Shown in pieces: positions 1-64,000 of a stretch of 64,000 nucleotides of DNA (its first letter is position 1; every line of letters begins with the position of its first letter). Under the pieces are notes generated by a model, which made no database searches, was not told the DNA's origin, and saw only the letters and a list, made by a program, of their open reading frames with translations. Source of the stretch: Sphingomonas ginsenosidivorax. GTDB taxonomy: Bacteria; Pseudomonadota; Alphaproteobacteria; Sphingomonadales; Sphingomonadaceae. A program made the position numbers and the translations under genes. The stretch is taken from the NCBI RefSeq assembly GCF_007995065.1, contig NZ_VOQR01000002.1:1-64000 (forward strand), written 5' to 3'.

Positions 1-248
1 AGTGTCAAGACGGCGCCGTTCGACGGAAAGGTGGAGCCCGGCATCGTCCATGTCGCGCTCAAGGCAGCCAGCCCGGAGAGCGTCGATCGCGTCGTCGCGC
101 GCGCTGTCGCCGCAGGTGCTACGGTGCATACCGAGCCGCAGGGTCGCGAACTGGTAGGTGAGCCGAACCTCCCTTCCGCATCGCCATGATCATGGGCCTC
201 GACGGCGAAGTCATCGAGATCTGCCACAACGGCCAGATCGACGTGTAG
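1..248 (+). pseudogene. VOC/glyoxalase-family protein, C-terminal fragment with frameshift
   Basis: Only the 3' end is in the window. Frame 1 from the edge encodes a vicinal-oxygen-chelate-like C-terminal domain (PGIVHVALKAASPESVDRV and onward) but hits TGA at 187-189. The expected final strands, GLDGEVIEICHNGQIDV, with the usual metal-ligand Glu in the IEI stretch, are read in frame 3 and end at TAG 246-248. One base missing near 169-175 (a CTCCCTT stretch) would join the two. Either the gene is broken or the base was lost in sequencing. The exact substrate cannot be told from this fragment. Confidence 0.6.
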
Positions 249-352
249 ACCCGGTAGGACCGGCCATTCCAGACTGAAGTGCAGGCTTCGGTGCCGACGG
301 GTGTCCGGTCCGCCGATCCGGGTGAAACGAGACTTTCAAAGGATTACGGCAC

Positions 353-1249
353 ATGTCCGACAACGCATTCTGGCCCGACGGGGCACGCCTCGCCATTTCC
401 CTCAGCTTGATGTTCGAAGGTGGTGGCCAGCCGATTTCGGGTGCGGATGGCCCGATCCCTGAGCCGATCAAGGATGGCCTGCCCGATCTGCCGACGAACG
501 CCTTCTTCGCCTATGGCGTCCATGAAGGTATCCCTCGCATCCTTGATCTAATGGACAAGCACGACATCAAGCTGTCGTCCTTCGTAATTGGACAGGCGAT
601 CGAAAAGGAACCCGAGCTAGCGCTGGAAATCGCCACGCGGGGCCACGAGATCGCTGCGCACGGGCGCACGTGGCAGAACAGCTACGCGATGCAACCTGAC
701 GAGGAGCGGCGCTTCATCGCAGATTGCGTGGCGTCGATCGAAAGGATTACCGGGGTGAAGCCGGTTGGCTGGAACGCCTATTGGCTGCGAAACTCCCCCA
801 GTACGCTCGACATCCTGCAGGAGCTTGGGTTCCAATATCATATCGACGAACCCAGCCGGGACGAGCCATTCATCGTGCCCCTGTCGGGCGGCGACTTCGT
901 GACAGTGCCCTATACCTTCCACATGAATGATATCTCGTCGTTCCCGTTCGAGGGCTATGATCCGATCGCCTACGAGCAGGCGCTCAAGGACGAATTCGAT
1001 CAGCTCTATGAAGAAGGCGCGCATCGGCGCCGCATGATGGTCATATCGCTGCACGACCGTATCTCGGGACATGCCAATCGCGTCCGGCTTCTCGATCGGT
1101 TTCTCACTTATGCCAAATCGAAGCCCGGCGTGTGGTTCGCGCGCAAGGACGAGATCGCCAGCTATGCCTTGCAGACCAAGGGTTCGCCGACACCGATCGT
1201 CAGTCGCGGGTCGCCGACCGAGACGGGGCTGCCCGGACCCGCTGCGTAG
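353..1249 (+). CDS. polysaccharide deacetylase (NodB-homology) family protein
   Basis: The 298-residue protein has the NodB deacetylase fold. Residues 52-110 carry the YGVHEGIPRILDLMDKH helix and the metal-site segment GHEIAAHG with His98 and His103. A conserved HDR motif (LHDRISGHANR) lies near the C-terminus. Within the family it looks closer to the PuuE/allantoinase-like and cytoplasmic deacetylase branch than to secreted chitin deacetylases, because no signal peptide is present. Such enzymes hydrolyse C-N bonds using a divalent metal; the actual substrate is unknown. The start follows an AAAGGA-like site. A VOC enzyme lies upstream and an oxidoreductase and SDR downstream, which suggests a small catabolic cluster. 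Confidence 0.8.
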   Translation: MSDNAFWPDGARLAISLSLMFEGGGQPISGADGPIPEPIKDGLPDLPTNAFFAYGVHEGIPRILDLMDKHDIKLSSFVIGQAIEKEPELALEIATRGHEIAAHGRTWQNSYAMQPDEERRFIADCVASIERITGVKPVGWNAYWLRNSPSTLDILQELGFQYHIDEPSRDEPFIVPLSGGDFVTVPYTFHMNDISSFPFEGYDPIAYEQALKDEFDQLYEEGAHRRRMMVISLHDRISGHANRVRLLDRFLTYAKSKPGVWFARKDEIASYALQTKGSPTPIVSRGSPTETGLPGPAA

Positions 1250-1421
1250 CGGACTGGAAGTTCAGAGGCGTTCTTCCGTCCTCCACTAGAAGAACGCTTA
1301 CGTGCGGATGATGTGTTGTGGGTCGGGCGGACAGGCCTCTGCCCATAGCACATCATCGTGGTGGGACCCATCCGCCCCCGGTTGGGCGTTTAGGCCAGAC
1401 TTTTCCGATCAGGAGTTTGAA

Positions 1422-2555
1422 ATGAGCATCGCTTCGGCACTCGGCCTCGGCGGCCGCAAGGTCCGTTACGCCATCGTCGGTCTCGGCGACATCGCGCAGG
1501 AGGCGTTGATGCCGGGCGTGTCGCACACCGGCAACTCGACGATCACCGCCCTGGTGTCCGGCGACCCGGAGAAGCTGACGAAGGTGGGCAAGCGCTACGG
1601 CGTCAAGAACCTCTACAGCTACGAGCAATTCCCCGCGCTGCTCGCGTCGGGGGAGATCGATGCGATCTACCTCGCCACGCCCAACTGGCGGCATGCCGAA
1701 TTCGCGGTGCCGGCGCTCGAGGCTGGCATCCACGTCCTCAGCGAAAAGCCGCTTGATGTTTCGTCGGCCAAGGCGCGCGGGATCATGGCCGCGGCGGCGA
1801 AGGGCAAGGCGCAGCTGATGACCGCCTATCGCCTGCACTTCGAACCCGCGACGCTGGATGCGATCCGGCGGATAAGGGCCGGCGAACTCGGCGACCTGAT
1901 CGCGTTCACCGCCTGTTTCACGCAGATGGTCGATCCGGCCAATCATCGCGCGACGAGCGGGATCGAGGCTGGGCCGCTGTTCGACATGGCGCCCTATCCG
2001 ATCAATGCGATCCGCTATCTGTTTGGCGCAGAGCCGCTCGAAGTCGTCTCGGCAGTGGCGACGCGCCACCCGGAATCAGGCTTCGGCGATCTGGACGACA
2101 CCTTTGCGGTGACGTTACGCATGCCGGGCAACCGCCTCGCGCAGTTTACCGTCAGCTATTACGCCAACAACGTCGACATCCTGACCATTGCGGGCACGAA
2201 GGGTTCGATCCAGATGGATCCCGCGTTCGGCTTCGGCCAGGGTCTCGCTCACCGTCGTCGCATCGGCGACAAGGACAGCCAGGAGACATTCAAGGCTACC
2301 GACCAATTCGGAGGCGAGTTGCAGTATTTCTCCGAATGCATTCTGGAGGATCGCAGCCCCGAGCCGGACGGCGAGGAGGGACTGGCCGATCTGCTGGTCG
2401 TCGAGGCGATCGTCGAAGCGCTGAAAACGCAGCTGCCGGTCAAGGTCGCGCACATTGGACGAACCCGGCGGATTGATCCCGACGTTCAGGAACGCACCCT
2501 GCGCGCGGTTTCGGCACCCGATCCGGTCAATGCGGCATCGCCGACAGGCGACTGA
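1422..2555 (+). CDS. Gfo/Idh/MocA-family oxidoreductase
   Basis: This is a 377-residue NAD(P)-dependent dehydrogenase of the glucose-fructose oxidoreductase type. The N-terminal Rossmann motif AIVGLGDIAQ sits near residues 17-26, and the family hallmark SEKPLDVS follows. The C-terminal half matches the GFO_IDH_MocA C domain (GDLIAFTACF, GPLFDMAPYPINAIRYLFG). I chose ATG 1422 because an AGGAG site lies 6 bases upstream; the frame is open further upstream but that part does not look like protein. It is followed 31 bp later by an SDR and a GH15 gene, and all three are probably one operon for sugar oxidation or turnover. Confidence 0.88.
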   Translation: MSIASALGLGGRKVRYAIVGLGDIAQEALMPGVSHTGNSTITALVSGDPEKLTKVGKRYGVKNLYSYEQFPALLASGEIDAIYLATPNWRHAEFAVPALEAGIHVLSEKPLDVSSAKARGIMAAAAKGKAQLMTAYRLHFEPATLDAIRRIRAGELGDLIAFTACFTQMVDPANHRATSGIEAGPLFDMAPYPINAIRYLFGAEPLEVVSAVATRHPESGFGDLDDTFAVTLRMPGNRLAQFTVSYYANNVDILTIAGTKGSIQMDPAFGFGQGLAHRRRIGDKDSQETFKATDQFGGELQYFSECILEDRSPEPDGEEGLADLLVVEAIVEALKTQLPVKVAHIGRTRRIDPDVQERTLRAVSAPDPVNAASPTGD

Positions 2556-2586
2556 TCTCAACTCCTGCCCCCGAAAGGATCGATCC

Positions 2587-3399
2587 ATGTCTTTTAAAGA
2601 GCAACTGCTGGCGCACCACGCCGCGATCGTGACCGGCGCGAGTTCCGGGATCGGCCTCGCCGTGGCCGAGGCGCTGGCGGCTGCAGGCGCGGCGGTGGTG
2701 GTCAACTATCGATCCGATGGCGACCGTGCCGATGCGCTGGTCGAGCGCATCGTCGGGGACAACGGTCGCGCGATCGCGGTGCAGGCGGATGTGTCGGACG
2801 AGGCGGACGTCGCACGCTTGTTCGATGTCGCGGCAGAGGCGTTCGGCCGTATCGATGTGCTCGTGTCCAATTCCGGCGTGCAGAAGGATGCTGCGGTCGC
2901 CGACATGTCGCTGGCCGACTGGAACACGGTGATCGACGTCAACCTGACCGGGCAGTTCCTGTGCGCGCGCGAGGCGGTCCGCCGCTTTCGCGTTCAGCCG
3001 TGCAAAGGGCGCCCGGCGCGCAGCGCGGGCACGATCATCGCGATGAGCTCGGTACATGAGATCATCCCATGGGCCGGGCATATCAACTACGCCGCGGCCA
3101 AGGGCGGCACCCGCATGCTGACCCGCAGCCTGGCGCAAGAGGTCGCAGCCGATAGCATCCGCGTCAACGCAATCGCACCGGGTGCGATCCGCACGCCGAT
3201 CAACAAGGATGCGTGGGACAGCGATGCGGCATTGGAAAAGCTGTTGCGGCTGATCCCCTACGGCCGGATCGGCGAGCCCGAGGATGTCGCCCGCGCCGCG
3301 GTCTGGCTGGCATCGGATCAGGCGGATTACGTAACCGGCACGACCTTGTTCGTGGATGGCGGTATGTCGCTTTACCCTGAGTTCCGTGACAATGGATGA
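2587..3399 (+). CDS. SDR family oxidoreductase (glucose 1-dehydrogenase-like)
   Basis: The 270-residue classical short-chain dehydrogenase carries the cofactor motif TGASSGIG (residues 16-23) and a catalytic Ser-Tyr-Lys set in SSVHEIIPWAGHINYAAAKGG. The usual NNAG motif is NSG here (VSNSGVQ), a tolerated variant. The C-terminus (DYVTGTTLFVDGGMSLYPEF) is typical of glucose 1-dehydrogenase-like SDRs. ATG 2587 follows a GAAAGGA site, and upstream extension of the frame would overlap the Gfo/Idh gene. Its stop overlaps the start of the GH15 gene by 8 bp, so the two are probably translated together. Substrate specificity is inferred only from family and context. Confidence 0.87.
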   Translation: MSFKEQLLAHHAAIVTGASSGIGLAVAEALAAAGAAVVVNYRSDGDRADALVERIVGDNGRAIAVQADVSDEADVARLFDVAAEAFGRIDVLVSNSGVQKDAAVADMSLADWNTVIDVNLTGQFLCAREAVRRFRVQPCKGRPARSAGTIIAMSSVHEIIPWAGHINYAAAKGGTRMLTRSLAQEVAADSIRVNAIAPGAIRTPINKDAWDSDAALEKLLRLIPYGRIGEPEDVARAAVWLASDQADYVTGTTLFVDGGMSLYPEFRDNG

Positions 3400-5215
3400 C
3401 GCGCAAGCAGTACCGCCACTGCGCAGCATCGGCGATCACGGCATCATCGGCGACCTCGAAACCGCGGCGCTGGTCGCGCGCGACGGCACGATCGACTATC
3501 TGTGCTGGCCATCGCTCGACAGTCCAACGGTGTTCGCCGATCTGATCGACGGCGATGGCGGCGCGTTTTCGATCAGGCCGGACCTGGACGATCCGCAGGT
3601 GATGCAGCTCTACGTTCCCGACACCAACGTGCTGGTGACGCGCTGGATGTCGGAAGGGGGCAGTGCCGAGCTGGTCGACCTGATGCCCCATCCCGAAGCG
3701 CGGGTACATTCCGATCGCGGCGCACAATGTGTGATTCGGCGGATCACGGTGACACGGGGAACGATCGTGTTTGCCGTACGCTGCGCGCCGCGGTTCGATT
3801 ATGCTCGCGAGGTGCCGACGGCAGCGGCAACAGCAGGGGGCGTGCGCTTCAATACGCCCGACCTTGCGCTACGGCTATTCGCGTCGATGCCGCTCGCCTG
3901 CAATGGCGGCGACGCGATCGGCGAGGTCAGGCTGACCCGGGGGAAAGCGCCTGGTTCGTGCTTGGCGGCGACACGCTCGCGCGGCCCGACGACGCACAGG
4001 TCACGGCGGAAATCGCGTCCACCACCGCGGCTTGGCGCAGCTGGGCGGGACGATCGAGCTACAAGGGGCGGTGGCGGCGAACAGGTGCTGCGATCGGCAC
4101 TGGCGCTTAAACTGCTGACCTCTGCCCGGCACGGATCGATCGCCGCCGCAGCGACCTTCTCGCTGCCCGAGGCGACGGGGGCAGGACGCAACTGGGACTA
4201 TCGCGCGACCTGGATCCGTGATGCATCGTTCACCGTCTATGCGTTCATGCGGCTGGGCTACATCGAGGAGGCGGAGCATTTCCGGCAATGGGCCGGGCAA
4301 CGGGTGATGGCATCCACGCCCGACGATCCGATCCGCATCATGTACGCGCTCGACGGGAGCGAAGCGGCCGACGAGCAGGAGTTGGCGCATCTGGCAGGAT
4401 ATGCGGGCAGCCGCCCGGTGCGGATCGGCAACGCGGCGCATGCGCAGAGCCAGCTCGATGTCTTCGGCGAGCTGCTCGACAGCATCTATCTCTCCAACAA
4501 ATATGGCGCGGCGATCAGCCATGACGGTTGGCAGCATATCTGCGGCATCGTCGATTATGTGATCGCGCACTGGCAGGAGCCCGATGCCGGGATCTGGGAA
4601 ATGCGCGGCGAACCGCGGCATTTTCTCCATTCGCGGGTGATGTGCTGGGTGGCCCTGGACCGGGCGATCCGGCTGGCGAAGAAACGGTCGCTGCCGGCGC
4701 CGTTGGTCGAATGGTCGGAAAGCCGCGACGCGATCGTCGCCGACGTATGGGCGAACTTCCGCCATCCCGAACACGGCCATTTCGTGCAGTCGCGGGGCGG
4801 CACCGAACTGGATGCCGCGCTGCTGATGATGCCGCTGGTGCGGTTCGTGTCGTCGACCGATCCGGTGTGGCTGACGACGCTCGACGCGATCGGCGAACGT
4901 CTGCGCGACGACGGACTGATCTACCGCTACCGCAATGGCGATGGGCTGGAGGGTGGCGAGGGCGCGTTTACGACCTGCACCTTCTGGTATGCCGAATGTT
5001 TGGCACGCGCGGGCCGGATCGACGAGGCGCAGATGACCCTCGCCAAGGGGATGGCTTATGCGAACCCGCTCGACCTGTTTTCGGAAGAGCTTGACCGACG
5101 TGGCCAGCCGCTCGGCAACTTCCCGCAGGCGCTGACGCATCTCGCCTTCATCAGCGCGGCCTATTTCATCGATCGACGCCTCGATCCAGCTTACCGGCCC
5201 AACTGGCAGCCCTGA
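3392..5215 (+). CDS. glycoside hydrolase family 15 (glucoamylase/trehalase-like), with two compensating indels
   Basis: A protein of about 608 residues. Its N-terminus (IGDHGIIGDLETAALVARDGTIDYLCWPSLDSP) and its core (RSALALKLL, GRNWDYRATWIRDASFTVYAFMRLGY, GEGAFTTCTFWYAECLARAG) are unmistakably GH15, whose members hydrolyse terminal alpha-glucosidic bonds. About 45 residues between bases 3940 and 4080 read as unrelated Arg-rich sequence in this frame. In frame 1 the same bases give family-like GESAWFVL and SSYKGRWR. A lost G in the five-G run 3939-3943 and an extra base near 4078 explain this, and the net frame is unchanged. If real, the enzyme would carry a scrambled segment. Start ATG 3392 overlaps the SDR stop. 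Confidence 0.82.
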   Translation: MDDAQAVPPLRSIGDHGIIGDLETAALVARDGTIDYLCWPSLDSPTVFADLIDGDGGAFSIRPDLDDPQVMQLYVPDTNVLVTRWMSEGGSAELVDLMPHPEARVHSDRGAQCVIRRITVTRGTIVFAVRCAPRFDYAREVPTAAATAGGVRFNTPDLALRLFASMPLACNGGDAIGEVRLTRGKAPGSCLAATRSRGPTTHRSRRKSRPPPRLGAAGRDDRATRGGGGEQVLRSALALKLLTSARHGSIAAAATFSLPEATGAGRNWDYRATWIRDASFTVYAFMRLGYIEEAEHFRQWAGQRVMASTPDDPIRIMYALDGSEAADEQELAHLAGYAGSRPVRIGNAAHAQSQLDVFGELLDSIYLSNKYGAAISHDGWQHICGIVDYVIAHWQEPDAGIWEMRGEPRHFLHSRVMCWVALDRAIRLAKKRSLPAPLVEWSESRDAIVADVWANFRHPEHGHFVQSRGGTELDAALLMMPLVRFVSSTDPVWLTTLDAIGERLRDDGLIYRYRNGDGLEGGEGAFTTCTFWYAECLARAGRIDEAQMTLAKGMAYANPLDLFSEELDRRGQPLGNFPQALTHLAFISAAYFIDRRLDPAYRPNWQP

Positions 5216-5248
5216 TGGTCCGGTCGGGCGCTGGCCGGTGCATGGCGG

Positions 5249-7612
5249 TCAGCCTTTAGGTTCGACGGACCGACCGATCACGCCGGCGCGTGCGACGAGG
5301 CGCTCGGTCCCGTCGTCGGGTCCGGCGGGGCGGATCTGGACGGGGACTGACTTGTAGGACGGCGTCAGGCTCTGGAGGTCATGGTCCTCCAGCGCGATCA
5401 GCGGCTGCGTCTCGGGATAGTAGGAGGCGCAGCAGCCGTCGGGCAGCGCATGCTCGACCAGCGTCAGTCCCTGGACGATGCGGTCGTCGCGCTTGAACTG
5501 GAGCGCGGTGGTGACGTCGATCACGTCGCCCTCGGCAAAGCCGAGCCGCGCGATCTCCTTGGCGTTCATGAACAGGATGTCGCGCCGCCCGAAGACGCCG
5601 CGATAGCGATCGTCGAGCGCATAGATGGTGGTGTTGTACTGATCGTGCGAGCGCAGCGTGGTGAGCCGCATCACCGTCGGGTCGGCGGTGGTCTCGTCCT
5701 CCTCGACGCCGGGCGAGACGATGAAATTGGCCTTGCCGGTGTCGGTGTTCCACACCCGCTCGGCCGCCGAATTGGGCAGGTGGAAGCCGCCCGGCTCGCG
5801 GATGCGGTTGTTGTAGTCCTTGAAGGCGGGGAACACCGCCTCGATCTTGTCGCGGATCAGGTCGTAATTGGCGACGTAGCCGTCCCAATCGATCCCGCCC
5901 TTGCCGCCCAGCGTCGCCTTGGCGATGTGCGCGACGATCCACGGCTCGGAACGGACGTTGTCGCCCGGCGGCATCAGGAAGCCGCGCGAGGCGTGGACCA
6001 TCGACATCGAATCCTCGACGGTCACCGCCTGCGGCGTGCCGTCCTGCAGGTCGCGCTCGGTGCGGCCGAGGCAAGGCAGGATGTAGGTGTCGCCCTTGGC
6101 CATCAGTAGCTGGGTGCGGTTGAGCTTGGTGGTAATGTGGACTGCGAGCTCCATGTTGCGGAAGCCCTGCGCGCAGGCCTGCGGATCGGAGGAGGCGATG
6201 GCCAGGTTGCCGCCGAGGCAGACGATCGCCTTGGCCTTGCCGTCGCGCATCGCGGCGATGCTCTCGACCACCGAATGGCCATGCGCGCGCGGCGGCTCGA
6301 AGGCGAACACCTCCTTGATCTTGTCGAGCAGCGCCGCGGTCGGCCGTTCGGTGATGCCGACGGTGCGGTCGCCCTGGACGTTGCTGTGGCCGCGCAACGG
6401 GCAGATGCCGGCGCCCGGCCGGCCCATGTTGCCACGCAGCAGCAGCAGATTGGCGATCTGCTGGACGTTGCTGGTGCCGGTGCGGTGCTGGGTGATGCCC
6501 ATGCCATAGCAGGCGATGGTCGCGGTCGACTGGGCGTAGAGCCGCGCGACCTCCTCGAGGTCGCTCTGGCCGAGCCCGCTGGCGTGGACGATATCCGCCC
6601 AGTCGCTGCCCTCGAGATTGGCGACCAGCGCGTCGAAGCCGGCGGTATGCTCGGCGATGAATGCATGATCGAGCACCGCCGGTTCGCCGGCGGCGGTGGC
6701 GGCCTTGTCCATCGCGACCAGCGCCTTGGCGATACCCTTCAGCGCCGCGGCATCGCCGCCGACCTTCACCTGCAGATAGTTGGTCGCGATCGGCGTCGCC
6801 GAAAAGGTCGCCATCTCGATCACCGACTGCGGCGATTCGAACCGCTCAAGTGAGCGTTCCTTGAGCGGATTGAACACGATGATCCGGCCACCGCGGCGGG
6901 CAACCTCGCGCAGCGTCGCCATCATCCGCGGGTGGTTGGTGCCGGGATTGTGGCCGATCGAGAGGATCAGATCGGCGTGGTCGAAATCCTCCAGGCTGAC
7001 GGTGCCCTTGCCGATGCCGATCGACTGCGGCAGCCCTACCGAGGTCGCCTCGTGGCACATGTTGGAGCAATCGGGAAAGTTGTTGGTGCCATAGAGCCGG
7101 GCGAACAGCTGATAAAGGAACGCCGCCTCGTTGGAGCAGCGCCCCGAGGTGTAGAATTCGGCCTGGTTGGGATCGTCGAGCCTGGCCAGGCCGGCGCCGA
7201 TCGCGGCAAACGCCTCATCCCATTCGACCACTTCGTAGTGATCGGTCTCGGCATTGTACCGCAGCGGATCGGTGATGCGGCCCTGGCCTTCGATCCAATG
7301 GTCGCTCTGCTCCCAGATCTCGGCCACGCTGTGCTGCGCGAAGAAGTCGGCGCCGATCCGCTTCGCGGTCGATTCCCAGGCCACCGCCTTGGCGCCATTC
7401 TCGCAGAACTCGAATGACGAGGTGTGCTTGGGGTCCGGCCACGCGCAGCTCGGGCAATCGAAGCCGTCGGGCTGGTTCGATTTGAGCAAGGTCTGCGCGC
7501 CGCGCTGGACGATCTGCTGCGCCTTGAGGGTGAGCGCAACTGCCTTCAGCGCGCCCCAGCCGCCGGCCGGGCCAGTATAGTCCTTGATCCCCTCGGGGCG
7601 CTTGCGATGCAT
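5249..7612 (-). CDS. FdhF/YdeP-family molybdopterin oxidoreductase alpha subunit
   Basis: The 787-residue protein has the arrangement of the YdeP-like molybdopterin oxidoreductase alpha subunits. An N-terminal CPSCAWPDP segment with an extra Cys in FEFCENGAK is followed by the long molybdopterin domain (GRCSNEAAFLYQLFARLYGTNNFPDCSNMCHEATSVGLPQSIG, LRGHSNVQGDRTVG) and a C-terminal dinucleotide-binding beta barrel (YALDDRYRGVFGRRDILFMNAKEIARLG). These proteins resemble formate dehydrogenases but lack the extended N-terminal 4Fe-4S/2Fe-2S modules, and their substrate is generally not established. No fdhD or other cofactor gene is adjacent. GGAGAG precedes the start by about 8 bases. Confidence 0.88.
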   Translation of the reverse strand: MHRKRPEGIKDYTGPAGGWGALKAVALTLKAQQIVQRGAQTLLKSNQPDGFDCPSCAWPDPKHTSSFEFCENGAKAVAWESTAKRIGADFFAQHSVAEIWEQSDHWIEGQGRITDPLRYNAETDHYEVVEWDEAFAAIGAGLARLDDPNQAEFYTSGRCSNEAAFLYQLFARLYGTNNFPDCSNMCHEATSVGLPQSIGIGKGTVSLEDFDHADLILSIGHNPGTNHPRMMATLREVARRGGRIIVFNPLKERSLERFESPQSVIEMATFSATPIATNYLQVKVGGDAAALKGIAKALVAMDKAATAAGEPAVLDHAFIAEHTAGFDALVANLEGSDWADIVHASGLGQSDLEEVARLYAQSTATIACYGMGITQHRTGTSNVQQIANLLLLRGNMGRPGAGICPLRGHSNVQGDRTVGITERPTAALLDKIKEVFAFEPPRAHGHSVVESIAAMRDGKAKAIVCLGGNLAIASSDPQACAQGFRNMELAVHITTKLNRTQLLMAKGDTYILPCLGRTERDLQDGTPQAVTVEDSMSMVHASRGFLMPPGDNVRSEPWIVAHIAKATLGGKGGIDWDGYVANYDLIRDKIEAVFPAFKDYNNRIREPGGFHLPNSAAERVWNTDTGKANFIVSPGVEEDETTADPTVMRLTTLRSHDQYNTTIYALDDRYRGVFGRRDILFMNAKEIARLGFAEGDVIDVTTALQFKRDDRIVQGLTLVEHALPDGCCASYYPETQPLIALEDHDLQSLTPSYKSVPVQIRPAGPDDGTERLVARAGVIGRSVEPKG

Positions 7613-8024
7613 ACCATACTCTCCACAACTAAGCCGCGCTGCCCCGCCGCCGGCCTTCGCTTGCTACGATGATGTTCGCATACGAAGGTCACGTCCCTCA
7701 GCACGTATAATAATACCATGCTCGTGACGAACGCAGAGCTATGCGCCACCACGGAGTCGGCAAGGTACGCCCTTGGCTACCCAGCTTTGTAGCGAAGCCC
7801 TTGGACGGCTCGCAAGGACGACGTCACCAGGCCGTTCCCCCACAACCTTGAACTGGTTAGCTTCGTCCCGATCGGCCGACAGCGACGGAGTCTCCGCGCC
7901 GCGCGGTCCGCTGCTGTAGGTACTGGCGGGCGCGCTGGATTGCCAAGCGGCCCTTAGAAGAGTGCTTGATTCGGTTTGAACGGTTGCAGCGGTCAGTACG
8001 CCGGACGAAGTTCGGCACGACGTA
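7613..8024. other. intergenic region without a recognised gene
   Basis: About 410 bp upstream of the YdeP-like gene and downstream of hisE. It holds short imperfect palindromes (TTCGCATACGAA near 7675, GTATAATAATAC near 7707) that could be promoter elements for the minus-strand oxidoreductase. An open stretch near 7918-8040 on the plus strand has no recognisable product. I call nothing here. Confidence 0.4.
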
Positions 8025-8345
8025 TCAAGCGGTCCGCCCAGCTTTCTCGACGAGCCCGCCTACGCCCTCGCGCCGTTCAAGTTCGGCCCGTACATCCTTC
8101 AAACTCAGCCCAGCATCAGCCAACAGGACCGCAAGGTGAAACAGCAAGTCCGCCGCCTCATACACGATGCTCGCCCCATCGCCGGAACAGGCTGCGATCA
8201 CCGTTTCGACCGCTTCCTCGCCGACCTTCTGAGCGATTTTTGTACGACCCTTGGTGAAGAGACTAGCGGTGTAGGAGGCGTCGGCGGGGGCGTCGCGTCG
8301 CGCACGGATCGTCGTCTCGAGGCGGTCTAAGATGGGATCAGCCAT
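8025..8345 (-). CDS. hisE: phosphoribosyl-ATP diphosphatase
   Basis: The 106-residue all-alpha MazG-like protein matches HisE. It contains SYTASLFTKGRTKIAQKVGEEAVETVIAA, whose EEAVE supplies the metal-binding acidic residues, and VYEAADLLFHLAVLLADAGLSLKDV. HisE hydrolyses PR-ATP to PR-AMP, the second step of histidine synthesis. I take ATG 8345 because MADPILDRLE is the usual family start; the frame is open 36 bases further. No other his gene lies nearby, so this is an isolated and possibly second copy outside the usual his operon. Confidence 0.88.
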   Translation of the reverse strand: MADPILDRLETTIRARRDAPADASYTASLFTKGRTKIAQKVGEEAVETVIAACSGDGASIVYEAADLLFHLAVLLADAGLSLKDVRAELERREGVGGLVEKAGRTA

Positions 8346-8703
8346 GTTCAGCCTGCTGACCCAGCACCGAGGGCGGGTCAATTCCTTTTGCTTGGCCCCG
8401 CAAACCGTGGCTCTGGTACCTCATGGTGCCCGGACAAATGCATCGCATTGCCTGGTCCCTCTTCAATCCCGAACAGGGGGGCGGCCGTAGACCGTCTTGC
8501 TGAGACGGTCACGCGTGCCGGCTTTCCTGTCGATGTGACCCTTGTCGATAAGAACCAAGACGATATCCCGGTGCATCATCATGGCTATACTTTGATGCTC
8601 ACACGTTCGATGATCGCTGGCGCCTTAATCCATTAAGATCGCAATCGGAACAAGCGTAACAAGCTCATCGACCAGCGCTCGGCTTGTGCTACCATCCTAG
8701 AGC
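8346..8703. other. intergenic region, no supported gene
   Basis: About 360 bp between hisE and the cation transporter. A plus-strand open frame (8388-8636) would give 82 residues ending PVDVTLVDKNQDDIPVHHHG and onward. It has no recognisable family and no clear ribosome-binding site. I list the region as unassigned. Confidence 0.4.
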
Positions 8704-9366
8704 TTACCGATTGCCATGTCCCGGCAGCCTGTAATTGGAAGGGGCGGGCATTAAACCGGGCCGCAGTTCGGTGCGCGCCTGTCGCATGATCTGGAAGCCG
8801 CCCGATAGCCCGAGCACTGCCATCAGCGCGGCCACCACTAGATCGGGCCACGCGCTGTTCAGACCGAAGACGCCACCCGCCGCCAGCACCACGGCGATAT
8901 TGCCGATCGCGTCATTTCGCGAGCAGATCCAAACCGAGCGCATGTTCGCGTCACCGCTGCGGAAGCGGTACAACATCACCGCGACCAGGACGTTCGCGAT
9001 CAGCGCCGCAACCCCCACGACGCCCATGACCTCGGCATGAGGCACAGCACCGTGGAGCGCGCCCCACCCCGCCGCGAGCAGGACATAGAGCCCGAGCAGA
9101 GCAAGCGTCGCTCCCTTCAGCATCGCGGCGCGCGCGCGCCAGGCTATCGCCATCCCGGCGACACCAAGGCTGATCGCGTAATTGGCGGCGTCACCGAAGA
9201 AGTCGAGCGCGTCAGCCTGCAGCGCTTTCGACCCGCCTGTAATCCCTGCGACGATTTCGACCGCGAACATGCCGCCGTTGTTGGCGAGCGCAATCCACAG
9301 CGCGCGCCGCCACTTCGGGTCGTTGAGGGTGCCCACCTTGTCGGACGCGCAGCTCGTGCAGGCCAT
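8704..9366 (-). CDS. cation diffusion facilitator-type metal transporter
   Basis: The 220-residue membrane protein has about six hydrophobic segments. It carries the cation-diffusion-facilitator metal-site motif ALQADALDFFGDAANYAISL near residues 48-67 and a second acidic site (SVWICSRNDAIGNIAVVLAAG), with a short Cys-containing N-terminus (MACTSCASDKVG). It probably exports a divalent metal. I chose ATG 9366, preceded by GAGG, over an upstream ATG that would begin inside the promoter. The gene is divergent from a MerR regulator, and its promoter contains the MerR operator, so metal-induced expression is expected. Confidence 0.83.
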   Translation of the reverse strand: MACTSCASDKVGTLNDPKWRRALWIALANNGGMFAVEIVAGITGGSKALQADALDFFGDAANYAISLGVAGMAIAWRARAAMLKGATLALLGLYVLLAAGWGALHGAVPHAEVMGVVGVAALIANVLVAVMLYRFRSGDANMRSVWICSRNDAIGNIAVVLAAGGVFGLNSAWPDLVVAALMAVLGLSGGFQIMRQARTELRPGLMPAPSNYRLPGHGNR

Positions 9367-9399
9367 CTTCGCCACCTCGAAAAAATCGATCTGGCAGCG

Positions 9400-9430
9400 T
9401 ATATGCACCCTCTAGTCGCTAGAGGGTCAA
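9400..9430 (-). promoter_or_regulatory. MerR-type promoter/operator of the metal transporter
   Basis: A perfect inverted repeat ACCCTCTAG-TCG-CTAGAGGGT occupies 9407-9427. Read on the minus strand it lies between a -35 box TTGACC (9425-9430) and a -10 box CATATA (9400-9405) separated by 19 bp. This long spacer is the hallmark of MerR-activated promoters, and the arm sequence is the form typical of CadR/PbrR/ZntR-like regulators. Confidence 0.85.
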
Positions 9431-9435
9431 GCGCT

Positions 9436-9837
9436 GTGTCTGAGAAACTGACAATCGGGAGGCTGGCCGCGGCGACGGGCGCCAAAGTCGAGACGATCCG
9501 CTATTACGAACAGATCGGCTTGCTGCCGGCGCCAGCGCGGTCGGCCGGCAATTACCGAACCTATGAGAGCGAGCACCTGCGTCGGCTGTCCTTCATTCGC
9601 CGGGCGCGCGATCTCGGCTTCTCGATCGATGCGGTGCGAGAGCTGATGGGGCTCGCCGATCGTCGCGATCAGTCCTGCATGGCCGTGGACGTGATCGCCA
9701 ACCAGCATCGGGATGCGATCACGCGGAAGATAGCTGACCTGACGGCGCTCGCGGGCGAGTTGGACTCGCTGATCGACTCCTGTAGCCGCAACATGGTGGC
9801 CGACTGCAGAATTATCGCGGCTTTGGGTCCAGCTTGA
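9436..9837 (+). CDS. MerR-family metal-responsive transcriptional regulator
   Basis: The 133-residue protein has the MerR winged helix-turn-helix (LTIGRLAAATGAKVETIRYYEQIGLL, residues 4-30), the wing (RSAGNYRTYESEHLRRLSFIRRARDLGFS), a dimerisation helix and a C-terminal metal-binding end. Cysteines sit in RRDQSCMAVD, in DSCSRN and in ADCRIIAAL, as in ZntR/CadR-type sensors. The GTG start at 9436 lies 8 bases after the shared operator; upstream extension of this frame would run through the divergent promoter. It should twist the transporter promoter into an active form when metal is bound and also regulate itself. Confidence 0.87.
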   Translation: MSEKLTIGRLAAATGAKVETIRYYEQIGLLPAPARSAGNYRTYESEHLRRLSFIRRARDLGFSIDAVRELMGLADRRDQSCMAVDVIANQHRDAITRKIADLTALAGELDSLIDSCSRNMVADCRIIAALGPA

Positions 9838-10287
9838 TCGTCGCGCCTTCCGCGCAGCCTCACGATCTTGCCAAGCAGAAGCGCTTTCTCGAAACGCGTT
9901 CTCAAAAACGGTGCATAAAGGTTAGCGCTTCGCAGCTGACCCGGCGATTTTACGTGCCACATTCATCCATCTGGGTGAGCCTCGACGGAGCGCTTCTTCA
10001 AGCCTCACGAAAGCCACTCGTTCGGAGGTTCGTCTCTGTTTGAGGGTCTAAGCGTCCGGACAGCTCGCCGTGATCGATGTTCGTTGAGGGCGAGACGCCG
10101 ATAACGACCCGCGTGGTGCGCCCTCTATCTTTTTTCCAGGAAGAGGTGTTACTGGAAAATACATTGAGTGTGGCTTAGGCGGTTAGACCGCTTATAAGTT
10201 AGCGAGACTAAGCGGAATCGTTGCCCGAAGGATGGTAATGCCGGTTATTAGAGTTATATGTTAGCGAGACTAACGTAGGAGCTGCCC
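9838..10287. other. intergenic region with direct-repeat operators
   Basis: About 450 bp between merR and the RES-antitoxin gene. The first 350 bp hold nothing I recognise. The last 90 bp carry the paired 14-bp repeat listed separately. Confidence 0.5.
10198..10273 (+). repeat. two direct repeats (GTTAGCGAGACTAA), putative antitoxin operators
   Basis: GTTAGCGAGACTAA occurs at 10198-10211 and again at 10260-10273. Each copy has inverted ends (TTAG...CTAA). The second ends 14 bases before the antitoxin start, overlapping the place of a ribosome-binding site (GTAGGAG). The spacing of 62 bp is close to six DNA turns, fitting cooperative binding by the antitoxin, as is usual for autoregulated toxin-antitoxin operons. 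Confidence 0.6.
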
Positions 10288-11046
10288 ATGGCGACCCTCG
10301 CCAACGCTATTGATCCCGGCGCCTTCGCCAATCTGGTGTTCGCCAGCCTGGTCGAAACCGCGCGCGCCAAGCCGGCCAAGCGTCGCGGGACCACGCGATC
10401 CGACGTGATCGACGACACCTTATATATAGCACCCACCGTTGAGGGCTTCTCGAAACAGTATCGAACGGCCGTCGATCACGCGATTGAGCAGCTGACCGCC
10501 ACTGGCATCGCAGCCGACCCGGATCGACAGGCACTCTACGCGATCGTTGACAAGCTGCTGCCCGACGTCCGCGCGCGGCACCTCGAGCGCAAGATCGAGC
10601 AACTCCTCGACGTCCTGGCCGACACCCATGATCCTATGGCTGAGTTTCATACCGCGGTTGCGGCCGACAACACAGCCATCCGCCAGCGCTTCATGCACGA
10701 GGTCGAGACGCTCACCTCGGCCGAGGTCGCAGCGCGGGCGGGACACCAAGCCAAGAACCGTCACCAGACCGCCGCGCGCTGGAAGGCGCAGCGCCGCGTC
10801 TTCGCGGTCCCGTATCAGGGACAGGACCGTTTCCCGGCCTTCCTGTTTGACGCCGACGGCAAGCCGCTCCCCCTCATCAAGAAGATCCTAGACGTCCTGC
10901 CGGCGAGCCGGACGCAATGGCAGACCGCTTTCTGGTTCGTGTCGTCCAACTCCTGGCTCGGTGGTCCCGCGCCGCGGGAGATGCTCGAGAATGAAGCGGG
11001 TGTCCTTGAAGCCGCGGCGCACGAGAGCGACGAGATCAGCGGGTGA
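10288..11046 (+). CDS. probable antitoxin partner of RES toxin
   Basis: The 252-residue protein is not a standard small antitoxin. Its last 80 residues (RFPAFLFDADGKPLPLIKKILDVL, then SNSWLGGPAPREMLENEAGVLEAA) resemble the C-terminal MbcA/ParS/DUF2384 domain that covers the active site in RES toxins. A helix-turn-helix-like stretch (TSAEVAARAGHQAKNRHQTAARWKAQ, about residues 142-167) could bind the upstream repeats. The N-terminal 130 residues are helical and unrecognised. Its TGA overlaps the toxin's ATG (TGATG), the classic coupling of antitoxin before toxin. The assignment rests on gene order and the C-terminal similarity. Confidence 0.65.
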   Translation: MATLANAIDPGAFANLVFASLVETARAKPAKRRGTTRSDVIDDTLYIAPTVEGFSKQYRTAVDHAIEQLTATGIAADPDRQALYAIVDKLLPDVRARHLERKIEQLLDVLADTHDPMAEFHTAVAADNTAIRQRFMHEVETLTSAEVAARAGHQAKNRHQTAARWKAQRRVFAVPYQGQDRFPAFLFDADGKPLPLIKKILDVLPASRTQWQTAFWFVSSNSWLGGPAPREMLENEAGVLEAAAHESDEISG

Positions 11047-11690
11047 TGGTGCTCGCGCCGACCGGTATCGTTCCCAAACCGCCAACTGCATTTGCGACCC
11101 ACGTTACTGATCTGCCCGTGGGTGCGGTTCTCTGGCGCATCCACGCCGAGAAGCTTGCTGGCAACGTCTTCAATCCGGGTTTTGGCGCCTCCCGGTTTGC
11201 ACCGATCGGACCCGTGCGCAAGCGCGTGCCGACCGCCTATGCCGCGCAAGAGTTCGAGGCGGCGGTGTACGAGACGATCTTCCACGATCTCGATCCCGCG
11301 CAGCCGTTCAAAACCTATCCCTTGAGCAAACTTGGGGAGGTCCGTTGCTCGGTGCTGCGGGTGACCAGTCCTTTGGCGCTACGCTCTTTCCTTGCGCCGG
11401 ACCTGATGAAGCTGGGCCTCGCGCGGAACCAGCTGATCGATACGCCTGCGCACGAGTTCCCTGACACGCGGCGCTGGGCGGCCGCGCTTCACCGCAAGGA
11501 TGTCGGCACACACGGGATGGTCTGGGAATCACGAGCTTATCCGTCATCATTGGCGATGATGTTCTTCGGCGATCGCTTGCCCTCCGGGGCGCTGAGCGTG
11601 GTCAGCTCGACCCGGATCGACGCCGATCCGGTGCTCGCAATGCGGTTCAGGGCACTTGCAGACCGTTCGGGTGTGACCCTAATCGTCTGA
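11046..11690 (+). CDS. RES-domain NAD+-degrading toxin
   Basis: The 214-residue protein shows the RES fold signature. It has an Arg in LWRIHAEK, the NVFNPGFGASRFAPIG segment, the Tyr and Glu of PTAYAAQEFEAAVYETIFHDL, and further conserved Ser and Arg residues downstream. RES toxins such as MbcT and ParT degrade or transfer NAD+ (phosphorolysis or ADP-ribosylation) and arrest growth when the antitoxin is lost. ATG 11046 is coupled to the antitoxin stop; a GTG one codon upstream is also possible. On a plasmid this pair would act as an addiction module, or it could be a defence toxin. Confidence 0.8.
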   Translation: MVLAPTGIVPKPPTAFATHVTDLPVGAVLWRIHAEKLAGNVFNPGFGASRFAPIGPVRKRVPTAYAAQEFEAAVYETIFHDLDPAQPFKTYPLSKLGEVRCSVLRVTSPLALRSFLAPDLMKLGLARNQLIDTPAHEFPDTRRWAAALHRKDVGTHGMVWESRAYPSSLAMMFFGDRLPSGALSVVSSTRIDADPVLAMRFRALADRSGVTLIV

Positions 11691-11810
11691 GACAACGCTC
11701 AACCACTCATGCGACTGTTGCTGCCTCTGACGCGGGGCTCGGGATACGGGCATTGCGGCTATCGGAGGTCGATGGAAATTTCCCATTGTAATTCACGCGT
11801 GATCTCCATA

Positions 11811-11820
11811 ACCGTACGGT
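11811..11820 (+). promoter_or_regulatory. palindrome at TetR start, putative operator
   Basis: ACCGTACGGT is a perfect 10-bp palindrome touching the ATG of the TetR gene. TetR regulators often bind such palindromes in their own promoter. Its position leaves no room for a ribosome-binding site, so the transcript may be leaderless or the true start may be further inside. Confidence 0.45.
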
Positions 11821-12465
11821 ATGGTCACTAGAACACGCTTGAGCCGTTCTACGCCCGACGATCGACGCACCACCATCGTCGAGGTCGCCCGGCAGGTCTT
11901 CTCACGCGACGGGTATGGCGGTTCATCGATGTCGGGGATTGCGGCGGACCTGGGCGGCTCGAAGGGTACGCTCTACAAATATTTCGATACCAAAGGTGCG
12001 CTCTTCGAAGCGGTCATGCTGCAGTGCTGCAAAGACATGTTCGTTGACTTCAATGGCGATCTAACGAGATACAAGGATGTCCGTGAATATCTCATCGATG
12101 CGGGCACTAGAATGCTACCGGCGATGCTGGAGTCCAGTGCGCTGGATATCAGCAGGTTGGTACTTAGCGAAGGCGTTCGGCATCCACAGATAGCCCGGAT
12201 CTACGCCGAGAAAGCACTCGACCCAGCTGATGAGGCAGTGGCGCTCGGATTGGCGCACTTCCACTCGATCGGTCAGATCGAATGCCCCGACGCGCTTTCC
12301 TCCGCGAAGCAATTCATGGGACTGCTTCGGGCAGATATCCATCTGCGCGCGGTTTGTGGCCTGGATACTCGTCCGGGGGATGGCGAACTGCTCGCCCATA
12401 TCATCGGCGTCACATCGCTCTTCATCGCCGGAAATACATCAAACAGCGCCGACAGCTCTGCGTGA
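11821..12465 (+). CDS. TetR/AcrR-family transcriptional regulator
   Basis: The 214-residue protein has the TetR N-terminal DNA-binding domain (RRTTIVEVARQVFSRDGYGGSSMSGIAADLGGSKGTLYKYFDTKGALFEAVM, residues 17-67) with the LYKYF recognition helix, followed by a helical ligand domain. It is followed after 29 bp by an SDR gene on the same strand, which is its likely target. The inducer is unknown. A palindrome abuts the start codon. Confidence 0.83.
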   Translation: MVTRTRLSRSTPDDRRTTIVEVARQVFSRDGYGGSSMSGIAADLGGSKGTLYKYFDTKGALFEAVMLQCCKDMFVDFNGDLTRYKDVREYLIDAGTRMLPAMLESSALDISRLVLSEGVRHPQIARIYAEKALDPADEAVALGLAHFHSIGQIECPDALSSAKQFMGLLRADIHLRAVCGLDTRPGDGELLAHIIGVTSLFIAGNTSNSADSSA

Positions 12466-12494
12466 CGAACCTCCCTCTTTCCAGGAAAATCGAC

Positions 12495-13235
12495 ATGACC
12501 AATAAGACGCTTGACGGAAAAATTGCGCTGGTAACGGGCGCATCAGGTGGGATTGGCCAAGCCATCGCCATGCATCTTGCTAAAGCCGGCGCGCATGTGA
12601 TGGTCCACTATTCCGGAAACAAGGCGGCTGCGGACAAGACGGTCGCTGTTATCGCCGACAATGGCGGCAACGCGCAGAGCGTACAGGCGGATCTGCGCGA
12701 TCCGGGAGCGATCGATGCGCTCGTTGGCCAAGTCGAGACGCTCGATATCCTCGTCAACAATGCCGGCATTGCGGACGGAGCGGATATTTTGGCAACGACG
12801 CGTGACCAATATGATGCCGTGTTCGACACTAACGTCAAAGCCATGTTCTTCCTGACGCAGGCGCTGCTACCCAAAATGCAGGATGGTGGCTCCATCATCA
12901 ATACTTCGTCCACGGTGTCGATCGCGGCCTATCCAGAGTACATCGTCTATGCGATGTCCAAGAACACGGTGAATGCCTTCACCCGGTCGCTGGCGGCTGG
13001 GGTCGCCAAGCGGCAAATTACTGTGAACGCGGTACTGCCGGGCGCGACCGATACGGACTTCATCAACTCGGTTCGGGATTACCCCGGCGTGATGGAAGCC
13101 ATCGCTGCCCAAACGGCGCTCGGACGCCTCGGAAAGCCAGATGACATCGCGCCTGTGGTAACGTTCCTTGCCTCCCCGGCAGGGCATTGGATCACCGGTC
13201 AGTGCATCCAAGCCAATGGCGGCATGCACCTCTGA
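12495..13235 (+). CDS. SDR family oxidoreductase
   Basis: This 246-residue classical short-chain dehydrogenase has TGASGGIG (residues 15-22), NNAG (residues about 89-92) and a catalytic set in INTSSTVSIAAYPEYIVYAMSKNTVN (Ser, Tyr, Lys). The C-terminus (HWITGQCIQANGGMHL) is a normal family ending. ATG 12495 follows AGGAAA; the frame is open upstream but overlaps tetR. It probably forms an operon with the TetR regulator. The substrate cannot be predicted. Confidence 0.85.
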   Translation: MTNKTLDGKIALVTGASGGIGQAIAMHLAKAGAHVMVHYSGNKAAADKTVAVIADNGGNAQSVQADLRDPGAIDALVGQVETLDILVNNAGIADGADILATTRDQYDAVFDTNVKAMFFLTQALLPKMQDGGSIINTSSTVSIAAYPEYIVYAMSKNTVNAFTRSLAAGVAKRQITVNAVLPGATDTDFINSVRDYPGVMEAIAAQTALGRLGKPDDIAPVVTFLASPAGHWITGQCIQANGGMHL

Positions 13236-13356
13236 GCCATGATGTGCCAGGCGTGGTGGCGCGGTAGCTTATGCATCCTGATGCAATGCCTGCAACCATG
13301 CGCCGGAGTCGCTTGCCCCCTCACCCCAAGGTGGCCCCGGCGACTTTATCAATGAT

Positions 13357-13384
13357 CCGCTTTCGCCGAGCGCGCCGAAAGCGG
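13357..13384. terminator. hairpin between convergent genes
   Basis: CCGCTTTCG (13357-13365) pairs with CGAAAGCGG (13376-13384) around a 10-base loop, followed 10 bases later by TTTTT. It lies between the plus-strand SDR and the minus-strand gene after dnaE2, so it may end either transcript. Confidence 0.5.
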
Positions 13385-13432
13385 CTAATCCGAGTTTTTG
13401 CAGGTGAAGCTAGAGTAGCTTTACGGTTTGGG

Positions 13433-13726
13433 TCACTGAACCGGGACGATGGACTCTTCGTACCGCCCCGCGCGACGCAACTGTCTGACGATCCCGTTGA
13501 AGGCCGCGGTGACGCCCTGTGCTCGGCCGATCTCGTTTTCCTGCTGCGCCGCGTCCCAGTAGAGTTCGAGCGGCCAGCGCTTGGGGCAGTGCGGCAGCAG
13601 GCAGCGTAGCGCCAGGCGCACCTCGGCGCTGTCGACCCTTGTGTCGGAGCAGCGGGCGACGCCGGTACGCAGGATGTGGATCGACAGGGCGATGATGATC
13701 CGCTGGCCGCGCGGGAGCGCCGTCAC
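13433..13726 (-). CDS. small protein downstream of dnaE2, function unknown
   Basis: A 97-residue frame starts with GTG 3 bases after the dnaE2 stop, in the arrangement TGAGCTGTG, so it is probably the last gene of the mutasome operon. The protein is mixed alpha/beta with RLALRCLLPHCPKRWPLELYWDAAQQENEIGRAQGVTAAFNGIVRQLRRAGRY. I recognise no domain. Its position suggests a link with SOS translesion synthesis, but that is inference. Confidence 0.55.
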   Translation of the reverse strand: MTALPRGQRIIIALSIHILRTGVARCSDTRVDSAEVRLALRCLLPHCPKRWPLELYWDAAQQENEIGRAQGVTAAFNGIVRQLRRAGRYEESIVPVQ

Positions 13727-13729
13727 AGC

Positions 13730-16700
13730 TCAGCGGAAGTCGTGCGACTTGAACCGCACGACCTCCTCGGGATCCATGCCGTCGGCGTGCGGCGGCCAGT
13801 AGGAATTGCGAGGAAGAGGGCTCCAGCCCTTGTCGCCTCGATCGGGCGAACCGGCGTGACGGGCACCGTCACCGCGGCCGGTCTGGTGCGGGAACGACAT
13901 GGCGCCGACCTGAGTCAGCAGGTCGCCGTGATCGATGATCCGGTCGCAGATCACGTGGATGACCTCGCCCTCCTTCTGTACCCTACCCTTCATGCCGATC
14001 ATCGAGGCCGACATGACGGTGCGGCGCTGCGCCTCGAAGCGGTCCGGCCAGAGGATACCGTTGGCGATGCCCGTCTCGTCTTCGATGGTGATGAAGAGCA
14101 CGCCCTTCGCTGAGCCCGGCTTCTGCCGAACGAGGATGATCCCGGCGACCTCGACGTGCCGCCCATCGCGGATGCCCGCGAGGTCGCCGCAGCGGGTCAC
14201 GCCGCGGCCCGACAGCTCGTCGCGGAGGAACGACAACGGATGGGCGCGCAGCGATAGCTGGAGCGTGCGATAGTCCTCGATCACCTCGCGGCCGTCGGTC
14301 AATGGCCGGAGCGCGACGTCGGGCTCTATGCCTTCGGCGCTGATACCGTCGGCGATCCGGTCGGCGGCTGCGAACAATGGCAGCGGCGCCTCGCCGAGCC
14401 CCCTCACTTTCCACAATCCCTGCCGACGATCCGCGCCGAACGCATGGTAGGCGTCGGCATCGGCGAGCTTCTCTACAGCAGCACGCTGCACGCCCGAGCG
14501 CCGCCACACGTCCTCGACCGACTCGAACGCGGCCGTACTGCGTGCGCCGACGATCGCGGCGCCATCCGCGTTGGACAGCCCACGCACCTGCCGCAGCCCG
14601 AGCCGAACGGCGAGGTAGCGCCCGCCGGTCGGCTCCAGCGTGCAGCCCCAGCGGCTGGCGTTGATGCACGGCGGCCGCACCTCGACGCCGTGCTCGCGGG
14701 CGTCACGGACGATCTGCGCGGGCGCGTAGAAGCCCATGGGATAGGCGTTCATCAGCGCCGCGCAGAACACGTCGGGATGATGATGCTTCATCCAGCTCGA
14801 CGCATAGGCGATCTTGGCGAAGCTCGCCGCGTGGCTCTCGGGAAAGCCATAGCTGCCGAAGCCCTCCAACTGGCGGAAAGTGCGCTCGGCGAACTCACGC
14901 GGGTAGCCACGCGCCACCATGCCTTCGACGAGCTTCTCGCTGAAGTGGCTCACCCCGCCGGTGAACTTGAACGTCGCCATCGCGCGGCGCAGCTGGTCAG
15001 CCTCGGCCGGCGTGAACCCGGCGCCGACGATCGCCACCTTCATCGCCTGTTCCTGGAAGAGCGGCACACCCAGCGTCTTCTCGAGCACCGCGCGCAGCTC
15101 GGGGCGCGGGTATTCCGGCTTCTCCAGCCCCTCGCGACGGCGGAGGTACGGGTGAACCATGTCACCCTGGATCGGTCCCGGTCGCACGATCGCGACCTGG
15201 ATGACGAGGTCATAGAAGCGGCGCGGCTTCATCCGCGGCAACATCGACATCTGCGCGCGGCTTTCGATCTGGAAGGTACCGAGCGTATCCGCCTTCTGAA
15301 TCATGGCGTAGACCGATGGATCGTCGTCCTGGAGATCGGCCATGCCGACCCGCACGCCTTTCGACTCCTCCAGCAGATTGAAGGCCCGGTTCATGCAGCC
15401 GAGCATGCCGAGACCGAGCACGTCGACCTTCATGAACTTCAGGGCATCGATGTCGTCCTTGTCCCATTCGATGATTTGGCGGTCTTCCATCGCAGCGGGT
15501 TCGATCGGCACGAGGTCGTCGAGCCTGTCGTGCGTCAGGACGAAGCCGCCAGGGTGCTGCGACATGTGGCGGGGCACCCCGATCAGCTTGCGTGCGAGAT
15601 CGAGCGTCAGCCGGAGACGCCGGTCGGCGATGTCGAGGTTCAGCTCGTTGACCTGCTTCTCGCCGACCCCTTCCGCGGACCAGCCCCAGACGAGGCCCGC
15701 GAGCGAGGAGGTCAAGTCCTCCGGCAGGCCCATCGCCTTGCCGACGTCTCGCACCGCGCCGCGCGCACGGTAGCGCTGGACGACTGCGGTCAGCGCCGAC
15801 CGGTCGCGGCCGTAGGTTTCGTAGATCCACTGGATAATCTCTTCGCGCCGCTCGTGCTCAAAGTCGACGTCGATGTCGGGCGGCTCGCGGCGTTCGCCCG
15901 ATACGAACCGCTCGAACAACAGCTCGTGCTTGATCGGATCGATCGAGGTGACCTCGAGCACGAAGCAGACGCAGCTGTTCGCCGCTGAGCCCCGTCCCTG
16001 ACAGAGAATGCCGCGGCGGCGCGCCTCGCGGACGATGGCGTAGACGGTGAGGAAGTAGGGAGCGTAGCCGAGCTCGCCGATGAGCCGCAGCTCGTGCGTT
16101 ATCTGATCGGCGTAGGCAGTCGGCACCGCGCCTTCGAACATGCGGGCGACTGCCTCGTTCGCCAGCTTCTCGAGCGCCCCCTGGGCGGTCAGTCCCTCGA
16201 CCAGCCGCTCATGCGGATACTGGTAGGCGAGTTCGCCGAGATCGAAGGTGCAGGCGCGGGCGATGTCGACGCTGGCCCGCAGCGCGTCGGGATAAGCCCT
16301 GAACCGCCGCACCATCTCGGCCGGCGGCTTCAGCGCGCGGTCGGCGTTGACCTCGCGCCGGTAGCCCAGCTCGTCGACGGTGCACTTCTCGCGCACCGCC
16401 GTCACCACGTCCTGGAGCAGGCGAACCTCGGGCGCGTGGTAGAGCACGTCGCCGGTCACGACGGCGCGGACGCTTGCCTCGCCTGCTTGCCGGGCGAGGG
16501 CGTCGATGCGAACCGCGTCGTTCGGTCTTCGCCGCTGGAACAGCGCCATGTAGCCGCGCCGGCCGAACACCGTCTTCAGGTCGGCGAGCGCGACACGGTT
16601 CTCGGCATCCGCCTCGTGCGGCAGCAGGATGGCGATCAGCCCCTCCGACCAGGGCTGGAGATCGTGCCAGTGGAGAAGGCACCCGCCCTTCCCTGCCCGC

Positions 16701-16993
16701 TTCTTGCCGACGGTGAGGAGCCGTGTGAGCCGCGACCAGGCGGGACGATCGGTCGGATAGAGGAGCAGCCGCCGGCCGCAGGAGAGATCGACCCGCGCGC
16801 CCGCAATCGAGCGCACGCCGGTCGCCTTCTGCGCCTCCCAGGCGCGGACCACGCCCGCGACGGTGCCGATGTCGCCAACGCCGAGCGCGGGGTAGCCGAG
16901 AAGCGCCGCCGCCGCGAACAACTCCTCCGCGCTCGATGCGCCGCGGAGCAGCGAGAAGTGGGTGAGCATTTGCAGCTCGACATAGTCGGTCAT
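13730..16993 (-). CDS. dnaE2: error-prone DNA polymerase
   Basis: A 1087-residue C-family polymerase. It opens with a PHP domain ([23 protein letters not shown]) and continues with the palm motifs ([49 protein letters not shown] with its catalytic Asp residues, [21 protein letters not shown]), then the helix-hairpin-helix and OB domains. Its length and the short PHP domain fit DnaE2 rather than replicative DnaE1. It performs mutagenic translesion synthesis with ImuA and ImuB. ATG 16993 overlaps the imuB stop (ATGA) and MTDYVELQ is the usual family start. It is under SOS control via the LexA box before imuA. Confidence 0.95.
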
Positions 16994-18774
16994 GCGAACA
17001 CGCCGTGTATCCACCAGCTGAGATCGCCGGTCGTCTCCTCGACCGCATCGCCGCGGCGGAACACCCAGTAGCGACCGCCATGCTCGTCCTCGACGCGGTA
17101 GTAGTCCCGCACCGCCCAGACCTCGGCATCGCGGCGCCACCACTCGCCATGGATGCGCTCGGGCCCATCGCCGGCGACGATCGCGTGCGTCCGCCCCCGC
17201 CACTCGAAGCGACGCGGCGGCTGGTCGGGCAGCAGCGCGATCACCCGCGACAGCGGTTCCGGACGCGCGAACAGGCGGATGGGACGCTGCCAGTCGGGCC
17301 ATGTTCCGGGCACCATCACCGGGTCGGAGCGGGTGACGGCCCGTTCCGGCACATGGCTGTCGACGGGAGCGTTCCGGTAGACCGAGCGCGCGCCGATCCG
17401 CCCGGCGACGACGTCGACCAGCCGGGCGGGATCGCGCACGAGCGTGTCGCCGGCGAGGACCGCGCCGAGGTCGACCGCATCGAGCGGCTCGGTATGCGGC
17501 GCGATCAGCCGGAACTGCTCCAGTCCCATGCCAGGATCGATCCGCTCGATGCGCAGCTTCATGAGACGAAGGAGGTGTGAGATCTCGCGCGTCGGCCGGG
17601 ACGTTCCGATCGCCACCACCTGCTCGCCACCGTCGACGCGCAGCCCGACGAGGCGCAGCGACCGGGCGCCGAGACCCCGCCGCTGCAGGACCTCTGCGAG
17701 ATCACCGAGGAGGTCTGCCATGACCTGCTCGATGGCCTCCGCCGTGCCGATCGGTTCGAGCAGCCGCCGTTCGGCCATCGGCACCTCCGGGTCGTCGCGC
17801 GGTGTGATCGGCTCGGCCACCGCGCCGAGCGCCTGATCCAGCCGCTTAATTGCGGCAAGCCCCAGACGGCGTGCCAGCGGCCCGCGTGCGACCGGCAGCA
17901 GGTCCGCGATCCGCTCGAAGCCGAACTTGCGCGCGGCTTCTAGCGGAGAGGGCGGGAGCCGCAGCGCGGCGACCGGCAGAGGCGCGATCGCGGCGGCCGT
18001 GTCCCCTGCCTCGACGCGGATCAGGTCTGCCCGCCCGTATCGCGCCAGTGCATGGGCGGCGCCCGGCGTGTCCGCGACCGCGACTCGTCCAGTGAAGCCT
18101 GCGCGACGGCACAAGGCGAGCAGCCGCCGACAGAAGCGCTCCTCGCCGCCGTGCAGGTGATCGCAGCCGGCGAGGTCGAGTAAGAGGCCGTCGTTCGGCG
18201 ACACGGCGGCGATCGGCGACCATCGCCGCACAGCGAGCAGCGCCAGCCGGTCGAGCAGCGCGGCGTCCGCGGCGGGCTCCGCGGGGCGGACGTCGAGATC
18301 GGACACGAGTGCGCGCGCGTGGGTAACGGCCATGCCGACGTGGATGCCGAGACCGACCGCTGCTGGGCAGGCGGCAACCACCTCCTCGCGTCGACCGACC
18401 TTGTCGATCAGCGCGAGCGGCGCATGCGCGACGTCTGGAACCAGGGTCGTAGCCACGGTCCGGGGCAACGCTAAGCGTCCCTTGAACGGATGGTCGGCTG
18501 CTTCGGAACGCCGCCCCAGCTCGCGCATAGGCGGCCGCGCATGCGCTGGCAGCGCCGCGATATCGCCTTGCACGTTCACGCGTGTCGGCATGCTTCGTGC
18601 CCAGCGCGCGCCCGGCCGCCAGTTGCCGCCGCGCGGGACGGAGCAGGCACCGGGATCGTCGTCGACGGGGATTTCGAGCGGCGGGCGGTCAGGCTGCCGC
18701 GACGCGGACCGTTCCTGCCGTCTCAGCCGCTCGATGGCCAAGTGCGGCAGGAACAGCGAGACGACCCGTCCCAT
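16990..18774 (-). CDS. imuB: ImuB, catalytically inactive Y-family polymerase homologue
   Basis: The 594-residue protein begins [20 protein letters not shown], where an active Y-family enzyme would have its first metal-binding Asp, as expected for inactive ImuB. The palm/finger region ([42 protein letters not shown]) is followed by a little-finger-like domain and a C-terminal extension that recruits the beta clamp, ImuA and DnaE2 in studied systems. It overlaps imuA by 86 bp and dnaE2 by 4 bp, so the three are co-translated. It is somewhat longer than typical because of a Pro/Arg-rich insertion at about residues 24-100. Confidence 0.9.
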
Positions 18775-19450
18775 CGCTGCCCTCCACGATCAGAGAAAAA
18801 GGTTCGCCCCCGCGCTGACGGGCGAGTTCGACGAGCCAGCGCGACCGTCCGACGCCCGCGACGCCGAACCGTGCCGACGGTGCGCTGCCGACCCGCCAGC
18901 GCGTCCACGCCGCGGACGGCTCGTCGAGCGGATCACGCTCGCGCGACCGCCGGCGTCGGAGCAGCAGCACCGGCATGTCGGCATCCGCCGCCACGAGCTG
19001 CAGCCGCCTGGTGGCGACCATCGACACCTTGCCGACCTCCGCGACGATCGCCGAGGGCGTGCCATCGCGAACCGCATCCTCGACGACGGCGAGCAGCGCC
19101 GCATCGTCATGGGGCTGCGCGTGGATCACGTTTGCCGCCGGCAGTCCTGCCTGAGCGAGTCCGGGCGCATACAGATCGGTGCGGCAGCTCGCCCACAGCA
19201 CCGGTCCGCCCAGCGCCGCCGCCTCTCGCGCGGCAATACCGGCCAGGAAGAGCGTCGCCGCCGCCTCGTCGGCCAGCGAAGCGCTGAGCGCCGCCGCCTC
19301 GTGCAACGCACCTGCCCGAAGCCCTCCTCCCCCGAGTCGCCGATCGAGTTGCTCGATGCCGAACGGCAGGATGCGATGGTCGGTGACCGGCGTCGCGATC
19401 GTCCGCAGCTGAGCTATGGTCGCGGGTAGATGTTGGATAGCAGCAGGCAT
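18689..19450 (-). CDS. imuA: ImuA, RecA-like mutasome protein
   Basis: The 253-residue RecA/SulA-like protein is the first gene of the mutasome operon. It shows ILPFGIEQLDRRLGGGGLRAGALHEAA (residues 27-53) and a RecA-like core (PVLWASCRTDLYAPGLAQAGLPAANVI, PSAIVAEVGKVSMVATRRLQLVAAD). ImuA interacts with RecA and ImuB in SOS mutagenesis. Its C-terminal coding end overlaps imuB by 86 bases. A consensus alphaproteobacterial LexA box lies 20 bases before the start codon. Confidence 0.9.
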   Translation of the reverse strand: MPAAIQHLPATIAQLRTIATPVTDHRILPFGIEQLDRRLGGGGLRAGALHEAAALSASLADEAAATLFLAGIAAREAAALGGPVLWASCRTDLYAPGLAQAGLPAANVIHAQPHDDAALLAVVEDAVRDGTPSAIVAEVGKVSMVATRRLQLVAADADMPVLLLRRRRSRERDPLDEPSAAWTRWRVGSAPSARFGVAGVGRSRWLVELARQRGGEPFSLIVEGSDGTGRLAVPAALGHRAAETAGTVRVAAA

Positions 19451-19469
19451 GGGAATTTAAACTCGGGTT

Positions 19470-19484
19470 GTTCCCTTTATGTTC
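19470..19484 (-). promoter_or_regulatory. LexA (SOS) box of imuA-imuB-dnaE2
   Basis: GTTC-CCTTTAT-GTTC matches exactly the direct-repeat LexA operator GTTC-N7-GTTC of Alphaproteobacteria. It is 20 bp from the imuA start codon, where it would block the promoter until SOS induction. Confidence 0.88.
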
Positions 19485-19613
19485 CAGCGTTGAGTCCGAT
19501 TGGTCAAGTCGTAAACGGGCTCTGGCGCAGCGAACCGTCGCTGAAGTTTGCCGATGTGTCCGAGCGGAGCGGACGGTTACAGCGGAGCGTGAATTAGGCG
19601 GTTGCCTGTCGCT

Positions 19614-20516
19614 TCAATCCCGCATTTGCATCGTCGGATCGCTTGCGAGCCGCAGGCGTGCTCGCCAGGCATCGTTCCAGTCGTCTTGGTTTTCCGGCAC
19701 CCGGCTGACGAGTTCGCGACCGTTCGCGGTCAGGTGTTCACGCGCTTTCTCCAATAGTCGCTCCGCGGCTCGGCCTCGATCACCATAGACGATGACACGC
19801 CGTACCTTCTCAGGGATTGCAACGAAGGCAAGCCGCTCGACGCCGCCGAGCGCCCATGTCGGTGTACCGAACCAAGCCATCGCCGAGAGCGCGTCCTCGA
19901 CACCCTCCGCGAGACCGAGTTCATCCGTCGCCGGAGCCAGTCGGATCGCAGCTACCCCGAGCAGACCCAAGGCGGCCTTTGGCTTGGGGATCGGCTTCTG
20001 GAGCACGTTCGTCGGGTGGAGAAAGGTTCGCTGTACGGCGACGATGCCGACATCGTTTTCGACAGCCGCGATAAGCGCCGGCATGACCCGCCTGGCGCTG
20101 CCAGCGCCCAAAATGGTTTCCGAGTTGAAGCGCAAGGCCCTCGAAAAGGGCGGCGAAAGCCCCCGAGCGATAAGGTACTCCTCGGCAAGCGTGCCGGCGA
20201 TCGGTCTGCTTGCCCGCCACAGGCGAACAGCCAACGCCCCCATGTCACGCTTGGGCGTGTCTGTCGGCATCACCACGGCGCTGCGATCGTGAAGCCGATT
20301 GCGCTGAAGGGCCTTCATGACCTCGACGGGCGTACAGCCAGCGAAACAGTGGAAGAGGATCGCCGTATCGCCGAGCCGGACGGAGAGGCTCGGTGTTGAA
20401 TCATCATGTGCGGGACAGCGGCACTCGCCGCGCGTACCGTGCCACACCCCGCCGAGCTGCTCGACGATGGCCTGAGCGCGAGACGAGGCATCAAGCGGAA
20501 GTCGCGCCATCGCCAT
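19614..20516 (-). CDS. DnaG-like zinc-finger/Toprim protein (plasmid primase-like)
   Basis: About 300 residues. An N-terminal CHC2-like zinc finger (CRCPAHDDSTPSLSV, ILFHCFAGC) is followed by a helical linker and a Toprim-like fold (LGLAEGVEDALSAMAWFGTPTWALGGVERL with the catalytic-type Glu, RRVIVYGDRGRAAERLLEKA with the Asp). This is the layout of the virulence-associated/primase family (DUF7146 plus Toprim) carried by many plasmids and ICEs. It probably makes primers for plasmid DNA. I chose ATG 20516 (MAMARLPLD) because the open frame upstream is Arg/Pro-rich non-protein-like sequence. It is the first of a minus-strand group with HNH and SSB genes. Confidence 0.78.
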   Translation of the reverse strand: MAMARLPLDASSRAQAIVEQLGGVWHGTRGECRCPAHDDSTPSLSVRLGDTAILFHCFAGCTPVEVMKALQRNRLHDRSAVVMPTDTPKRDMGALAVRLWRASRPIAGTLAEEYLIARGLSPPFSRALRFNSETILGAGSARRVMPALIAAVENDVGIVAVQRTFLHPTNVLQKPIPKPKAALGLLGVAAIRLAPATDELGLAEGVEDALSAMAWFGTPTWALGGVERLAFVAIPEKVRRVIVYGDRGRAAERLLEKAREHLTANGRELVSRVPENQDDWNDAWRARLRLASDPTMQMRD

Positions 20517-20771
20517 TGTTCCGTGGGTTTGATGGAAATCGAGCAATGGAGCCTCCGGACAGTACCAAATATCCGGACGGCAACCTCGCCTCTCCTGCCG
20601 AGCGCAGGCTGACGAGACGCGAGGAAACAAGCTGGTCGCTGGTGCCCTGCGGAAGAACGAGGGCGCCGTTGCGGTCCGCCCTCCCACGTCTCCACTGGTT
20701 GGAACACAATCTACTCGAAAGCACGAACGGGCAGTGCGCGCATTTCGGAGGCGGCCACAGTCGAGCCGACG

Positions 20772-21233
20772 TTAGGTGTAGCGGCCGGTAAAAAGGTCGC
20801 CCAGCGCACGCCGACGAAAGGCATTCCACCATCGACGTCGACGATGTTCCGGAGCGTCGTGGATCATATGGCACCGGGGGCACAGCGCAGCGAGGTTGCG
20901 CCATCGCGGTCCGCTGAACGTCGGGTCGTGGTTGAGGTGAGCGGTAGCGAGATAGACAGGTCTGCGGGTCATGCGGATCGCATCGAGCGAAACGAACGAG
21001 GGTGGCTGTCGAAGCCGCCGGCCGGTACCGTCGCGCCAGGCGCGGATCTCGGCGTCCCACCACACCCCTGCCGTACCAGCTAGCTGCGCGACCCGCCGGC
21101 CATGAGGTCGCTGGCAGTGCTCGCAGCGGCCGCCCGCACGCTTGAAGCGGACGATCCTGCTGATTTCGGGCCAATCGATCGGATACAGCCAGCGATGTTC
21201 CGGACGGATCGGCATGAGGAGACTCTGATTCAT
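20772..21233 (-). CDS. HNH-type endonuclease-like protein
   Basis: The 153-residue protein has a zinc-binding CEHCQRPHG near residues 37-45, the HNH-like core YLATAHLNHDPTFSGPRWRNLAALCPRCHMIHDAP, and an Arg-rich C-terminus. His-Asn-His-type residues and the second CxxC pair are present, so it is probably an active metal-dependent nuclease or a homing-like endonuclease. It stands alone on the minus strand. The start could also be the Met at 21215. Similar small HNH proteins are frequent on sphingomonad plasmids; the target is unknown. Confidence 0.75.
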   Translation of the reverse strand: MNQSLLMPIRPEHRWLYPIDWPEISRIVRFKRAGGRCEHCQRPHGRRVAQLAGTAGVWWDAEIRAWRDGTGRRLRQPPSFVSLDAIRMTRRPVYLATAHLNHDPTFSGPRWRNLAALCPRCHMIHDAPEHRRRRWWNAFRRRALGDLFTGRYT

Positions 21234-21434
21234 CCGACATCGGAACGAAAGGAGAAAATTGCCTGTACGATGAAGATGAGATCATTATTCGGCTGTCCGC
21301 AACAGATGCGGGCTTCACGCCGGTCCGGGAGAGCGCGCCGCTGAAGCGGGCGATTTGGTCCGCCAGAACGGCATGCCGCCGCGAGAGCGGGGAGGAGGTG
21401 CCTCTACAGTTCCGAAAGCCGCTCACCGTCATGA

Positions 21435-21758
21435 TCAACTCTCCTCGCCATCGCTCTTCGAGAGCACCGAAAACGTGTCGGCGATCAGCTCGGTGCGGTA
21501 CGCGACGTCACTGGCTTCACCATGGCTGCGCTCCCGGACGCGACCGGTGACGTGTACCAAATCCCCTTTCGCTGCGGCTTCGATCTGCTGCGTCACGTTC
21601 GAGAAGCAGACGACACTGTTCCAATAGGTGTCCTTCTTCCAATCGTCTCCATCTCGACGATTGTAGTTGGCGGCGACGCTGACATAGGTCACCCGCTCGC
21701 GGGTCGTGATTTTTCCGATCCTCCCGATGATACGGAATTCGGCGATATTCTGTGGCAT
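21435..21758 (-). CDS. small single-stranded DNA-binding protein (third SSB paralogue)
   Basis: The 107-residue OB-fold protein (AEFRIIGRIGKITTRERVTYVSVAANYNRRDGDDWKKDTYWNSVVCFSNVTQQIEAAAKGDLVHVTGRVRE) follows the SSB pattern but lacks the acidic DDDIPF tail. It therefore probably does not recruit the usual SSB partners. It starts 4 bases after the HNH gene's stop and is likely co-transcribed with it. It differs clearly from the two longer SSBs at 41.7 and 48.0 kb. Confidence 0.82.
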   Translation of the reverse strand: MPQNIAEFRIIGRIGKITTRERVTYVSVAANYNRRDGDDWKKDTYWNSVVCFSNVTQQIEAAAKGDLVHVTGRVRERSHGEASDVAYRTELIADTFSVLSKSDGEES

Positions 21759-21761
21759 CGT

Positions 21762-22460
21762 TCACTCCTTTTTCTGGAAGTCCAAATTGTCGGCAGATGC
21801 GCCGCGTGACGAATCCGATAGGGTTTCGTCGGAGTGAAATTGGTACCGCGCCACGTTTTCGCGCGTCGCATAGATGGCATAGGCCTGCGTCCAGTCGCGG
21901 CTTATCGCCTGCTGCGCGATCCGCAGCGGTAGGCGGTGTTCGCACACCAATCGCCACAAGACGTAGGCAAGCTTGTTCTTGTCGGCGGCATTGGCCCGCC
22001 CCCGGCGGGGCTGAAGCCAGAGATTGCGCCTGTCGAACGGCGCGCCGCCGATGGAGATCGGGATCAGATGGTCGAGTTCGTAGTCGGCCATGCGCTGCCC
22101 GGGATATTGCAGATTCATCAGACGCCGCTTGAACGGCGCAGAGATCTCGAGCGCTGGCCGGGCCCTGCCAGCATAGCCAGGCCGACAGATCGTCGTATCA
22201 ATCGTCGCCTGTGTAATAGCGGGATCGATTGCTCCCGGTGTCTGCGGCGGCGGGAGGATGTTGCCGTGGTTCGGCTGCAAAATGGGGTCGCGAAATGCTG
22301 CAGCGAGGCCAATTACCGCGGCGCAGAACCGAGCGTCGCTCGCGCTTGGGCAGGATTGGCCATCCTGACCTGTCGCAACGCTCCGAAAGGCTGATGATCC
22401 ATGCCAGTGTGCGACCGCCACGATGAAGAAAAGCCCGCCGAATAGCGCACGGAACCTCAT
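21762..22460 (-). CDS. exported HNH nuclease-like protein
   Basis: The 232-residue protein starts with a hydrophobic signal-like segment (residues 5-25, ALFGGLFFIVAVAHWHGSSA) and carries an HNH motif near residue 130: ADYELDHLIPISIGGAPFDRRNLWLQP with a following ADKNKL. It is probably secreted to the periplasm or used at the cell surface. It is divergent from the conjugation operon 272 bp away and directly precedes the small ssb. A role in processing DNA during transfer is possible but only suggested by position. Confidence 0.72.
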   Translation of the reverse strand: MRFRALFGGLFFIVAVAHWHGSSAFRSVATGQDGQSCPSASDARFCAAVIGLAAAFRDPILQPNHGNILPPPQTPGAIDPAITQATIDTTICRPGYAGRARPALEISAPFKRRLMNLQYPGQRMADYELDHLIPISIGGAPFDRRNLWLQPRRGRANAADKNKLAYVLWRLVCEHRLPLRIAQQAISRDWTQAYAIYATRENVARYQFHSDETLSDSSRGASADNLDFQKKE

Positions 22461-22658
22461 CTGCGATTTTCCGGTATGGTCACCTCGAACTCACAGAACT
22501 TGGCTCGCACGGTCTCGACCTCGTCATGACGTGTCGTCGTCGGCTTTGAAGCGGGATCGCCTTCATCTGATTATTGAGCGGCATAGAATGGCGAAACGGC
22601 CTAGGACAAGGCAAGACTTCATTTGCTCCAGATTTCCCTTAATTTCATTCCAAGATAG

Positions 22659-22673
22659 ACGTTGTTGCAACGT
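22659..22673. promoter_or_regulatory. inverted repeat upstream of conjugation operon
   Basis: ACGTTG-TTG-CAACGT is a perfect inverted repeat in an AT-richer stretch 60 bp before the first conjugation gene and between divergent transcripts. It is a reasonable operator for a regulator that is not in this window. Confidence 0.4.
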
Positions 22674-22732
22674 CCGCCATTACTTAAGCTGTTAATATGG
22701 ATGCCATTTAGTTTATTGGCTATCCGTTCCGA

Positions 22733-23557
22733 GTGGTCAATGGCGGGACATCATCAGTGCTTCCGGCGAGTATTGTAGCAAAGGCGGTACAACTCTGTGC
22801 GATGGGGCTAAACGCAGCCGGAGCACCGGGGCCGTTTGCGATCGGAGTTCGTACGGGTGCGGTCCTTACCCGGGTGCCCGCCAACCAAGCCGAGGCGGAG
22901 GCAACGATCCGCGACCTGCTCGCGCTCGGCGCTGACTTCGAGGCTGGTCCGCTTCGCATTAACGGTCGGGATTTCTCGACCTTCAAGATCACGCCGGCAT
23001 CGGTTTTCGACCCGTGCGCGCTGGCGCACACCGGCGAAGCGAGTGATCGCATCGTCGATAACGGCGGCGCCGAGGTCTCGAGCGTCAGCGCTTTGCTGCG
23101 TCGGACCTTCGATGCCCGCATCACCAACACGATCCGGCCCATGAACGCGAGCTACGGTGCTCGCTACAGTTGGCACAAGTTCGGCCAAGCGATCGACTTC
23201 GTGCCTGCGGCCGGCGTCGGCTCGATCACCCGTGCGCAGCTCAGGTCAGTGATGGAAGCGAGCGGCTTCCAGGTCATCGAACTCCTTGGCCCAGGCGACC
23301 GCGGCCATTCAAACCACTGGCACCTCGCATTCGCTCGCTCGGGGCAGGTCATCGATCAGCCTCGCCGGGTAGAGGACGATGAGGAGTGGATGATCAATGT
23401 CGCCGGTGCCGGCCCCGGTGCCGCTCGCGTGCTCCAGGAGGGCGCGGCACCAGCTCTTACGGCAGGGCTGGGCCTTCAGACCTCTGCGACGGCGCCTCCG
23501 CAGTGGGACGTCTTCGCAGCGGCCGAATGGCGCGCAAACCAACGAGGTGGTTCATGA
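22733..23557 (+). CDS. fusion of degenerate VirB1-like domain with M15 peptidase
   Basis: The 274-residue protein has two parts. Residues 10-95 follow the VirB1 lytic transglycosylase pattern (GPFAIGVRTGAVLTRVPANQAEAEATIRDLL, DFEAGPLRINGRDFSTFKITPASVFDPC) but the catalytic Glu of the ESG motif is not present (GLNAAGAPG). Residues 105-205 are a D-Ala-D-Ala carboxypeptidase-like M15 domain with zinc ligands in SWHKFGQAIDF (His, Asp) and NHWHLAF (His). It could trim peptide cross-links during pilus assembly. The start is GTG 22733, since TAG lies in frame at 22709; there is no strong ribosome-binding site. Its stop overlaps the next ATG (ATGA). Confidence 0.72.
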   Translation: MVNGGTSSVLPASIVAKAVQLCAMGLNAAGAPGPFAIGVRTGAVLTRVPANQAEAEATIRDLLALGADFEAGPLRINGRDFSTFKITPASVFDPCALAHTGEASDRIVDNGGAEVSSVSALLRRTFDARITNTIRPMNASYGARYSWHKFGQAIDFVPAAGVGSITRAQLRSVMEASGFQVIELLGPGDRGHSNHWHLAFARSGQVIDQPRRVEDDEEWMINVAGAGPGAARVLQEGAAPALTAGLGLQTSATAPPQWDVFAAAEWRANQRGGS

Positions 23558-23907
23558 TCCGACAGGCTTCGAGGAAGCTTGCAGGAGTGGCGGGCGCTCT
23601 CGAGTTCCCGATCGCAGGCGTGTTGGCACTCGCGATTCCGCAGCCTGCGTACGCATCGGATTGGGGATGCCAGGTGATCCTGTGTCTCGCTACGCCGGGA
23701 TCGCCCACAACCTATGCCGCGTGCGTGCCTCCGATCACGAAGTTATGGAACGTCCTTGCCCTGGGCGGCTCGTTCCCGACCTGCACCGGCGTTGGCATCC
23801 GCACGAGGTCGGTCAGGCACGGCTATGACCTGACGATCACGCAAGCAGATGGCTCGGCGTCACGCTACGCGCTCGACACGCGGACCCAGACGGTGCTCCC
23901 ACAGTGA
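23554..23907 (+). CDS. small secreted Cys-rich conjugation-associated protein
   Basis: The 117-residue protein has an N-terminal signal peptide (about residues 1-30, ending QPAYASDW). A compact region with four cysteines follows (DWGCQVILCLATPGSPTTYAACVPPITKLW, then SFPTC). I recognise this as a conserved protein found next to VirB1 in T4SS clusters but cannot name a function; the even number of cysteines suggests disulphides in the periplasm. It is coupled by ATGA to the upstream gene and by GTGA to the downstream virB1-like gene. Confidence 0.65.
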   Translation: MIRQASRKLAGVAGALEFPIAGVLALAIPQPAYASDWGCQVILCLATPGSPTTYAACVPPITKLWNVLALGGSFPTCTGVGIRTRSVRHGYDLTITQADGSASRYALDTRTQTVLPQ

Positions 23908-24503
23908 TCTACGACGTGCCCGCCATCGTCGCGTTGGCGAAAGCGTGCGCACCGGCGATCGCAACTGAGGCGGTCGTTCCCCTCGTCCTGACGGAAAGCG
24001 GCGGCGATCCTCTGCAGATCAATGTTAACAAGGGTCCGCGGGTCCGTGCTCGGTCGAGCACGGAGGGCGCAGCCATCGTGCGGCGCTACATGGCGGCCGG
24101 ATATACCGTCGACATCGGCCTTGCGCAGATCAACTCGGCCAATCTCTCTCGTCTAGGTGTGACGGTCGAGCAGGCGTTCGAGCCGTGCACCAACATCAGT
24201 CTCGCTTCCAGCGTCCTACAAGCCAACTTCGACGCTGCGAGCCGCTACTATGACGGGCTCGACGCAATCTCAGCCACCTACTCGCTCTACAACACGGGCA
24301 CGATGACGCGCGGGATGCGGAACGGTTACGTGGGCCGCGTCTGGTCCCGGGCCCTTTCATTGGGGTCGATCCCGGCGGCCCCTGCCTTGCCGGTTGCACC
24401 GCTGCGGATTGCTACGACGACCGTGGCTGCAAAGCCTATGTCCCGGTCCGACGACTGGGTCGTGGGTCAGGTCGACGCGAACGAGATCGAGGTGTTCAAG
24501 TGA
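23904..24503 (+). CDS. virB1: VirB1-like lytic transglycosylase
   Basis: The 199-residue protein has the SLT fold with the catalytic Glu in VLTESGGDPLQINVN (about residue 30) and the motifs DIGLAQINSANLSRLGVTVEQAFEPCTNISLASSVL and YSLYNTG. It opens the peptidoglycan layer for the secretion channel. No clear signal peptide is present, which is unusual for VirB1 and may mean a different export route or a start upstream. It begins with GTG overlapping the previous stop and ends overlapping the next GTG. Confidence 0.85.
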   Translation: MIYDVPAIVALAKACAPAIATEAVVPLVLTESGGDPLQINVNKGPRVRARSSTEGAAIVRRYMAAGYTVDIGLAQINSANLSRLGVTVEQAFEPCTNISLASSVLQANFDAASRYYDGLDAISATYSLYNTGTMTRGMRNGYVGRVWSRALSLGSIPAAPALPVAPLRIATTTVAAKPMSRSDDWVVGQVDANEIEVFK

Positions 24504-25807
24504 GCACCGAGAACAGCGTCTCGCGCGGGCAGCCCGAGGTCGAGCAGCAACGCCCGTCGACCGAGTTCGCAATCCCTCCCGACATCGCGGATCGCTACGA
24601 AGTCCGCGCTGTCGACGCGCCGGAGGGCCAGCAGCGCTTCGGTCTCTTCCGGCCCGGGCAACGCGACGCACCATTCATCGAGATCGCCGATGGGGGCAAG
24701 GCCAGCCGGATCGTCGCGCGCGCCGAGGATGCGGAGACGATCCAGGCGTTGGTCAAGATCGCGCAGTTCAACGGTTGGGACCGGATCGACGTCGATGGCT
24801 CGCCGAATTTTCGAAAGGCGGTCTGGGCGGCGGCTACCCGATCCGGCCTCGAGGTCAACGGATACGAGCCGTCGTTCATCGAGCAGGAGAAGTCCGCGAC
24901 TGCTCGTCGGGAGGACATCGCGAGACGCGATCTGACGCCTGCGACGCCGGCGCCCGATGAGATGAAGCGATCACCCGGTACGGCCGTGCAAGCGGTGACT
25001 CCCCTTGCAGAGGTTACTGAGAAGAAAGGGACCCCTTCGGAGGACGTCGGCTTGGCAGATGCCGACAGCCGGCTTTTGCTCAAGATCAGCGCGCTCACTG
25101 CGGATCGAACGGCCCTCCACGACGCCTTACCGGGTGCGACCAACGCCCTCGTCCGTGAGGTGCAGCACGAGCGGATCGACGAGAATGGAAGTGCACTGGG
25201 CGTCGCGCTCGACCGCGCCTTGGCAAGCCCGGCGGTAGTGGAGGCGTTCGGACGGGCCGGCTACGAACCCGAGGCGCTGCGGGAACTGGGGCGGGCGGAG
25301 AAGTGGGATACGGAGGTCGCGACCGCGGTCTCTCTCGCGCGCTCCGGCTCTCGTCGCGACACATTGACGCGCGACACGGACGCGCCCCCGACGGGGATCG
25401 CCACGCTTGTCGCCGATAGGGGCCACGCAGAGAAGCCCGACAGGCCCACCCCGTCGGATGATCGGCTTCAACCCGAGCAGCCCGGGACGGCTACCGACCC
25501 GGACGCAAGCTCGGCGGTGCTGCGCCGACGCGAGGGCGACGAACTCGCCGAACTCTTCCTGCACGGGACGGAAGGAAGCGCCGGAACCGACCCCCGCCTT
25601 GCCGGTGCGATGCAGGCACAGCGCGTGATGGAGCAGCATATCGGCAAGGTGTTCGAGGGTGACGCGATGAGCATGGCCTCCGCGAACCTGGAAAGCCGGC
25701 ACATGATCTCAGACGCGCTGCGGCGCGGCCTCGATGTCTCCGTGCGTGAGCCAACACACGTTCGGCAGATCGAGCCGATCCAGACCCGTCCCGATCTTGA
25801 GCGATAG
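24500..25807 (+). CDS. LPD7-domain protein in conjugation operon
   Basis: The 435-residue cytoplasmic protein has an N-terminal LPD7-like domain (residues about 25-125: IADRYEVRAVDAPEGQQRFGLFRPGQ, APFIEIADGGKASRIVARAED, FNGWDRIDVDGSPNFRKAVWAAATRSGLEVNGYEPS). The remaining 300 residues are charged and partly disordered. LPD7 domains occur in relaxases and other mobile-element proteins, so this may connect DNA processing to the channel. No relaxase motif is visible. GTG start overlaps virB1. The gene sits between virB1 and virB2, an uncommon place for such a protein. Confidence 0.7.
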   Translation: MSTENSVSRGQPEVEQQRPSTEFAIPPDIADRYEVRAVDAPEGQQRFGLFRPGQRDAPFIEIADGGKASRIVARAEDAETIQALVKIAQFNGWDRIDVDGSPNFRKAVWAAATRSGLEVNGYEPSFIEQEKSATARREDIARRDLTPATPAPDEMKRSPGTAVQAVTPLAEVTEKKGTPSEDVGLADADSRLLLKISALTADRTALHDALPGATNALVREVQHERIDENGSALGVALDRALASPAVVEAFGRAGYEPEALRELGRAEKWDTEVATAVSLARSGSRRDTLTRDTDAPPTGIATLVADRGHAEKPDRPTPSDDRLQPEQPGTATDPDASSAVLRRREGDELAELFLHGTEGSAGTDPRLAGAMQAQRVMEQHIGKVFEGDAMSMASANLESRHMISDALRRGLDVSVREPTHVRQIEPIQTRPDLER

Positions 25808-25810
25808 ACC

Positions 25811-26149
25811 ATGGAGGTTCGTATGCATTTCACACCGACGGCCGGCAGGATGATGTCGGATCAGCGTGCTCGCCAGCTAGTCGGCATCGCCGGCATGTTG
25901 GCGCTCGTCGCGATCGCGCAACCCGCGCTCGCACAGAGCAGCGGGACAGCTATTCAGAGTGGCCTCAACACCATCAAGGACTGGATGGTGACGATCGCGT
26001 CGGTTGTCGGGGTGATCGCCGTCATGGCCGTCGGCTATGCCAAGCTGACCGGCCGAATGGATTGGGGCCGCGCCGTCACGGTGCTGATCGGTATCGGCAT
26101 CATCTTTTCGGCGACGACGATCGTCGGCTGGATGAGCACGGGTGGCTGA
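25811..26149 (+). CDS. virB2: VirB2/TrbC-family conjugative pilin
   Basis: The 112-residue protein has a long leader, a signal cleavage site near ALAQSSG (about residue 42), and two transmembrane helices (MVTIASVVGVIAVMAVGYAKLTG and AVTVLIGIGIIFSATTIVGWMS) separated by the short positive loop RMDWGRA, as in VirB2/TrbC pilins. Mature subunits form the pilus. An inner ATG at 25823 is an alternative start. It overlaps virB3 by 8 bp. Confidence 0.85.
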   Translation: MEVRMHFTPTAGRMMSDQRARQLVGIAGMLALVAIAQPALAQSSGTAIQSGLNTIKDWMVTIASVVGVIAVMAVGYAKLTGRMDWGRAVTVLIGIGIIFSATTIVGWMSTGG

Positions 26150-26483
26150 GGCCGAGAAGCTTGCAGAAGACAAGGTCTTCCTGGCGATGACCAGACCGTC
26201 CGTTTTCATGGGGCTTCCGCTCGAAGCCGTCCTGCCGATCATCATGATCTGCATGGTTCTCTGGGGAATCATGCACAATCCCTTCTACCCGCTGGCGCTG
26301 TTCGGCGCTCTGTACTTCCCGGCGCGAATGGTCGTTCACTACGACTACAATGCTTTCCGGTTATGGGGCTTATGGTTTCAGACGGTCTTTGTATCGCGAA
26401 ACCGCAAGTTCTGGGGTGGTGGGAGTTACTCGCCCGTACGCCTCGGCAAGGGCGTGAAGCGGAAGCGGTTCGGCAATGACTGA
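26142..26483 (+). CDS. virB3: VirB3 inner-membrane T4SS protein
   Basis: The 113-residue protein has the VirB3 N-terminus (DKVFLAMTRPSVFMGLPLEAVLPIIMICMVLWG) with hydrophobic segments at about residues 20-45 and 50-65. VirB3 works with VirB4 at the inner membrane. The start is GTG 26142, overlapping the virB2 stop; the stop overlaps virB4 by 8 bp. Confidence 0.87.
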   Translation: MAEAEKLAEDKVFLAMTRPSVFMGLPLEAVLPIIMICMVLWGIMHNPFYPLALFGALYFPARMVVHYDYNAFRLWGLWFQTVFVSRNRKFWGGGSYSPVRLGKGVKRKRFGND

Positions 26484-28842
26484 CCCCGCGCTGAAGCATA
26501 AGGCGATTGCGCTCAGGGAAGCCGATGACATCAAATTCATCCCCTATACGCGGCACATCGATGACACGCTGGTCGCACTGGAGGACGGGTCGCTCATGCG
26601 AATGTACCGTGTCGAGGGACGGCCGTTCGAAACCAGCGACACCACCGACCTCAATACCTGGCACAACAAGCTGAACATCGCGTGGCGGTCGATCGGGGAC
26701 GACCGCGTGGCATTGTGGACGCATCTCGTCCGCACCGAGACGGATCCGAACCTCGGCGGTGACTTTCACTCCGACTTCGCGCGGACGCTTCAGAACCATT
26801 ATGCGGACAAGCTGCGGGAGACGGTCCTCTACCATAACGAATTCTACGTCACGATCATCGTGCGCCCGTCGAACATGGCCGGCGATCAGGTAACGCGGTG
26901 GTTCGGCGCGCGCCGCCCGAGTGGCGAGACCGACGACCGAGCCATGGCCATCATGGCGGACAAGTGCCGAGATTTCGAATCGCTCCTGGTCGACGCTGCT
27001 CCCGACCGGCTGTCGCTGTACGAGCACGACGGCATCCTGTTCTCGAAGCCGATGGAAGTGCTGCACTTTATCCTTACCGGCGACCGTGTCCGCATCCCGC
27101 TCGTGGACGGACGTCTCGGGCAGGCTCTCTACCAGTCGCGGATAGTCTTCGGGCGCGAAGCGGCCGAGATCCGCCTTCCTCACAAATCGCAATTCGTCGG
27201 CATGTTCGGGGTGCGCGAGTACGTTGCCAGCACGCGACCCGGGCAGTTCAACAGCCTGCTCAAGCTCGACTTCCCGTTCGTGCTGACTCAGAGCTTCGCA
27301 CCGCTCGTGAAGTCTGTCGCCAGCGAACGCTTCTCGAAAAAATACCGGCAGATGACGTCCTCGGACGATGCCGGAGTCAGTCAGGCGCTGGAACTGCTCG
27401 ATGGGCAGGACGAGCTGATGGCGAACCGCTTCGTCATGGGGGAACACCATCTTTCGATCTCGGTCATCGACGACGATCCGAAGCGTCTCCTCGATCACCT
27501 CTCCATCGCCCGATCGGCCGCTGCGGACACGGGCATGGTGATGGCGCGCGAAGACGTCGCGCTGGAGGCAGCCTTTTGGGCGCAGCTTCCGGGCAACTTT
27601 CGGATGCGGGCACGGCCGGCCGTTCTCAACAGCCGCAATTTCGCGGCGCTCAGCCCTTTTTATACGTTTCCCGCTCTACGGAAGAACGGCAACCACTGGG
27701 GCGATGCAGTCACGCTGCTCAAGACGCGCGCAGGCTCGTCCTTCTGGTTCAACTTCCACCGTGCCGACATCGGACACACGCTCATCATCGGACCGACCGG
27801 GGGCGGAAAGACCGTTCTCCAGAACTTCCTTCAGGCGCAACTCGAGAAGACCGGCGCCAAGCAGGTCTTCTTCGACAAGGACCGCGGCGCCGAGATCTTC
27901 GTCAGGGCTTGCGGTGGCACCTATCTGACGCTTCGCAACGGGCAACCGACCGGGTTCGCGCCGCTAAAGGGGCTCGCCCCGAACGCCTACAATATCGCCT
28001 TTCTTCGCCAGTTCATCCGAGTGCTCGTGCGGCGCGAGAGCCGACCTCTTTCCGTGTCAGAAGAACGCCTGATCGACGAAGGCATCGATGCGGTGATGCG
28101 TCTGCCAGCACACGCCCGTTCATTCGGCGCATTGCGTGAGATGCTCGGCTACGCCGACGCCGAAGGCATCGGAGCGCGTCTCGAACGGTGGTGCCAGGGC
28201 GGCGCGCTGGGCTGGGCCTTCGACGGACCGGAGGACGAGGTCTCGATGGCGGCGCGGTTCGTCGGCTTCGACATGACCCAGTTCCTCGAGAACCCGGAAA
28301 TCCGCACACCGGCGATGCTGTATCTCTTCCACCGCGTGGACGAGCTGCTCGACGGCCAGCGGGTCGTGGTCGACATCGACGAGTTCTGGAAGGCGCTTCA
28401 GGACGACGCCTTCCGGGCCTTTGCACAGGATGGGCTGAAAACCTTCCGTAAGCGAAACGCCTTCATGGTGTTTGGCACCCAGTCGCCGGCCGATGCACTG
28501 CGCTCCCCGATCGCGCATTCGATCATCGAGCAGACCGCCACCAAGATCCTCCTCCCCAACGCCGACGCGAAGCGGTCGGATTATTGCGATGGCCTGGGGC
28601 TCACCGACGCGGAGTATCGGCTGATCCGCGACGATCTGACCCCGGAAAGCCGCTGCTTTCTCGTCAAACAGGGCCAGACATCGATCGTCGCCAAGCTCGA
28701 CCTCGGCGGAATGCCCAATGAGCTCAAGGTCCTTTCCGGTCGTGAGGAGACGCTCGTTGCGATGGAAGAAGCCATCGCCATCGCTGGCAGCCATCCGACG
28801 GCGTGGCTGCCCGCCTTCTATGCCAACCAGCGGAGAAGCTGA
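26476..28842 (+). CDS. virB4: VirB4-family T4SS ATPase
   Basis: The 788-residue CagE/TrbE/VirB4 protein has an N-terminal VirB4 domain and a C-terminal RecA-like ATPase. It shows the Walker A motif IIGPTGGGKTVLQ near residues 436-448 and the Walker B motif VVVDIDEFWKAL near residue 630; GTQSPADALRSPIAHSIIEQ follows. It powers pilus assembly and substrate transfer. The sequence is full length and intact. It overlaps virB3 and is followed directly by virB5. Confidence 0.94.
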   Translation: MTDPALKHKAIALREADDIKFIPYTRHIDDTLVALEDGSLMRMYRVEGRPFETSDTTDLNTWHNKLNIAWRSIGDDRVALWTHLVRTETDPNLGGDFHSDFARTLQNHYADKLRETVLYHNEFYVTIIVRPSNMAGDQVTRWFGARRPSGETDDRAMAIMADKCRDFESLLVDAAPDRLSLYEHDGILFSKPMEVLHFILTGDRVRIPLVDGRLGQALYQSRIVFGREAAEIRLPHKSQFVGMFGVREYVASTRPGQFNSLLKLDFPFVLTQSFAPLVKSVASERFSKKYRQMTSSDDAGVSQALELLDGQDELMANRFVMGEHHLSISVIDDDPKRLLDHLSIARSAAADTGMVMAREDVALEAAFWAQLPGNFRMRARPAVLNSRNFAALSPFYTFPALRKNGNHWGDAVTLLKTRAGSSFWFNFHRADIGHTLIIGPTGGGKTVLQNFLQAQLEKTGAKQVFFDKDRGAEIFVRACGGTYLTLRNGQPTGFAPLKGLAPNAYNIAFLRQFIRVLVRRESRPLSVSEERLIDEGIDAVMRLPAHARSFGALREMLGYADAEGIGARLERWCQGGALGWAFDGPEDEVSMAARFVGFDMTQFLENPEIRTPAMLYLFHRVDELLDGQRVVVDIDEFWKALQDDAFRAFAQDGLKTFRKRNAFMVFGTQSPADALRSPIAHSIIEQTATKILLPNADAKRSDYCDGLGLTDAEYRLIRDDLTPESRCFLVKQGQTSIVAKLDLGGMPNELKVLSGREETLVAMEEAIAIAGSHPTAWLPAFYANQRRS

Positions 28843-28843
28843 C

Positions 28844-29563
28844 ATGACATTCAAATATACCCTCATGATGGCCGCGGCTTCGATCGCTGCTTTCGCCTCG
28901 CCGGCTGCCGCGCAGGGCATCCCGGTGTTTGACTCCTCCAGCTATCTGCAAGCGCTCGCGACCGTCCAGCATACCGCCACCATGATCCAACAGGGAGAGC
29001 AGCAAATCCGGACCGCAACGACTGCGCTCAACTCGCTACAGAAGCTGACCGACATCAACCGCGTGGCAACGTCCCTGCTTCAACCGCAGATCAGGAACAT
29101 CCTTCCCGACGAGACCATCGACGCCGCGACCCTCCTGGGTGGCGACCTGACCCGCATAGGATCGCTCGGGACCGTCGCAGCCAACATCCAGTCGCGTTAC
29201 GGGCTAACGCCGACGGGCTCGTCGGATGCGGACGCCGCCTATAGCCAGGCGCTGCGGGACTCTACCGGTCCGGCTGCGGCGACCGCCGCGTTCGGCGAGA
29301 ATACCCTACGCGTCGCGCAGACGCGGATGCAAGGGATCGATCAGCTTCGTGCGCAGCTCGATAGCGCGAGAGACCCCAAAGACGTGCTGGATCTGCAAGC
29401 CCGGCTTCAGGCCGAACAGGCACAGCTCCAGAACGACCTGATCAAGATGCAGGCGATGCAGATGGCCCAGGCCAGTGAGGCAAGCATGGCCGCCAGCGCC
29501 GCTCAAGTGTCGGCCGGCCGCAATGAATCCGCCTTCTTTCAAGCCAACACCATCCGGAGATGA
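28844..29563 (+). CDS. virB5: VirB5-family minor pilin
   Basis: The 239-residue protein has a cleavable signal peptide (MTFKYTLMMAAASIAAFASPAAAQG). The long helical body is typical of VirB5 (SSYLQALATVQHTATMIQQGEQQIRTATTALNSLQKLTDINRVA, DVLDLQARLQAEQAQLQNDLIKMQAMQMAQ). VirB5 sits at the pilus tip. I chose ATG 28844, one base after the virB4 stop. The last 20 residues are strikingly like the end of the next gene product (see findings). Confidence 0.85.
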   Translation: MTFKYTLMMAAASIAAFASPAAAQGIPVFDSSSYLQALATVQHTATMIQQGEQQIRTATTALNSLQKLTDINRVATSLLQPQIRNILPDETIDAATLLGGDLTRIGSLGTVAANIQSRYGLTPTGSSDADAAYSQALRDSTGPAAATAAFGENTLRVAQTRMQGIDQLRAQLDSARDPKDVLDLQARLQAEQAQLQNDLIKMQAMQMAQASEASMAASAAQVSAGRNESAFFQANTIRR

Positions 29564-29835
29564 CGATGCGCAAGCTGATGACCTTAGGCGTGCTCATCAT
29601 GATGTGCGGCTGCCAGAGAGAGGTTGCGGTCCCGACTGCACAGCAGCTGATCGCCGACCGGGCACTCCTCAGCGAGTGGCAGGGGAAGTGCGACACCGGC
29701 GAATTTAGCCAGCTCGCGCCTGCGGAGAAGAGCGATCGCTGCTCGACCACGCAGGAGGCGACGATCTCATTCGCGCAGTTGAGCGCGGGCAAGAAGGAGT
29801 CGGACTTCTTCAAGGCGAACACTGTTCGGAAGTGA
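29560..29835 (+). CDS. EexN-like lipoprotein (entry exclusion)
   Basis: The 91-residue lipoprotein has a short signal ending in MMCGCQRE, where a Cys can be lipidated. It also has the EexN-like pattern TAQQLIADRALLSEWQGKCDTGEFSQLAPAEKSDRCSTTQEA. EexN-type proteins between virB5 and virB6 hinder redundant mating between cells carrying the same plasmid. The start overlaps the virB5 stop (ATGA). The C-terminus repeats the VirB5 C-terminal motif. Confidence 0.75.
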   Translation: MTMRKLMTLGVLIMMCGCQREVAVPTAQQLIADRALLSEWQGKCDTGEFSQLAPAEKSDRCSTTQEATISFAQLSAGKKESDFFKANTVRK

Positions 29836-29882
29836 CGTCATTTTCCGTCGTCTAAGCACCTCCAAGGGCTCGAGATCCAAGC

Positions 29883-30941
29883 ATGGCCGCTGCGCCCAAC
29901 ATCATGACGCTGTTCACGACGATGTATGGCTATGTCGAGACGGCGATTGCGGGCGCTGTAGCGACCTTCGGGTCGGGACTCGTCAGCTTCGTGGCGGCGC
30001 CGCTTGCCCTTGCCGCGACCATCTACTTTCTGCTTCTCGGCTTTGCGGTCCTTCGTGGCGCGATCCAGGCGCCACTTCGCGAACTCGTGTTCCAGGCGGG
30101 CAAGGTCGGGTTCGCGCTCGCCGCGGCCAGTGCGGTTGGCTACACGACCTTCGTCGTCAACGTGGCCACCAATCTGCCAAGCGAGATCATCGCTGCAGGG
30201 TCCGGCACACCGGTGACCAACCCGGGCACCACCTTCGACACCTACGTGTCCGACACGGGCAAACTGGGCCAGCGGATGGTGGATGCGAACACCAAGGTCC
30301 AGGCGCAGGCATCCCGCGGGATTACCGATTTCCGTACTCCGCTTATCCAGCTGACCTGCTCGCTCATCACCTATCTCTGCATTGCCATCCTGTACGTTTT
30401 CGCCTTCCTTTCCGCGTCCGTCGGGTTCTGCATCGTCATCTTCGCCAAGCTGGCGGTATCGATCTGCGTCGCGCTCGCGCCGCTCGCGCTCGCATGCCTG
30501 CTGTTCAATTCGTCGAGATGGCTGTTCGACGGCTGGCTCAAGCAGACGGTCAACTACATTCTGCTGATGGTCGTCATGGCGATCATGACCAAGTTCATCA
30601 CCGGCCTGCAGGAGGCAGCGATGGACGGCATCCTCGGCTCGATCGGGGACGGTACTGCCTTCGTGACGATGGAGAACACCTATCTGACACTGAGCGCGGG
30701 CGTGATGGTGGTCGCCACCATCTCCTGCGCAGCGATCTACATCGTCGGGACGATCTTCTTCTTCCAGTCGCCTTCGATTTCCGGGGGTATCGCGGGTGGC
30801 GCTGCTTCGGGTGGCCACGGCTTCTTGATGACGGGTGCGAACATGCTGACGAACCGTCTGATGTTCCGGCGCGCGGTACAGGCGCGCCCGCCTGCTGCAG
30901 CGGAGACACGGGCCGGTGGGTCGATCAGCCGAGGGACTTAG
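29883..30941 (+). CDS. virB6: VirB6/TrbL polytopic channel protein
   Basis: The 352-residue membrane protein has about six or seven hydrophobic helices (for example APLALAATIYFLLLGFAVLRGAI, LTCSLITYLCIAILYVFAFLSASVGFCIVIFAKLAVSICVALAPLALACLLF and VNYILLMVVMAIMTKFITG). The conserved FNSSRWLFDGWLKQ segment is typical of TrbL/VirB6. The Gly-rich C-terminus (GGIAGGAASGGHGF) is cytoplasmic or periplasmic. It forms the inner-membrane part of the channel. Confidence 0.88.
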   Translation: MAAAPNIMTLFTTMYGYVETAIAGAVATFGSGLVSFVAAPLALAATIYFLLLGFAVLRGAIQAPLRELVFQAGKVGFALAAASAVGYTTFVVNVATNLPSEIIAAGSGTPVTNPGTTFDTYVSDTGKLGQRMVDANTKVQAQASRGITDFRTPLIQLTCSLITYLCIAILYVFAFLSASVGFCIVIFAKLAVSICVALAPLALACLLFNSSRWLFDGWLKQTVNYILLMVVMAIMTKFITGLQEAAMDGILGSIGDGTAFVTMENTYLTLSAGVMVVATISCAAIYIVGTIFFFQSPSISGGIAGGAASGGHGFLMTGANMLTNRLMFRRAVQARPPAAAETRAGGSISRGT

Positions 30942-31002
30942 CGATTCTCGCGGGCACAATCTCAACCATGCGCGCGGCGCGGATCACACGAACGGAGATC
31001 AT

Positions 31003-31365
31003 ATGAAAACATTGACGATGGTCGCGTTCGGATCGCTCGCGCTCGCCGGCTGTGCCGGAACCCGGATCAGCAAGCCCGTCGTGTGCGACGGCAAGCACCG
31101 GCGCCCGGCGAACCTGTATGGCACGATCCTCCCGACGCTCCCTGTCCCGCTCCCAGCATCGCAGGGCGGTAACCGATCAATGGCCGCACCCGAACGGGCG
31201 CGGGCTCCGGACGTGGTACCGGCACCGTCCTCCGTGCCGTCGCCGTCATCGGTTGATCCGGGATCGGGCTCGGCGGTGGTGCCCACGCCGAGCTTGAACC
31301 GCCGCTCGATACAGCCGGCACCGCAAACGTCGCAGGTGGAAAGCGAGCTGTCCTACTCATGCTGA
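31003..31365 (+). CDS. virB7: VirB7-position lipoprotein
   Basis: The 120-residue protein has a lipoprotein signal (MKTLTMVAFGSLALAGCAG, lipobox LAGC, Cys17) and a Pro/Ser-rich low-complexity tail that ends ELSYSC. Its place between virB6 and virB8 and the lipobox fit VirB7, which anchors VirB9 in the outer membrane, often through a disulphide. The terminal Cys could serve that. The body is longer and more repetitive than classical VirB7. ATG 31003 follows GGAG. Confidence 0.65.
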   Translation: MKTLTMVAFGSLALAGCAGTRISKPVVCDGKHRRPANLYGTILPTLPVPLPASQGGNRSMAAPERARAPDVVPAPSSVPSPSSVDPGSGSAVVPTPSLNRRSIQPAPQTSQVESELSYSC

Positions 31366-31381
31366 TGAAGGAATTGCGGCG

Positions 31382-32059
31382 ATGGCGCGCGTGAAAGCCG
31401 AGGACAAGGCGACGTACCTCGAGACGGCAAGGACGTGGGAGTACGATCGGATGCGTGACGCTATCCAGTCGAAGCGACTTGCCTGGATCGTGGCGGGCGG
31501 GGCCTGCGCGCTCGCCGTCGCCTCGGTTGCTGCCGTCGCGATGCTCACGCCGCTGAAGACAGTACAACCCTACGTCATACGGGTAGACAAGACCTCGGGC
31601 GAGACGGAGATCGTGACGGCCCTCAAGGGCCCGCAGCCGCGCACCTACGACGATGCCGTCAATCGGTACTTCATCTCGCAATATGTTCGGTTGCGCGAAG
31701 GCTGGCTGAACGATGCCGCCCGCGAGAACGCCTACGCCGTCATGCTGATGAGCGATCAGGCCGAAGCGAGCCGGTATCTTGGCAACGTGCAGTCAAGCAA
31801 CAGGAACGCCCCGTCCAACATCTACGGCGGGAAGGGCTTCGTCTCGATCGCCATCAGGACGATCAGCTTCCTGAGCCCGACCGTCGCGCAGGTCCGCTTC
31901 ACGAAGATCATCACCTTCGGACAGAGCGCTCCAGTTGCGCAGAACTGGAATGCGATTCTGACCTTCAGATATACTACGGCCCCAGAGCACGAGAAAGACC
32001 GCAACCTCAATCCGCTCGGCTTCCAGGTCGTCAACTACCGCTCGGACCCGGAGGCCTGA
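31382..32059 (+). CDS. virB8: VirB8 T4SS assembly factor
   Basis: The 225-residue protein has a short cytoplasmic N-terminus, one membrane helix (residues about 34-55, LAWIVAGGACALAVASVAAVAML), and a periplasmic NTF2-like domain with VQPYVIRVDKTSGETEIV and LRVREGW-like (RLREGWLNDAARENAYAVMLMS) motifs. VirB8 nucleates the complex. It is intact and is followed 1 base later by virB9. Confidence 0.9.
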   Translation: MARVKAEDKATYLETARTWEYDRMRDAIQSKRLAWIVAGGACALAVASVAAVAMLTPLKTVQPYVIRVDKTSGETEIVTALKGPQPRTYDDAVNRYFISQYVRLREGWLNDAARENAYAVMLMSDQAEASRYLGNVQSSNRNAPSNIYGGKGFVSIAIRTISFLSPTVAQVRFTKIITFGQSAPVAQNWNAILTFRYTTAPEHEKDRNLNPLGFQVVNYRSDPEA

Positions 32060-32060
32060 C

Positions 32061-32669
32061 ATGATCGACCCAACTACCCATCCGGCGACCGACCAGACTA
32101 TCGCTCCAGTCTCTTTGCCCGAACTGCGCAAGCGGCTGGCGGCGCGATTGTCGCCGCCTGCCACAAAGCTTTCTCTGACCAAACGCGGCTCGCAGAGCCG
32201 AGTCTGGCGCGGCGTAGGTGCAATCTGGCGCCGCCTCGTGCTCTTCTCGACCCTTGGTGCCGTCTCCGCGGCACTGGCCCCCTGCCCCGCGCGGGCGACC
32301 GAGGTGCCGAAGCCAGGATCGAAAGATGCCCGGGTCCGCAATATCAACTACGATCCCGACCAAGTAGTCTCGGTCCAAGGCAGCTTCCGTCACGCCATCC
32401 AGATACAGTTCGGCCCCGGCGAGACGATCACCCAAGCCGCACTCGGCGACACGATTTCATGGCAGATCGCGCCTGTCGGCAACATCATCTTCCTCAAGCC
32501 GCGTGAGAGAGCCGGTCCGACGAACCTCATCGTCGTCACCAATGCCGAAGGATCGCCGCGGACCTATGCCCGCATGACCGGTGTCAGCGTCGATGGGAAC
32601 TTCGAGATGCCGGACAATCCGATCCGCGGCACGATAACGCTGCAAGCGTATGTTGATGCTCTTTGTTAG
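32061..32669 (+). pseudogene. virB9: VirB9 truncated after the N-terminal domain
   Basis: The frame encodes 202 residues. An unusual 60-residue basic N-terminal extension precedes a signal-like segment (LFSTLGAVSAALAPCPARATEV), and a VirB9/TrbG N-terminal domain follows (DARVRNINYDPDQVVSVQGSFRHAIQIQFGPGETI, GDTISWQIAPVGNIIFLKPRERAGPTNLIVVT). After about residue 170 the sequence leaves the family pattern and stops at TAG 32667. The C-terminal beta domain that binds VirB7 and VirB10 is missing, and virB10, virB11 and virD4 do not follow. A deletion or recombination point probably lies near 32570-32650. The channel encoded here cannot be complete unless missing parts are elsewhere. Confidence 0.8.
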
Positions 32670-33155
32670 AAGCTTTGAGCCTGCCAAGCTGACGGCGAAC
32701 GAGCAGCTGCCAGCCGGTGTGGGCAAGCGCTTTTCCGACTCGATCCGGTACGCGTTGCGATAAACTGGCCGGTTTTATCCCGGCGAGCCCATCCGCATCG
32801 AGCGAAAGCCTGAAAGTCCACGCAAGGCATGTCTGCGGCGCTCGAGGCAAGCTGGAGGAAACGTCGGCTGCTTCCCGGCGCTGATACGGCGCTTTTGCTC
32901 GTGCCCGTGACCCCAGCCGGCGCGCCGAGGTGGCATCATCGACGGCTGACGGCCGACAGGACGTCTAACAAGGCATCCTGGATTCTCGGTGGTGCCGTCA
33001 CCTTACGCCTGGCGCAACAAACGATCCGATTGGGAGCGTGCGGTTACCTGCGTTCGTTGTAACCGCTTGCTCCGTGGCTGGGGTGGCGCCGTGCGGCGTC
33101 TTCCCCCTCCCCTGCCCCTCGATATTGGGCAGATGGATCAAGCCACCAACGTTCC
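32670..33155. other. gene-free stretch after truncated virB9
   Basis: About 490 bp with stops in all frames and no recognisable protein piece. It probably marks the junction between the broken conjugation operon and the partition region. It contains an inverted pair of the GCGGTTAC motif (33040-33047 and 33059-33066). Confidence 0.5.
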
Positions 33156-33491
33156 CTACTTCTTCTTGGCGCGCGCGGCCTCGGCTTCCTCTGCAAGATC
33201 GAGCAGCAGGCGCATGGCCTCGCCCTTCTTCATGCGATGCCGATAGGCAAAATCGTCATAACGTTCCCGGTCTTCCGGCGTGGTCCGGATATGGAAGTTA
33301 GCGGTGTAGACCGCCTCGCGCGCGGGAGCGGTCGGACGCTTGTTTGGCGCTTCTACAGGTTCCGACTTGAAGCCCAGCTTCTCCCCCCCTGCCCTCGCCG
33401 CAGCACGCTGCTGCGGTGTCGGCACAGGGATGTCGTCGTCCTCATCAAGTGAGAAGCTTGCGAGCCCGGGGCGGCCAGTGCCGGAGGTCAT
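33156..33491 (-). CDS. ribbon-helix-helix-like partner of ParA
   Basis: The 111-residue protein has a disordered N-terminus and a C-terminal RHH-like part (YTANFHIRTTPEDRERYDDFAYRHRMKKGEAMRLLLDLAEEAEAARAKKK), where a short strand (ANFHIRT) precedes two helices. It overlaps the parA stop by 4 bp. The parA-RHH order is that of type Ib plasmid partition, in which the RHH protein binds the centromere. A VirC1/VirC2-like pair is an alternative reading. Confidence 0.68.
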   Translation of the reverse strand: MTSGTGRPGLASFSLDEDDDIPVPTPQQRAAARAGGEKLGFKSEPVEAPNKRPTAPAREAVYTANFHIRTTPEDRERYDDFAYRHRMKKGEAMRLLLDLAEEAEAARAKKK

Positions 33492-34168
33492 GCCGGAACC
33501 TTTTCATTCAGGAGGTTGAGAACGTCGAGCGTGAAAGCCGCGGCGTTCGAGCGAGCCGTGGTCAGCGAGCCGACATCGGTATTCTTCAGGCTGGCGAGCG
33601 TTCCCCCGAGGCTGAAGAGCGCCCGAAAGGCGCCGCGATCGGCTAGAGCCGTGTTGATCACGGGAATGCCCGCTTCCTGAAGACCGACGATGATCTGCTT
33701 CAGGTCACGGGGCCAGAGACGATCGGATGCCTGTGTCTTGGCGAGTACCGCGGCGAACTTCAGCGGGGTCTCTCGGTGCTTCGAGACCTGACGCACGTTC
33801 TTGAACGCCCGAGCGGCCTCGTTCGAATCCAAGGCCGACCCTTGCATCGGGATCAGCGCGAGATGGGAGACGAGAAGAGCATTGGTGACGCGGCCGGACG
33901 CCCTGCCCTCCAGGTCGACAATCACGAACTTGGCCCGCTTGCGCGCTTCCGTGATCGTATCGATGATCGTCTCCTCGTCGACCTCCTCTATCACCTCGAT
34001 GTTGTCGGGCTTGCCAGGTAGTGCCGCCCATTTCGAAAGTGGGAAGTTCGGATCGGCGTCGATCAGGATCACGTTCGCGTTTTGCGCAGCGAGCTCCGTA
34101 GCGAGCAGGAGCGCTGTCGTGGTTTTGCCCACGCCCCCCTTCGGTGACAACAGCGTGATAACCGGCAT
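33488..34168 (-). CDS. parA: ParA-family partition ATPase
   Basis: The 226-residue Walker-type ATPase has the deviant Walker A motif KGGVGKTT at residues 10-17 (MPVITLLSPKGGVGKTTTA), the A' motif ILIDADPNFPLSKW, and the Walker B region KFVIVDLEGRASG. It is small and lacks an N-terminal regulatory domain, as in type Ib partition proteins. ATG 34168 follows GGAG, while the frame upstream is not protein-like. It should position plasmid copies with its RHH partner and the repeats upstream. Confidence 0.88.
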   Translation of the reverse strand: MPVITLLSPKGGVGKTTTALLLATELAAQNANVILIDADPNFPLSKWAALPGKPDNIEVIEEVDEETIIDTITEARKRAKFVIVDLEGRASGRVTNALLVSHLALIPMQGSALDSNEAARAFKNVRQVSKHRETPLKFAAVLAKTQASDRLWPRDLKQIIVGLQEAGIPVINTALADRGAFRALFSLGGTLASLKNTDVGSLTTARSNAAAFTLDVLNLLNEKVPA

Positions 34169-34453
34169 TAGAGTCTCCGATGGAGCGAGTGAGGCGTGAT
34201 GAACCGTTGGGTTAATATTCTCCTCGGGGTTCGGCAAGTCACAACGGTTAGAGCTGGTACAGCGGTTCGGTGCGACGCAACGGTTACAAATCTCGGTGAG
34301 GTGCTTCGTGTGGAGCTGCTTGGTGACGGAGCAACGCAGCGTTCAGGGGCCACTGGCTTCGCTCGGCACTTCAATCGACAGCGCTTGTCGTCGCGGTCGA
34401 CCAGCCACTATGCCGTCGCGCTCCCCGCGGGTCGCACGGTTCGCGCGGATCGC

Positions 34454-35154
34454 GCGGTTACATGTCTCCACATAGAAATAGCCTCGTAGTCCTCCACCCC
34501 CTAATCAAGTCGTGCACGGACCATTCTAGGCAACGCCGCTGGGAGCGCTGCAAAACCTTGCTGCCCTGCCACTCCGGCGGTTCGCGTAGTTACAGCGAAT
34601 GCAACGGACGCAGCGGACGCAACGAACACCACGGACGCAACAAACGCAACGTACGCAACGGACGCAGCGAACGCAACGAACACAGCGAACGCAGCGGGCG
34701 CAGCGGGCGCAGCGGGTGCAGCGGGTGCAGCGGGTGCAGCGAACGCAACGAACACAGCGAACGCAGCGAACGCAGCGAACGCAGCGGGCGCAGCGGGCGC
34801 AGCGGGTGCAGCGAACACCGCAGTTACGACGCCCTCTGCGGTTACTGCGCTCACGACAGATACAGCGGTTCGCTTTCTCGACGGCAGCCGGAAGCAGCCC
34901 ACCAATTGACCTCCATCGGCGCGGACGACCTCATACCTCCGGCGAATCCGCGTAACACCTGCGAGACAGCGGTTACACGTAACCAGCCCCTCGTGAATGT
35001 ATCGGCTTTGAGAGACTGCCGCGGTTCAGTTCGTAAGGGTCGTGATCCACCCTATGTTCATCCGACGAGGGTGCGCTCGAAAGCCTGAGCGACGATCCCC
35101 GGGCTACTTGTGAGATGAGCAATACACAGCGGTTACATGTGAGACATCGGTTAC
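34454..35154 (+). repeat. dispersed GCGGTTAC motifs, iteron-like
   Basis: GCGGTTAC occurs at 34454, 34838, 34969 and 35129 in the same orientation, with near copies ACGGTTAC at 34280 and TCGGTTAC at 35147, and an inverted half GTAACC at 34979. Several copies are followed by a similar ACATGT/ACACGT sequence. An inverted pair lies on the other side of the par genes at 33040-33066. They could be binding sites for a partition or replication protein. Confidence 0.5.
34591..34815. repeat. 25-copy 9-bp tandem array, candidate centromere
   Basis: The array comprises 25 contiguous 9-bp units of consensus YGCARCGRR (for example CGCAGCGGG, CGCAACGAA, TGCAGCGGG). Units vary at a few positions but keep the length exactly. 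It lies 420 bp upstream of the divergently placed parA-RHH operon. Contiguous short direct repeats are the binding sites of RHH partition proteins such as omega of pSM19035, so this is a candidate parS. It is not CRISPR-like, having no spacers. Confidence 0.65.
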
Positions 35155-35678
35155 GGCGGGTCGCGGGGAGCGAAGGGTTATGTTGGCCTAGTCGAACGTC
35201 CCCCTCGGGAGAGGCATTGATGCCTTATCGAGCCCGAACACCGCATGCGTGCAGAAAGAGCCGGCAATGTCGTCCGTCACCTCGAAGCCGCGCCCTAGCT
35301 CCACCCAGAGAGACCCGAGCAGCACGCATGCTCCCGGAACGGCCGCAGGGCAGGGGGCTATCTGCGGCGACTTCGGCGTCGATCGCTGCGATACCGACGG
35401 GTCGTGAAGGTGGTCGCGCAGCCGGACTGAGCATGGGAACCTCCATAGGATCGGTCTTGGACGGAGGGGGCGGGACGGATGGCCAGGTCCGGGGTCACAG
35501 GACCGCGTGGCTAACGCGGCTCCGGGCGCGGGGGTGCCGAATTACGGGTCAGGCAGCGAAGCGGACGGACGCGCAACTTGGGGGGACCGCGCATCCTTGA
35601 CGCCGGCTTCGACCAGCCGTCAGACTGTCCGGGACCTGAGAACGCATAATCTCAATCTTGAAAGGGTAGGGGAGGAAG

Positions 35679-35918
35679 ATGAGTACGCCGACCCCGACCG
35701 AACTGCGCGCGACACTGGTCACCTTGATTGCCGGCGCGACCGAGACCCGCACAAGCCGCTGGGACAAGCTAATCGGGGAGGTCGAAATCCTTCCGATCGT
35801 GTTCAATCCGCGCAGCAACTGGCGCGTCGCGGTGCGGGGCGAGGGTGATGATCGCGACGCGATCGAGAAGGCGGTCGAGTTGCTCCGCGGCCAGCACCCC
35901 TATGTGAGAGCGGAGTAA
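35679..35918 (+). CDS. small plasmid protein, unknown function
   Basis: The 79-residue protein (MSTPTPTELRATLVTLIAGATETRTSRWDKLIGEVEILPIVFNPRSNWRVAVRGEGDDRDAIEKAVELLRGQHPYVRAE) has balanced composition and a good GGGAGGAAG ribosome-binding site. A terminator hairpin begins just after its stop. It looks like a genuine small soluble alpha/beta protein. I recognise no domain. Confidence 0.65.
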   Translation: MSTPTPTELRATLVTLIAGATETRTSRWDKLIGEVEILPIVFNPRSNWRVAVRGEGDDRDAIEKAVELLRGQHPYVRAE

Positions 35919-35919
35919 G

Positions 35920-35941
35920 CCCCGGCGGCTACCCGCCGGGG
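35920..35941. terminator. bidirectional terminator hairpin
   Basis: CCCCGGCGG pairs perfectly with CCGCCGGGG around the loop CTAC, between a plus-strand gene ending at 35918 and a minus-strand gene ending at 35950. Confidence 0.65.
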
Positions 35942-35949
35942 CGTCGAGC

Positions 35950-36342
35950 CTACCACTCGTCGGCGCACAGGATGGTGAGGACGCGCACGGTCTCGAACGG
36001 GTCAGCGGGGTTCTCGGAGCCACTCTCGAGGTTGCGGTCGTAATAGTCGATCTTCCACAGGCACGGCGTCCCCTCGAAATCGAACGCACCCATGTCGCGG
36101 TGTCCGTGCGGATCGATGCTCCGCTCGAAGGTCTCGTAGTCACGGACGGTGCGCAGCAGTTCGGCGCGCTTACGGAACCCCCGGAACAGCGCCACGTCGC
36201 CGATCAGGTTGGCGACCCCCGCCGTCATGACGATGCGGTTGTCTCCTGGGCTCGTGATGTTGGCACGCAGCCAGTCGTTCAGCCGGGCGATCTCGCCATG
36301 ATCGATCGGTGCGCGCGCGGGCTGGGGTGTATCCTGGGCCAT
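35950..36342 (-). CDS. DUF3768-family protein
   Basis: The 130-residue protein matches DUF3768: IARLNDWLRANITSPGDNRIVMTAGVANLIGD, FERSIDPHGHRDMGAFDFEGTPCLWKIDYYDRNLESGSENPADP, VRVLTILCADEW. Function is unknown; the family is common on alphaproteobacterial plasmids. ATG 36342 is preceded by GGAG; the frame upstream is not protein-like. Its leader carries an element also found before the small gene at 37683-37847. Confidence 0.82.
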   Translation of the reverse strand: MAQDTPQPARAPIDHGEIARLNDWLRANITSPGDNRIVMTAGVANLIGDVALFRGFRKRAELLRTVRDYETFERSIDPHGHRDMGAFDFEGTPCLWKIDYYDRNLESGSENPADPFETVRVLTILCADEW

Positions 36343-36362
36343 GATGGTCTCCTTGCCTTCGA

Positions 36363-36397
36363 CCCCGCCGATCGGGGCCTTTCGACAGGCGACAGGA
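36363..36397 (-). promoter_or_regulatory. leader element type 3, copy 1
   Basis: On the minus strand, two CCTGTCG-type boxes (36383-36397 in plus coordinates) are followed by a hairpin CCCC/GGGG (36363-36366 with 36374-36377), 21 bases before the DUF3768 start. The second copy is at 37870-37906. Confidence 0.5.
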
Positions 36398-36595
36398 CCG
36401 CCGGGGCATAGCGCGCCCATGCACCCGAAGGGTCGCAACGAGAGTGGAGAAGCCCGCCCGCGGGCTTGCCTGGGTGCGCGCCGCGGCGAGGACATCGGAG
36501 CCCGAAAGACACACCGGGCTCGGTGGGGGAGGGGGGACCGACCGAGGATCCTGGATGCTGGACGCCCGCCGCACCGTAGGACTATCGTGCCTCCC

Positions 36596-36922
36596 GTGGA
36601 GAACGGCGCCGACATCATTGCCCTGTGGCCTCACTGGATGGACAGTGCCGGCGCGATGCTGCGGTTGAACGCGCTGGTCCGGAGCCGTTGCGTGAAGTGC
36701 GGGACGCTTCTCCGCGTCGAGCTTGCCGATGTCGTGGCGCGACATGGGGCGGGGCACTCGCTCGTCGACCGACTGGAGCGCTGCCGGATGGTCGGCTGCC
36801 TCGGCTCGACGATCTACCTGGCCTCTAGAACCTATGGTGGCCACTGGACGACGCTGCTGCGCAATCCGGTCCTGATCGAGAGCCTGGCCGCGCTGCCTCC
36901 TTCGCAAACGGCGACGGGCTGA
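36596..36922 (+). CDS. hypothetical protein with CxxC motif
   Basis: About 108 residues from GTG 36596, or 94 from ATG 36638. The core (LRLNALVRSRCVKCGTLLRVELADVVARHGAGHSLVDRLERCRMVGCLGSTIYLASRTYGGHWTTLLR) has CVKCG plus a later Cys pair, fitting a zinc ribbon. The stop overlaps the SRAP start (TGATG), so the two are probably translated together and may act together. No named family is recognised. Confidence 0.6.
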   Translation: MENGADIIALWPHWMDSAGAMLRLNALVRSRCVKCGTLLRVELADVVARHGAGHSLVDRLERCRMVGCLGSTIYLASRTYGGHWTTLLRNPVLIESLAALPPSQTATG

Positions 36923-37599
36923 TGTGCAATCGGTATCGCATCTCGGCGAAGCAGGCGGCCGTCCTGCGGGCGTGCGGGTTCGATGCCCCGTATGCGCCGG
37001 ACGAGGAGTTCCCGCCGGCGCGAGAGATCTTCCCGACGGGGAAGAAGACCGCTCGACATGGTCCTGTCGTACGGCGAGCGGCGGGCGGAAACCGGCCGCT
37101 CGAGATCGTTCTGATGGAATGGGGTTTCCCGACGAAGATACCGAGCAAGCGAAACCCAGAGGTCAAGCTCGACAAGTACGTGACCAACGCGCGCAACCTG
37201 TCGTCGACTATGTGGACGCCGTCGCTCAAAACACCCGACCGACGCTGCATCGTGCCGTTCACGCATTTCGCGGAGCCGCATCCGGACGGCGGCAAGGGGG
37301 ATGACAATCTACCCAAACAGATGTGGTTCTCGCTGCCGGATCAGCCGATCGGGTTCTTCGCCGGATTGTGGCGGCCGACCGAGCGCGGCGAGGCGTTCGC
37401 CTTCGGCACGACCGAACCTAACGAGACCGTGAAGCCCTGGCATCCCAAGGCGATGCCGGTGATCCTACATCCTCGCGATCTGCTCACTTGGCTTGACGGC
37501 AGTGCCCAAGAAGCGTCGGCACTGGTGCGGCCCTACGATGGGGCAATGCATCACCAGGACGAGACGCCGCGGGGAGACCTGATCGAGGTCGACGCGTGA
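36922..37599 (+). CDS. SRAP domain protein (YedK/HMCES-like)
   Basis: The 225-residue SOS-response-associated peptidase domain protein has catalytic Cys2 (MCNRYRI), Asn in VTNARNL, Glu in FAEPH and His in WHPKAMPVIL. These proteins link covalently to abasic sites in single-stranded DNA and so protect it. This copy begins with MCNRY, so Cys2 becomes N-terminal after Met removal. It overlaps the upstream small gene and is followed by a strong hairpin. On a plasmid it may protect single-stranded DNA during transfer. Confidence 0.88.
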   Translation: MCNRYRISAKQAAVLRACGFDAPYAPDEEFPPAREIFPTGKKTARHGPVVRRAAGGNRPLEIVLMEWGFPTKIPSKRNPEVKLDKYVTNARNLSSTMWTPSLKTPDRRCIVPFTHFAEPHPDGGKGDDNLPKQMWFSLPDQPIGFFAGLWRPTERGEAFAFGTTEPNETVKPWHPKAMPVILHPRDLLTWLDGSAQEASALVRPYDGAMHHQDETPRGDLIEVDA

Positions 37600-37602
37600 C
37601 AA

Positions 37603-37637
37603 GGCATCAGGGCGGGTTCGATGCCCGCCCTGATGCC
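37603..37637 (+). terminator. terminator hairpin after SRAP gene
   Basis: GGCATCAGGGCGGG (37603-37616) pairs perfectly with CCCGCCCTGATGCC (37624-37637) around a 7-base loop, beginning 3 bases after the stop codon. Confidence 0.7.
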
Positions 37638-37657
37638 ACTAGGGCGACGAAAGGGGA

Positions 37658-37675
37658 GGGGGCCTTTCGGCCCCC
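37658..37675. terminator. second hairpin between convergent genes
   Basis: GGGGGCC and GGCCCCC close a TTTC loop, 7 bases past the stop of the minus-strand gene at 37683. Confidence 0.6.
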
Positions 37676-37682
37676 GTGGAGA

Positions 37683-37847
37683 TCAGGCGAAGGGGTCATA
37701 CTCGTTGACGATCGTAAGCGAGCTGTCGTGGTCTTCGGCGGTGATGACCGCATATTGGGTACCGACGGCGATCACCATGGTGGCGACCATCAGGCTCCGG
37801 GCGAGGTTGAGGGCGTTCTTGCGGGCGATCCAGATGTCGTTGAACAT
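37683..37847 (-). CDS. small single-pass membrane protein
   Basis: The 54-residue protein has one hydrophobic helix (SLMVATMVIAVGTQYAVITA) after a short basic N-terminus (MFNDIWIARKNALNLAR) and an acidic tail. AGGAG lies 6 bases before the start. Function unknown. Its leader carries a type 3 element like that of the DUF3768 gene. Confidence 0.6.
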   Translation of the reverse strand: MFNDIWIARKNALNLARSLMVATMVIAVGTQYAVITAEDHDSSLTIVNEYDPFA

Positions 37848-37869
37848 GTTCGAGGCTCCTGTGAAGCCG

Positions 37870-37906
37870 GCGGGGTTCATCCCCGCTCGACAGGCGCCCG
37901 ACAGGA
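37870..37906 (-). promoter_or_regulatory. leader element type 3, copy 2
   Basis: On the minus strand, two CCTGTCG-type boxes (37888-37906) are followed by a perfect hairpin GCGGGG/CCCCGC (37870-37875 with 37881-37886), 23 bases before the start codon. Relative to copy 1 the hairpin arms are swapped in sequence but still pair. Confidence 0.5.
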
Positions 37907-38214
37907 CGGGGAGGGGCCGCGATCACTTTCTTGCGGCACGCAAGAAAGCCGTAGCGAAGCGCCCGGACCCCTTGCGGGTTGATCGAACAAGGCTCCGACC
38001 CGGCCCAAGGATTGCGCCTCCAAGAGCGGGGTGAAGCACGACGGCCGGACGCCGCCTGGGCAGCGCTGGACCGCCCGACACGCGCACCCCGCCCGGTGCA
38101 TCGATCCATCAACTCAGGCTGCGCGCCCCTTCCGCGTCTCATGCCGACCAAGGCTGTGTGCCGCGCCGAGCGGCCGGTCCCAGCGACATCGTCCGCGGAA
38201 AGACGTTTCCGGTT

Positions 38215-38346
38215 CTGGGAAAGAGATTTCCGTAGACGAGCGCTCTCGTCAGTCGATCGTTACCCGAATGGGCCGAGACCGCCCGCGGGCTCGGCGGAGC
38301 GTCAGCGGAGTAGAGCGACGGTCCCGGCCGCCAGGCCGGGAGACGC
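38215..38346 (+). promoter_or_regulatory. leader element type 4, copy A
   Basis: About 130 bp closely match 43493-43620. Conserved blocks include GTCAGTC-ATCGT-ACCCGA, a hairpin GGCCGAG...CTCGGC, TAGAGCGA-GGTCCCGGC and GGGAGACGCC. A second hairpin pairs CCCGGC with GCCGGG. It ends 134 bp before the CoiA-like gene. Confidence 0.5.
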
Positions 38347-38479
38347 CCCAAGACCTTGCTTTGTCACTCTACCCGTTCGCTTGGACGTGACACCTCGTCC
38401 AGAACCGGCATCAAAGAGCTACGCGTCAACTCCCATGTGAAGCTCGAAAACACCCAGGCGATCGTATAGTGCTCGAACC

Positions 38480-40432
38480 ATGGAGGAGCTGCCGGTCGGC
38501 ATGGACGGGTTAAGTCCTAATCCCTTTGGTTTCGTCGACCACGCCGCCTTTGCTGGTCTTGGCGTCGATCTTGTCTGGGGCGTCGATGACAATGGCGACG
38601 TCGTCCACATCAACGCCGCGCGACGCGGATTGAAGTGCCGATTGAGCTGCCCTGCATGCAAGGCCAGGCTGATCGCTCGCAAGGGAACGAAGAAGGCCGC
38701 GCACTTCGCGCATCAGGGCCTCAACTCCGGTTGTGGAAGCGGCCGGGAAACGAACGCGCATTTCTGGGCCAAGCAGCTCCTGATCAAGCGAAAGCGAATT
38801 TGGACGCCGGTGGTGACCGCGGTTGTCGACGGGATCTCGCGAGAGGAAAGCGCGGCGAGATGGATGGAGTTCAGCGACGTGCGCTCCGAGCGTCGTCTCG
38901 AACGGATCGTCCCGGACATCGTGCTGATCCTGGCCGACGGGCGCGAGCTGATCGTCGAGATCTGCGTGACGCATCCGTGCGGTGAAGACAAAATCGCGCT
39001 GATCCAGTCCAGGGGCTGGCCCGCGATCGAGATCAACCTGCGCCAGTTGCGGACGTGCCAGGACATGACGGCGATTGAGCGCGGCTTGCTGCGGGAAGCG
39101 CCGCGAAAGTGGCTCTGCAACCCCAGGCGCGATCGGGCGGAGGAGAGGCTGCGCGCGGAATTGGCCGCTGCTGCCGCGAGGCGGGCATCGGCTCTGCAAC
39201 GCCGGGCAGCGCAGGAAGCCGACCGGAAACGCCGCGAGGCCGCGGCGATCGAAGCGGCGGGCAGGGACCTGCTGGACGCCGTGGCGGTCGCACGTCGGCA
39301 CGTCCGGCCTGTTGCAGACAGCGCGCTCGCTCAGTTGATCGCGAACGATGGCGGCGAGCTGATCGGGATCTCGGATGCTGGCGCGGGGTGGTCCGTCACG
39401 CGGGAGGAATGGCAGGCCAGTCTGCTGGAGCAATTCGTCGTCGTCTCCGATCCGCGCACGTTCGAAGATCGGACGTTCTCGCTGGACAGTACGATCGACT
39501 ACCTTGAGCCGTTGATCGCGCCTTCGTTCGTCGAACCACCAAACGCGTCGATACACGCGTGGGTTCGCAGGCATCATCCCGAGATTCGGCTTCCGCGCGA
39601 GGCAGTGGAGGACTATCTCGAAGCGCTTTGCATGGCCGGTGCCCTGCAGTCGGAAGGAAGCGGCGTTTATGGTCTGCCCGAGGACATCTCGCAGGAGTTG
39701 AAGCGGGAGCAGCGCCGTCTGCTCGAGATCGATCGGCGCACCGAAACCGCGCATACGCTCATCGATGAAATGCTCGCCGACCTGCCGATCGCGGAGACGG
39801 TCGATTTCGAGCCACAGGATTGGCTGAAGCGCGCTCTCCCGGGCGACGTCCATTCGCCTGACGATCTGCTGGTGGCAGGCGGCACTCCCTGTAGCGACCT
39901 GATGACGACGTTGCGCGCGCTCGCCGCAATGGTCGCCGGCGGTGAGGAGGCAGTCGATGACCTTTTGGACCTGCCGCTCGAGGGAGCCCGTTACCGGGCG
40001 ATCGAGCGGGGCACGGCGCGGCGGGCACGCGAGGCCGCAGACCGGGTGGAACGACTGCGCAGCGTGGCCACACGCACACTGGCGGCAGAGGCTGCCTCAT
40101 GGCTGCTCACACCGCTCGAGGGATCGGACGACACGCCGCTGGCATTAGGCAGCCGCGCGGAAGCCGGTCTGAATCTGTGTATCGCGGCGCTCGCCAGGAT
40201 CGGCAAGCGCCGCGAGGCAGATCGTGCTGAGGCCGTAGCGATTGCCGCCCGACGCGAGAAGCTGAGCGTTGCGGTGGCGAAACTCTACCCGACCGAGTTG
40301 CGCGAATTCGCGGTCAGAAATCACGCGACCGCACTCGGCTGCTCGCCATGGGAGGCGTGCGGGACCGATCATGGCCTCGATCTCGCGATCCGTACGCTGA
40401 CCCTACAGGCAGGGGGGCGACGGCGACGCTGA
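38480..40432 (+). CDS. CoiA-like nuclease-domain protein with long helical C-terminus
   Basis: A 650-residue protein. The N-terminal part resembles competence protein CoiA: a zinc ribbon-like segment LSCPACKARLIARKGTKKAAHFAHQG (Cys57, Cys60, His75, His78), then a restriction-endonuclease-like fold RIVPDIVLILADGRELIVEICVTHPCGEDKI with Asp146, Glu160 and Lys171 as candidate catalytic residues. Residues 215-290 are a charged coiled coil. The remaining 360 residues are unrecognised helical sequence. In this accessory region it may be a defence or DNA-processing nuclease. The start has no strong ribosome-binding site; the Met at residue 8 is an alternative. Confidence 0.7.
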   Translation: MEELPVGMDGLSPNPFGFVDHAAFAGLGVDLVWGVDDNGDVVHINAARRGLKCRLSCPACKARLIARKGTKKAAHFAHQGLNSGCGSGRETNAHFWAKQLLIKRKRIWTPVVTAVVDGISREESAARWMEFSDVRSERRLERIVPDIVLILADGRELIVEICVTHPCGEDKIALIQSRGWPAIEINLRQLRTCQDMTAIERGLLREAPRKWLCNPRRDRAEERLRAELAAAAARRASALQRRAAQEADRKRREAAAIEAAGRDLLDAVAVARRHVRPVADSALAQLIANDGGELIGISDAGAGWSVTREEWQASLLEQFVVVSDPRTFEDRTFSLDSTIDYLEPLIAPSFVEPPNASIHAWVRRHHPEIRLPREAVEDYLEALCMAGALQSEGSGVYGLPEDISQELKREQRRLLEIDRRTETAHTLIDEMLADLPIAETVDFEPQDWLKRALPGDVHSPDDLLVAGGTPCSDLMTTLRALAAMVAGGEEAVDDLLDLPLEGARYRAIERGTARRAREAADRVERLRSVATRTLAAEAASWLLTPLEGSDDTPLALGSRAEAGLNLCIAALARIGKRREADRAEAVAIAARREKLSVAVAKLYPTELREFAVRNHATALGCSPWEACGTDHGLDLAIRTLTLQAGGRRRR

Positions 40433-40767
40433 TAATCGAGGCTGTTGGGTTCGCGATGCGCACAGGCGTGTGGCGGAGGGAGCGGGCCCGATAGGGGTTT
40501 TGCCAGGATTGATATCGCTTGGTGGGACCCGGCGCGGTGGTGAACGGATCGGCTGGTCGGGTCGACGGACGACTTGGCCGTCCTAGGCATCGACAACGAC
40601 GGCTTGGCTATTTGCTACCGTCAGGAATGGCGTGTTAGCACTTCACCAGGCAGGAACTTGGGAGCAAGCCTCTTGCGAAAATCACGTCACCGCGCTATCT
40701 CGATGTGGTCACGGGCCGCCACACGTCCTTTCGGGGAGTGCAAAAGGGCGGCCCTTCGCGTTTTTAG
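40433..40767. other. intergenic region, nothing recognised
   Basis: About 335 bp between the CoiA-like gene and the Abi gene; presumably holds the promoter of the latter. A 65-residue open frame at 40574-40771 is not convincing. Confidence 0.4.
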
Positions 40768-41622
40768 ATGACGCTCGCGCCCTATACCAAACCGCATGCA
40801 ACGGCTGTCCAGCGCGTCGCTCATCTGCGGAGCCGTGGGCTGATCGTCAAGCGACCCAACGTGGCTGCGCGCAAGATCGACCTTGTCGGGTACGAGCGGC
40901 TACGGATCTACTTTCTCAGCCGACGCCAGCTCGGCGTCGCCAACCGACCGTTCCGCCCGGGAACGACCTACCAGCAGATCCTGCGGCTCTACGACTGCGA
41001 CAGCCTGCTGCGCGATGCGTGCTTCGCCGCTGTCGGACAGTTCGAACTCCTGCTGCGCAACGCCATGTCGGAGGCGTTGAGCGACGGCTTTGGCAGTCAT
41101 CCGTACTTTGATCTGGCGGCGTTCAAGGACGCGGGCGCCAATCTCGAGGCGCTCCAGAGCTTCATGACCGCCTATAGCCAGTCCAAGGACCAGCGTGCGG
41201 CACATTACCGGCACACCTACGCGACGCCCATTCTACCCCCGATCTGGACCATGAAGGAGTTCCTCACCTTCGGGCGTTCGGTGCGCATCTTCAAATGTCT
41301 CGAGGGCTCGGTACGAACGCATATCGCGACCCAGTTTGGGGTGCCGAGCGATCAGGTGTTCACCAGCTGGCTCGAGTGTCTCGTCGACGTGCGCAACATC
41401 TGCGCGCACCACGACCGGCTGTTCAATCGCAGCTTCCAGAAACAGCCCCAGAGCCTCAGGCGTGCAGCTGTCCCAACCGCGCCGCGAAACAAGCTCAAGG
41501 CGATCCTCGAATGCCTCGACCATCTTCTGACCCAACGTGGCGCGCCGGTGGGGATCGTCGCTGATGTCGGACGCATCCTTGCGCGGTTCCCGGAGGTTCA
41601 GCCTGCCGAGGTGGGTTACTGA
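40768..41622 (+). CDS. Abi-family (AbiD/F, HEPN) abortive infection protein
   Basis: The 284-residue protein follows the Abi_2 pattern: KPHATAVQRVAHLRSRGLIV near the start, LVGYERLRIYFL, and the C-terminal HEPN RNase motif VDVRNICAHHDRLFNR (R-x4-H near residue 209). Proteins of this family cut RNA to stop phage growth by killing or arresting the host cell. It is a single gene with its own terminator, next to other defence-type genes. Confidence 0.82.
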   Translation: MTLAPYTKPHATAVQRVAHLRSRGLIVKRPNVAARKIDLVGYERLRIYFLSRRQLGVANRPFRPGTTYQQILRLYDCDSLLRDACFAAVGQFELLLRNAMSEALSDGFGSHPYFDLAAFKDAGANLEALQSFMTAYSQSKDQRAAHYRHTYATPILPPIWTMKEFLTFGRSVRIFKCLEGSVRTHIATQFGVPSDQVFTSWLECLVDVRNICAHHDRLFNRSFQKQPQSLRRAAVPTAPRNKLKAILECLDHLLTQRGAPVGIVADVGRILARFPEVQPAEVGY

Positions 41623-41632
41623 CGCGAACGAA

Positions 41633-41657
41633 GGCCCGGAAGCGAAGCTCCCGGGCC
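41633..41657. terminator. bidirectional terminator, Abi/ssb
   Basis: GGCCCGG pairs with CCGGGCC, with an inner AGC-GAA-GCT stem, between the convergent Abi gene and ssb copy 1. A sequence-related hairpin follows ssb copy 2 at 47993-48016. Confidence 0.7.
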
Positions 41658-41669
41658 GATCCGCCTCGA

Positions 41670-42074
41670 TCAGAAGGGAATGTCGTCGTCGTCGTTGTCC
41701 TGCCGATTGTCCTGCTGCTGGCGGGACTTGCCGTAGGAGAGGAACGTCACTTCGTCGGCGATGATCTCGACGCCGTAGCGCTCGATGTTCTCCTGGTCGG
41801 TCCAGCGGGTATAGTGGATGCGACCGCGAACCATCACCTTCTGCCCCTTTTCGACATACTCGGCGACCGTCTTGGCGACGCCGTTGAAGCAGGTGACCCG
41901 GTGCCACTCGGTATCTTCGACCCGGTGACCGTTCTCCTTGAGGACCTTGCCCTCGCTATCGCGCTTCGGGCGCGAGGTCGCGAGGCTGAAGCTGGTGATC
42001 TTGGTGCCGCCCTGGGTGGAGCGGGTCTCGGGCGTGGCGCCGACGTTGCCGGCGAGGATGACGAGGTTCTGCAT
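41670..42074 (-). CDS. ssb: single-stranded DNA-binding protein, copy 1
   Basis: The 134-residue SSB has an OB fold (MQNLVILAGNVGATPETRSTQGGTKITSFSLATSRPKRDSEG, DTEWHRVTCFNGVAKTVAEYVEKGQKVMVRGRIHYTRW) and the acidic tail DDDDIPF that recruits repair and replication proteins. ATG 42074 is the usual family start. It differs from copy 2 at about 30 positions in the protein but shares leader and terminator elements. It protects plasmid single-stranded DNA. The leader contains a type 1 structured element 110 nt upstream. Confidence 0.93.
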   Translation of the reverse strand: MQNLVILAGNVGATPETRSTQGGTKITSFSLATSRPKRDSEGKVLKENGHRVEDTEWHRVTCFNGVAKTVAEYVEKGQKVMVRGRIHYTRWTDQENIERYGVEIIADEVTFLSYGKSRQQQDNRQDNDDDDIPF

Positions 42075-42464
42075 TTCGAGGTTCCTTTTTTGCTCCGCCG
42101 GGGGATCGTCCCCTCGACTGAACACCGTCAAAGACGGTCAGGACGACCTCTCCACCGGAGCGCGAAGACGCGGAGGGGAACCCCGATCAAAGGGGTGGTG
42201 CGGGCAGCCGCGTAAGCGGCAACTCGGCCCGAATGATCGCGGGTTGGAGGGGGTGGACGGCCGGCTTAGGTCGTTCAGGAAAGAGAGGGGATGAACCCCA
42301 CGGCAGTGCAAATGCCGACGATCCGACGATCAGGACCTGGTCGCTACCAGGATGGCGTGACACTCGACTTCAGCCGTCCGGTCAAACCTACGGACCGGCG
42401 TCTCATGGTATCAGCGAGCGACGCGGCTGAGCGGGTTGGCTTGCCGTTCGCACTCGCTGACCCT
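42075..42464. other. ssb copy 1 upstream region
   Basis: About 390 bp between ssb copy 1 and the end of the TIR gene. It holds leader element type 1 at 42184-42239, and beyond it a block CTTAGGTCGTTCAGGAA shared with the ssb copy 2 upstream region. No gene seen. Confidence 0.5.
42184..42239 (-). promoter_or_regulatory. leader element type 1, copy 1 (structured RNA candidate)
   Basis: On the minus strand, CGATCA and TGATCG form the outer stem. Inside, GTTGCCGC-TTAC-GCGGC is a hairpin followed by the conserved TGCCCGCACCAC. The near end is 110 nt from the ssb start. Other copies are at 48542-48597 and 51280-51344. Confidence 0.6.
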
Positions 42465-43172
42465 TCAGGACGTTTTCACCAGCTCGGCCAGTTTATCCGC
42501 GACGATCTCCAAAGAGTCGTCTTCCGTCGAGAGGCCGTTGCGCGATGCGAGCAGCGGACTGACCATGCGCAAGGCGTCATAGGTGGTGTTGTGAACGATA
42601 GGTACGAGCTGGTCGGTTGCGAGCAGCGCGGAAAGCTCCCGGTCGGCGACACCGCCGGACGGGAGGCGCGTGAGTAGCGCGGGTGTAACCAGGACGATGC
42701 CGACACGTGACTTGGCGAGGCCGCGATCGATCTCACGAAGAAAGGACGATCCGAGGGGAATGTCCTTCTCGCTGAACCAGACCGAAACGTTGCGCGCGAT
42801 CAGGAGGTTATAAAGCTTGGTCGCGTCATCCAGACGGTCAGCCCAGGCATGGCACAGGAAGAGTTCGCGGACATCGGGAAGGGAAGCGCGCTTCTCGACC
42901 GTCTCACGGATAGGCTCGAGCGCTCTGGCCTCGACCGGCGTGTAGTACACGGTGGATGTCGGCTTGGACCATTTCGCCTTGACGGTGCTCGCACCACGCC
43001 CCGACGATGCTCGATACGAAGGGGAAGGAGAGGGGCTGTATCCGCCACCATAGCCGCCACCATACCCGCCGCCATAGCTTCCACCGTAACGACTCTTGTA
43101 CCGGCATGCAGGACAATTGGCGGCTGCGCTTGCGGTTCGATGACCTTCCCGGGGCGCTGTACACTGAGCCAT
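42465..43172 (-). CDS. TIR-domain protein with zinc-knuckle and Gly/Tyr-rich N-terminus
   Basis: A 235-residue protein. Residues 1-23 (CTAPREGHRTASAAANCPAC) have Cys4, His11, Cys20 and Cys23 in a zinc-knuckle-like arrangement, followed by a Gly/Tyr-rich repeat (residues 29-50). Residues 100-230 are a TIR domain: DVRELFLCHAWADRLDDATKLYNLLIARNVSVWFSEKDIPLG with the catalytic-type Glu135, then FLREIDRGLAKSRVGIVLVTPALLTR. Bacterial TIR domains degrade NAD+ or make cyclic ADP-ribose signals in anti-phage defence. No partner gene is adjacent on the same strand. Confidence 0.82.
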   Translation of the reverse strand: MAQCTAPREGHRTASAAANCPACRYKSRYGGSYGGGYGGGYGGGYSPSPSPSYRASSGRGASTVKAKWSKPTSTVYYTPVEARALEPIRETVEKRASLPDVRELFLCHAWADRLDDATKLYNLLIARNVSVWFSEKDIPLGSSFLREIDRGLAKSRVGIVLVTPALLTRLPSGGVADRELSALLATDQLVPIVHNTTYDALRMVSPLLASRNGLSTEDDSLEIVADKLAELVKTS

Positions 43173-43682
43173 GCGACGACCTCCCGTGTTGCTAGATTGT
43201 TCTAAATATCGGGCTGTCGTTGATCGATTTCAATCAATGTTTGATCGCTGCTTAGACCGATGATGACCTTGGCCTACGGAAGCCCGGCAGAGTGGTCCGA
43301 TCAGCTTAAGCGGAGCGGGTTCGATGCCCGCCCCTCCCGTCTCACGGCTCGAGAGGAGCCTCTCGGCCTTCCTCTCGGTGTTAGGCGAAGGGATCGTACG
43401 ACCCGTTCCACGGACCATACCAACGAACTCGTCGCCTGCGCACGACGCCCGGCATCACACGGGCCTCAGACGCGGAGATGTTGCCTATTTTCGGAAAGAA
43501 GTTCCCTCGTGGCTGGGCCCCCGTCAGTCAATCGTCACCCGATAGGGCCGAGACTCAACGGGGCTCGGTGGAGCGGCGAGCGGAATAGAGCGATGGTCCC
43601 GGCGTCAGGGGGGAGACGCCATCCGTCACGGACGATAGCAGCGCGACCTTGACCAACCGGACTTTTGCGGCACGTTTGAGCC
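43173..43682. other. intergenic region between TIR and HEPN/TrlF genes
   Basis: About 510 bp between divergent genes. Leader element type 4 copy B is at 43493-43620. The plus-strand frame 43260-43652 and the short minus-strand frame 43230-43418 have no recognisable product and are not accepted. Confidence 0.5.
43493..43620 (+). promoter_or_regulatory. leader element type 4, copy B
   Basis: Matches 38215-38346 closely. The GGCCGAG...CTCGGT stem is kept although the loop sequence changes (ACCGCCCGCGGG to ACTCAACGGGG). It ends 63 bp before the HEPN-like gene. Confidence 0.5.
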
Positions 43683-44492
43683 ATGGATAAGGATGATCTG
43701 AGGTCTGGAGCGGAAGAACCGATGCAGATGCCGGCGCATGCCCGCACCGGTGCTCGCGACATCGTCGAACCCTTGTTTCCTCACGTCGAGACGGAGCCTG
43801 TGGCCGGGTCGGACCTGGACGACGATGCGGACGATGACGGGAAGGGCGGTTACTACGTCATCCCGGAAGAGGCGATGCAGTACCTGCCGGAGGAGTGGCG
43901 GCTCGCGCTGCAAGCCCGGGCCGAGGAGGGGCGGCGGGTTCTCGCGTTGGCCGACAACGAGCTGAAGCAGCTCTCGCGGCTATCTCTTTCCTACTACCAC
44001 GTCGTCGTGCTTCGACACGTGGGCGATCGCTTGGCCGAGTACCGCTTCAAGGCCGACATGGAAGCGTTGCTCGAACTCGATATGCTGACGACGGCGTTCC
44101 TGGCCACCTACGCCCGCCTCTACACCGGCGGCGCTGGCAGCGGCTTCGCGCGCAATGCGCTGCCCGAGCCGCTCCGCGCCGCCCACGACGAGATCATCGA
44201 CCTGCGCAACAAGCGCTACGCCCACGTCGAGGAGCATCACTCGGTCAACGACGAGATGGGGATCGTCGAGGAGGAGGATGGTCGCTTCGTCATCACCCTG
44301 GGAACGCGGCTGGGCGTCTATATCGGCGGGTCGAACGACTGGCCGAAGCTCGTCGACGCGCTCGACGAGATATTCGCTGAGCGCGGTGCAAAGATCATTG
44401 CTAGACTCCAGGCTCGTACAGGTCGCGAGTGGACGATCGCGCAGGGTTCACCGCCGGACGGGCTGAACGAAGGCGGGAGGGGGGAGCGATGA
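43683..44492 (+). CDS. HEPN-like protein, partner of TrlF ATPase
   Basis: The 269-residue protein has an acidic disordered N-terminus (residues 1-55), then a helical domain with EIIDLRNKRYAHVEEHHS around residues 178-195. The Arg followed by His (R-x5-H) and the helical context resemble a HEPN ribonuclease or its inactive relative. Its TGA overlaps the ATG of the TrlF gene (ATGA), so the two proteins are made together, a layout typical of two-gene defence systems. Exact activity unknown. Confidence 0.62.
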   Translation: MDKDDLRSGAEEPMQMPAHARTGARDIVEPLFPHVETEPVAGSDLDDDADDDGKGGYYVIPEEAMQYLPEEWRLALQARAEEGRRVLALADNELKQLSRLSLSYYHVVVLRHVGDRLAEYRFKADMEALLELDMLTTAFLATYARLYTGGAGSGFARNALPEPLRAAHDEIIDLRNKRYAHVEEHHSVNDEMGIVEEEDGRFVITLGTRLGVYIGGSNDWPKLVDALDEIFAERGAKIIARLQARTGREWTIAQGSPPDGLNEGGRGER

Positions 44493-47452
44493 CGTCGTAC
44501 AACCGGGCGGGTGTCGGATCGGTATGGCGACGCTGGGATCCCCACGTCCATGCTCCGGGCACGCAGCTCAATGATCTGTTCGCTGGCGCTACCGCGTGGG
44601 AGGATTACCTTTCGAAGCTGGAGGGCATCACGCCGGCGCTCGAGGTGATCGGCCTCACCGACTATTACAACACCGATACCTATGCCCGTCTTCGCAAGGC
44701 CAAAGACGAAGAGGGTCGGCTCCCCGACTGCACGACGTTGTTCCCGAACATTGAGATGCGCCTCGGCCTCGGTACTGCGGCCGGGGCCTGGGTGAACGTC
44801 CACCTGCTCGTTTCGCCAGAAGACCCGGATCATCTGACCGAGCTCAACCGCATCCTGTCGAACATCACCTTCGCGGCACTCGACGATCGCTTCAGCTGCA
44901 CGCCCGCTGACCTTGCCAGACTGGGCTTCAGAGCAGACCCTTCCATCCGCGACGAGGGCGCGGCACGGCGCTTCGGCTCGACGCAGTTCAAGGTCAGCTT
45001 CGAGCAGCTGAAAGAGACTTTCAGCAGCTTCCGCTGGGCACGGGAGAATATCATCGTGGCCGTCGCGGCGGGGGCGGACGGCACTTCGGGGCTTCGCGAC
45101 GGTGCCGATGCGACGCTGCGGCGGGAGGTCGAGAAGTTCGCGCGTGCGGTCTTCTCCGCGACGCCCGGGGATCGAGACTTCTGGTTGGGCCGCAAGCTGT
45201 CGGCTGAGGAGTTCCAACGAAAGTACGACAGGGCGAAGCCCTGTCTGCACGGCAGCGATGCGCACGAGCTCGATCGCGTTGGCGCGCCCTATGGCAACCG
45301 CTTCAGCTGGATCAAAGGGGCACCGACCTTCGATGCGCTTCGGCAGGCGTGCATCACGCCGGAACGCGCCTTCGTCGGCGAAGTCCCGCCGACAGGTGCG
45401 TCGCGATCCCAGGTCATCACCGGCGTGGCGATCCGTGATGCGCTCTGGGCGGCGACGCCCGACATTCCTCTTAATCCGGGCCTCGTCACGATCATCGGAG
45501 CACGGGGATCGGGCAAGACCGCGCTTGCCGAAATGATTGTTGCCGGGTGTGACGCCGTGCCGCTGCCGCTTGAGCGCAACAGGCAGTCCTTCCTGTGGCG
45601 CGCTCGGGAGTTTCTTGAGGACGTCGCCGTGCAGATCCGCTGGGCGGCGGGCTCGGCTGATGAACGATCGATCGCGGACGCGACGGAAGACGACACCTTC
45701 CAGATCAGACGAGCCCAATATCTGTCACAGCAGTTCGTCGACCGGCTGTGCTCGTCGGATGGCGTCTCGGACGAGCTGCTCCGCGAGGTCGAACGCGTCG
45801 TCTTCGACTCCCACTCGGTCAGCACTCGCAACGGCGCGACAGACTTCGACGCGCTGTTGAACCTGAGGGCCGCGCGCCACCGCGAAGCCCGTAGCCGGGA
45901 CGAGACCGCCCTGATCAACCTGTCGGATCGGATCGGGGAGGAGATCGAGAAAACCAAGAGCATCGCCACGCTGCAGAAGCTCATCACCGAACGCGAGCAA
46001 TCCGTGGCGCGGGCAACGCAGGAGCGCGCGGCTCTGGTGAAGAAGGGCGACGCACTGACGGCCGCACGCCTTACCGATGTTAGTGCCGCGGCCGAGACCG
46101 TGCGGAGCTATGTCCGGCATTTCAGCGTACAGGAGCAGCAGCTCCTCACCTTGCAGGACGAGGTTGCCGACTATCGGCACAATCAGTCGCCCGAAACGCT
46201 GCGTCGCCTACAAGCCAAGTTTGGCTCGAGCGGCCTCAAGGATGCCGACTGGGATCCGTTCGGCACCGATTTCGTCGGCAAGGTCGAAGAGCTGCTGGCC
46301 GATCGCCTGAAGAAGACGCGGGCGAGTGGTGCGTCCTGGAAGGGCGTGCCCCCCGATCCTGCAATTCCTCCCGCGCCGCTACCGCCCGACTGCGAGCTGG
46401 CGCGTCAGCCGTTGGCAACGCTTGAGCGCGAGATCTTCCGCTTGGGACAGATCATCAACGTCGATCGCGCGACCCAGGACAAGTTCACACAGCTGACCAA
46501 CCGCATGACGAGCGAGGGTGATCTCGCCAAGGCATTGAAGGAGCGCCTGGCGGATGCGAACGGCGCGGCCCAGCGCCGGGAAGCCCTGATTACTGAACGG
46601 ACGCGAGCCTATCGCAACGTCTTCGCGGCCGTGATCGCGGAGGAGCGGGTTCTCAATGACCTCTACGCGCCCATCAAGACGAGGCTCGAGGCGGCGCCGG
46701 GAACGCTGGGGAAGCTGTCCTTCACGGTGCGACGGGTCGCGAACGTCCAGCAATGGGCGCGCGCGGGGGAGGCCTTCGTCGATCTGCGCAAAGCCGGACC
46801 GTTCAAGGGACGCGGGACGTTGCTCGAGTTGGCCGACGATCGTCTTTGCCGCGCGTGGTTGAGCGGGACAGCGGAAGAGGTCTCCGACGCGATGCGGGCC
46901 TTCCGCACAGCACACGATCAGGTGCTACTGGCGAGCTCGCGGGTGAGCGAGACCGATCCCGCTGCGCACCGTACCTGGCTTCGGGCGTTCGCAAAGTGGC
47001 TCTACAGTACAGATCACATCAGCGTGCAATATTCGGTTCGGTACGAAGGCACCGATATCCGCAACCTATCGCCGGGGACGCGGGGCATCGTGTTGCTCCT
47101 GCTGTACCTTGCACTGGATCAATCCGATGACCGGCCGCTGATCATCGATCAGCCGGAGGAAAATCTCGATCCCAAGTCAATTTTTGACGAGCTGGTTCCG
47201 CTGTTTGCGCAGGCCAAGCTCCAGCGCCAAGTCATCATGGTAACGCACAACGCCAATCTCGTCATCAACACCGATGCTGATCAGATCATCATCGCGGAGG
47301 CGGGCACGCATGTGCCGGGCGCCATGCCGCCAATCTCCTACCGGTCTGGCGGACTAGACGAGGAGGACATTCGCAAGCGGGTGTGCGCCATCCTCGAGGG
47401 CGGCGAGGATGCGTTCAAGGAGCGGGCCCGCCGCCTGCGCGTCGGGCTCTAA
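44489..47452 (+). CDS. TrlF-family PHP domain/SMC-like ATPase
   Basis: A 987-residue protein. The N-terminal PHP-type metal hydrolase shows WDPHVHAPGTQ (HxH, residues about 15-24), EVIGLTDYYN and CLHGSDAHELDRVG. An ABC/SMC-like ATPase follows with the Walker A motif IIGARGSGKTALAE near residues 334-347, a long coiled coil (residues about 470-750), the signature LSPGTRGIVLLLLYLAL and the Walker B motif PLIIDQPEENLDPKSIF near residue 880. This architecture is that of TrlF and related RloC/PrrC-like ATP-gated nucleases thought to act in phage defence. It is intact and coupled to the HEPN-like gene. Confidence 0.85.
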   Translation: MTSYNRAGVGSVWRRWDPHVHAPGTQLNDLFAGATAWEDYLSKLEGITPALEVIGLTDYYNTDTYARLRKAKDEEGRLPDCTTLFPNIEMRLGLGTAAGAWVNVHLLVSPEDPDHLTELNRILSNITFAALDDRFSCTPADLARLGFRADPSIRDEGAARRFGSTQFKVSFEQLKETFSSFRWARENIIVAVAAGADGTSGLRDGADATLRREVEKFARAVFSATPGDRDFWLGRKLSAEEFQRKYDRAKPCLHGSDAHELDRVGAPYGNRFSWIKGAPTFDALRQACITPERAFVGEVPPTGASRSQVITGVAIRDALWAATPDIPLNPGLVTIIGARGSGKTALAEMIVAGCDAVPLPLERNRQSFLWRAREFLEDVAVQIRWAAGSADERSIADATEDDTFQIRRAQYLSQQFVDRLCSSDGVSDELLREVERVVFDSHSVSTRNGATDFDALLNLRAARHREARSRDETALINLSDRIGEEIEKTKSIATLQKLITEREQSVARATQERAALVKKGDALTAARLTDVSAAAETVRSYVRHFSVQEQQLLTLQDEVADYRHNQSPETLRRLQAKFGSSGLKDADWDPFGTDFVGKVEELLADRLKKTRASGASWKGVPPDPAIPPAPLPPDCELARQPLATLEREIFRLGQIINVDRATQDKFTQLTNRMTSEGDLAKALKERLADANGAAQRREALITERTRAYRNVFAAVIAEERVLNDLYAPIKTRLEAAPGTLGKLSFTVRRVANVQQWARAGEAFVDLRKAGPFKGRGTLLELADDRLCRAWLSGTAEEVSDAMRAFRTAHDQVLLASSRVSETDPAAHRTWLRAFAKWLYSTDHISVQYSVRYEGTDIRNLSPGTRGIVLLLLYLALDQSDDRPLIIDQPEENLDPKSIFDELVPLFAQAKLQRQVIMVTHNANLVINTDADQIIIAEAGTHVPGAMPPISYRSGGLDEEDIRKRVCAILEGGEDAFKERARRLRVGL

Positions 47453-47567
47453 GCCCATGGGAGACGCTGCGAGAAGCTGGTCACCACGCGCATAGCGGCT
47501 GAGGCGGGAGAGTGGTCGACGCTTTGCTCGTGCGATCGATCGCGGCGGTGCTGACTAGCGGGAGCGA

Positions 47568-47906
47568 TCAGGAACCAGGAGCAGATGGTGGGGTCTCTGA
47601 GGCGGCTTCCTCGTCGGACCCGCTGACACCCAGAGCATCGACTCCCGCGGGCGTGAGGACGAAGCTGCCATCGGCCCGCTCAAGCCAGAATCCCTTCGCG
47701 GTCATCCATCCTGTAGCCGCGGCAAAGCCCGGCGCGCGGACGTGGTGGGGTACGTGGTCGAGCGGTTCGGCCATGAGCCGCTGCACGTCGGCCATCGTGA
47801 AGCGGCGAATGCCGCGTTGCGCGGACGGCTTGAGCACCTGCAGCAGCGTGTCGAGCCAGAGCTGTTCCATCGGTGGTTGCGGCTTCACACCGAACAAATT
47901 CTGCAT
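47568..47906 (-). CDS. hypothetical protein downstream of ssb copy 2
   Basis: The 112-residue protein (MQNLFGVKPQPPMEQLWLDTLLQVLKP, then RRFTMADVQRLMAEPLDHVPHHVRAPGFAAATGWMTAKGFWLERADGSFVLTPAGVDALGV) reads like a small winged-helix-type protein. A perfect AGGAGG site precedes ATG 47906. It lies 122 bp after ssb copy 2 on the same strand, beyond the terminator hairpin. No family name can be given. Confidence 0.62.
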   Translation of the reverse strand: MQNLFGVKPQPPMEQLWLDTLLQVLKPSAQRGIRRFTMADVQRLMAEPLDHVPHHVRAPGFAAATGWMTAKGFWLERADGSFVLTPAGVDALGVSGSDEEAASETPPSAPGS

Positions 47907-47992
47907 CAAACCCTCCTGTCTGACGCTTCGAGATGGTGCCGTTCGCCGCAGCTCACAAGAAAGGGTACGCCGGTGAAGCCTATGGCAGCGTT

Positions 47993-48016
47993 GCCCGGGA
48001 GCCGAGGCTCCCGGGC
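47993..48016 (-). terminator. terminator hairpin after ssb copy 2
   Basis: GCCCGGGAGC and GCTCCCGGGC form a perfect 10-bp stem around CGAG, 12 bases past the ssb stop. Confidence 0.7.
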
Positions 48017-48028
48017 TGGCTGAGGCCG

Positions 48029-48436
48029 TTAGAAGGGGATATCGTCCTCTTCGTTGTCCTGCGTCGGACCCTGCTGCTGCCGCGACTTGCCGTAGGAGAG
48101 GAACGTCACCTCGTCGGCGATGATCTCGACACCGAAGCGCTCGACCTGCTGCTGATCGGTCCAGCGGGTATAGTGGATGCGGCCGGTGACCATCAGCTTC
48201 TGGCCCTTCTCGACGTTGTCCGCGACCGACTTGGCGACACCATTGAAGCAGGTGATGCGGTGCCACTCGGTGTCGTCGATTCGCCGGCCCTGCTCGTCCT
48301 TCAGGACCTTGCCCTCGCCGTCGCGCTTCGGACGCGAGGTCGCGAGGCTGAAGCTGGTGATCTTGGTGCCGCCCTGAGTGGTGCGGGTCTCGGGAGCGTT
48401 GCCGACGTTGCCGGCGAGGATGACGAGGTTCTTCAT
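48029..48436 (-). CDS. ssb: single-stranded DNA-binding protein, copy 2
   Basis: The 135-residue SSB starts MKNLVILAGNVGNAPETRTTQGG and ends in the acidic tail EEDDIPF. It is clearly a paralogue of copy 1 at 41670. ATG 48436 is chosen by comparison with copy 1; the frame is open upstream but that part is leader. Its leader holds a type 1 structured element 106 nt before the start. Together the two copies bracket the TIR and HEPN/TrlF genes. Confidence 0.93.
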   Translation of the reverse strand: MKNLVILAGNVGNAPETRTTQGGTKITSFSLATSRPKRDGEGKVLKDEQGRRIDDTEWHRITCFNGVAKSVADNVEKGQKLMVTGRIHYTRWTDQQQVERFGVEIIADEVTFLSYGKSRQQQGPTQDNEEDDIPF

Positions 48437-48958
48437 GACGAGGTTCCTTCTGTGTCTGCCTCGGGGTCCGTCCCCTCGGCTGAACACCGTCGAAGACGAC
48501 CAGGCCGGCGGCTCCACCGTAGCGCAAGCGAAGGGGAACCCCGTGGTGAGGAGTGGTGCGGGCAGCCGCGTCAGCGGCAACACGGTCCGACGACACGCGG
48601 GTTGGGGCCGATGGTCGGTCGGCTTAGGTCGTTCAGGAACAAGAGGGGATGGCGCCGTCGGCAGGCGCTGAGCGAGGAAGCTCGGGGGGAAGCTCGCTCC
48701 TGAGTGTTTTCACGTCTCACACGCTCCGATCCGCACCGGTCACTGCGGTGATGCCATCGCACCCGGGACCGGGCAGTCCGACGCCGGCGAGGCTTGTCCG
48801 GCGATACGCCGCCTCACGACACTATCACGCTCTGCAATTACCATCCGGCTCGCCTAGGTGGGACAGCGGCGAGAGATCCCGATTGCGCCATTGGCAATGG
48901 CCCTCCGGCGCACGATGCCCATCTTCAACAGGCGGGCTGCAATCGCCATCTTCGAGAC
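48437..48958. other. ssb copy 2 upstream region
   Basis: About 520 bp between divergent genes. Contains leader element type 1 (48542-48597) and the shared block GGCTTAGGTCGTTCAGGAA (near 48620). Nothing else recognised. Confidence 0.5.
48542..48597 (-). promoter_or_regulatory. leader element type 1, copy 2 (structured RNA candidate)
   Basis: The outer stem is CGTG/CACG, different from copy 1. The inner hairpin GTTGCCGC-TGAC-GCGGC and TGCCCGCACCAC are conserved. It is 106 nt from the ssb start. Confidence 0.6.
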
Positions 48959-50152
48959 ATGAACAGCCGTGACGAGACGTCTGCCCCAACTGCAAGCAGG
49001 CCGGGGTATGACGGAAAGATGGTCGCGTTACCGCGCGTGGAATTGGTCGAGGCGGGGGACATCCTGCTCACCTCGAACGTCTTCAGCGATGATCGCGTGG
49101 GTCTGAAGCAGTCGGGGGCGATCCGACGGATGACGGGCGGCAGGTTCAGCCACGCCCTCATCTGCTCCAGCCCGCCCGTGTTCGTGGAGGCGATCGGCAC
49201 CGGCGTCAGCACTTTGTCGCTGGCTCGATGCTTCGCCCATGACATCGCCAATGTCAGACTGCTCCGCTATCCCGACCGGAGCGTTGCGAGGGAAGCGGCG
49301 AAGCTCGCGCAGTATGAGATCGGTCGCGATTATTCCGTGGCACGCGCCGTCCGATCGGTCTTCCCGGCCGGAATCCTGGATCGGGTTCACGATCATGGGA
49401 TCTTCTGCTCCGCGCTGGTAGCGCAGGTGTTCCTCAGCGCGGGCGCGTCGCTGTTTGGAGAGACGCCGGTCTATCGGACGACGCCCGCAACGCTCGATAA
49501 GCTGAGCGGTCTCATCGACCTGACGTCCACGGCCTTCCGGTCGGGACTTATGCCCCGAAACGCGGAGACGATGTCGGCGTTGGACGGCGACAGGGCACCG
49601 ACGCTCTCAGCGCGGCAGACCGAACTGTCCGCCAACTGTGCCCGCGCGGTCTGGCCGATGGTGGAGGTGCTGATCGCCGCCTATCCGGAAGCCGGGCTGG
49701 CGGCGCAGCCGGCCTTCTATAGCATCCTGAAGCTCCTGACCGAGGCGATCGATCGGCGGAGCGCTGTTCTGGATGGTCGACGCGATGCGTTCGATCGCGA
49801 CGTGCGCGCGCTCGATAGAGGCCTCGCCGCGTCGCTACGCGGTGGTGAGCTTGCTGCCCTGCTCACCGAGATCGAGAACGTCGACGGCAAGGGGATGATG
49901 ATGGCGATTGCGCAATCGTTCGCGGAGAAGCCCGACGTCGACCTTGACGCCATGCAGGGTATGCTCAAGGCCGGGATCGTCCAGCTCGATGAGCGCAACG
50001 AGGCGATCGATGCCTGGGAAAGGCGGGGGCCGGACCGATCGGAGGCTTTGAAGCTCTACCTTCCGGTCGAACGATCGGCTGCGGCAGGCATCGCGCGGCG
50101 CAATCAGGCAGCGCTCGAGATCCTCGAACGGAGCGGCAGGGTCGTCACGTAA
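48959..50152 (+). CDS. permuted papain-like (YiiX/NlpC-P60-type) protein
   Basis: A protein of 397 residues. The N-terminal domain shows the circularly permuted papain-like pattern of YiiX/YebB-type proteins: VEAGDILLTSN, MTGGRFSHALI with the catalytic-type His, EAIGTGVSTLSL, YEIGRDYS, and FCSALVAQVFLSAG with the catalytic-type Cys. Residues 220-397 are helical and unrecognised. Such enzymes act on amide bonds in peptidoglycan or lipids. No signal peptide is present, so it may work in the cytoplasm. ATG 48959 is the first reasonable start; Met at 49019 is an alternative. Confidence 0.72.
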   Translation: MNSRDETSAPTASRPGYDGKMVALPRVELVEAGDILLTSNVFSDDRVGLKQSGAIRRMTGGRFSHALICSSPPVFVEAIGTGVSTLSLARCFAHDIANVRLLRYPDRSVAREAAKLAQYEIGRDYSVARAVRSVFPAGILDRVHDHGIFCSALVAQVFLSAGASLFGETPVYRTTPATLDKLSGLIDLTSTAFRSGLMPRNAETMSALDGDRAPTLSARQTELSANCARAVWPMVEVLIAAYPEAGLAAQPAFYSILKLLTEAIDRRSAVLDGRRDAFDRDVRALDRGLAASLRGGELAALLTEIENVDGKGMMMAIAQSFAEKPDVDLDAMQGMLKAGIVQLDERNEAIDAWERRGPDRSEALKLYLPVERSAAAGIARRNQAALEILERSGRVVT

Positions 50153-50180
50153 CCAAGAAAGCAGAGCACTGGGCCGATCT

Positions 50181-50208
50181 TCCGGTCGCCGCTCAAACGG
50201 CGACCGGA
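50181..50208. terminator. bidirectional terminator hairpin
   Basis: TCCGGTCGCCG pairs perfectly with CGGCGACCGGA around CTCAAA, between the plus-strand papain-like gene and the minus-strand DUF2493 gene. Confidence 0.7.
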
Positions 50209-50236
50209 GGGATTGGTAGCGTTCATCGGGATGGCC

Positions 50237-51175
50237 TTACCCCGACATGGCCGCTGGCGGCGTGCCGAGGGGACCACGGCGATCGACGACGCGGATGCCG
50301 GCCTTCTTCGCGTCGATCACCAAGCGCTCCGTCACGCCGTTACCTTTAAAGGCGATGACGTACCGGGGCTTCAGCGAGAGCATCTGTTCGTTCCGACGGA
50401 AGCCGGCCCGGTCGCCGAGCTTGCGATCGAGACCGAAGCGGACTTGCTGGATACCGTGCTGTTCTGCCCAGGATGCCGCGATGCGCTCGATCCCCTTCAT
50501 GTCGCCGCCATGGACGAGATACATGTCGCCGACGCGCTCCCAAACCGCATTGAGCGTGCGCAGCAGGTTGTCGCCGAACGCCTTCATGTCCTCGTCGGTC
50601 CGGAAGGTCAGCCGTCCCCCGGCAAACACGACGGGAGTGCCCTGTGCCGTGTTGGCGTCGCGGGCGCGCTCGCGGCGAGCCTGGAGGAAGGCTCGACCGT
50701 CGACGATCGCTGACGTGACCCCGAGCGAAATGCGGTTGCCGGTCGACGGGATCCAGGAACGGCCGGTCTCGCGGATGTAGTGCGCCGCTGCGGTGTCGCG
50801 CATCACTTCGTAGCAGGTGGCCGCTTCCTCGATCTTCTTGGCAAGGTCGATCTTGTCCTCGAGGTTGGAGGTGTTGATCTCCGACCCGTCCTGCTCGGCC
50901 AGGAGGAGCCTGATCTCGTCGGTGAGACGGTCGATCGTCGCGTGCTTCTTCGCCGCGGCCCGGTGGAAAAGATTGACCAGGCCCCAGCCCATCTCCTCGA
51001 TGTCGCGCTCGAGCGACGTATTCTGGAGGGTTGCGAAGAGGTCGCTCCAGATAGCGGTGGTGGTCTGCTCAAGTGCGTCGGTCGAGGGAGGGCACATGCC
51101 CGAGACATCTTCGGCGCGGGGTTCGAGGTGTCCCAGCTCCAGTGCGGAGAGTGCGGCAGCGAGGGAAGTGGTCAT
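50237..51175 (-). CDS. DUF2493 (SLOG-fold) protein
   Basis: The 312-residue protein has an N-terminal helical region (residues 1-190) and a C-terminal DUF2493/YspA-like SLOG domain: VVFAGGRLTFRTDEDMKAFGDNLLRTLNAVWERVGDMYLVHGGDMKGIERIAASWAEQHGIQQVRFGLDR, LKPRYVIAFKGNGVTERLVIDAKKAGIRVVD. The Gly-rich GG-xF and HGG motifs suggest binding of a nucleotide-derived ligand. DUF2493 proteins are frequent on plasmids and near defence loci. Start ATG 51175 is chosen because the leader element lies just upstream. Confidence 0.82.
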   Translation of the reverse strand: MTTSLAAALSALELGHLEPRAEDVSGMCPPSTDALEQTTTAIWSDLFATLQNTSLERDIEEMGWGLVNLFHRAAAKKHATIDRLTDEIRLLLAEQDGSEINTSNLEDKIDLAKKIEEAATCYEVMRDTAAAHYIRETGRSWIPSTGNRISLGVTSAIVDGRAFLQARRERARDANTAQGTPVVFAGGRLTFRTDEDMKAFGDNLLRTLNAVWERVGDMYLVHGGDMKGIERIAASWAEQHGIQQVRFGLDRKLGDRAGFRRNEQMLSLKPRYVIAFKGNGVTERLVIDAKKAGIRVVDRRGPLGTPPAAMSG

Positions 51176-51279
51176 GGGGTCAAGCCCTTCATCTGATCGA
51201 GGCCGGCGGCCTATCCGCCGGATGCGCACCTCCTGGGCGGCCGAATAAGAGGCGCCCGCACCGAAGAGCAGCGCAGGGA

Positions 51280-51344
51280 AACCGCAAAAACCGGGGTGGT
51301 GCGGGCAGCCGCAGAGCGGCAACTCGGCCCGGATTTTTGCGGTT
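51280..51344 (-). promoter_or_regulatory. leader element type 1, copy 3 (structured RNA candidate)
   Basis: The outer stem is 11 bp: AACCGCAAAAA with TTTTTGCGGTT, unrelated in sequence to the outer stems of copies 1 and 2. The core GTTGCCGC-TCT-GCGGC and TGCCCGCACCAC are conserved. It is 105 nt from the DUF2493 start. Confidence 0.62.
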
Positions 51345-51401
51345 GCGGGGGTCTCGCGGCCGCCCATGTGCCGCATCTCTCTGGCGGAAGGCTGTCGGGC
51401 G

Positions 51402-51647
51402 TCAGGTGGCGTCGGGCGCGGCCGGGACCATAATCGTTGCCGCCTTCGAACCTCTCGGGCTCAGCCCACACCGCGCGATGTCGTCGAGAATGGCCTGCCC
51501 CGTTCCGCACAGACGTACCATCGCCGCTGGGGTGATCCTCAACCCTCCATCGGCGTCGATCGCGTCGATCATGATGCGGAGCTGGTCCACCAGATCCTCG
51601 CTCCGGGTTGCGGCATAGCCCGCGCAGGCCGCCACACCAGAGAACAC
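51402..51647 (-). CDS. small hypothetical protein
   Basis: About 81 residues from GTG 51647, or 78 from a second GTG at 51636. The core SEDLVDQLRIMIDAIDADGGLRITPAAMVRLCGTGQAILDDIARCGLSPRGSKAATI is protein-like. It lies 18 bp past the neighbouring broken gene, in the same direction. No ribosome-binding site stands out and no family is recognised. Confidence 0.45.
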   Translation of the reverse strand: MFSGVAACAGYAATRSEDLVDQLRIMIDAIDADGGLRITPAAMVRLCGTGQAILDDIARCGLSPRGSKAATIMVPAAPDAT

Positions 51648-51665
51648 GCCCGGGACGGGCAGGGC

Positions 51666-51891
51666 TCAGGCGTCGCCTCCATCGGGGACGAAGCGCCAAG
51701 GATCGACGTCGGCACCTTCTGCGACTGCGCTGACATAGGTGGGATGCTCCGTGTCCAGGCTCTTCCACCCGTCGGTCGTGTGTGACGCATCGATCGCGGA
51801 GCGACAGGCGCTGACGACATCCTCCGCCTCGACCGTGATTTCCGCACGGTAATGGGCAGGGTATTCGAAAGGGGCCGGTGAAGGTCTTCAT
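51666..51891 (-). pseudogene. small plasmid gene with 1-bp frameshift
   Basis: ATG 51891 reads MKTFTGPF and then leaves frame. After one extra base the text becomes EYPAHYRAEITVEAEDVV, then ACRSAIDASHTTDGWKSL and a tail ending DPWRFVPDGGDA, stopping at 51666-51668. Removing one base from the four-C run (51871-51874 in plus coordinates) restores a 74-residue protein. The rest of the frame is well preserved, so this is either a recent mutation or a homopolymer sequencing error. Confidence 0.6.
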
Positions 51892-51941
51892 GGGACCGGA
51901 CTCCTGAAGGGTGGCAAAATGGGAGACCCAAGCGGTTCGGG

Positions 51942-52253
51942 TCATTCGTAGCGAGGACGCTCGGCCGGATAGGCGAGAGGGGGCCAGCCATCGTGGACGC
52001 GGGCCTCGAAGCGTCCAGCGGAGAGGACGCTGCTGATCGGCCGCGTGTGGTCGCCGGTGTTCCAGTCGCGATCGAGAAACGCCTGAACCTCGTTCGACAT
52101 TCGCCGGGCACGGTCCTCGTGACCGTCGGAGAAGGTGACGCCGAAGGCGGTCAGCACCGGGTCGGTGCAGAGTTCACCGGCGTCGTACCACCAGCCACCT
52201 TCCTCGGGGCCGCCATAGAGCCGTTGGGTGAGGTAAACGGCAACGCTGCGCAT
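51942..52253 (-). CDS. small plasmid protein, unknown function
   Basis: The 103-residue protein (MRSVAVYLTQRLYGGPEEGGWWYDAGELCTDPVLTAFGVTFSDGHEDRARRMSNEVQAFLDRDWN) is rich in aromatic residues and protein-like. It has a GAAAGGA site before the start and a type 2 hairpin in its leader 24 bases upstream. The function is unknown. Confidence 0.65.
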   Translation of the reverse strand: MRSVAVYLTQRLYGGPEEGGWWYDAGELCTDPVLTAFGVTFSDGHEDRARRMSNEVQAFLDRDWNTGDHTRPISSVLSAGRFEARVHDGWPPLAYPAERPRYE

Positions 52254-52276
52254 GATGATGATCCTTTCTCGACCAG

Positions 52277-52289
52277 GAGCCGAAGGCTC
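52277..52289 (-). promoter_or_regulatory. leader element type 2, copy 1
   Basis: GAGCC-TTC-GGCTC hairpin (minus strand) 24 bases before the start of the 103-residue gene. Related copies are at 54801, 59226 and 63545. Confidence 0.5.
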
Positions 52290-52341
52290 ATCTGTCCAAA
52301 CGACGCCTCCCCTCCGGGGGGCTGTTTCAGGCGATCACGCG

Positions 52342-52563
52342 TCAGCCAGCGGCGATCCAGCGCTGGCGGTTGGGCGCATATTTCGAGACCGTCGCGAGGA
52401 TGATCTTGCGGGGCGGCGTAGCCGCACCGGCACCGAGCTGGCTGGCGGTGATCGCAGCCGCATCAGCGGCGCGCGCCGGCCAGCACTCGTCGGCCGTCAA
52501 CATCGCGAGTGGGAAGTCGGCTGCGCCTTCCACGACGAACTGCTTGATGACGGCGCTAGGCAT
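52342..52563 (-). CDS. small hypothetical protein downstream of PP-loop gene
   Basis: The 73-residue protein (MPSAVIKQFVVEGAADFPLAMLTADECWPARAADAAAITASQLGAGAATPPRKIILATVSKYAPNRQRWIAAG) starts inside the stop of the PP-loop gene (ATGCCTAG), so they are coupled. GGAA precedes the start. Function unknown. Confidence 0.62.
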   Translation of the reverse strand: MPSAVIKQFVVEGAADFPLAMLTADECWPARAADAAAITASQLGAGAATPPRKIILATVSKYAPNRQRWIAAG

Positions 52564-53500
52564 GGAGCCAGTTCCTTTCAAGCGCGTCGGTCGCGCGATG
52601 GAAGTCGTCGAGCCAGCGCCCCATCGCGGCGCGTTGCTCGACGGGAAGCGCGGCCTGGACCGCCTGGAAGTCGAGCAGCGCCAAAGGCGCGGTCTCGATG
52701 ATGTGGTCGATCTCGGCCGGGGGAAGGAGGCCGCGTTCGCGGATGAACTCGGTGATGCTACCGGGGCGCGGCGTCGAACCGCGACGCCCAAGCACCGGTT
52801 TGCGCCAAAGGCCGTCGACGTTGCGGAGGCGCGGCTTGGCCCGTGCCTCCATCAGCACAATGACGCGCAGCTCCGGAATCGAAAGCTCCAGCACCTCGTC
52901 GGGCTTGATGCTGCCACAAAAGAAGCAGCTCGATTTGGGCGGGACGGGCAGGCCGGCGCGCGCAATGCGCGCCTCGCAGTCGGCGCGAGACCAACCCCAT
53001 TCCCGCAAAGGGTAGCGATAGGCGTAGCGAGGATCCTCGCACCCGATCGCGTGGTGATAACGCTGCGTGTCGCGTCCCGAGGCGTCATAGCCGATCAGCT
53101 TCACGACACGGCCGCCTGCGTTCCAGCAGCGGCGCGCCGGCTCCCACCTGGCGGTCCACGCATCTTGCGGGGCCGCCTTCCATTTCTGCGAGCAGGACCC
53201 CCCACCAAAGACCACGGAGGGCAGGGTGGCGTTGGTGAGCATGTTCTCGGCGATACCCGCGTAGGGCGGCCAGTGTTTGAAGTTGCGGGGCTGGTAGCGG
53301 ACGATTTCGGACGCGATGCCGCGCTCTGCCATCCACGCCCGGAACAGCGGGATAAAGGCATAGGTGTTCGATTTCTCGGCGCCGAGATCGGCGAAGAGAA
53401 CCATATCGATGGGCTCGCCGCGTTCGGCGAGCTCGACGATCATCGCGGTGGAATCGACGCCGGCACCCCAGGCGGCGATGACGGGCGGGCGGTCAGCCAT
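52556..53500 (-). CDS. PP-loop ATPase, PAPS-reductase-like
   Basis: The 314-residue protein has an adenine-nucleotide alpha-hydrolase fold with a modified PP-loop (AAWGAGVDSTAMIVELAERG, residues 8-27) and conserved LFADLGAEKSNTYAFIPLF. Cys residues occur in FGGGSCSQKWKAAP and SSCFFCGSIKPDE. It resembles phosphoadenosine phosphosulfate reductases and DndC-like proteins, which use ATP to activate sulphur or nucleic acid. On plasmids and phages such genes are linked to DNA modification or thiol chemistry. It overlaps both neighbours. Confidence 0.75.
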   Translation of the reverse strand: MADRPPVIAAWGAGVDSTAMIVELAERGEPIDMVLFADLGAEKSNTYAFIPLFRAWMAERGIASEIVRYQPRNFKHWPPYAGIAENMLTNATLPSVVFGGGSCSQKWKAAPQDAWTARWEPARRCWNAGGRVVKLIGYDASGRDTQRYHHAIGCEDPRYAYRYPLREWGWSRADCEARIARAGLPVPPKSSCFFCGSIKPDEVLELSIPELRVIVLMEARAKPRLRNVDGLWRKPVLGRRGSTPRPGSITEFIRERGLLPPAEIDHIIETAPLALLDFQAVQAALPVEQRAAMGRWLDDFHRATDALERNWLHA

Positions 53501-54104
53501 TGGCCGCGCCCCTGACGACGATCGCGGCGTGAACGATGCGGTAGGTCCGCTTGCGGAAAGCCGGGATCCGGCAGATCGCGCGGCTCTCCGGGTCGCGGAA
53601 AAGGGGCGTCTTGCCCTTGGGATTGGCGACGACCTCGAAGCGGGCGCGGTCGCTGCCGTCGCTGAAGCGCATGGGCTCATCGAAGATGATGGTCTGCCCG
53701 GGCTTCGGGGCCGGCTTGGCCTGCTCCAGCTTGCGCCGGATCAGATTGGCGCGGCAGCGCGCGCGCCAGTTCACGGCGTATTCGCTGTCCGTGTCGGTAA
53801 GCGCGTCGAGAATCGAGGCGGGGCAGTCGCTCTCGCACGGTCCCATATGTTCGGTCATGTCTTTGTACCCAAAGACGTGGCCGTCGGTAGAGCGGGGGTT
53901 ATGCTTGGTGAGGCACACGACCGCGAAGACCTCGCGATCCTTGTTGCTCTCGACGCGCTCACAAGCGGCGTAATAGGTCGAGCCGACCATAGACGACGCG
54001 AGGACCGTGAGACGGTGATCGTCGCGCGTGTACGTGAACTGGTTGTCGAGATAGGCGCGCGGCGTGGCGTGGCCGCCCATATCGCGCATGAAGAGCCAAC
54101 CCAT
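53493..54104 (-). CDS. conserved plasmid protein (DUF6927-like)
   Basis: The 203-residue protein starts MGWLFMRDMGGHATPRAYLDNQFTYTRDD, which I recognise as the beginning of a family widespread on sphingomonad and other alphaproteobacterial plasmids (I believe DUF6927). It continues YYAACERVESNKDREVFAVVCLTKHNPRSTDGHVFGYKDMTEHMGPCESDCPASIL. Function unknown. GGAG precedes the start and the end overlaps the PP-loop gene. Confidence 0.72.
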   Translation of the reverse strand: MGWLFMRDMGGHATPRAYLDNQFTYTRDDHRLTVLASSMVGSTYYAACERVESNKDREVFAVVCLTKHNPRSTDGHVFGYKDMTEHMGPCESDCPASILDALTDTDSEYAVNWRARCRANLIRRKLEQAKPAPKPGQTIIFDEPMRFSDGSDRARFEVVANPKGKTPLFRDPESRAICRIPAFRKRTYRIVHAAIVVRGAANG

Positions 54105-54128
54105 GACGATGCTCCTGGAATTAGAGGA

Positions 54129-54764
54129 TCAGGCGGCAGCGGCGAGGCGCGGAGCGCCTACGTCGCCGACCGTGGCAGCGAGCCGGCGCTGGAACGCGGC
54201 CGCGTCCAGCAGCTCGGCGATCGGCGCGCGTTCGACGGGGCCAGCGTGTTCGCCACCCCAGCAGCGGTTGAAGGTGATTTCACTGTCGGGGAGGAAGCTG
54301 TGCGGACGCACGCGGATCGACAGGTCCGCGTGGCGCAGTTCGGTCGTGCCGTCGTCGGTGATACCGCCTGCGTCGGTGTTGATGCGGACGTCGTGCGCCG
54401 AGAGCCCGATCGCCTCGGCGAGCGAAGCCAGAGCGAGGCGCGCCTGACGATGGAAGGTCCGCTTCGCCGCGGCGTCGCCGGCGACGCTGTTGCCGGCGAT
54501 GGCGAGCAGGGCCGAGCTGGCGATGACGGTCATGCGGTCTTCCGCGCAGCGGAGCCGCAGATCATTGGTGCTGGGCATGTCGCGTTCAGCGACAGCGGCC
54601 AGGTTGCGGATCAGCAGGATGATCGACGCGTCGCGCTCGATCGGCTTGCCGGCGCGCCGGCAGTCGTCGACGCCTGCGTTCAGAGCGTGGAGCGCCGCGG
54701 GGAGGGTGGTGAGTGCCTCGGGCGAAAGCGCCTCGTTGTGGCGGTAATGCGTGTCGTAGAACAT
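54129..54764 (-). CDS. hypothetical plasmid protein
   Basis: The 211-residue protein (MFYDTHYRHNEALSPEALTTLPAALHALNAGVDDCRRAGKPIERDASIILLIRNLAAVAERD) ends in an Ala-rich tail. AGGAGG lies 8 bases before ATG 54764. A type 2 leader hairpin is 37 bases upstream. No domain recognised. Confidence 0.65.
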   Translation of the reverse strand: MFYDTHYRHNEALSPEALTTLPAALHALNAGVDDCRRAGKPIERDASIILLIRNLAAVAERDMPSTNDLRLRCAEDRMTVIASSALLAIAGNSVAGDAAAKRTFHRQARLALASLAEAIGLSAHDVRINTDAGGITDDGTTELRHADLSIRVRPHSFLPDSEITFNRCWGGEHAGPVERAPIAELLDAAAFQRRLAATVGDVGAPRLAAAA

Positions 54765-54800
54765 GGCCGAACCTCCTGAGCGCCAGGGCGCGCCCAAAAG

Positions 54801-54809
54801 GCCGAAGGC
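54801..54809 (-). promoter_or_regulatory. leader element type 2, copy 2
   Basis: GCC-TTC-GGC hairpin followed on the minus strand by TTTT and preceded by GAGGGGAGGAA, 37 bases before the start of the 211-residue gene. Confidence 0.5.
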
Positions 54810-54837
54810 TTCCTCCCCTCTCTTGGAGGGCCGATGG

Positions 54838-55047
54838 TCACAGCATCAGGCCCGCAGGATCGGTCGAGCGTGACGCTGCGTCGTATCCGTTCTGCCAAGC
54901 CGTGCGGAGCTTGCTCCCTCGGCGGTAATGGCAACGGTCGCTGCCCATGACGAAGCAGCGCCATCCCGATTTCTCGGCTTCCCACAGCGGATCTTCCGGG
55001 CCGCGAGCCAGAAGCCGCATGAGGTCAAAGCGGCGCGGCGACTTCAT
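54838..55047 (-). CDS. small CrpP/RMF-like protein
   Basis: The 69-residue protein (MKSPRRFDLMRLLARGPEDPLWEAEKSGWRCFVMGSDRCHYRRGSKLRTAWQNGYDAASRS) ends with a basic R-x-x-W-x-x-G-x-x-A pattern reminiscent of ribosome modulation factor and CrpP-type small proteins. That similarity is weak. ATG 55047 overlaps the final stop of the PP-loop pseudogene (ATGA). Confidence 0.55.
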   Translation of the reverse strand: MKSPRRFDLMRLLARGPEDPLWEAEKSGWRCFVMGSDRCHYRRGSKLRTAWQNGYDAASRSTDPAGLML

Positions 55048-56015
55048 GGCGGACCTGCATGGTCGCCGAAGGCGCCGGCAGGGAGTGTCCAACGATCCGC
55101 AAGGATCGGAAGACACCACGTCGGATCGTCCGCCTGGGCGAGTTCGTCCGGGTTAATCAGCGCGGCCGGGAAGGGTGTTCCGCGCTCGGCGAGCTGCGAC
55201 ACGCTAAGGGAGCGATGAATGGTCTTTCCGCTCGCCGCCTCGCAGGCGCCGATGCGCTGGAAAGCGGATGGGAAGACGAGGCGAAGCGTCGCCTATTGAG
55301 CGGGGGAGCCAAAGATACAGGCTCGGCAGGATAGCCGGCCCCACCCCAGGACGTAGGCCGGGTGGAGCCGGATCCGCGATCGTGCGATCAAATCCCACAC
55401 CTGCCGCTCGGCCCAGTCGTGGACCGGACGCCAATGGTCGACGGCGCGAGCGAGCGTGGACGTGCGGTGCGGCTCGAAGGCCGCATAGCGCGCGCGGGAC
55501 GGGCTTTCCTCGGCGCGCTCGCCGGTGATGACGAGCGTGCGGCCGTCAAGGAAGCGTGACTAATTCCGGATCGCGGCCGCAAGGACGTCGATCTTCAGCG
55601 CGGGGCTGCACCAGCGCACCCGAAGATCGGGAGACGTTTGGGGAAAGAGCCCTCGCGTGCCCGCAGGGCCGTTACCTCCGGCACGGCCGATGTCGGTCGG
55701 CGTCTCGAACGCGATCGGCGCGGTTGGTGCGTCGTCCCGCGCGAGTTCGCGCGCGAAGCCGCCCGCGCGCCACGAGACGTAGAGCGCGATGCCGAAATGT
55801 TCGGCGATCGCGCGGACATAGCCGGGCGTGCAAGGCCAATCCATGAAGCTCGGGCCGTGGCCATCGACATCATGATGGTGCAGCTCGATGGCGTGCGGAG
55901 GCACGCCGAGGCTGAGGAGGTGCAGGAGGGCGGCAAGGCTGTCCTTGCCGCCACTGAACGCCACGACGAAGCGCCGGTAGGCGCCTAGGTCGAGGCGGGC
56001 GTCCTGCGCGGTCAT
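55044..56015 (-). pseudogene. second PP-loop PAPS-reductase-like gene with two in-frame TAG codons
   Basis: The frame from ATG 56015 gives a DndC/PAPS-reductase-like N-terminus (RRFVVAFSGGKDSLAALLHL) and stops at TAG 55560-55562. The same frame continues with family-typical FLDGRTLVITGERAEESPSRAR, HWRPVHDWAERQVWDLI and RLSCRACIFGSPAQ. It meets a second TAG at 55293-55295, continues to LAERGTPFPAALINPDELA and ends at TGA 55044-55046, which overlaps the next gene. Full length would be 323 codons. The first TAG replaces an expected Gln, the second probably a Trp. No frameshift is seen. Confidence 0.72.
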
Positions 56016-56935
56016 GCTGCTTCACGGATCTGATCCTCGGACTCGGCCGAGACGACGAGACCCGTTGCGCGGAGCAGGTAGCCGGCTGCGGCCTCGGCCT
56101 TGGCGGCTGCGGTCATTATCGCGCGGCTGTCCTTGCGCAGGACCTTCAACCACGAGCCGATATACGCGGCGTGGTCGTCCATGTGCGAGGTCGGCAGGCC
56201 GAGATCGGCACCGAGCAGCGCGGAGGTCATCTCGGCGCACAGCTCCTCGAACGCGTAAGCGTCGTCGCCGAAACGCTTCCCAAAGGTGCGATCGAGGCGG
56301 TCGGGATGGCCGCTCCAATGGCCCGCCTCATGAGCGAGCGTCGAGGCCCAATAGGCGCGGGTCGAGAACAGCTCGACGGGCGGCATGGTGATGCTGTCGG
56401 CGATGCGGTCGTAGAACGCGCGATCGCCGCGCATCTGGAGCTTCGCCGGCAGCGCGTCGATGAAGCGCTGCGCGCGGTCGGGAAGTTGGTCAGCGGGAGG
56501 GACGATGCTGACCGGGCTCGGGTAGTATTCCGGCGAAAGACCGTCGATCTGGTCGCAGTTGAACACGGCGTAGGAGCGCAGCACGCGGCGCATCTCGTCC
56601 GTGGTGTCGCCGGTGACGACGGATTCTACGGTCTTGCTGTAGGATTTGTAGAAGATGGCGATCTGCGAGCGTTCGCCTTCGCGGACCTGGCCGCCAAGCG
56701 CCTGCGCCTGCTTGTACGTCATCCAGGTGCGCGAGTTGTAGCCCGCGCCCTCGGCGCACAGCCACAACCAGAAGCAGTTGATGCCCTTGTAGGGGTCGCC
56801 GGTCGCGCGCAGCGGACGGCCGCCAAGGCCGGGGCGCCAAGGCTTGACCCAAGGGCGCACGCCCGATTCTAGCTTGTCGATGATGGTGTTGGTGATGATG
56901 TCGGCAGGCGACGGCTTGTCGTTGGTCTGTGCCAT
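56012..56935 (-). CDS. ardC: ArdC anti-restriction protein
   Basis: The 307-residue protein has the ArdC N-terminal ssDNA-binding domain (DIITNTIIDKLESGVRPWVKPW, YKGINCFWLWL, RTWMTYKQAQALGGQVREGERS) and a C-terminal zincin-like metallopeptidase with HEAGH near residues 201-205 and a third-ligand Glu in YAFEELCAEMTSALLG. ArdC protects incoming plasmid DNA during conjugation. The stop overlaps the PP-loop gene start. Confidence 0.92.
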   Translation of the reverse strand: MAQTNDKPSPADIITNTIIDKLESGVRPWVKPWRPGLGGRPLRATGDPYKGINCFWLWLCAEGAGYNSRTWMTYKQAQALGGQVREGERSQIAIFYKSYSKTVESVVTGDTTDEMRRVLRSYAVFNCDQIDGLSPEYYPSPVSIVPPADQLPDRAQRFIDALPAKLQMRGDRAFYDRIADSITMPPVELFSTRAYWASTLAHEAGHWSGHPDRLDRTFGKRFGDDAYAFEELCAEMTSALLGADLGLPTSHMDDHAAYIGSWLKVLRKDSRAIMTAAAKAEAAAGYLLRATGLVVSAESEDQIREAA

Positions 56936-57075
56936 GACACGTTCTCCTGATCTGGTTGAGGCGACCCGCGTCAGCTTCCTCCCCTCTGGAAGGGCGGTGT
57001 CGGGTCACAAAAAGAGGGGCGGCACTCGCGAAGAGTGCCGCCCCCAGTCGCCTCGAACTACGCGGGAGGGAGGGG

Positions 57076-59154
57076 CTAGGCCGCCTCGCTCAGATGCTGA
57101 TCGTCGTCCTGATCGTGGTCGGTGCCCTCATCATCGATGTCGGCGCCGGCGTCGGTGTCGGTATCCTCGTCCTCGTCGGGGTCTGTGCCGCGCTCGTCAT
57201 CGACGAAGCTGGAGCGAAGCGCCGTCCTGGCGGGTTTCTCTTGCGCCTCGAAACGCATCGCCTCGGGTAACCAGGCCGTCGCCTTCTCGCGGATCTCGGC
57301 CTCGACGATGCCCTGACCGTTGCACAGTGACGAGCAGGTCGCGGCAAGGTCGCCCTTCTTGGCGTCCTTGTAGCGGCCGCGCAGAATCGGCCCGCCAATC
57401 TCCTCGAGCGCTTCCAGCATGACGCCCTTCTTGACGCGGCCGAAGAAGTTCTCGGCCGTCGGGCGCCACCAATTCTCGACCTGGATGTCGAGGAGGCGGC
57501 CGAGATGGTCGTGGAAGCCGTTGCTGCGATAGCCCTCGGCGACGTTGAGCGTCGGTTCGAGAGTTCGTGCTATCGAGTATGCAACCCATGCGCCCCGGGC
57601 CTCGTCATCGAGCGCCCGGAAGGCGTCGAACCGTTCGGTCATGGTCTTGTGGCCCGCCCAGCTTGTGTCGAGCCGCTGGCGCTGGTCGTCGATGGTCTGC
57701 GACGCCATCGAACCCTCGTCGCGGAAGGCGAAGATCGGGAAGGCGGCTGCACCCGACTTCAGGGTCGAGTGATTGGGGATGTGGCTCTGCTCGAACACGA
57801 CATTCTGCGCCATCAGGAAGATGGTCAGGTCAAGCGCCATTGAGGGATCGCTGGCGAGGTGCGCGACGAGGATCTGGCGGCGTCGGGTCGCCAGTTCGTC
57901 GATCAGCGTGGCGCTCAGTTTCGGCCCCTGATCGAAGTCGCCGGCATCACCGTCACCGGCTGCGCCGCCTGACGCTTTGGGCGGTGCGTTGGGGTCGACA
58001 ACCGGCTTCTCGCTGAACAGGCCGGTGTGAACGCGGGGCTCGCCGTCGCCGCCGATATAGACGAACGTGCCGATTTGCGCTTTCACCGCTGGATCGATCT
58101 CGTGACGGGCATCGTCAATCGCTTCCAGCTCGCGCTCGATCGCCTCGATGCGCGCGCTGGCGGCTTCGGCCTCGATGCTGCCATCGGGGAGTTCCTGCTC
58201 GAGCTGGTCGACCAGAGTGTCGTTCTCGGCCGACAGCGCCTCGACACGCGCGGTTTCCTCCTCGGTGAGCGCACGCGCGGGAGCGTGAAACTCGTGGAGC
58301 TGGTTCGCGACGTCGTAGGGGACGTGCGTGGCCGCTATGGGCGTGACGAACGCGAGGCCCTCGGCCTGCGCCAGTTCGGCCGCGGCCGCTTCCAGCTTCT
58401 TGGCCGCGAGCGTCTCGATCAGATCGACGTCGATCCAGTTCTCGTCGCCCTCGGTCGCGAAGAGGTCGCCCTCGATGCGACCGCCTGCGGCGACATAGGC
58501 ATCGCGACCAACGAAGCGGGCCTTGGCGTCGTTAGCCTTGACCGTGCCGTTGAGGATGGCGCGCCGGATATTGTCGGGATTGTCGCCATAGTAGGAGTTG
58601 TTCATCTGGGTGAACACGCGGGCCTGACGGTCGATGTCGGTGGTGACGGCGTATGCCTGCGCGACGCCGAGCGTGATCTCGCCTGTGGCGAGCGCCTCGA
58701 AGACGCACGCCGCCAGCTCGGCGAGGCGCACGCGCTGCTCGACGAAGCGGGTGGTGACGCCCTGACGCTTGGCGACGTCCTCGGCGGTCATGCCCTTCTG
58801 GATCAGGAAGTTGAACGCGGTGCATTCATCGGCCGGATTCATCGGCACGCGCTGGAAGTTCTCGGCGAGGCTCACCTCGATCGAGTTGTCGTCGTCGCTT
58901 AGCACAAGGACCGGGACGGTATGGTCAGCGGGAAGGGTGCCCTGCTCGATCAAGAGCTGGAGCGCGCGCAAGCGACGACCGCCTGCCTTCACGGTAAACG
59001 TACCCGCTTTCTTGAGCGGGGTGACGATCAGGTTCTGCAACAGCCCCTGGGCTGCGATGTTGGCGGCGAGGGTGTCGATGCCGGCATCGCGGTTCGACTT
59101 GCGCACGTTGTCCTTCGACAGCGACAGGTTCTTGACCTTCACGGACTGGATCAT
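57076..59154 (-). CDS. ParB/RepB/Spo0J-domain protein, large
   Basis: The 692-residue protein has the ParB N-terminal CTPase-type domain (NVRKSNRDAGIDTLAANIAAQGLLQNLIVTPL, KAGGRRLRALQLL, LAENFQRVPMNPADE) and a helix-turn-helix (TAEDVAKRQGVTTRFVEQRVRLAEL, near residue 120). The C-terminus is much longer than a partition ParB, with a coiled coil near residues 300-345 and an acidic tail (last 40 residues). No parA is adjacent. This form is typical of plasmid accessory regions beside ArdC and large helicases, so a role other than partition is likely. Confidence 0.85.
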   Translation of the reverse strand: MIQSVKVKNLSLSKDNVRKSNRDAGIDTLAANIAAQGLLQNLIVTPLKKAGTFTVKAGGRRLRALQLLIEQGTLPADHTVPVLVLSDDDNSIEVSLAENFQRVPMNPADECTAFNFLIQKGMTAEDVAKRQGVTTRFVEQRVRLAELAACVFEALATGEITLGVAQAYAVTTDIDRQARVFTQMNNSYYGDNPDNIRRAILNGTVKANDAKARFVGRDAYVAAGGRIEGDLFATEGDENWIDVDLIETLAAKKLEAAAAELAQAEGLAFVTPIAATHVPYDVANQLHEFHAPARALTEEETARVEALSAENDTLVDQLEQELPDGSIEAEAASARIEAIERELEAIDDARHEIDPAVKAQIGTFVYIGGDGEPRVHTGLFSEKPVVDPNAPPKASGGAAGDGDAGDFDQGPKLSATLIDELATRRRQILVAHLASDPSMALDLTIFLMAQNVVFEQSHIPNHSTLKSGAAAFPIFAFRDEGSMASQTIDDQRQRLDTSWAGHKTMTERFDAFRALDDEARGAWVAYSIARTLEPTLNVAEGYRSNGFHDHLGRLLDIQVENWWRPTAENFFGRVKKGVMLEALEEIGGPILRGRYKDAKKGDLAATCSSLCNGQGIVEAEIREKATAWLPEAMRFEAQEKPARTALRSSFVDDERGTDPDEDEDTDTDAGADIDDEGTDHDQDDDQHLSEAA

Positions 59155-59225
59155 CGGTCATACTCCATTCGGGGATCAGCGCAGCCGTTCCGACGGTCAC
59201 GCAAGCCTGGTCCTCCAAGCTCAAA

Positions 59226-59238
59226 AAGCCGAAGGCTT
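59226..59238 (-). promoter_or_regulatory. leader element type 2, copy 3
   Basis: AAGCC-TTC-GGCTT hairpin followed by T-run (minus strand) and preceded by GGGGAGG, 72 bases before the ParB-like start. It resembles a short intrinsic terminator placed in a leader. Confidence 0.5.
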
Positions 59239-59281
59239 CCTCCCCTCCCTTTGATCGAGCGGAGAGGAAGTCCTTGGTTCG

Positions 59282-62200
59282 TCAGGTGATCCGGTCGATC
59301 ACGGTCGCGGCGGTCGCGACGGGCACAAACATCCGCGTCTTGTGCTGGATGATCTCGGTGAAGCAGCCGGCCGCCTTCAGCTCAGGCAGCCGCGTGTGCG
59401 GCCAATCGAGCAGTTCGAGGCGCTGCTGGCCCGCGACCAGGCTGCGCTTCAGCCGGTACGCGCCCACGGCCGCGATCTCGCCGCTGGTGATGACGTGCTT
59501 GGCGGTCTCTGCCCCCGAGACTGTGATGGTCGCGGCGATGCCGAAGGCGTCCGCGAGCTTGGAGACAAGCGGGGCAGGGACAATGCGGCCGAGGAAGGAC
59601 TCGCCGTCGTCAGTGTTGAGCCGCCAGACCTGGACGTGATCGTCGGGCAGGCGATCCCAGACGGGCAGGAGCAGGCCGGTGACGAGGTAGAGCGTGCTGG
59701 TGCGGGTCTTGCCCGACATCTCCTCGACCTCAGCCTGCCACAGGGCGGCAAACTCATCGTCGCTCGCCTCCTCCCACATCGTCTCGACGAGAAGATCCTG
59801 CCGCATCCGCTCGCTGCGGGTCGGGCGGACCAGCTCGTAGCGGCGCACGATCTCGCCATCGTCGTCGGTCAGCGAATAGGTGCTGCACCGGATCGCGGCC
59901 TTGCCCGATTTCCGGTTCACCATCGGCCGTGCATCGTCGCCGAGGATCCGCAACGCGCGATCGAGCGCGAGCGGCTTGTAGCGTTCCTCGGTTTCGAGCC
60001 GGAGGATCTCGGTCTCGGCGCCGCTGGTCTGGTCGCGCCGGATGACGGTGCGATCGAGGATGGTGATGCGCTCGGCGTTGATGCTCTCGACGCCCAGATC
60101 GAGCGTGCCGGCTTGCCTAGCTGCCTCGATGCGCGCCTCGATCAGACCGAGATACTCGTCGAAGATCGCGTTCTGGAGCCTGATGCGCAGTGCCAGGATG
60201 CGATTGAGCCAGCGCTGAATGGGCGGCAGGTCTTCCTTGAGACCGCCCCCTTCGCCCTCCAGCTCGAGGCCGGTCAGCTTCTGGAACTGGTCGAGCGTGG
60301 TCGAGCGCAGCTTGCCATCAGCGAGCAGCCGGAACCACTGTTCCAGCGACTCCTTCGCATAGTCGCTTTCGAGATTGTCGCGCGGATCGAACAGGCCCTG
60401 TCCGCCCGTCTGCCGCTGGCCGCGCGTGAGCGCGCCAAGGCTGTCGAGCCGGCGCGCGATCGTCGAGATGAAGCGGCGTTCGCCCCGGCAATCAGTCGAC
60501 ACCGGCCGGAATAGCGGCGCGGTCGCCTGATGGGTGCGATGCGTGCGGCCGAGCCCCTGGATGGCGGCGTCAGCACGCCAGCCCGGCTCGAGGAGATAGT
60601 GGTTGCGACGCGTTTGGTTCTCGCACGTCAGACTCGCGTGATAGCTGCGGCCGGTGCCGCCAGCATCGGAGAAGATCAGGATCTTCTTGGCACCGCGCAT
60701 GAAGGCGTCGGTCTCGGCAAGATTGGTGCGCGGGCTGCGGCTCTCGACGCGCTGGCGACCGTGCGCGTCCATGATGACGCGCCGACTGCGCCCCGTCACC
60801 TCGGCGACCGCATCGGTGCCGAAATGCCCGATGATATGATCGAGGGCGGAGCCGACGACGGGAAGAGCGCAAAGCTGCTCTACCAGGTTGTCGCGCATTT
60901 CGAGCGCCTCCTGGCTGAACACGGGCCGCTCGTCCTCATCCGACATCGGTTCTGAGCGGGTCTTGCCGGTGTCGTCGACATAGGTTTTCATCTGCCGGAC
61001 CGGGAAGGCGGCCGTCAGGTACGACATGACGAACTCGCGCGGGGAAAGCTCGATGTCGAGGTTGGCGCGTTCCTCGACCGTCAGCGCGGCAAGCGCCCGG
61101 TTGAGCATCGCCTCCGACGTGGAGACAAGCTGGATCACGACGCTCTCGCCGCGATCGAGATCGGCGCGGATCGCGGGGATCAAGGCAGGCAGCTTCATGC
61201 CGATGAGCAGTTGGCAGAAGAACCGCTGCTTGGTGGACTCGAAGATGGAGAGCGCGGCCGCCTTGGCGCCGCTGTTGTAAGTGTCCTTCGAGAAGCTGTC
61301 GGTCACGCGGGTCGCGTCGAGCGCGGCGCGCAGGTTCGCGTGGATGATCGCCCAAGCGTCGGCATAGGCATCGTACACCTCGATCTGGTCGGGGGTTAGG
61401 TTGTGATTGAGGATGTCGTACTCGACGCCGGCAAAGCTCAAGGCGCGAGCGACATAGAGCCCCTGCATCTTGAGGTCGCGGGCGATCAGCTCCATCGCCG
61501 CGATCCCGCCACGGCGCAGACTGTCGACGAAGGTCCGGCGATCGGCGAACGCCGTGCCCGGCCCCCACAGCCCGAGCCGGGTCGCGTAGGCGAGGTTGTT
61601 GACGTCGGACGCGCCCGTCGCGGACACGTAGAGGACGCGGGCGCGGGGGAGGAGGTTCTGCAGGCGGACACCGGCAATGCCTTGGTCGGAGCCGTCCTTG
61701 GTGCCGAAGCGGCCTTCGCCGCCTGCGACACCCGCCATCTCGTGCGCCTCGTCGAACACGATCATGCCGTCATAGTCGTCGCCGACCCATTCGAGGATCT
61801 GCTGGAGGCGGGTGCCCTTGTCGCCGCGATTGGAGCGGAGCGTCGCATAAGTAAGGAAGAGGATGCCCTCCCCGGCGCCGATGGGGGTGCCGAGCTTCCA
61901 CTGGTTGAGGTGCTGGATGTCGAGCGCGAGACCGCCAACGGCGGTCCAGTCGCGACGCGCGTCCTCGAGCAGGGTCTCGGTCTTCGAGATCCAAATGTGC
62001 TTGCGGCGACCGCGGAGCCATTGATCGAGGATGATCGCGGCGACCTGGCGGCCCTTGCCGGCGCCGGTGCCGTCGCCGAGGAAGAAGCCGGTGCGATAGG
62101 CGCGGCCATTCTCGTCCGGAGTAAGCGACAGGCCCTCTTCGACGGGTTTGAACAGGCCGGGAATGTCGCGCTCGAAGGCGTCCCCGGCATAGATCAGCGT

Positions 62201-63499
62201 TTCGAGTTGGGCGTCGGAGAGCGTCTTCGCGTCGACGACCGACTGCGAGAGGGTAGGGACGTAGGACGGCCGGGGCGCCGTGATCGAGCCCATGGCGATC
62301 GATTCCACCAGCGCGGTCGGATGGGCGGACGCGCACGCGATCGCGATCCGGCTCGGCCGATAGGGCAGGTACACGCCGACGGACTCGCCGGTCGGGAGCG
62401 GATCGGTGAACACGGTATAGTCGATCGTGTGCGCGGCCTGTGACTGCGCCACTTTCGGAGCAGGGGCGGTCAGGCGCGACTTGCTCAGCGCTCCGCCAAG
62501 CAGCGAGCTGCGACCGGCAGGGCGGGCGAGCAGCGACAGCGGGCGGGCCGCAGGCGTGACGGGTGGAGCCGACTTTCCGGCGCCGATCGCGGCAAGCGCG
62601 TCACCGAGAGACGCGCAGCGGATCAGCTCGGCAGGCGTGCCGGTGCCTTTCTCCAGCACCATGATCTTCACAGGTTGGCTGGTGCCATGCTTGGCATAAG
62701 CGTTCGCCGGCAGCTCGAGGTGCAGCGTCAGCGTGCATCCTTCGGTCGCCTTCGCCCAGGCGCGGCTTGAGGTGTCGACGCGATCGGGCAGGATCGCGGC
62801 ACAGCGGCCTCCGGCCGCAAGCCGCATCAACGCGGCACGCAGGTGCCGGAACGCGGCCAGCGGGTCGGCATGACGGCCGATGCTGCGCGAGAAGGGGGGA
62901 TTGATGAGGACGGCCGTTGGCCGGATCGTCGATGGAAGGAGATCGTGGATCAGCTCGGCGTCGTGCCGGGTGACAGCCACGCCAGGGAAGGCTGCGGCGA
63001 GCATCTCGGCGCGCGCGGGGTCGATCTCGTTGAGGACGAGGCGCGCGCCCGCGCGGTGCGCGAAGGCGGCGAGGAGACCGGTGCCGGCAGAGGGTTCGAG
63101 GACCAGATCCGTAGCCGCGATCCGGCCGGCGAGCGCAGCGAGGTAGGCGATCGGGGCAGGCGTGGAGAATTGCTGGAGTTCGATCTGCTCCTCGCTACGA
63201 ACCGTGTGCGTCGGCAGGCTCGCGACCAGCTCGGTGAGCGCGGTGAGGCACGCGCCAGGATCAGCGGGGAGATCGGCTTTCGCCAGGTGCATGACCTCGG
63301 CGAGTTCGAGCATGTCGTAGGCGTCGCGGAGGGACCAGCGGCCATCGGCCGACGATCCGCCATAGGCTTGCTCCATCACCCACAGCAGCGTCTCGCGCTG
63401 GAGGGATCCGTTCTGAGCGATGGAACACGCGACCGCCTTGGCTGCGGTGATCGACGGTTCGGTGAAATCGAGTTCGAGAGCTGCGGCTGAAGTGCGCAT
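59282..63499 (-). CDS. methyltransferase/strawberry-notch helicase fusion (DarB-like)
   Basis: A 1405-residue protein. An N-terminal helical part precedes a class I methyltransferase-like domain (LVLEPSAGTGLLAAFAHRAG near residue 132, AVLINPPFSRSIG near residue 198, the NPPF adenine methylase motif). Residues 400-1000 are a strawberry-notch superfamily 2 helicase with Walker A-like GDGTGAGKGRQ near residue 475 and DEAHEMAG near residue 580, then the SNO C-terminal helicase half (QGLGRTHRTHQATAPLF). Phage P1 DarB has a similar fusion and protects DNA from type I restriction. Here it lies beside ardC and close to repA. Confidence 0.85.
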   Translation of the reverse strand: MRTSAAALELDFTEPSITAAKAVACSIAQNGSLQRETLLWVMEQAYGGSSADGRWSLRDAYDMLELAEVMHLAKADLPADPGACLTALTELVASLPTHTVRSEEQIELQQFSTPAPIAYLAALAGRIAATDLVLEPSAGTGLLAAFAHRAGARLVLNEIDPARAEMLAAAFPGVAVTRHDAELIHDLLPSTIRPTAVLINPPFSRSIGRHADPLAAFRHLRAALMRLAAGGRCAAILPDRVDTSSRAWAKATEGCTLTLHLELPANAYAKHGTSQPVKIMVLEKGTGTPAELIRCASLGDALAAIGAGKSAPPVTPAARPLSLLARPAGRSSLLGGALSKSRLTAPAPKVAQSQAAHTIDYTVFTDPLPTGESVGVYLPYRPSRIAIACASAHPTALVESIAMGSITAPRPSYVPTLSQSVVDAKTLSDAQLETLIYAGDAFERDIPGLFKPVEEGLSLTPDENGRAYRTGFFLGDGTGAGKGRQVAAIILDQWLRGRRKHIWISKTETLLEDARRDWTAVGGLALDIQHLNQWKLGTPIGAGEGILFLTYATLRSNRGDKGTRLQQILEWVGDDYDGMIVFDEAHEMAGVAGGEGRFGTKDGSDQGIAGVRLQNLLPRARVLYVSATGASDVNNLAYATRLGLWGPGTAFADRRTFVDSLRRGGIAAMELIARDLKMQGLYVARALSFAGVEYDILNHNLTPDQIEVYDAYADAWAIIHANLRAALDATRVTDSFSKDTYNSGAKAAALSIFESTKQRFFCQLLIGMKLPALIPAIRADLDRGESVVIQLVSTSEAMLNRALAALTVEERANLDIELSPREFVMSYLTAAFPVRQMKTYVDDTGKTRSEPMSDEDERPVFSQEALEMRDNLVEQLCALPVVGSALDHIIGHFGTDAVAEVTGRSRRVIMDAHGRQRVESRSPRTNLAETDAFMRGAKKILIFSDAGGTGRSYHASLTCENQTRRNHYLLEPGWRADAAIQGLGRTHRTHQATAPLFRPVSTDCRGERRFISTIARRLDSLGALTRGQRQTGGQGLFDPRDNLESDYAKESLEQWFRLLADGKLRSTTLDQFQKLTGLELEGEGGGLKEDLPPIQRWLNRILALRIRLQNAIFDEYLGLIEARIEAARQAGTLDLGVESINAERITILDRTVIRRDQTSGAETEILRLETEERYKPLALDRALRILGDDARPMVNRKSGKAAIRCSTYSLTDDDGEIVRRYELVRPTRSERMRQDLLVETMWEEASDDEFAALWQAEVEEMSGKTRTSTLYLVTGLLLPVWDRLPDDHVQVWRLNTDDGESFLGRIVPAPLVSKLADAFGIAATITVSGAETAKHVITSGEIAAVGAYRLKRSLVAGQQRLELLDWPHTRLPELKAAGCFTEIIQHKTRMFVPVATAATVIDRIT

Positions 63500-63544
63500 C
63501 GTGGGCCTCCGGTCTGTCGCCCGGTGCTCATCACCGGATCAACA

Positions 63545-63555
63545 AGCCGAAGGCT
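63545..63555 (-). promoter_or_regulatory. leader element type 2, copy 4
   Basis: AGCC-TTC-GGCT hairpin preceded by GAGAGGGAG (minus strand), 46 bases before the start of the giant helicase gene. Confidence 0.5.
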
Positions 63556-63675
63556 CCCTCTCCTCTGGACCCCGCTTCTTGGCGGAGTGTCGCTTCCGCG
63601 AAGCAAACTGTCTCAACCGGTTGGGACACATCGTCAGACCCTAATCGGGCAGCGTGTCAGGCATATGCTTCGATC

Positions 63676-64000
63676 TTAGGCGGCCAATGCGGCCCGACCG
63701 CCGCCCGATCGATCCTTCGGCCGCATTACAACGACCGTTTCAGGCTTTCCGACCCTCCGGCCGAGCTTATCACGTGCAGGGACATCGGGGACGACCTCAC
63801 GAACGTCGATCGAATAGCTCGGAATCTTATTCTCAGCTGCAATCTTCTTTAGCTGGCTTTTCAAAGTGCGGAGCGGCGATGATGAGCCGATTTTGGCACC
63901 CAGCATCTCCAAGGGCATCTCATATTCTTCATCACGACAATAGCAGTGCGCCAACTCATAAAGGCGCCGCTCGATCGAGCCGAGACGGAAATAGTCGTTG
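63676..64000 (-). CDS. repA: plasmid replication initiator RepA (RPA family), C-terminal part
   Basis: Partial: the gene runs off the right edge. The visible 107 residues (NDYFRLGSIERRLYELAHCYCRDEEYEMPLEMLGAKIGSSSPLRTLKSQLKKIAAENKIPSYSIDVREVVPD) have the SIERRLYELAR-type segment and GSSSPLRTLK motif of the RPA plasmid replication initiators. It supports plasmid location for this window; the origin should lie near this gene, probably outside the window. Confidence 0.75.
   Translation of the reverse strand, partial: NDYFRLGSIERRLYELAHCYCRDEEYEMPLEMLGAKIGSSSPLRTLKSQLKKIAAENKIPSYSIDVREVVPDVPARDKLGRRVGKPETVVVMRPKDRSGGGRAALAA

Follow-up and report, generated by a model that had tools for sequence, protein, structure and literature searches.

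Covarying structured elements upstream of ssb and DUF2493 genes in a Sphingomonas plasmid as candidate single-stranded-DNA promoters of the leading region

The window analysed here is a 64,000-nt stretch of plasmid DNA from Sphingomonas ginsenosidivorax (contig NZ_VOQR01000002.1, positions 1 to 64,000). It carries two genes for single-strand binding proteins, ssb1 (41670..42074; PF00436, E 4e-29) and ssb2 (48029..48436; PF00436, E 1.1e-26), each searched with one additional codon at its 5′ end, and a DUF2493 gene (50237..51178; PF10686, E 6.1e-17; Pfam YAcAr, SLOG family), all three on the minus strand. The DUF2493 protein shares 96% identity with the one annotated in stretch L007. The same minus-strand orientation is shared by a ParA-like gene (33503..34168; 44% identical to L007 ParA) and, in the same block, by genes for an ArdC-like antirestriction protein (56012..56935; PF08401 and PF18818), a ParB-like protein (57076..59154; PF02195 and PF17762), and a strawberry-notch-like helicase (59282..63499; PF13872 and PF13871).

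Each of ssb1, ssb2, and the DUF2493 gene is preceded by one copy of a structured element. The apical parts of copies 1, 2, and 3 (42167..42253, 48525..48611, and 51268..51352, minus strand) matched the covariance model R1 with 81 bits (E 9.4e-16), 76.3 bits (E 1e-14), and 82.5 bits (E 4.4e-16), respectively. Their cores, which consist of CCGWGTT, an inner hairpin, and TGCCCGCACCAC, lie at 42195..42227, 48553..48585, and 51296..51327 on the same strand. A preliminary description of this DNA had placed three copies here, and exact minus-strand matches to GCGGCTGCCCGCACCAC at 42195-42211, 48553-48569, and 51296-51312 confirmed their positions; the outer stems that it reported as differing between copies (CGATCA/TGATCG, CGTG/CACG, and AACCGCAAAAA/TTTTTGCGGTT) were present as well. 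Its spacing of 105-110 nt to the start codon held for copies 1 and 2 (109 and 105 nt), but copy 3 lies nearer (101 nt), as measured from the 3′ ends given in that description and, for DUF2493, to the start used in the domain search. With up to three mismatches, GCGGCTGCCCGCACCAC had four matches in the window against 0.95 expected, a number reached in 3 of 100 shuffles, and the fourth match (4398-4414, three mismatches) was contained in a low-scoring R1 match (13.2 bits, E 0.85). Across the whole genome (4.14 Mb, two contigs), a search allowing up to two mismatches gave three extra matches, all in C1 and each with two mismatches, and R1 at E up to 1 returned the three window copies only.

The structure comprises a long-range outer helix, an AACCC/GGGTT stem, an intermediate stem, the invariant asymmetric core, and the inner hairpin. 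The flanks outside the 56-65 nt noted previously also pair, so that the full unit spans about 190-200 nt; flanks folded with their own partners reached -57.3 kcal/mol versus -44.2 kcal/mol (sd 1.25) with permuted partners, and none of 5,000 permutations did as well. Drawn on the template strand, which is the plus strand and the proposed transferred strand, the full units of copies 1, 2, and 3 extend over 42106..42294, 48462..48657, and 51205..51396. Their DNA folds gave -46.4 kcal/mol (z -2.71; 42104-42302), -51.2 kcal/mol (z -1.96; 48462-48660), and -64.3 kcal/mol (z -4.40; 51205-51405), the last of which compares with -56.0 kcal/mol (z -3.09) for the coding strand of copy 3.

These elements are members of a large unnamed family that is widespread in Alphaproteobacteria. 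R1 matched in 123 of 397 sampled genomes of Sphingomonadaceae, the family of the window, and weakly in Caballeronia and Burkholderia contigs. As the preliminary description had anticipated, many further copies lie upstream of ssb in other DNA. Rfam gave no match at the gathering threshold and nothing relevant for the element region at E up to 5. In a separate motif scan of genomes, at least 123 motif occurrences were read, of which 102 passed a stem filter and 21 failed, the failures including probable chance matches in contigs of Planctomonas, Clostridia, and Gemmata as well as four with R1 support (L049, L052, L057, and L078). Viral candidates were rejected: four pattern matches (L133-L136) had the core by chance and no outer stem (R1 E 0.018-0.2), Gokushovirus KT264808 resembled part of the hairpin and had no R1 match, and a second viral pattern (57 stretches) was too loose.

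For gene linkage we used 142 distinct elements with at least two of the three intermediate pairs and three Watson-Crick inner pairs, a rule that drops some R1 matches such as L009. The downstream gene was readable for 134 of them, and it encoded SSB (108) or DUF2493 (16) in 124 cases, which bears out the proposed link of a cis element to ssb and related plasmid genes. The distance downstream to the gene had a median of 119 nt (interquartile range 115-123 nt), and in 125 of these 134 elements the chosen start codon lay 100-139 nt from the core. In all stretches with two or three copies (the window, L007, L157, L162, and L163), each copy precedes its own gene.

Covariation was scored in three alignments. 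A1, which contains window copy 1 and 61 elements chosen by a redundancy filter from 103 (the 102 that passed the stem filter plus L057), scored 0.404 versus 0.140 in shuffles. Two-sided changes affected 189 of its cells versus 73 in shuffles, and the stem filter inflates the pairing percentages of A1. A2 (109 distinct rows) and A3 (88 distinct rows), built from R1 matches with no pairing filter and nevertheless aligned to the model, scored 0.460 versus 0.138 and 0.446 versus 0.135. With all three scores far beyond chance, the claim of a conserved core with covarying stems is well founded.

We then compared the two strands. The template strand was more structured than the coding strand, beyond composition, in 46 of 57 elements with RNA parameters (p 1.2e-7) and in 47 of 57 with DNA parameters (p 1e-9), and after clustering at 80% it was favoured in 21 of 26 (RNA, p 3e-4) and 23 of 26 (DNA, p 1.6e-6). 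Random windows of the same loci, used as a control with RNA parameters only, were balanced (31/57, p 0.81). The apical part alone (pieces of 88-92 nt) had a weak bias (36/57, p=0.14, RNA; 34/57, p=0.009, DNA). Hairpin tips, counted from 76 distinct inner hairpins, pointed to the same strand: 30 of 47 distinct triloops read TNC on the coding strand, which is GNA on the template strand, against a single GNA on the coding strand, and 8 of 24 tetraloops read TNNC on the coding strand against no GNNA. By cluster, a template-strand tip of the GNA/GNNA type occurred in 18 of 25, one of which also has the opposite type, while other tips were found in 54 of the 142 elements, above all in rhizobial ones. 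Wobble pairs were tried as a further strand test and the counts were not decisive: the outer stem had 24 A-C versus 17 G-T cluster-level events, weakly favouring the template strand, and the intermediate plus inner stems, nearly all Watson-Crick with few wobbles of either kind, had 3 A-C versus 4 G-T events.

The orientation of the elements was examined in 15 plasmids hand-picked from blastn lists, 10 stretches of which carry an annotated relaxase. In all 10 of these chosen stretches, the element-fronted genes point toward the mobilisation region. Six have a TATCC(T/G)GC site at the relaxase operon, three have a MOBQ-type site, and one (MOBF) was placed by gene order only. TATCC(T/G)G(C/T) is frequent (2 to 6 per stretch; 31 in 7 stretches), and the occurrence at the relaxase operon was taken as the nic-like site. 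The MOBQ plasmids have no element other than a divergent one of the SprT class (R1 E 0.005-0.018); in them the motif fits both strands equally with two substitutions each, and direction was read from the side of the inverted repeat alone. The nic-like sites in 9 of the 10 stretches would presumably make the template strand the transferred strand, under nic motifs and a polarity that we take to apply to these plasmids; only if these rules hold is the relatives' template strand the one that is nicked and transferred. For the window plasmid, a profile search found no relaxase of PF03432, PF03389, or PF08751, and there was no TATCC(T/G)G(C/T) site preceded by a 6-bp inverted repeat. Its own oriT was not found, so that these features give no transfer direction for it.

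We propose, with a probability of about 0.6, that the three copies are cis elements, each about 190-200 nt long, which act as single-stranded DNA, namely leading-region single-stranded-DNA promoters. On this proposal the plasmid would enter the recipient as a single strand, and its template strand would fold into the element structure. The folded element would serve host RNA polymerase, either unaided or together with a factor reading the invariant core, as a promoter for ssb and DUF2493 before the second strand exists, and with its small stable GNA hairpin tips the fold might better withstand coating by SSB. Once the DNA became double-stranded, the fold would be lost and ssb and DUF2493 would be switched off. 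The element-fronted genes are probably those that a conjugative plasmid needs first in a new host.

The closest parallel is Frpo of F, which according to PMC9849209 precedes ssb, uses the T-strand as template, and is inactivated by second-strand synthesis. Like Frpo and the ssi2 and ssi3 sequences of F and ColIb-P9 (as presented in parts of PMC9849209, PMC11541004, and PMC7736820), the element in its relatives lies in what would be a leading region, before ssb and establishment genes. It also shares a long folded template strand that is the transferred strand, for the relatives here by the nic rules assumed above, and the window plasmid carries three copies where F carries two of Frpo. As PMC7736820 reports for Frpo, transcripts of the element might in addition act as primers for the second strand. 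Unlike Frpo, the element has an invariant core with an inner hairpin, shows no -35/-10 boxes in its consensus sequence, and is hosted by Alphaproteobacteria, apart from the weak Caballeronia and Burkholderia contig matches. R1 found nothing up to E 10 in a 22-kb stretch of F's leading region, a search that covered the ssb-upstream repeat and the second copy, and we therefore see no homology to Frpo; in the same strand comparison, the F ssb-upstream region favoured the template strand in only two of three windows. A second parallel is offered by the promoters of the N4 virion RNA polymerase, template-strand DNA hairpins whose C:G-closed loop starts with G and has A as its last base (PMC4496689). 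The element resembles them in part: 19 of its 30 template-strand GNA triloops are closed by C:G, and 54 of the 142 elements have other tips. The element is also much larger, has several helices, and is located in conjugative plasmids.

The preliminary description had interpreted the copies as a structured 5′ leader RNA. A structured, covarying cis element was indeed found, but an RNA role is disfavoured, and a leader controlling translation or stability of the ssb mRNA, for example through SSB binding its own leader, appears unlikely to us. Strong covariation, the fixed distance to the start codon, and the predominance of SSB genes suit such a leader, as they do the Cis-reg leaders of Rfam, whose stems likewise covary at a constant spacing from a family of downstream genes; by eye, the outer 3′ arm could pair just before the ribosome site, as in a switch. 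The element nevertheless differs from those leaders in lacking an Rfam match and in folding better on the opposite strand: the mRNA would be the less structured strand, with the control windows balanced, and we know of no stable RNA loop type that corresponds to its TNC tips, which counts against a leader. DUF2493 genes share the element yet do not encode SSB, and a scan for double-strand promoters at the elements, itself a weak test, recognised none. A leader RNA is thus disfavoured by the paired outer flanks of a unit of about 200 nt, by the better fold and GNA tips of the template strand, and by genes that, in the relatives, face the mobilisation region, with nic-like sites under which the template strand would be the one transferred. 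With a weak apical bias and an indecisive wobble count, it keeps a small probability. Antisense RNA from the other strand would also produce the preference seen for that strand, which by itself cannot tell DNA from RNA; we regard such an RNA as highly improbable, since it leaves the orientation toward the mobilisation region unexplained and the tips are mainly triloops of the type known from DNA (N4, passages of PMC4496689).

Two further explanations invoke DNA. The element could serve only as a single-strand initiation site, a landing site of primase or RNA polymerase for second-strand primers, with gene proximity secondary. The strand indicated by folding and nic-like sites is right for this, the invariant core resembles a protein-binding site, a gene with a toprim domain is found within the same block in three relatives, and the primer role of Frpo/ssi transcripts (PMC7736820, in part) is a precedent; pure priming, however, would need neither the tight spacing of start codons nor a separate copy before each gene, and we give it little chance. 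Alternatively, a protein could bind the palindromic region in duplex DNA, as a cruciform or operator, and repress or activate ssb. The nearly complete Watson-Crick pairing of the intermediate and inner stems would fit, and phage N4 provides a case in which supercoiled DNA can extrude hairpins tipped in this way (PMC4496689). The stem sequences vary freely as long as they pair, a constraint that a protein reading duplex DNA would not impose, and the two strands fold differently, making this quite improbable.

Returning to the single-stranded-DNA promoter, we searched for conventional promoter signals. The consensus of 67 aligned elements, read as a linear sequence, shows no -35/-10 pair. A linear scan of 41600-51700 for E. 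coli-type promoters found one site versus 1.0 expected, away from the elements, and a linear terminator scan of the region was at chance level. Alphaproteobacterial promoters differ from the E. coli type. We tentatively suggest that the family could be a separate class of single-stranded-DNA promoters across alphaproteobacterial conjugative elements, in which no -35/-10 promoter is rebuilt; the invariant unpaired core, capped by the N4-like GNA mini-hairpin, might instead be recognised, possibly by a dedicated factor, and ssb and DUF2493 be fired only while the plasmid is single-stranded.

Early expression from incoming single-stranded DNA has been described for F and ColIb-P9 of enterobacteria, in parts of PMC9849209, PMC11541004, and PMC7736820. 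Among the open-licence papers listed in literature searches, no title or abstract opening named such an element in Alphaproteobacteria, and the main text of PMC11541004 does not mention Alphaproteobacteria, Sphingo-, Rhizob-, Agrobacterium, DUF2493, or SprT. If our reading is true, the element would provide an entry point to leading regions in plasmids and integrated elements of Alphaproteobacteria, and its covariance model would find and orient such regions without knowledge of oriT. It would also single out the genes intended for earliest action, which include DUF2493 besides ssb.

The preliminary description had placed three copies of one element before ssb1, ssb2 and the DUF2493 gene (42184-42239, 48542-48597 and 51280-51344), and all three were present as described on the minus strand. 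A genome-wide search at E up to 1 with R1, a covariance model of the apical element built from 62 elements, matched exactly these three copies. Between or beside the element-preceded genes lie an Abi_2 gene (40768-41622, plus strand), a TIR gene (42465-43172, minus strand) and a large AAA ATPase gene (44429-47452, plus strand), the first and last oriented opposite to them; all three look like inserted defence cargo. The contig holding the window measures 176,607 bp as assembled. Its first and last ~22 kb appear duplicated, since the site at 4558 recurs at 159123 and that at 20746 recurs at 175298, which argues that the true circular plasmid is probably ~154.6 kb.

On the coding strand (the mRNA sense of the downstream gene), the element consists of an AACCC...GGGTT outer stem, an intermediate stem of 3-5 bp and CCGWGTT, followed by an inner hairpin whose sequence is free, TGCCCGCACCAC and the return arms. 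In a stem-filtered alignment, whose pairing percentages are flattered by this pre-selection of rows, the intermediate, inner and outer helices were paired at 98.4%, 95.5% and 66.4%, and both sides had changed in 7/8 pairs of the intermediate and inner helices. Among 123 core-only occurrences, all three intermediate pairs were present in 100, two in 7, one in 6 and none in 10. Two alignments of R1 matches, made without a pairing filter yet fitted to the model (109 and 88 distinct rows), had the intermediate helix paired at 96.6% and 97.3% and the inner helix at 95.4% and 93.6%; the stems covaried in both, scoring 0.460 and 0.446 against 0.138 and 0.135 for shuffles. Across 26 clusters, the outer flanks paired with their own partners at -57.3 kcal/mol versus -44.2 kcal/mol (sd 1.25) with permuted partners, and none of 5000 permutations was as low. 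The own downstream flank was unbeaten by any other cluster's in 11/26 clusters; the flanks of L028, L241 and L243 were not distinctive (11, 23 and 25 other partners better). Since the outer flanks pair too, the unit is ~190-200 nt long and ends near the ribosome site. By eye, many copies show a GGGA-NGG-TCCC pattern through which the outer helix's 3′ arm could instead pair with a stretch just downstream of the helix and ahead of the ribosome site, so an alternative fold may exist.

The 142 distinct elements include two window copies, the third being identical to, and merged with, a copy on plasmid L157. Downstream sequence was available for 134 and lacking for the remaining 8. Start codons, chosen as a script's best within 60-330 nt, lay 100-139 nt after the core in 125/134 (median 119 nt, interquartile 115-123, range 89-299, n=134), and at a Pfam E up to 0.001 the next gene encoded SSB in 108, YAcAr/DUF2493 in 16 and neither in 10. 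Seven other ORFs in the list begin 168-299 nt after the core, most of which look like wrong frames; the ORF of L220 is likely the heavy-metal ATPase of the Pfam results, judged by size. In L009, ParD/ParE are annotated behind the element, but an ssb start that the annotation lacks can be seen between them and the element. Behind an element in L050, a single 1055 aa ORF with an SSB-like start (1406-4573, minus strand) must, from its size, continue into the TrwC relaxase domain of the Pfam results, and would be a fusion or an assembly error. A divergent class of the element precedes SprT genes on three small MOBQ plasmids (R1 E 0.005-0.018).

Plasmid records matched by blastn numbered 97 for copy 1 and 132 for copy 3 at E up to 10, lists that take in likely chance matches (e.g., Nonomuraea, Subdoligranulum, Streptomyces); the top-scoring records were sphingomonad plasmids. 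A degenerate core pattern occurred in at least 120 stretches of one-per-species genomes, and an Rfam search with the element returned nothing matching. At E up to 0.001, R1 matched 123/397 genomes of the window's own family, 36/345 and 23/247 of the families of genomes G331 and G554, 5/385 of the class sample and 9/398 of the phylum sample, in samples that overlap and of which the class, phylum and own-family ones each contain the window's own genome. All nine phylum-sample matches fell in the window's class, the class make-up of the 398 genomes not being given. Weak R1 matches on Caballeronia and Burkholderia contigs (E 8e-6 to 2e-4) suggest that betaproteobacterial relatives exist; two such contigs, L049 and L078, each carry two weak matches, ~4 kb apart, whose outer stems differ widely. 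Same-strand element pairs ~22.2-22.4 kb apart recur in genomes G797, G878, G1031, G1063 and G1121, deep inside a large contig in G797, and suggest integrated conjugative elements. A full element (58.8 bits) also lies in L253 (MT839809), an unverified 4 kb 'Bacteriophage sp.' record that is perhaps a plasmid fragment. In a Gokushovirus, a single-stranded-DNA phage (L252, KT264808), a hairpin just after VP5, read antisense to the annotated genes, has GCCGCTTACGCGGC and GCACCACC in common with copy 1 and gave no R1 match.

Those of the 142 distinct elements with enough flank were clustered at 88%, and both strands of the 57 representatives were folded against dinucleotide shuffles. The template strand, complementary to the coding strand, lay further below its shuffles in 46/57 (RNA parameters, Wilcoxon p 1.2e-7) and in 47/57 (DNA parameters, p 1e-9). 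Clustering at 80% gave 21/26 and 23/26, respectively, and control windows of the same loci, folded with RNA parameters only, had no template-strand bias (31/57, p 0.81). The bias resides mainly in the full unit: the apical part alone gave 36/57 (RNA, p 0.14) and 34/57 (DNA, p 0.009), and the flanks alone 33/57 (RNA, p 0.009) and 46/57 (DNA, p 5e-8). Wobble events did not settle the strand, with 24 A-C versus 17 G-T in the outer stem and 3 versus 4 in the intermediate and inner stems. The hairpin tips are an independent sign of template-strand folding. Tips of the form d(GNA) are exceptionally stable in DNA, and TNC or TNNC tips on the coding strand are GNA or GNNA tips on the template strand. 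Among 76 distinct inner hairpins read on the coding strand, triloops were TNC in 30/47 and GNA in 1/47, and tetraloops TNNC in 8/24 and GNNA in 0/24. By cluster, 17/25 had the T type alone, 1/25 both types and 7/25 neither; by element, 87/142 had the T type, 1/142 the opposite type and 54/142 other tips. For phage N4 promoters, PMC4496689 describes a 5′ G and 3′ A of the loop and a C:G closing pair as required for extrusion and stability, and the template-strand hairpin as spared by SSB.

Fifteen element-bearing plasmids picked from the blastn lists were fetched; ten stretches had an annotated relaxase, and the stretches read of L010, L012, L164, L246 and L247 contained none. In L007, L162, L163, L245 and L248 the relaxase operon has a TATCC(T/G)GC site 40-62 nt upstream of it; in L157 the site overlaps the first bases of the operon's small first gene. 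An 8-bp inverted repeat stands ahead of the site in L007 and L157, whereas the other four have GGCGCCAAGCC there, accompanied in L163 by a 6-bp repeat. The strand of this site leads into the ssb side in 6/6. As a motif it is no rarity, matching 31 times across seven stretches. In the MOBQ plasmids L159-L161, ATAAGCGCGCACT comes after a 6-bp inverted repeat and the direction agrees, but it is the repeat that sets it, since the nic motif would match either strand just as well; in L249 (MOBF) the agreement is one of gene order only. If the nic motifs and polarity of RP4- and RSF1010-type plasmids apply here, ssb and DUF2493 would have the transferred strand as their template in the relatives. A search of the window plasmid for oriT and relaxase found neither. 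Its block of repA (just outside the window), strawberry-notch helicase, ParB, ArdC, DUF2493, ssb, DUF3768 and ParA is collinear with that of L007 and similar to that of L157/L158, and this common block argues for transfer of the template strand here likewise.

The Frpo of the F plasmid are described in PMC9849209 and PMC11541004 as stem-loop promoters that lie on the incoming strand ahead of ssb and further leading genes, and that synthesis of the second strand silences. The ssb upstream region of F recurs at 17554-18012 (88.8% over 463 nt; L250). The element is not classed as a Frpo itself: R1 had no match in the F leading region, no promoter boxes were recognised in the element consensus or a linear scan, and the same strand comparison favoured the template strand in only 2/3 windows of the F region. 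As the core is conserved while the stems vary, something must recognise it. The element nevertheless resembles Frpo in its template-strand fold, its place on the leading side before ssb, its constant distance to the gene and its sometimes several copies per plasmid, and these features point to a single-stranded-DNA promoter as its most likely function, with a probability of roughly 0.6.
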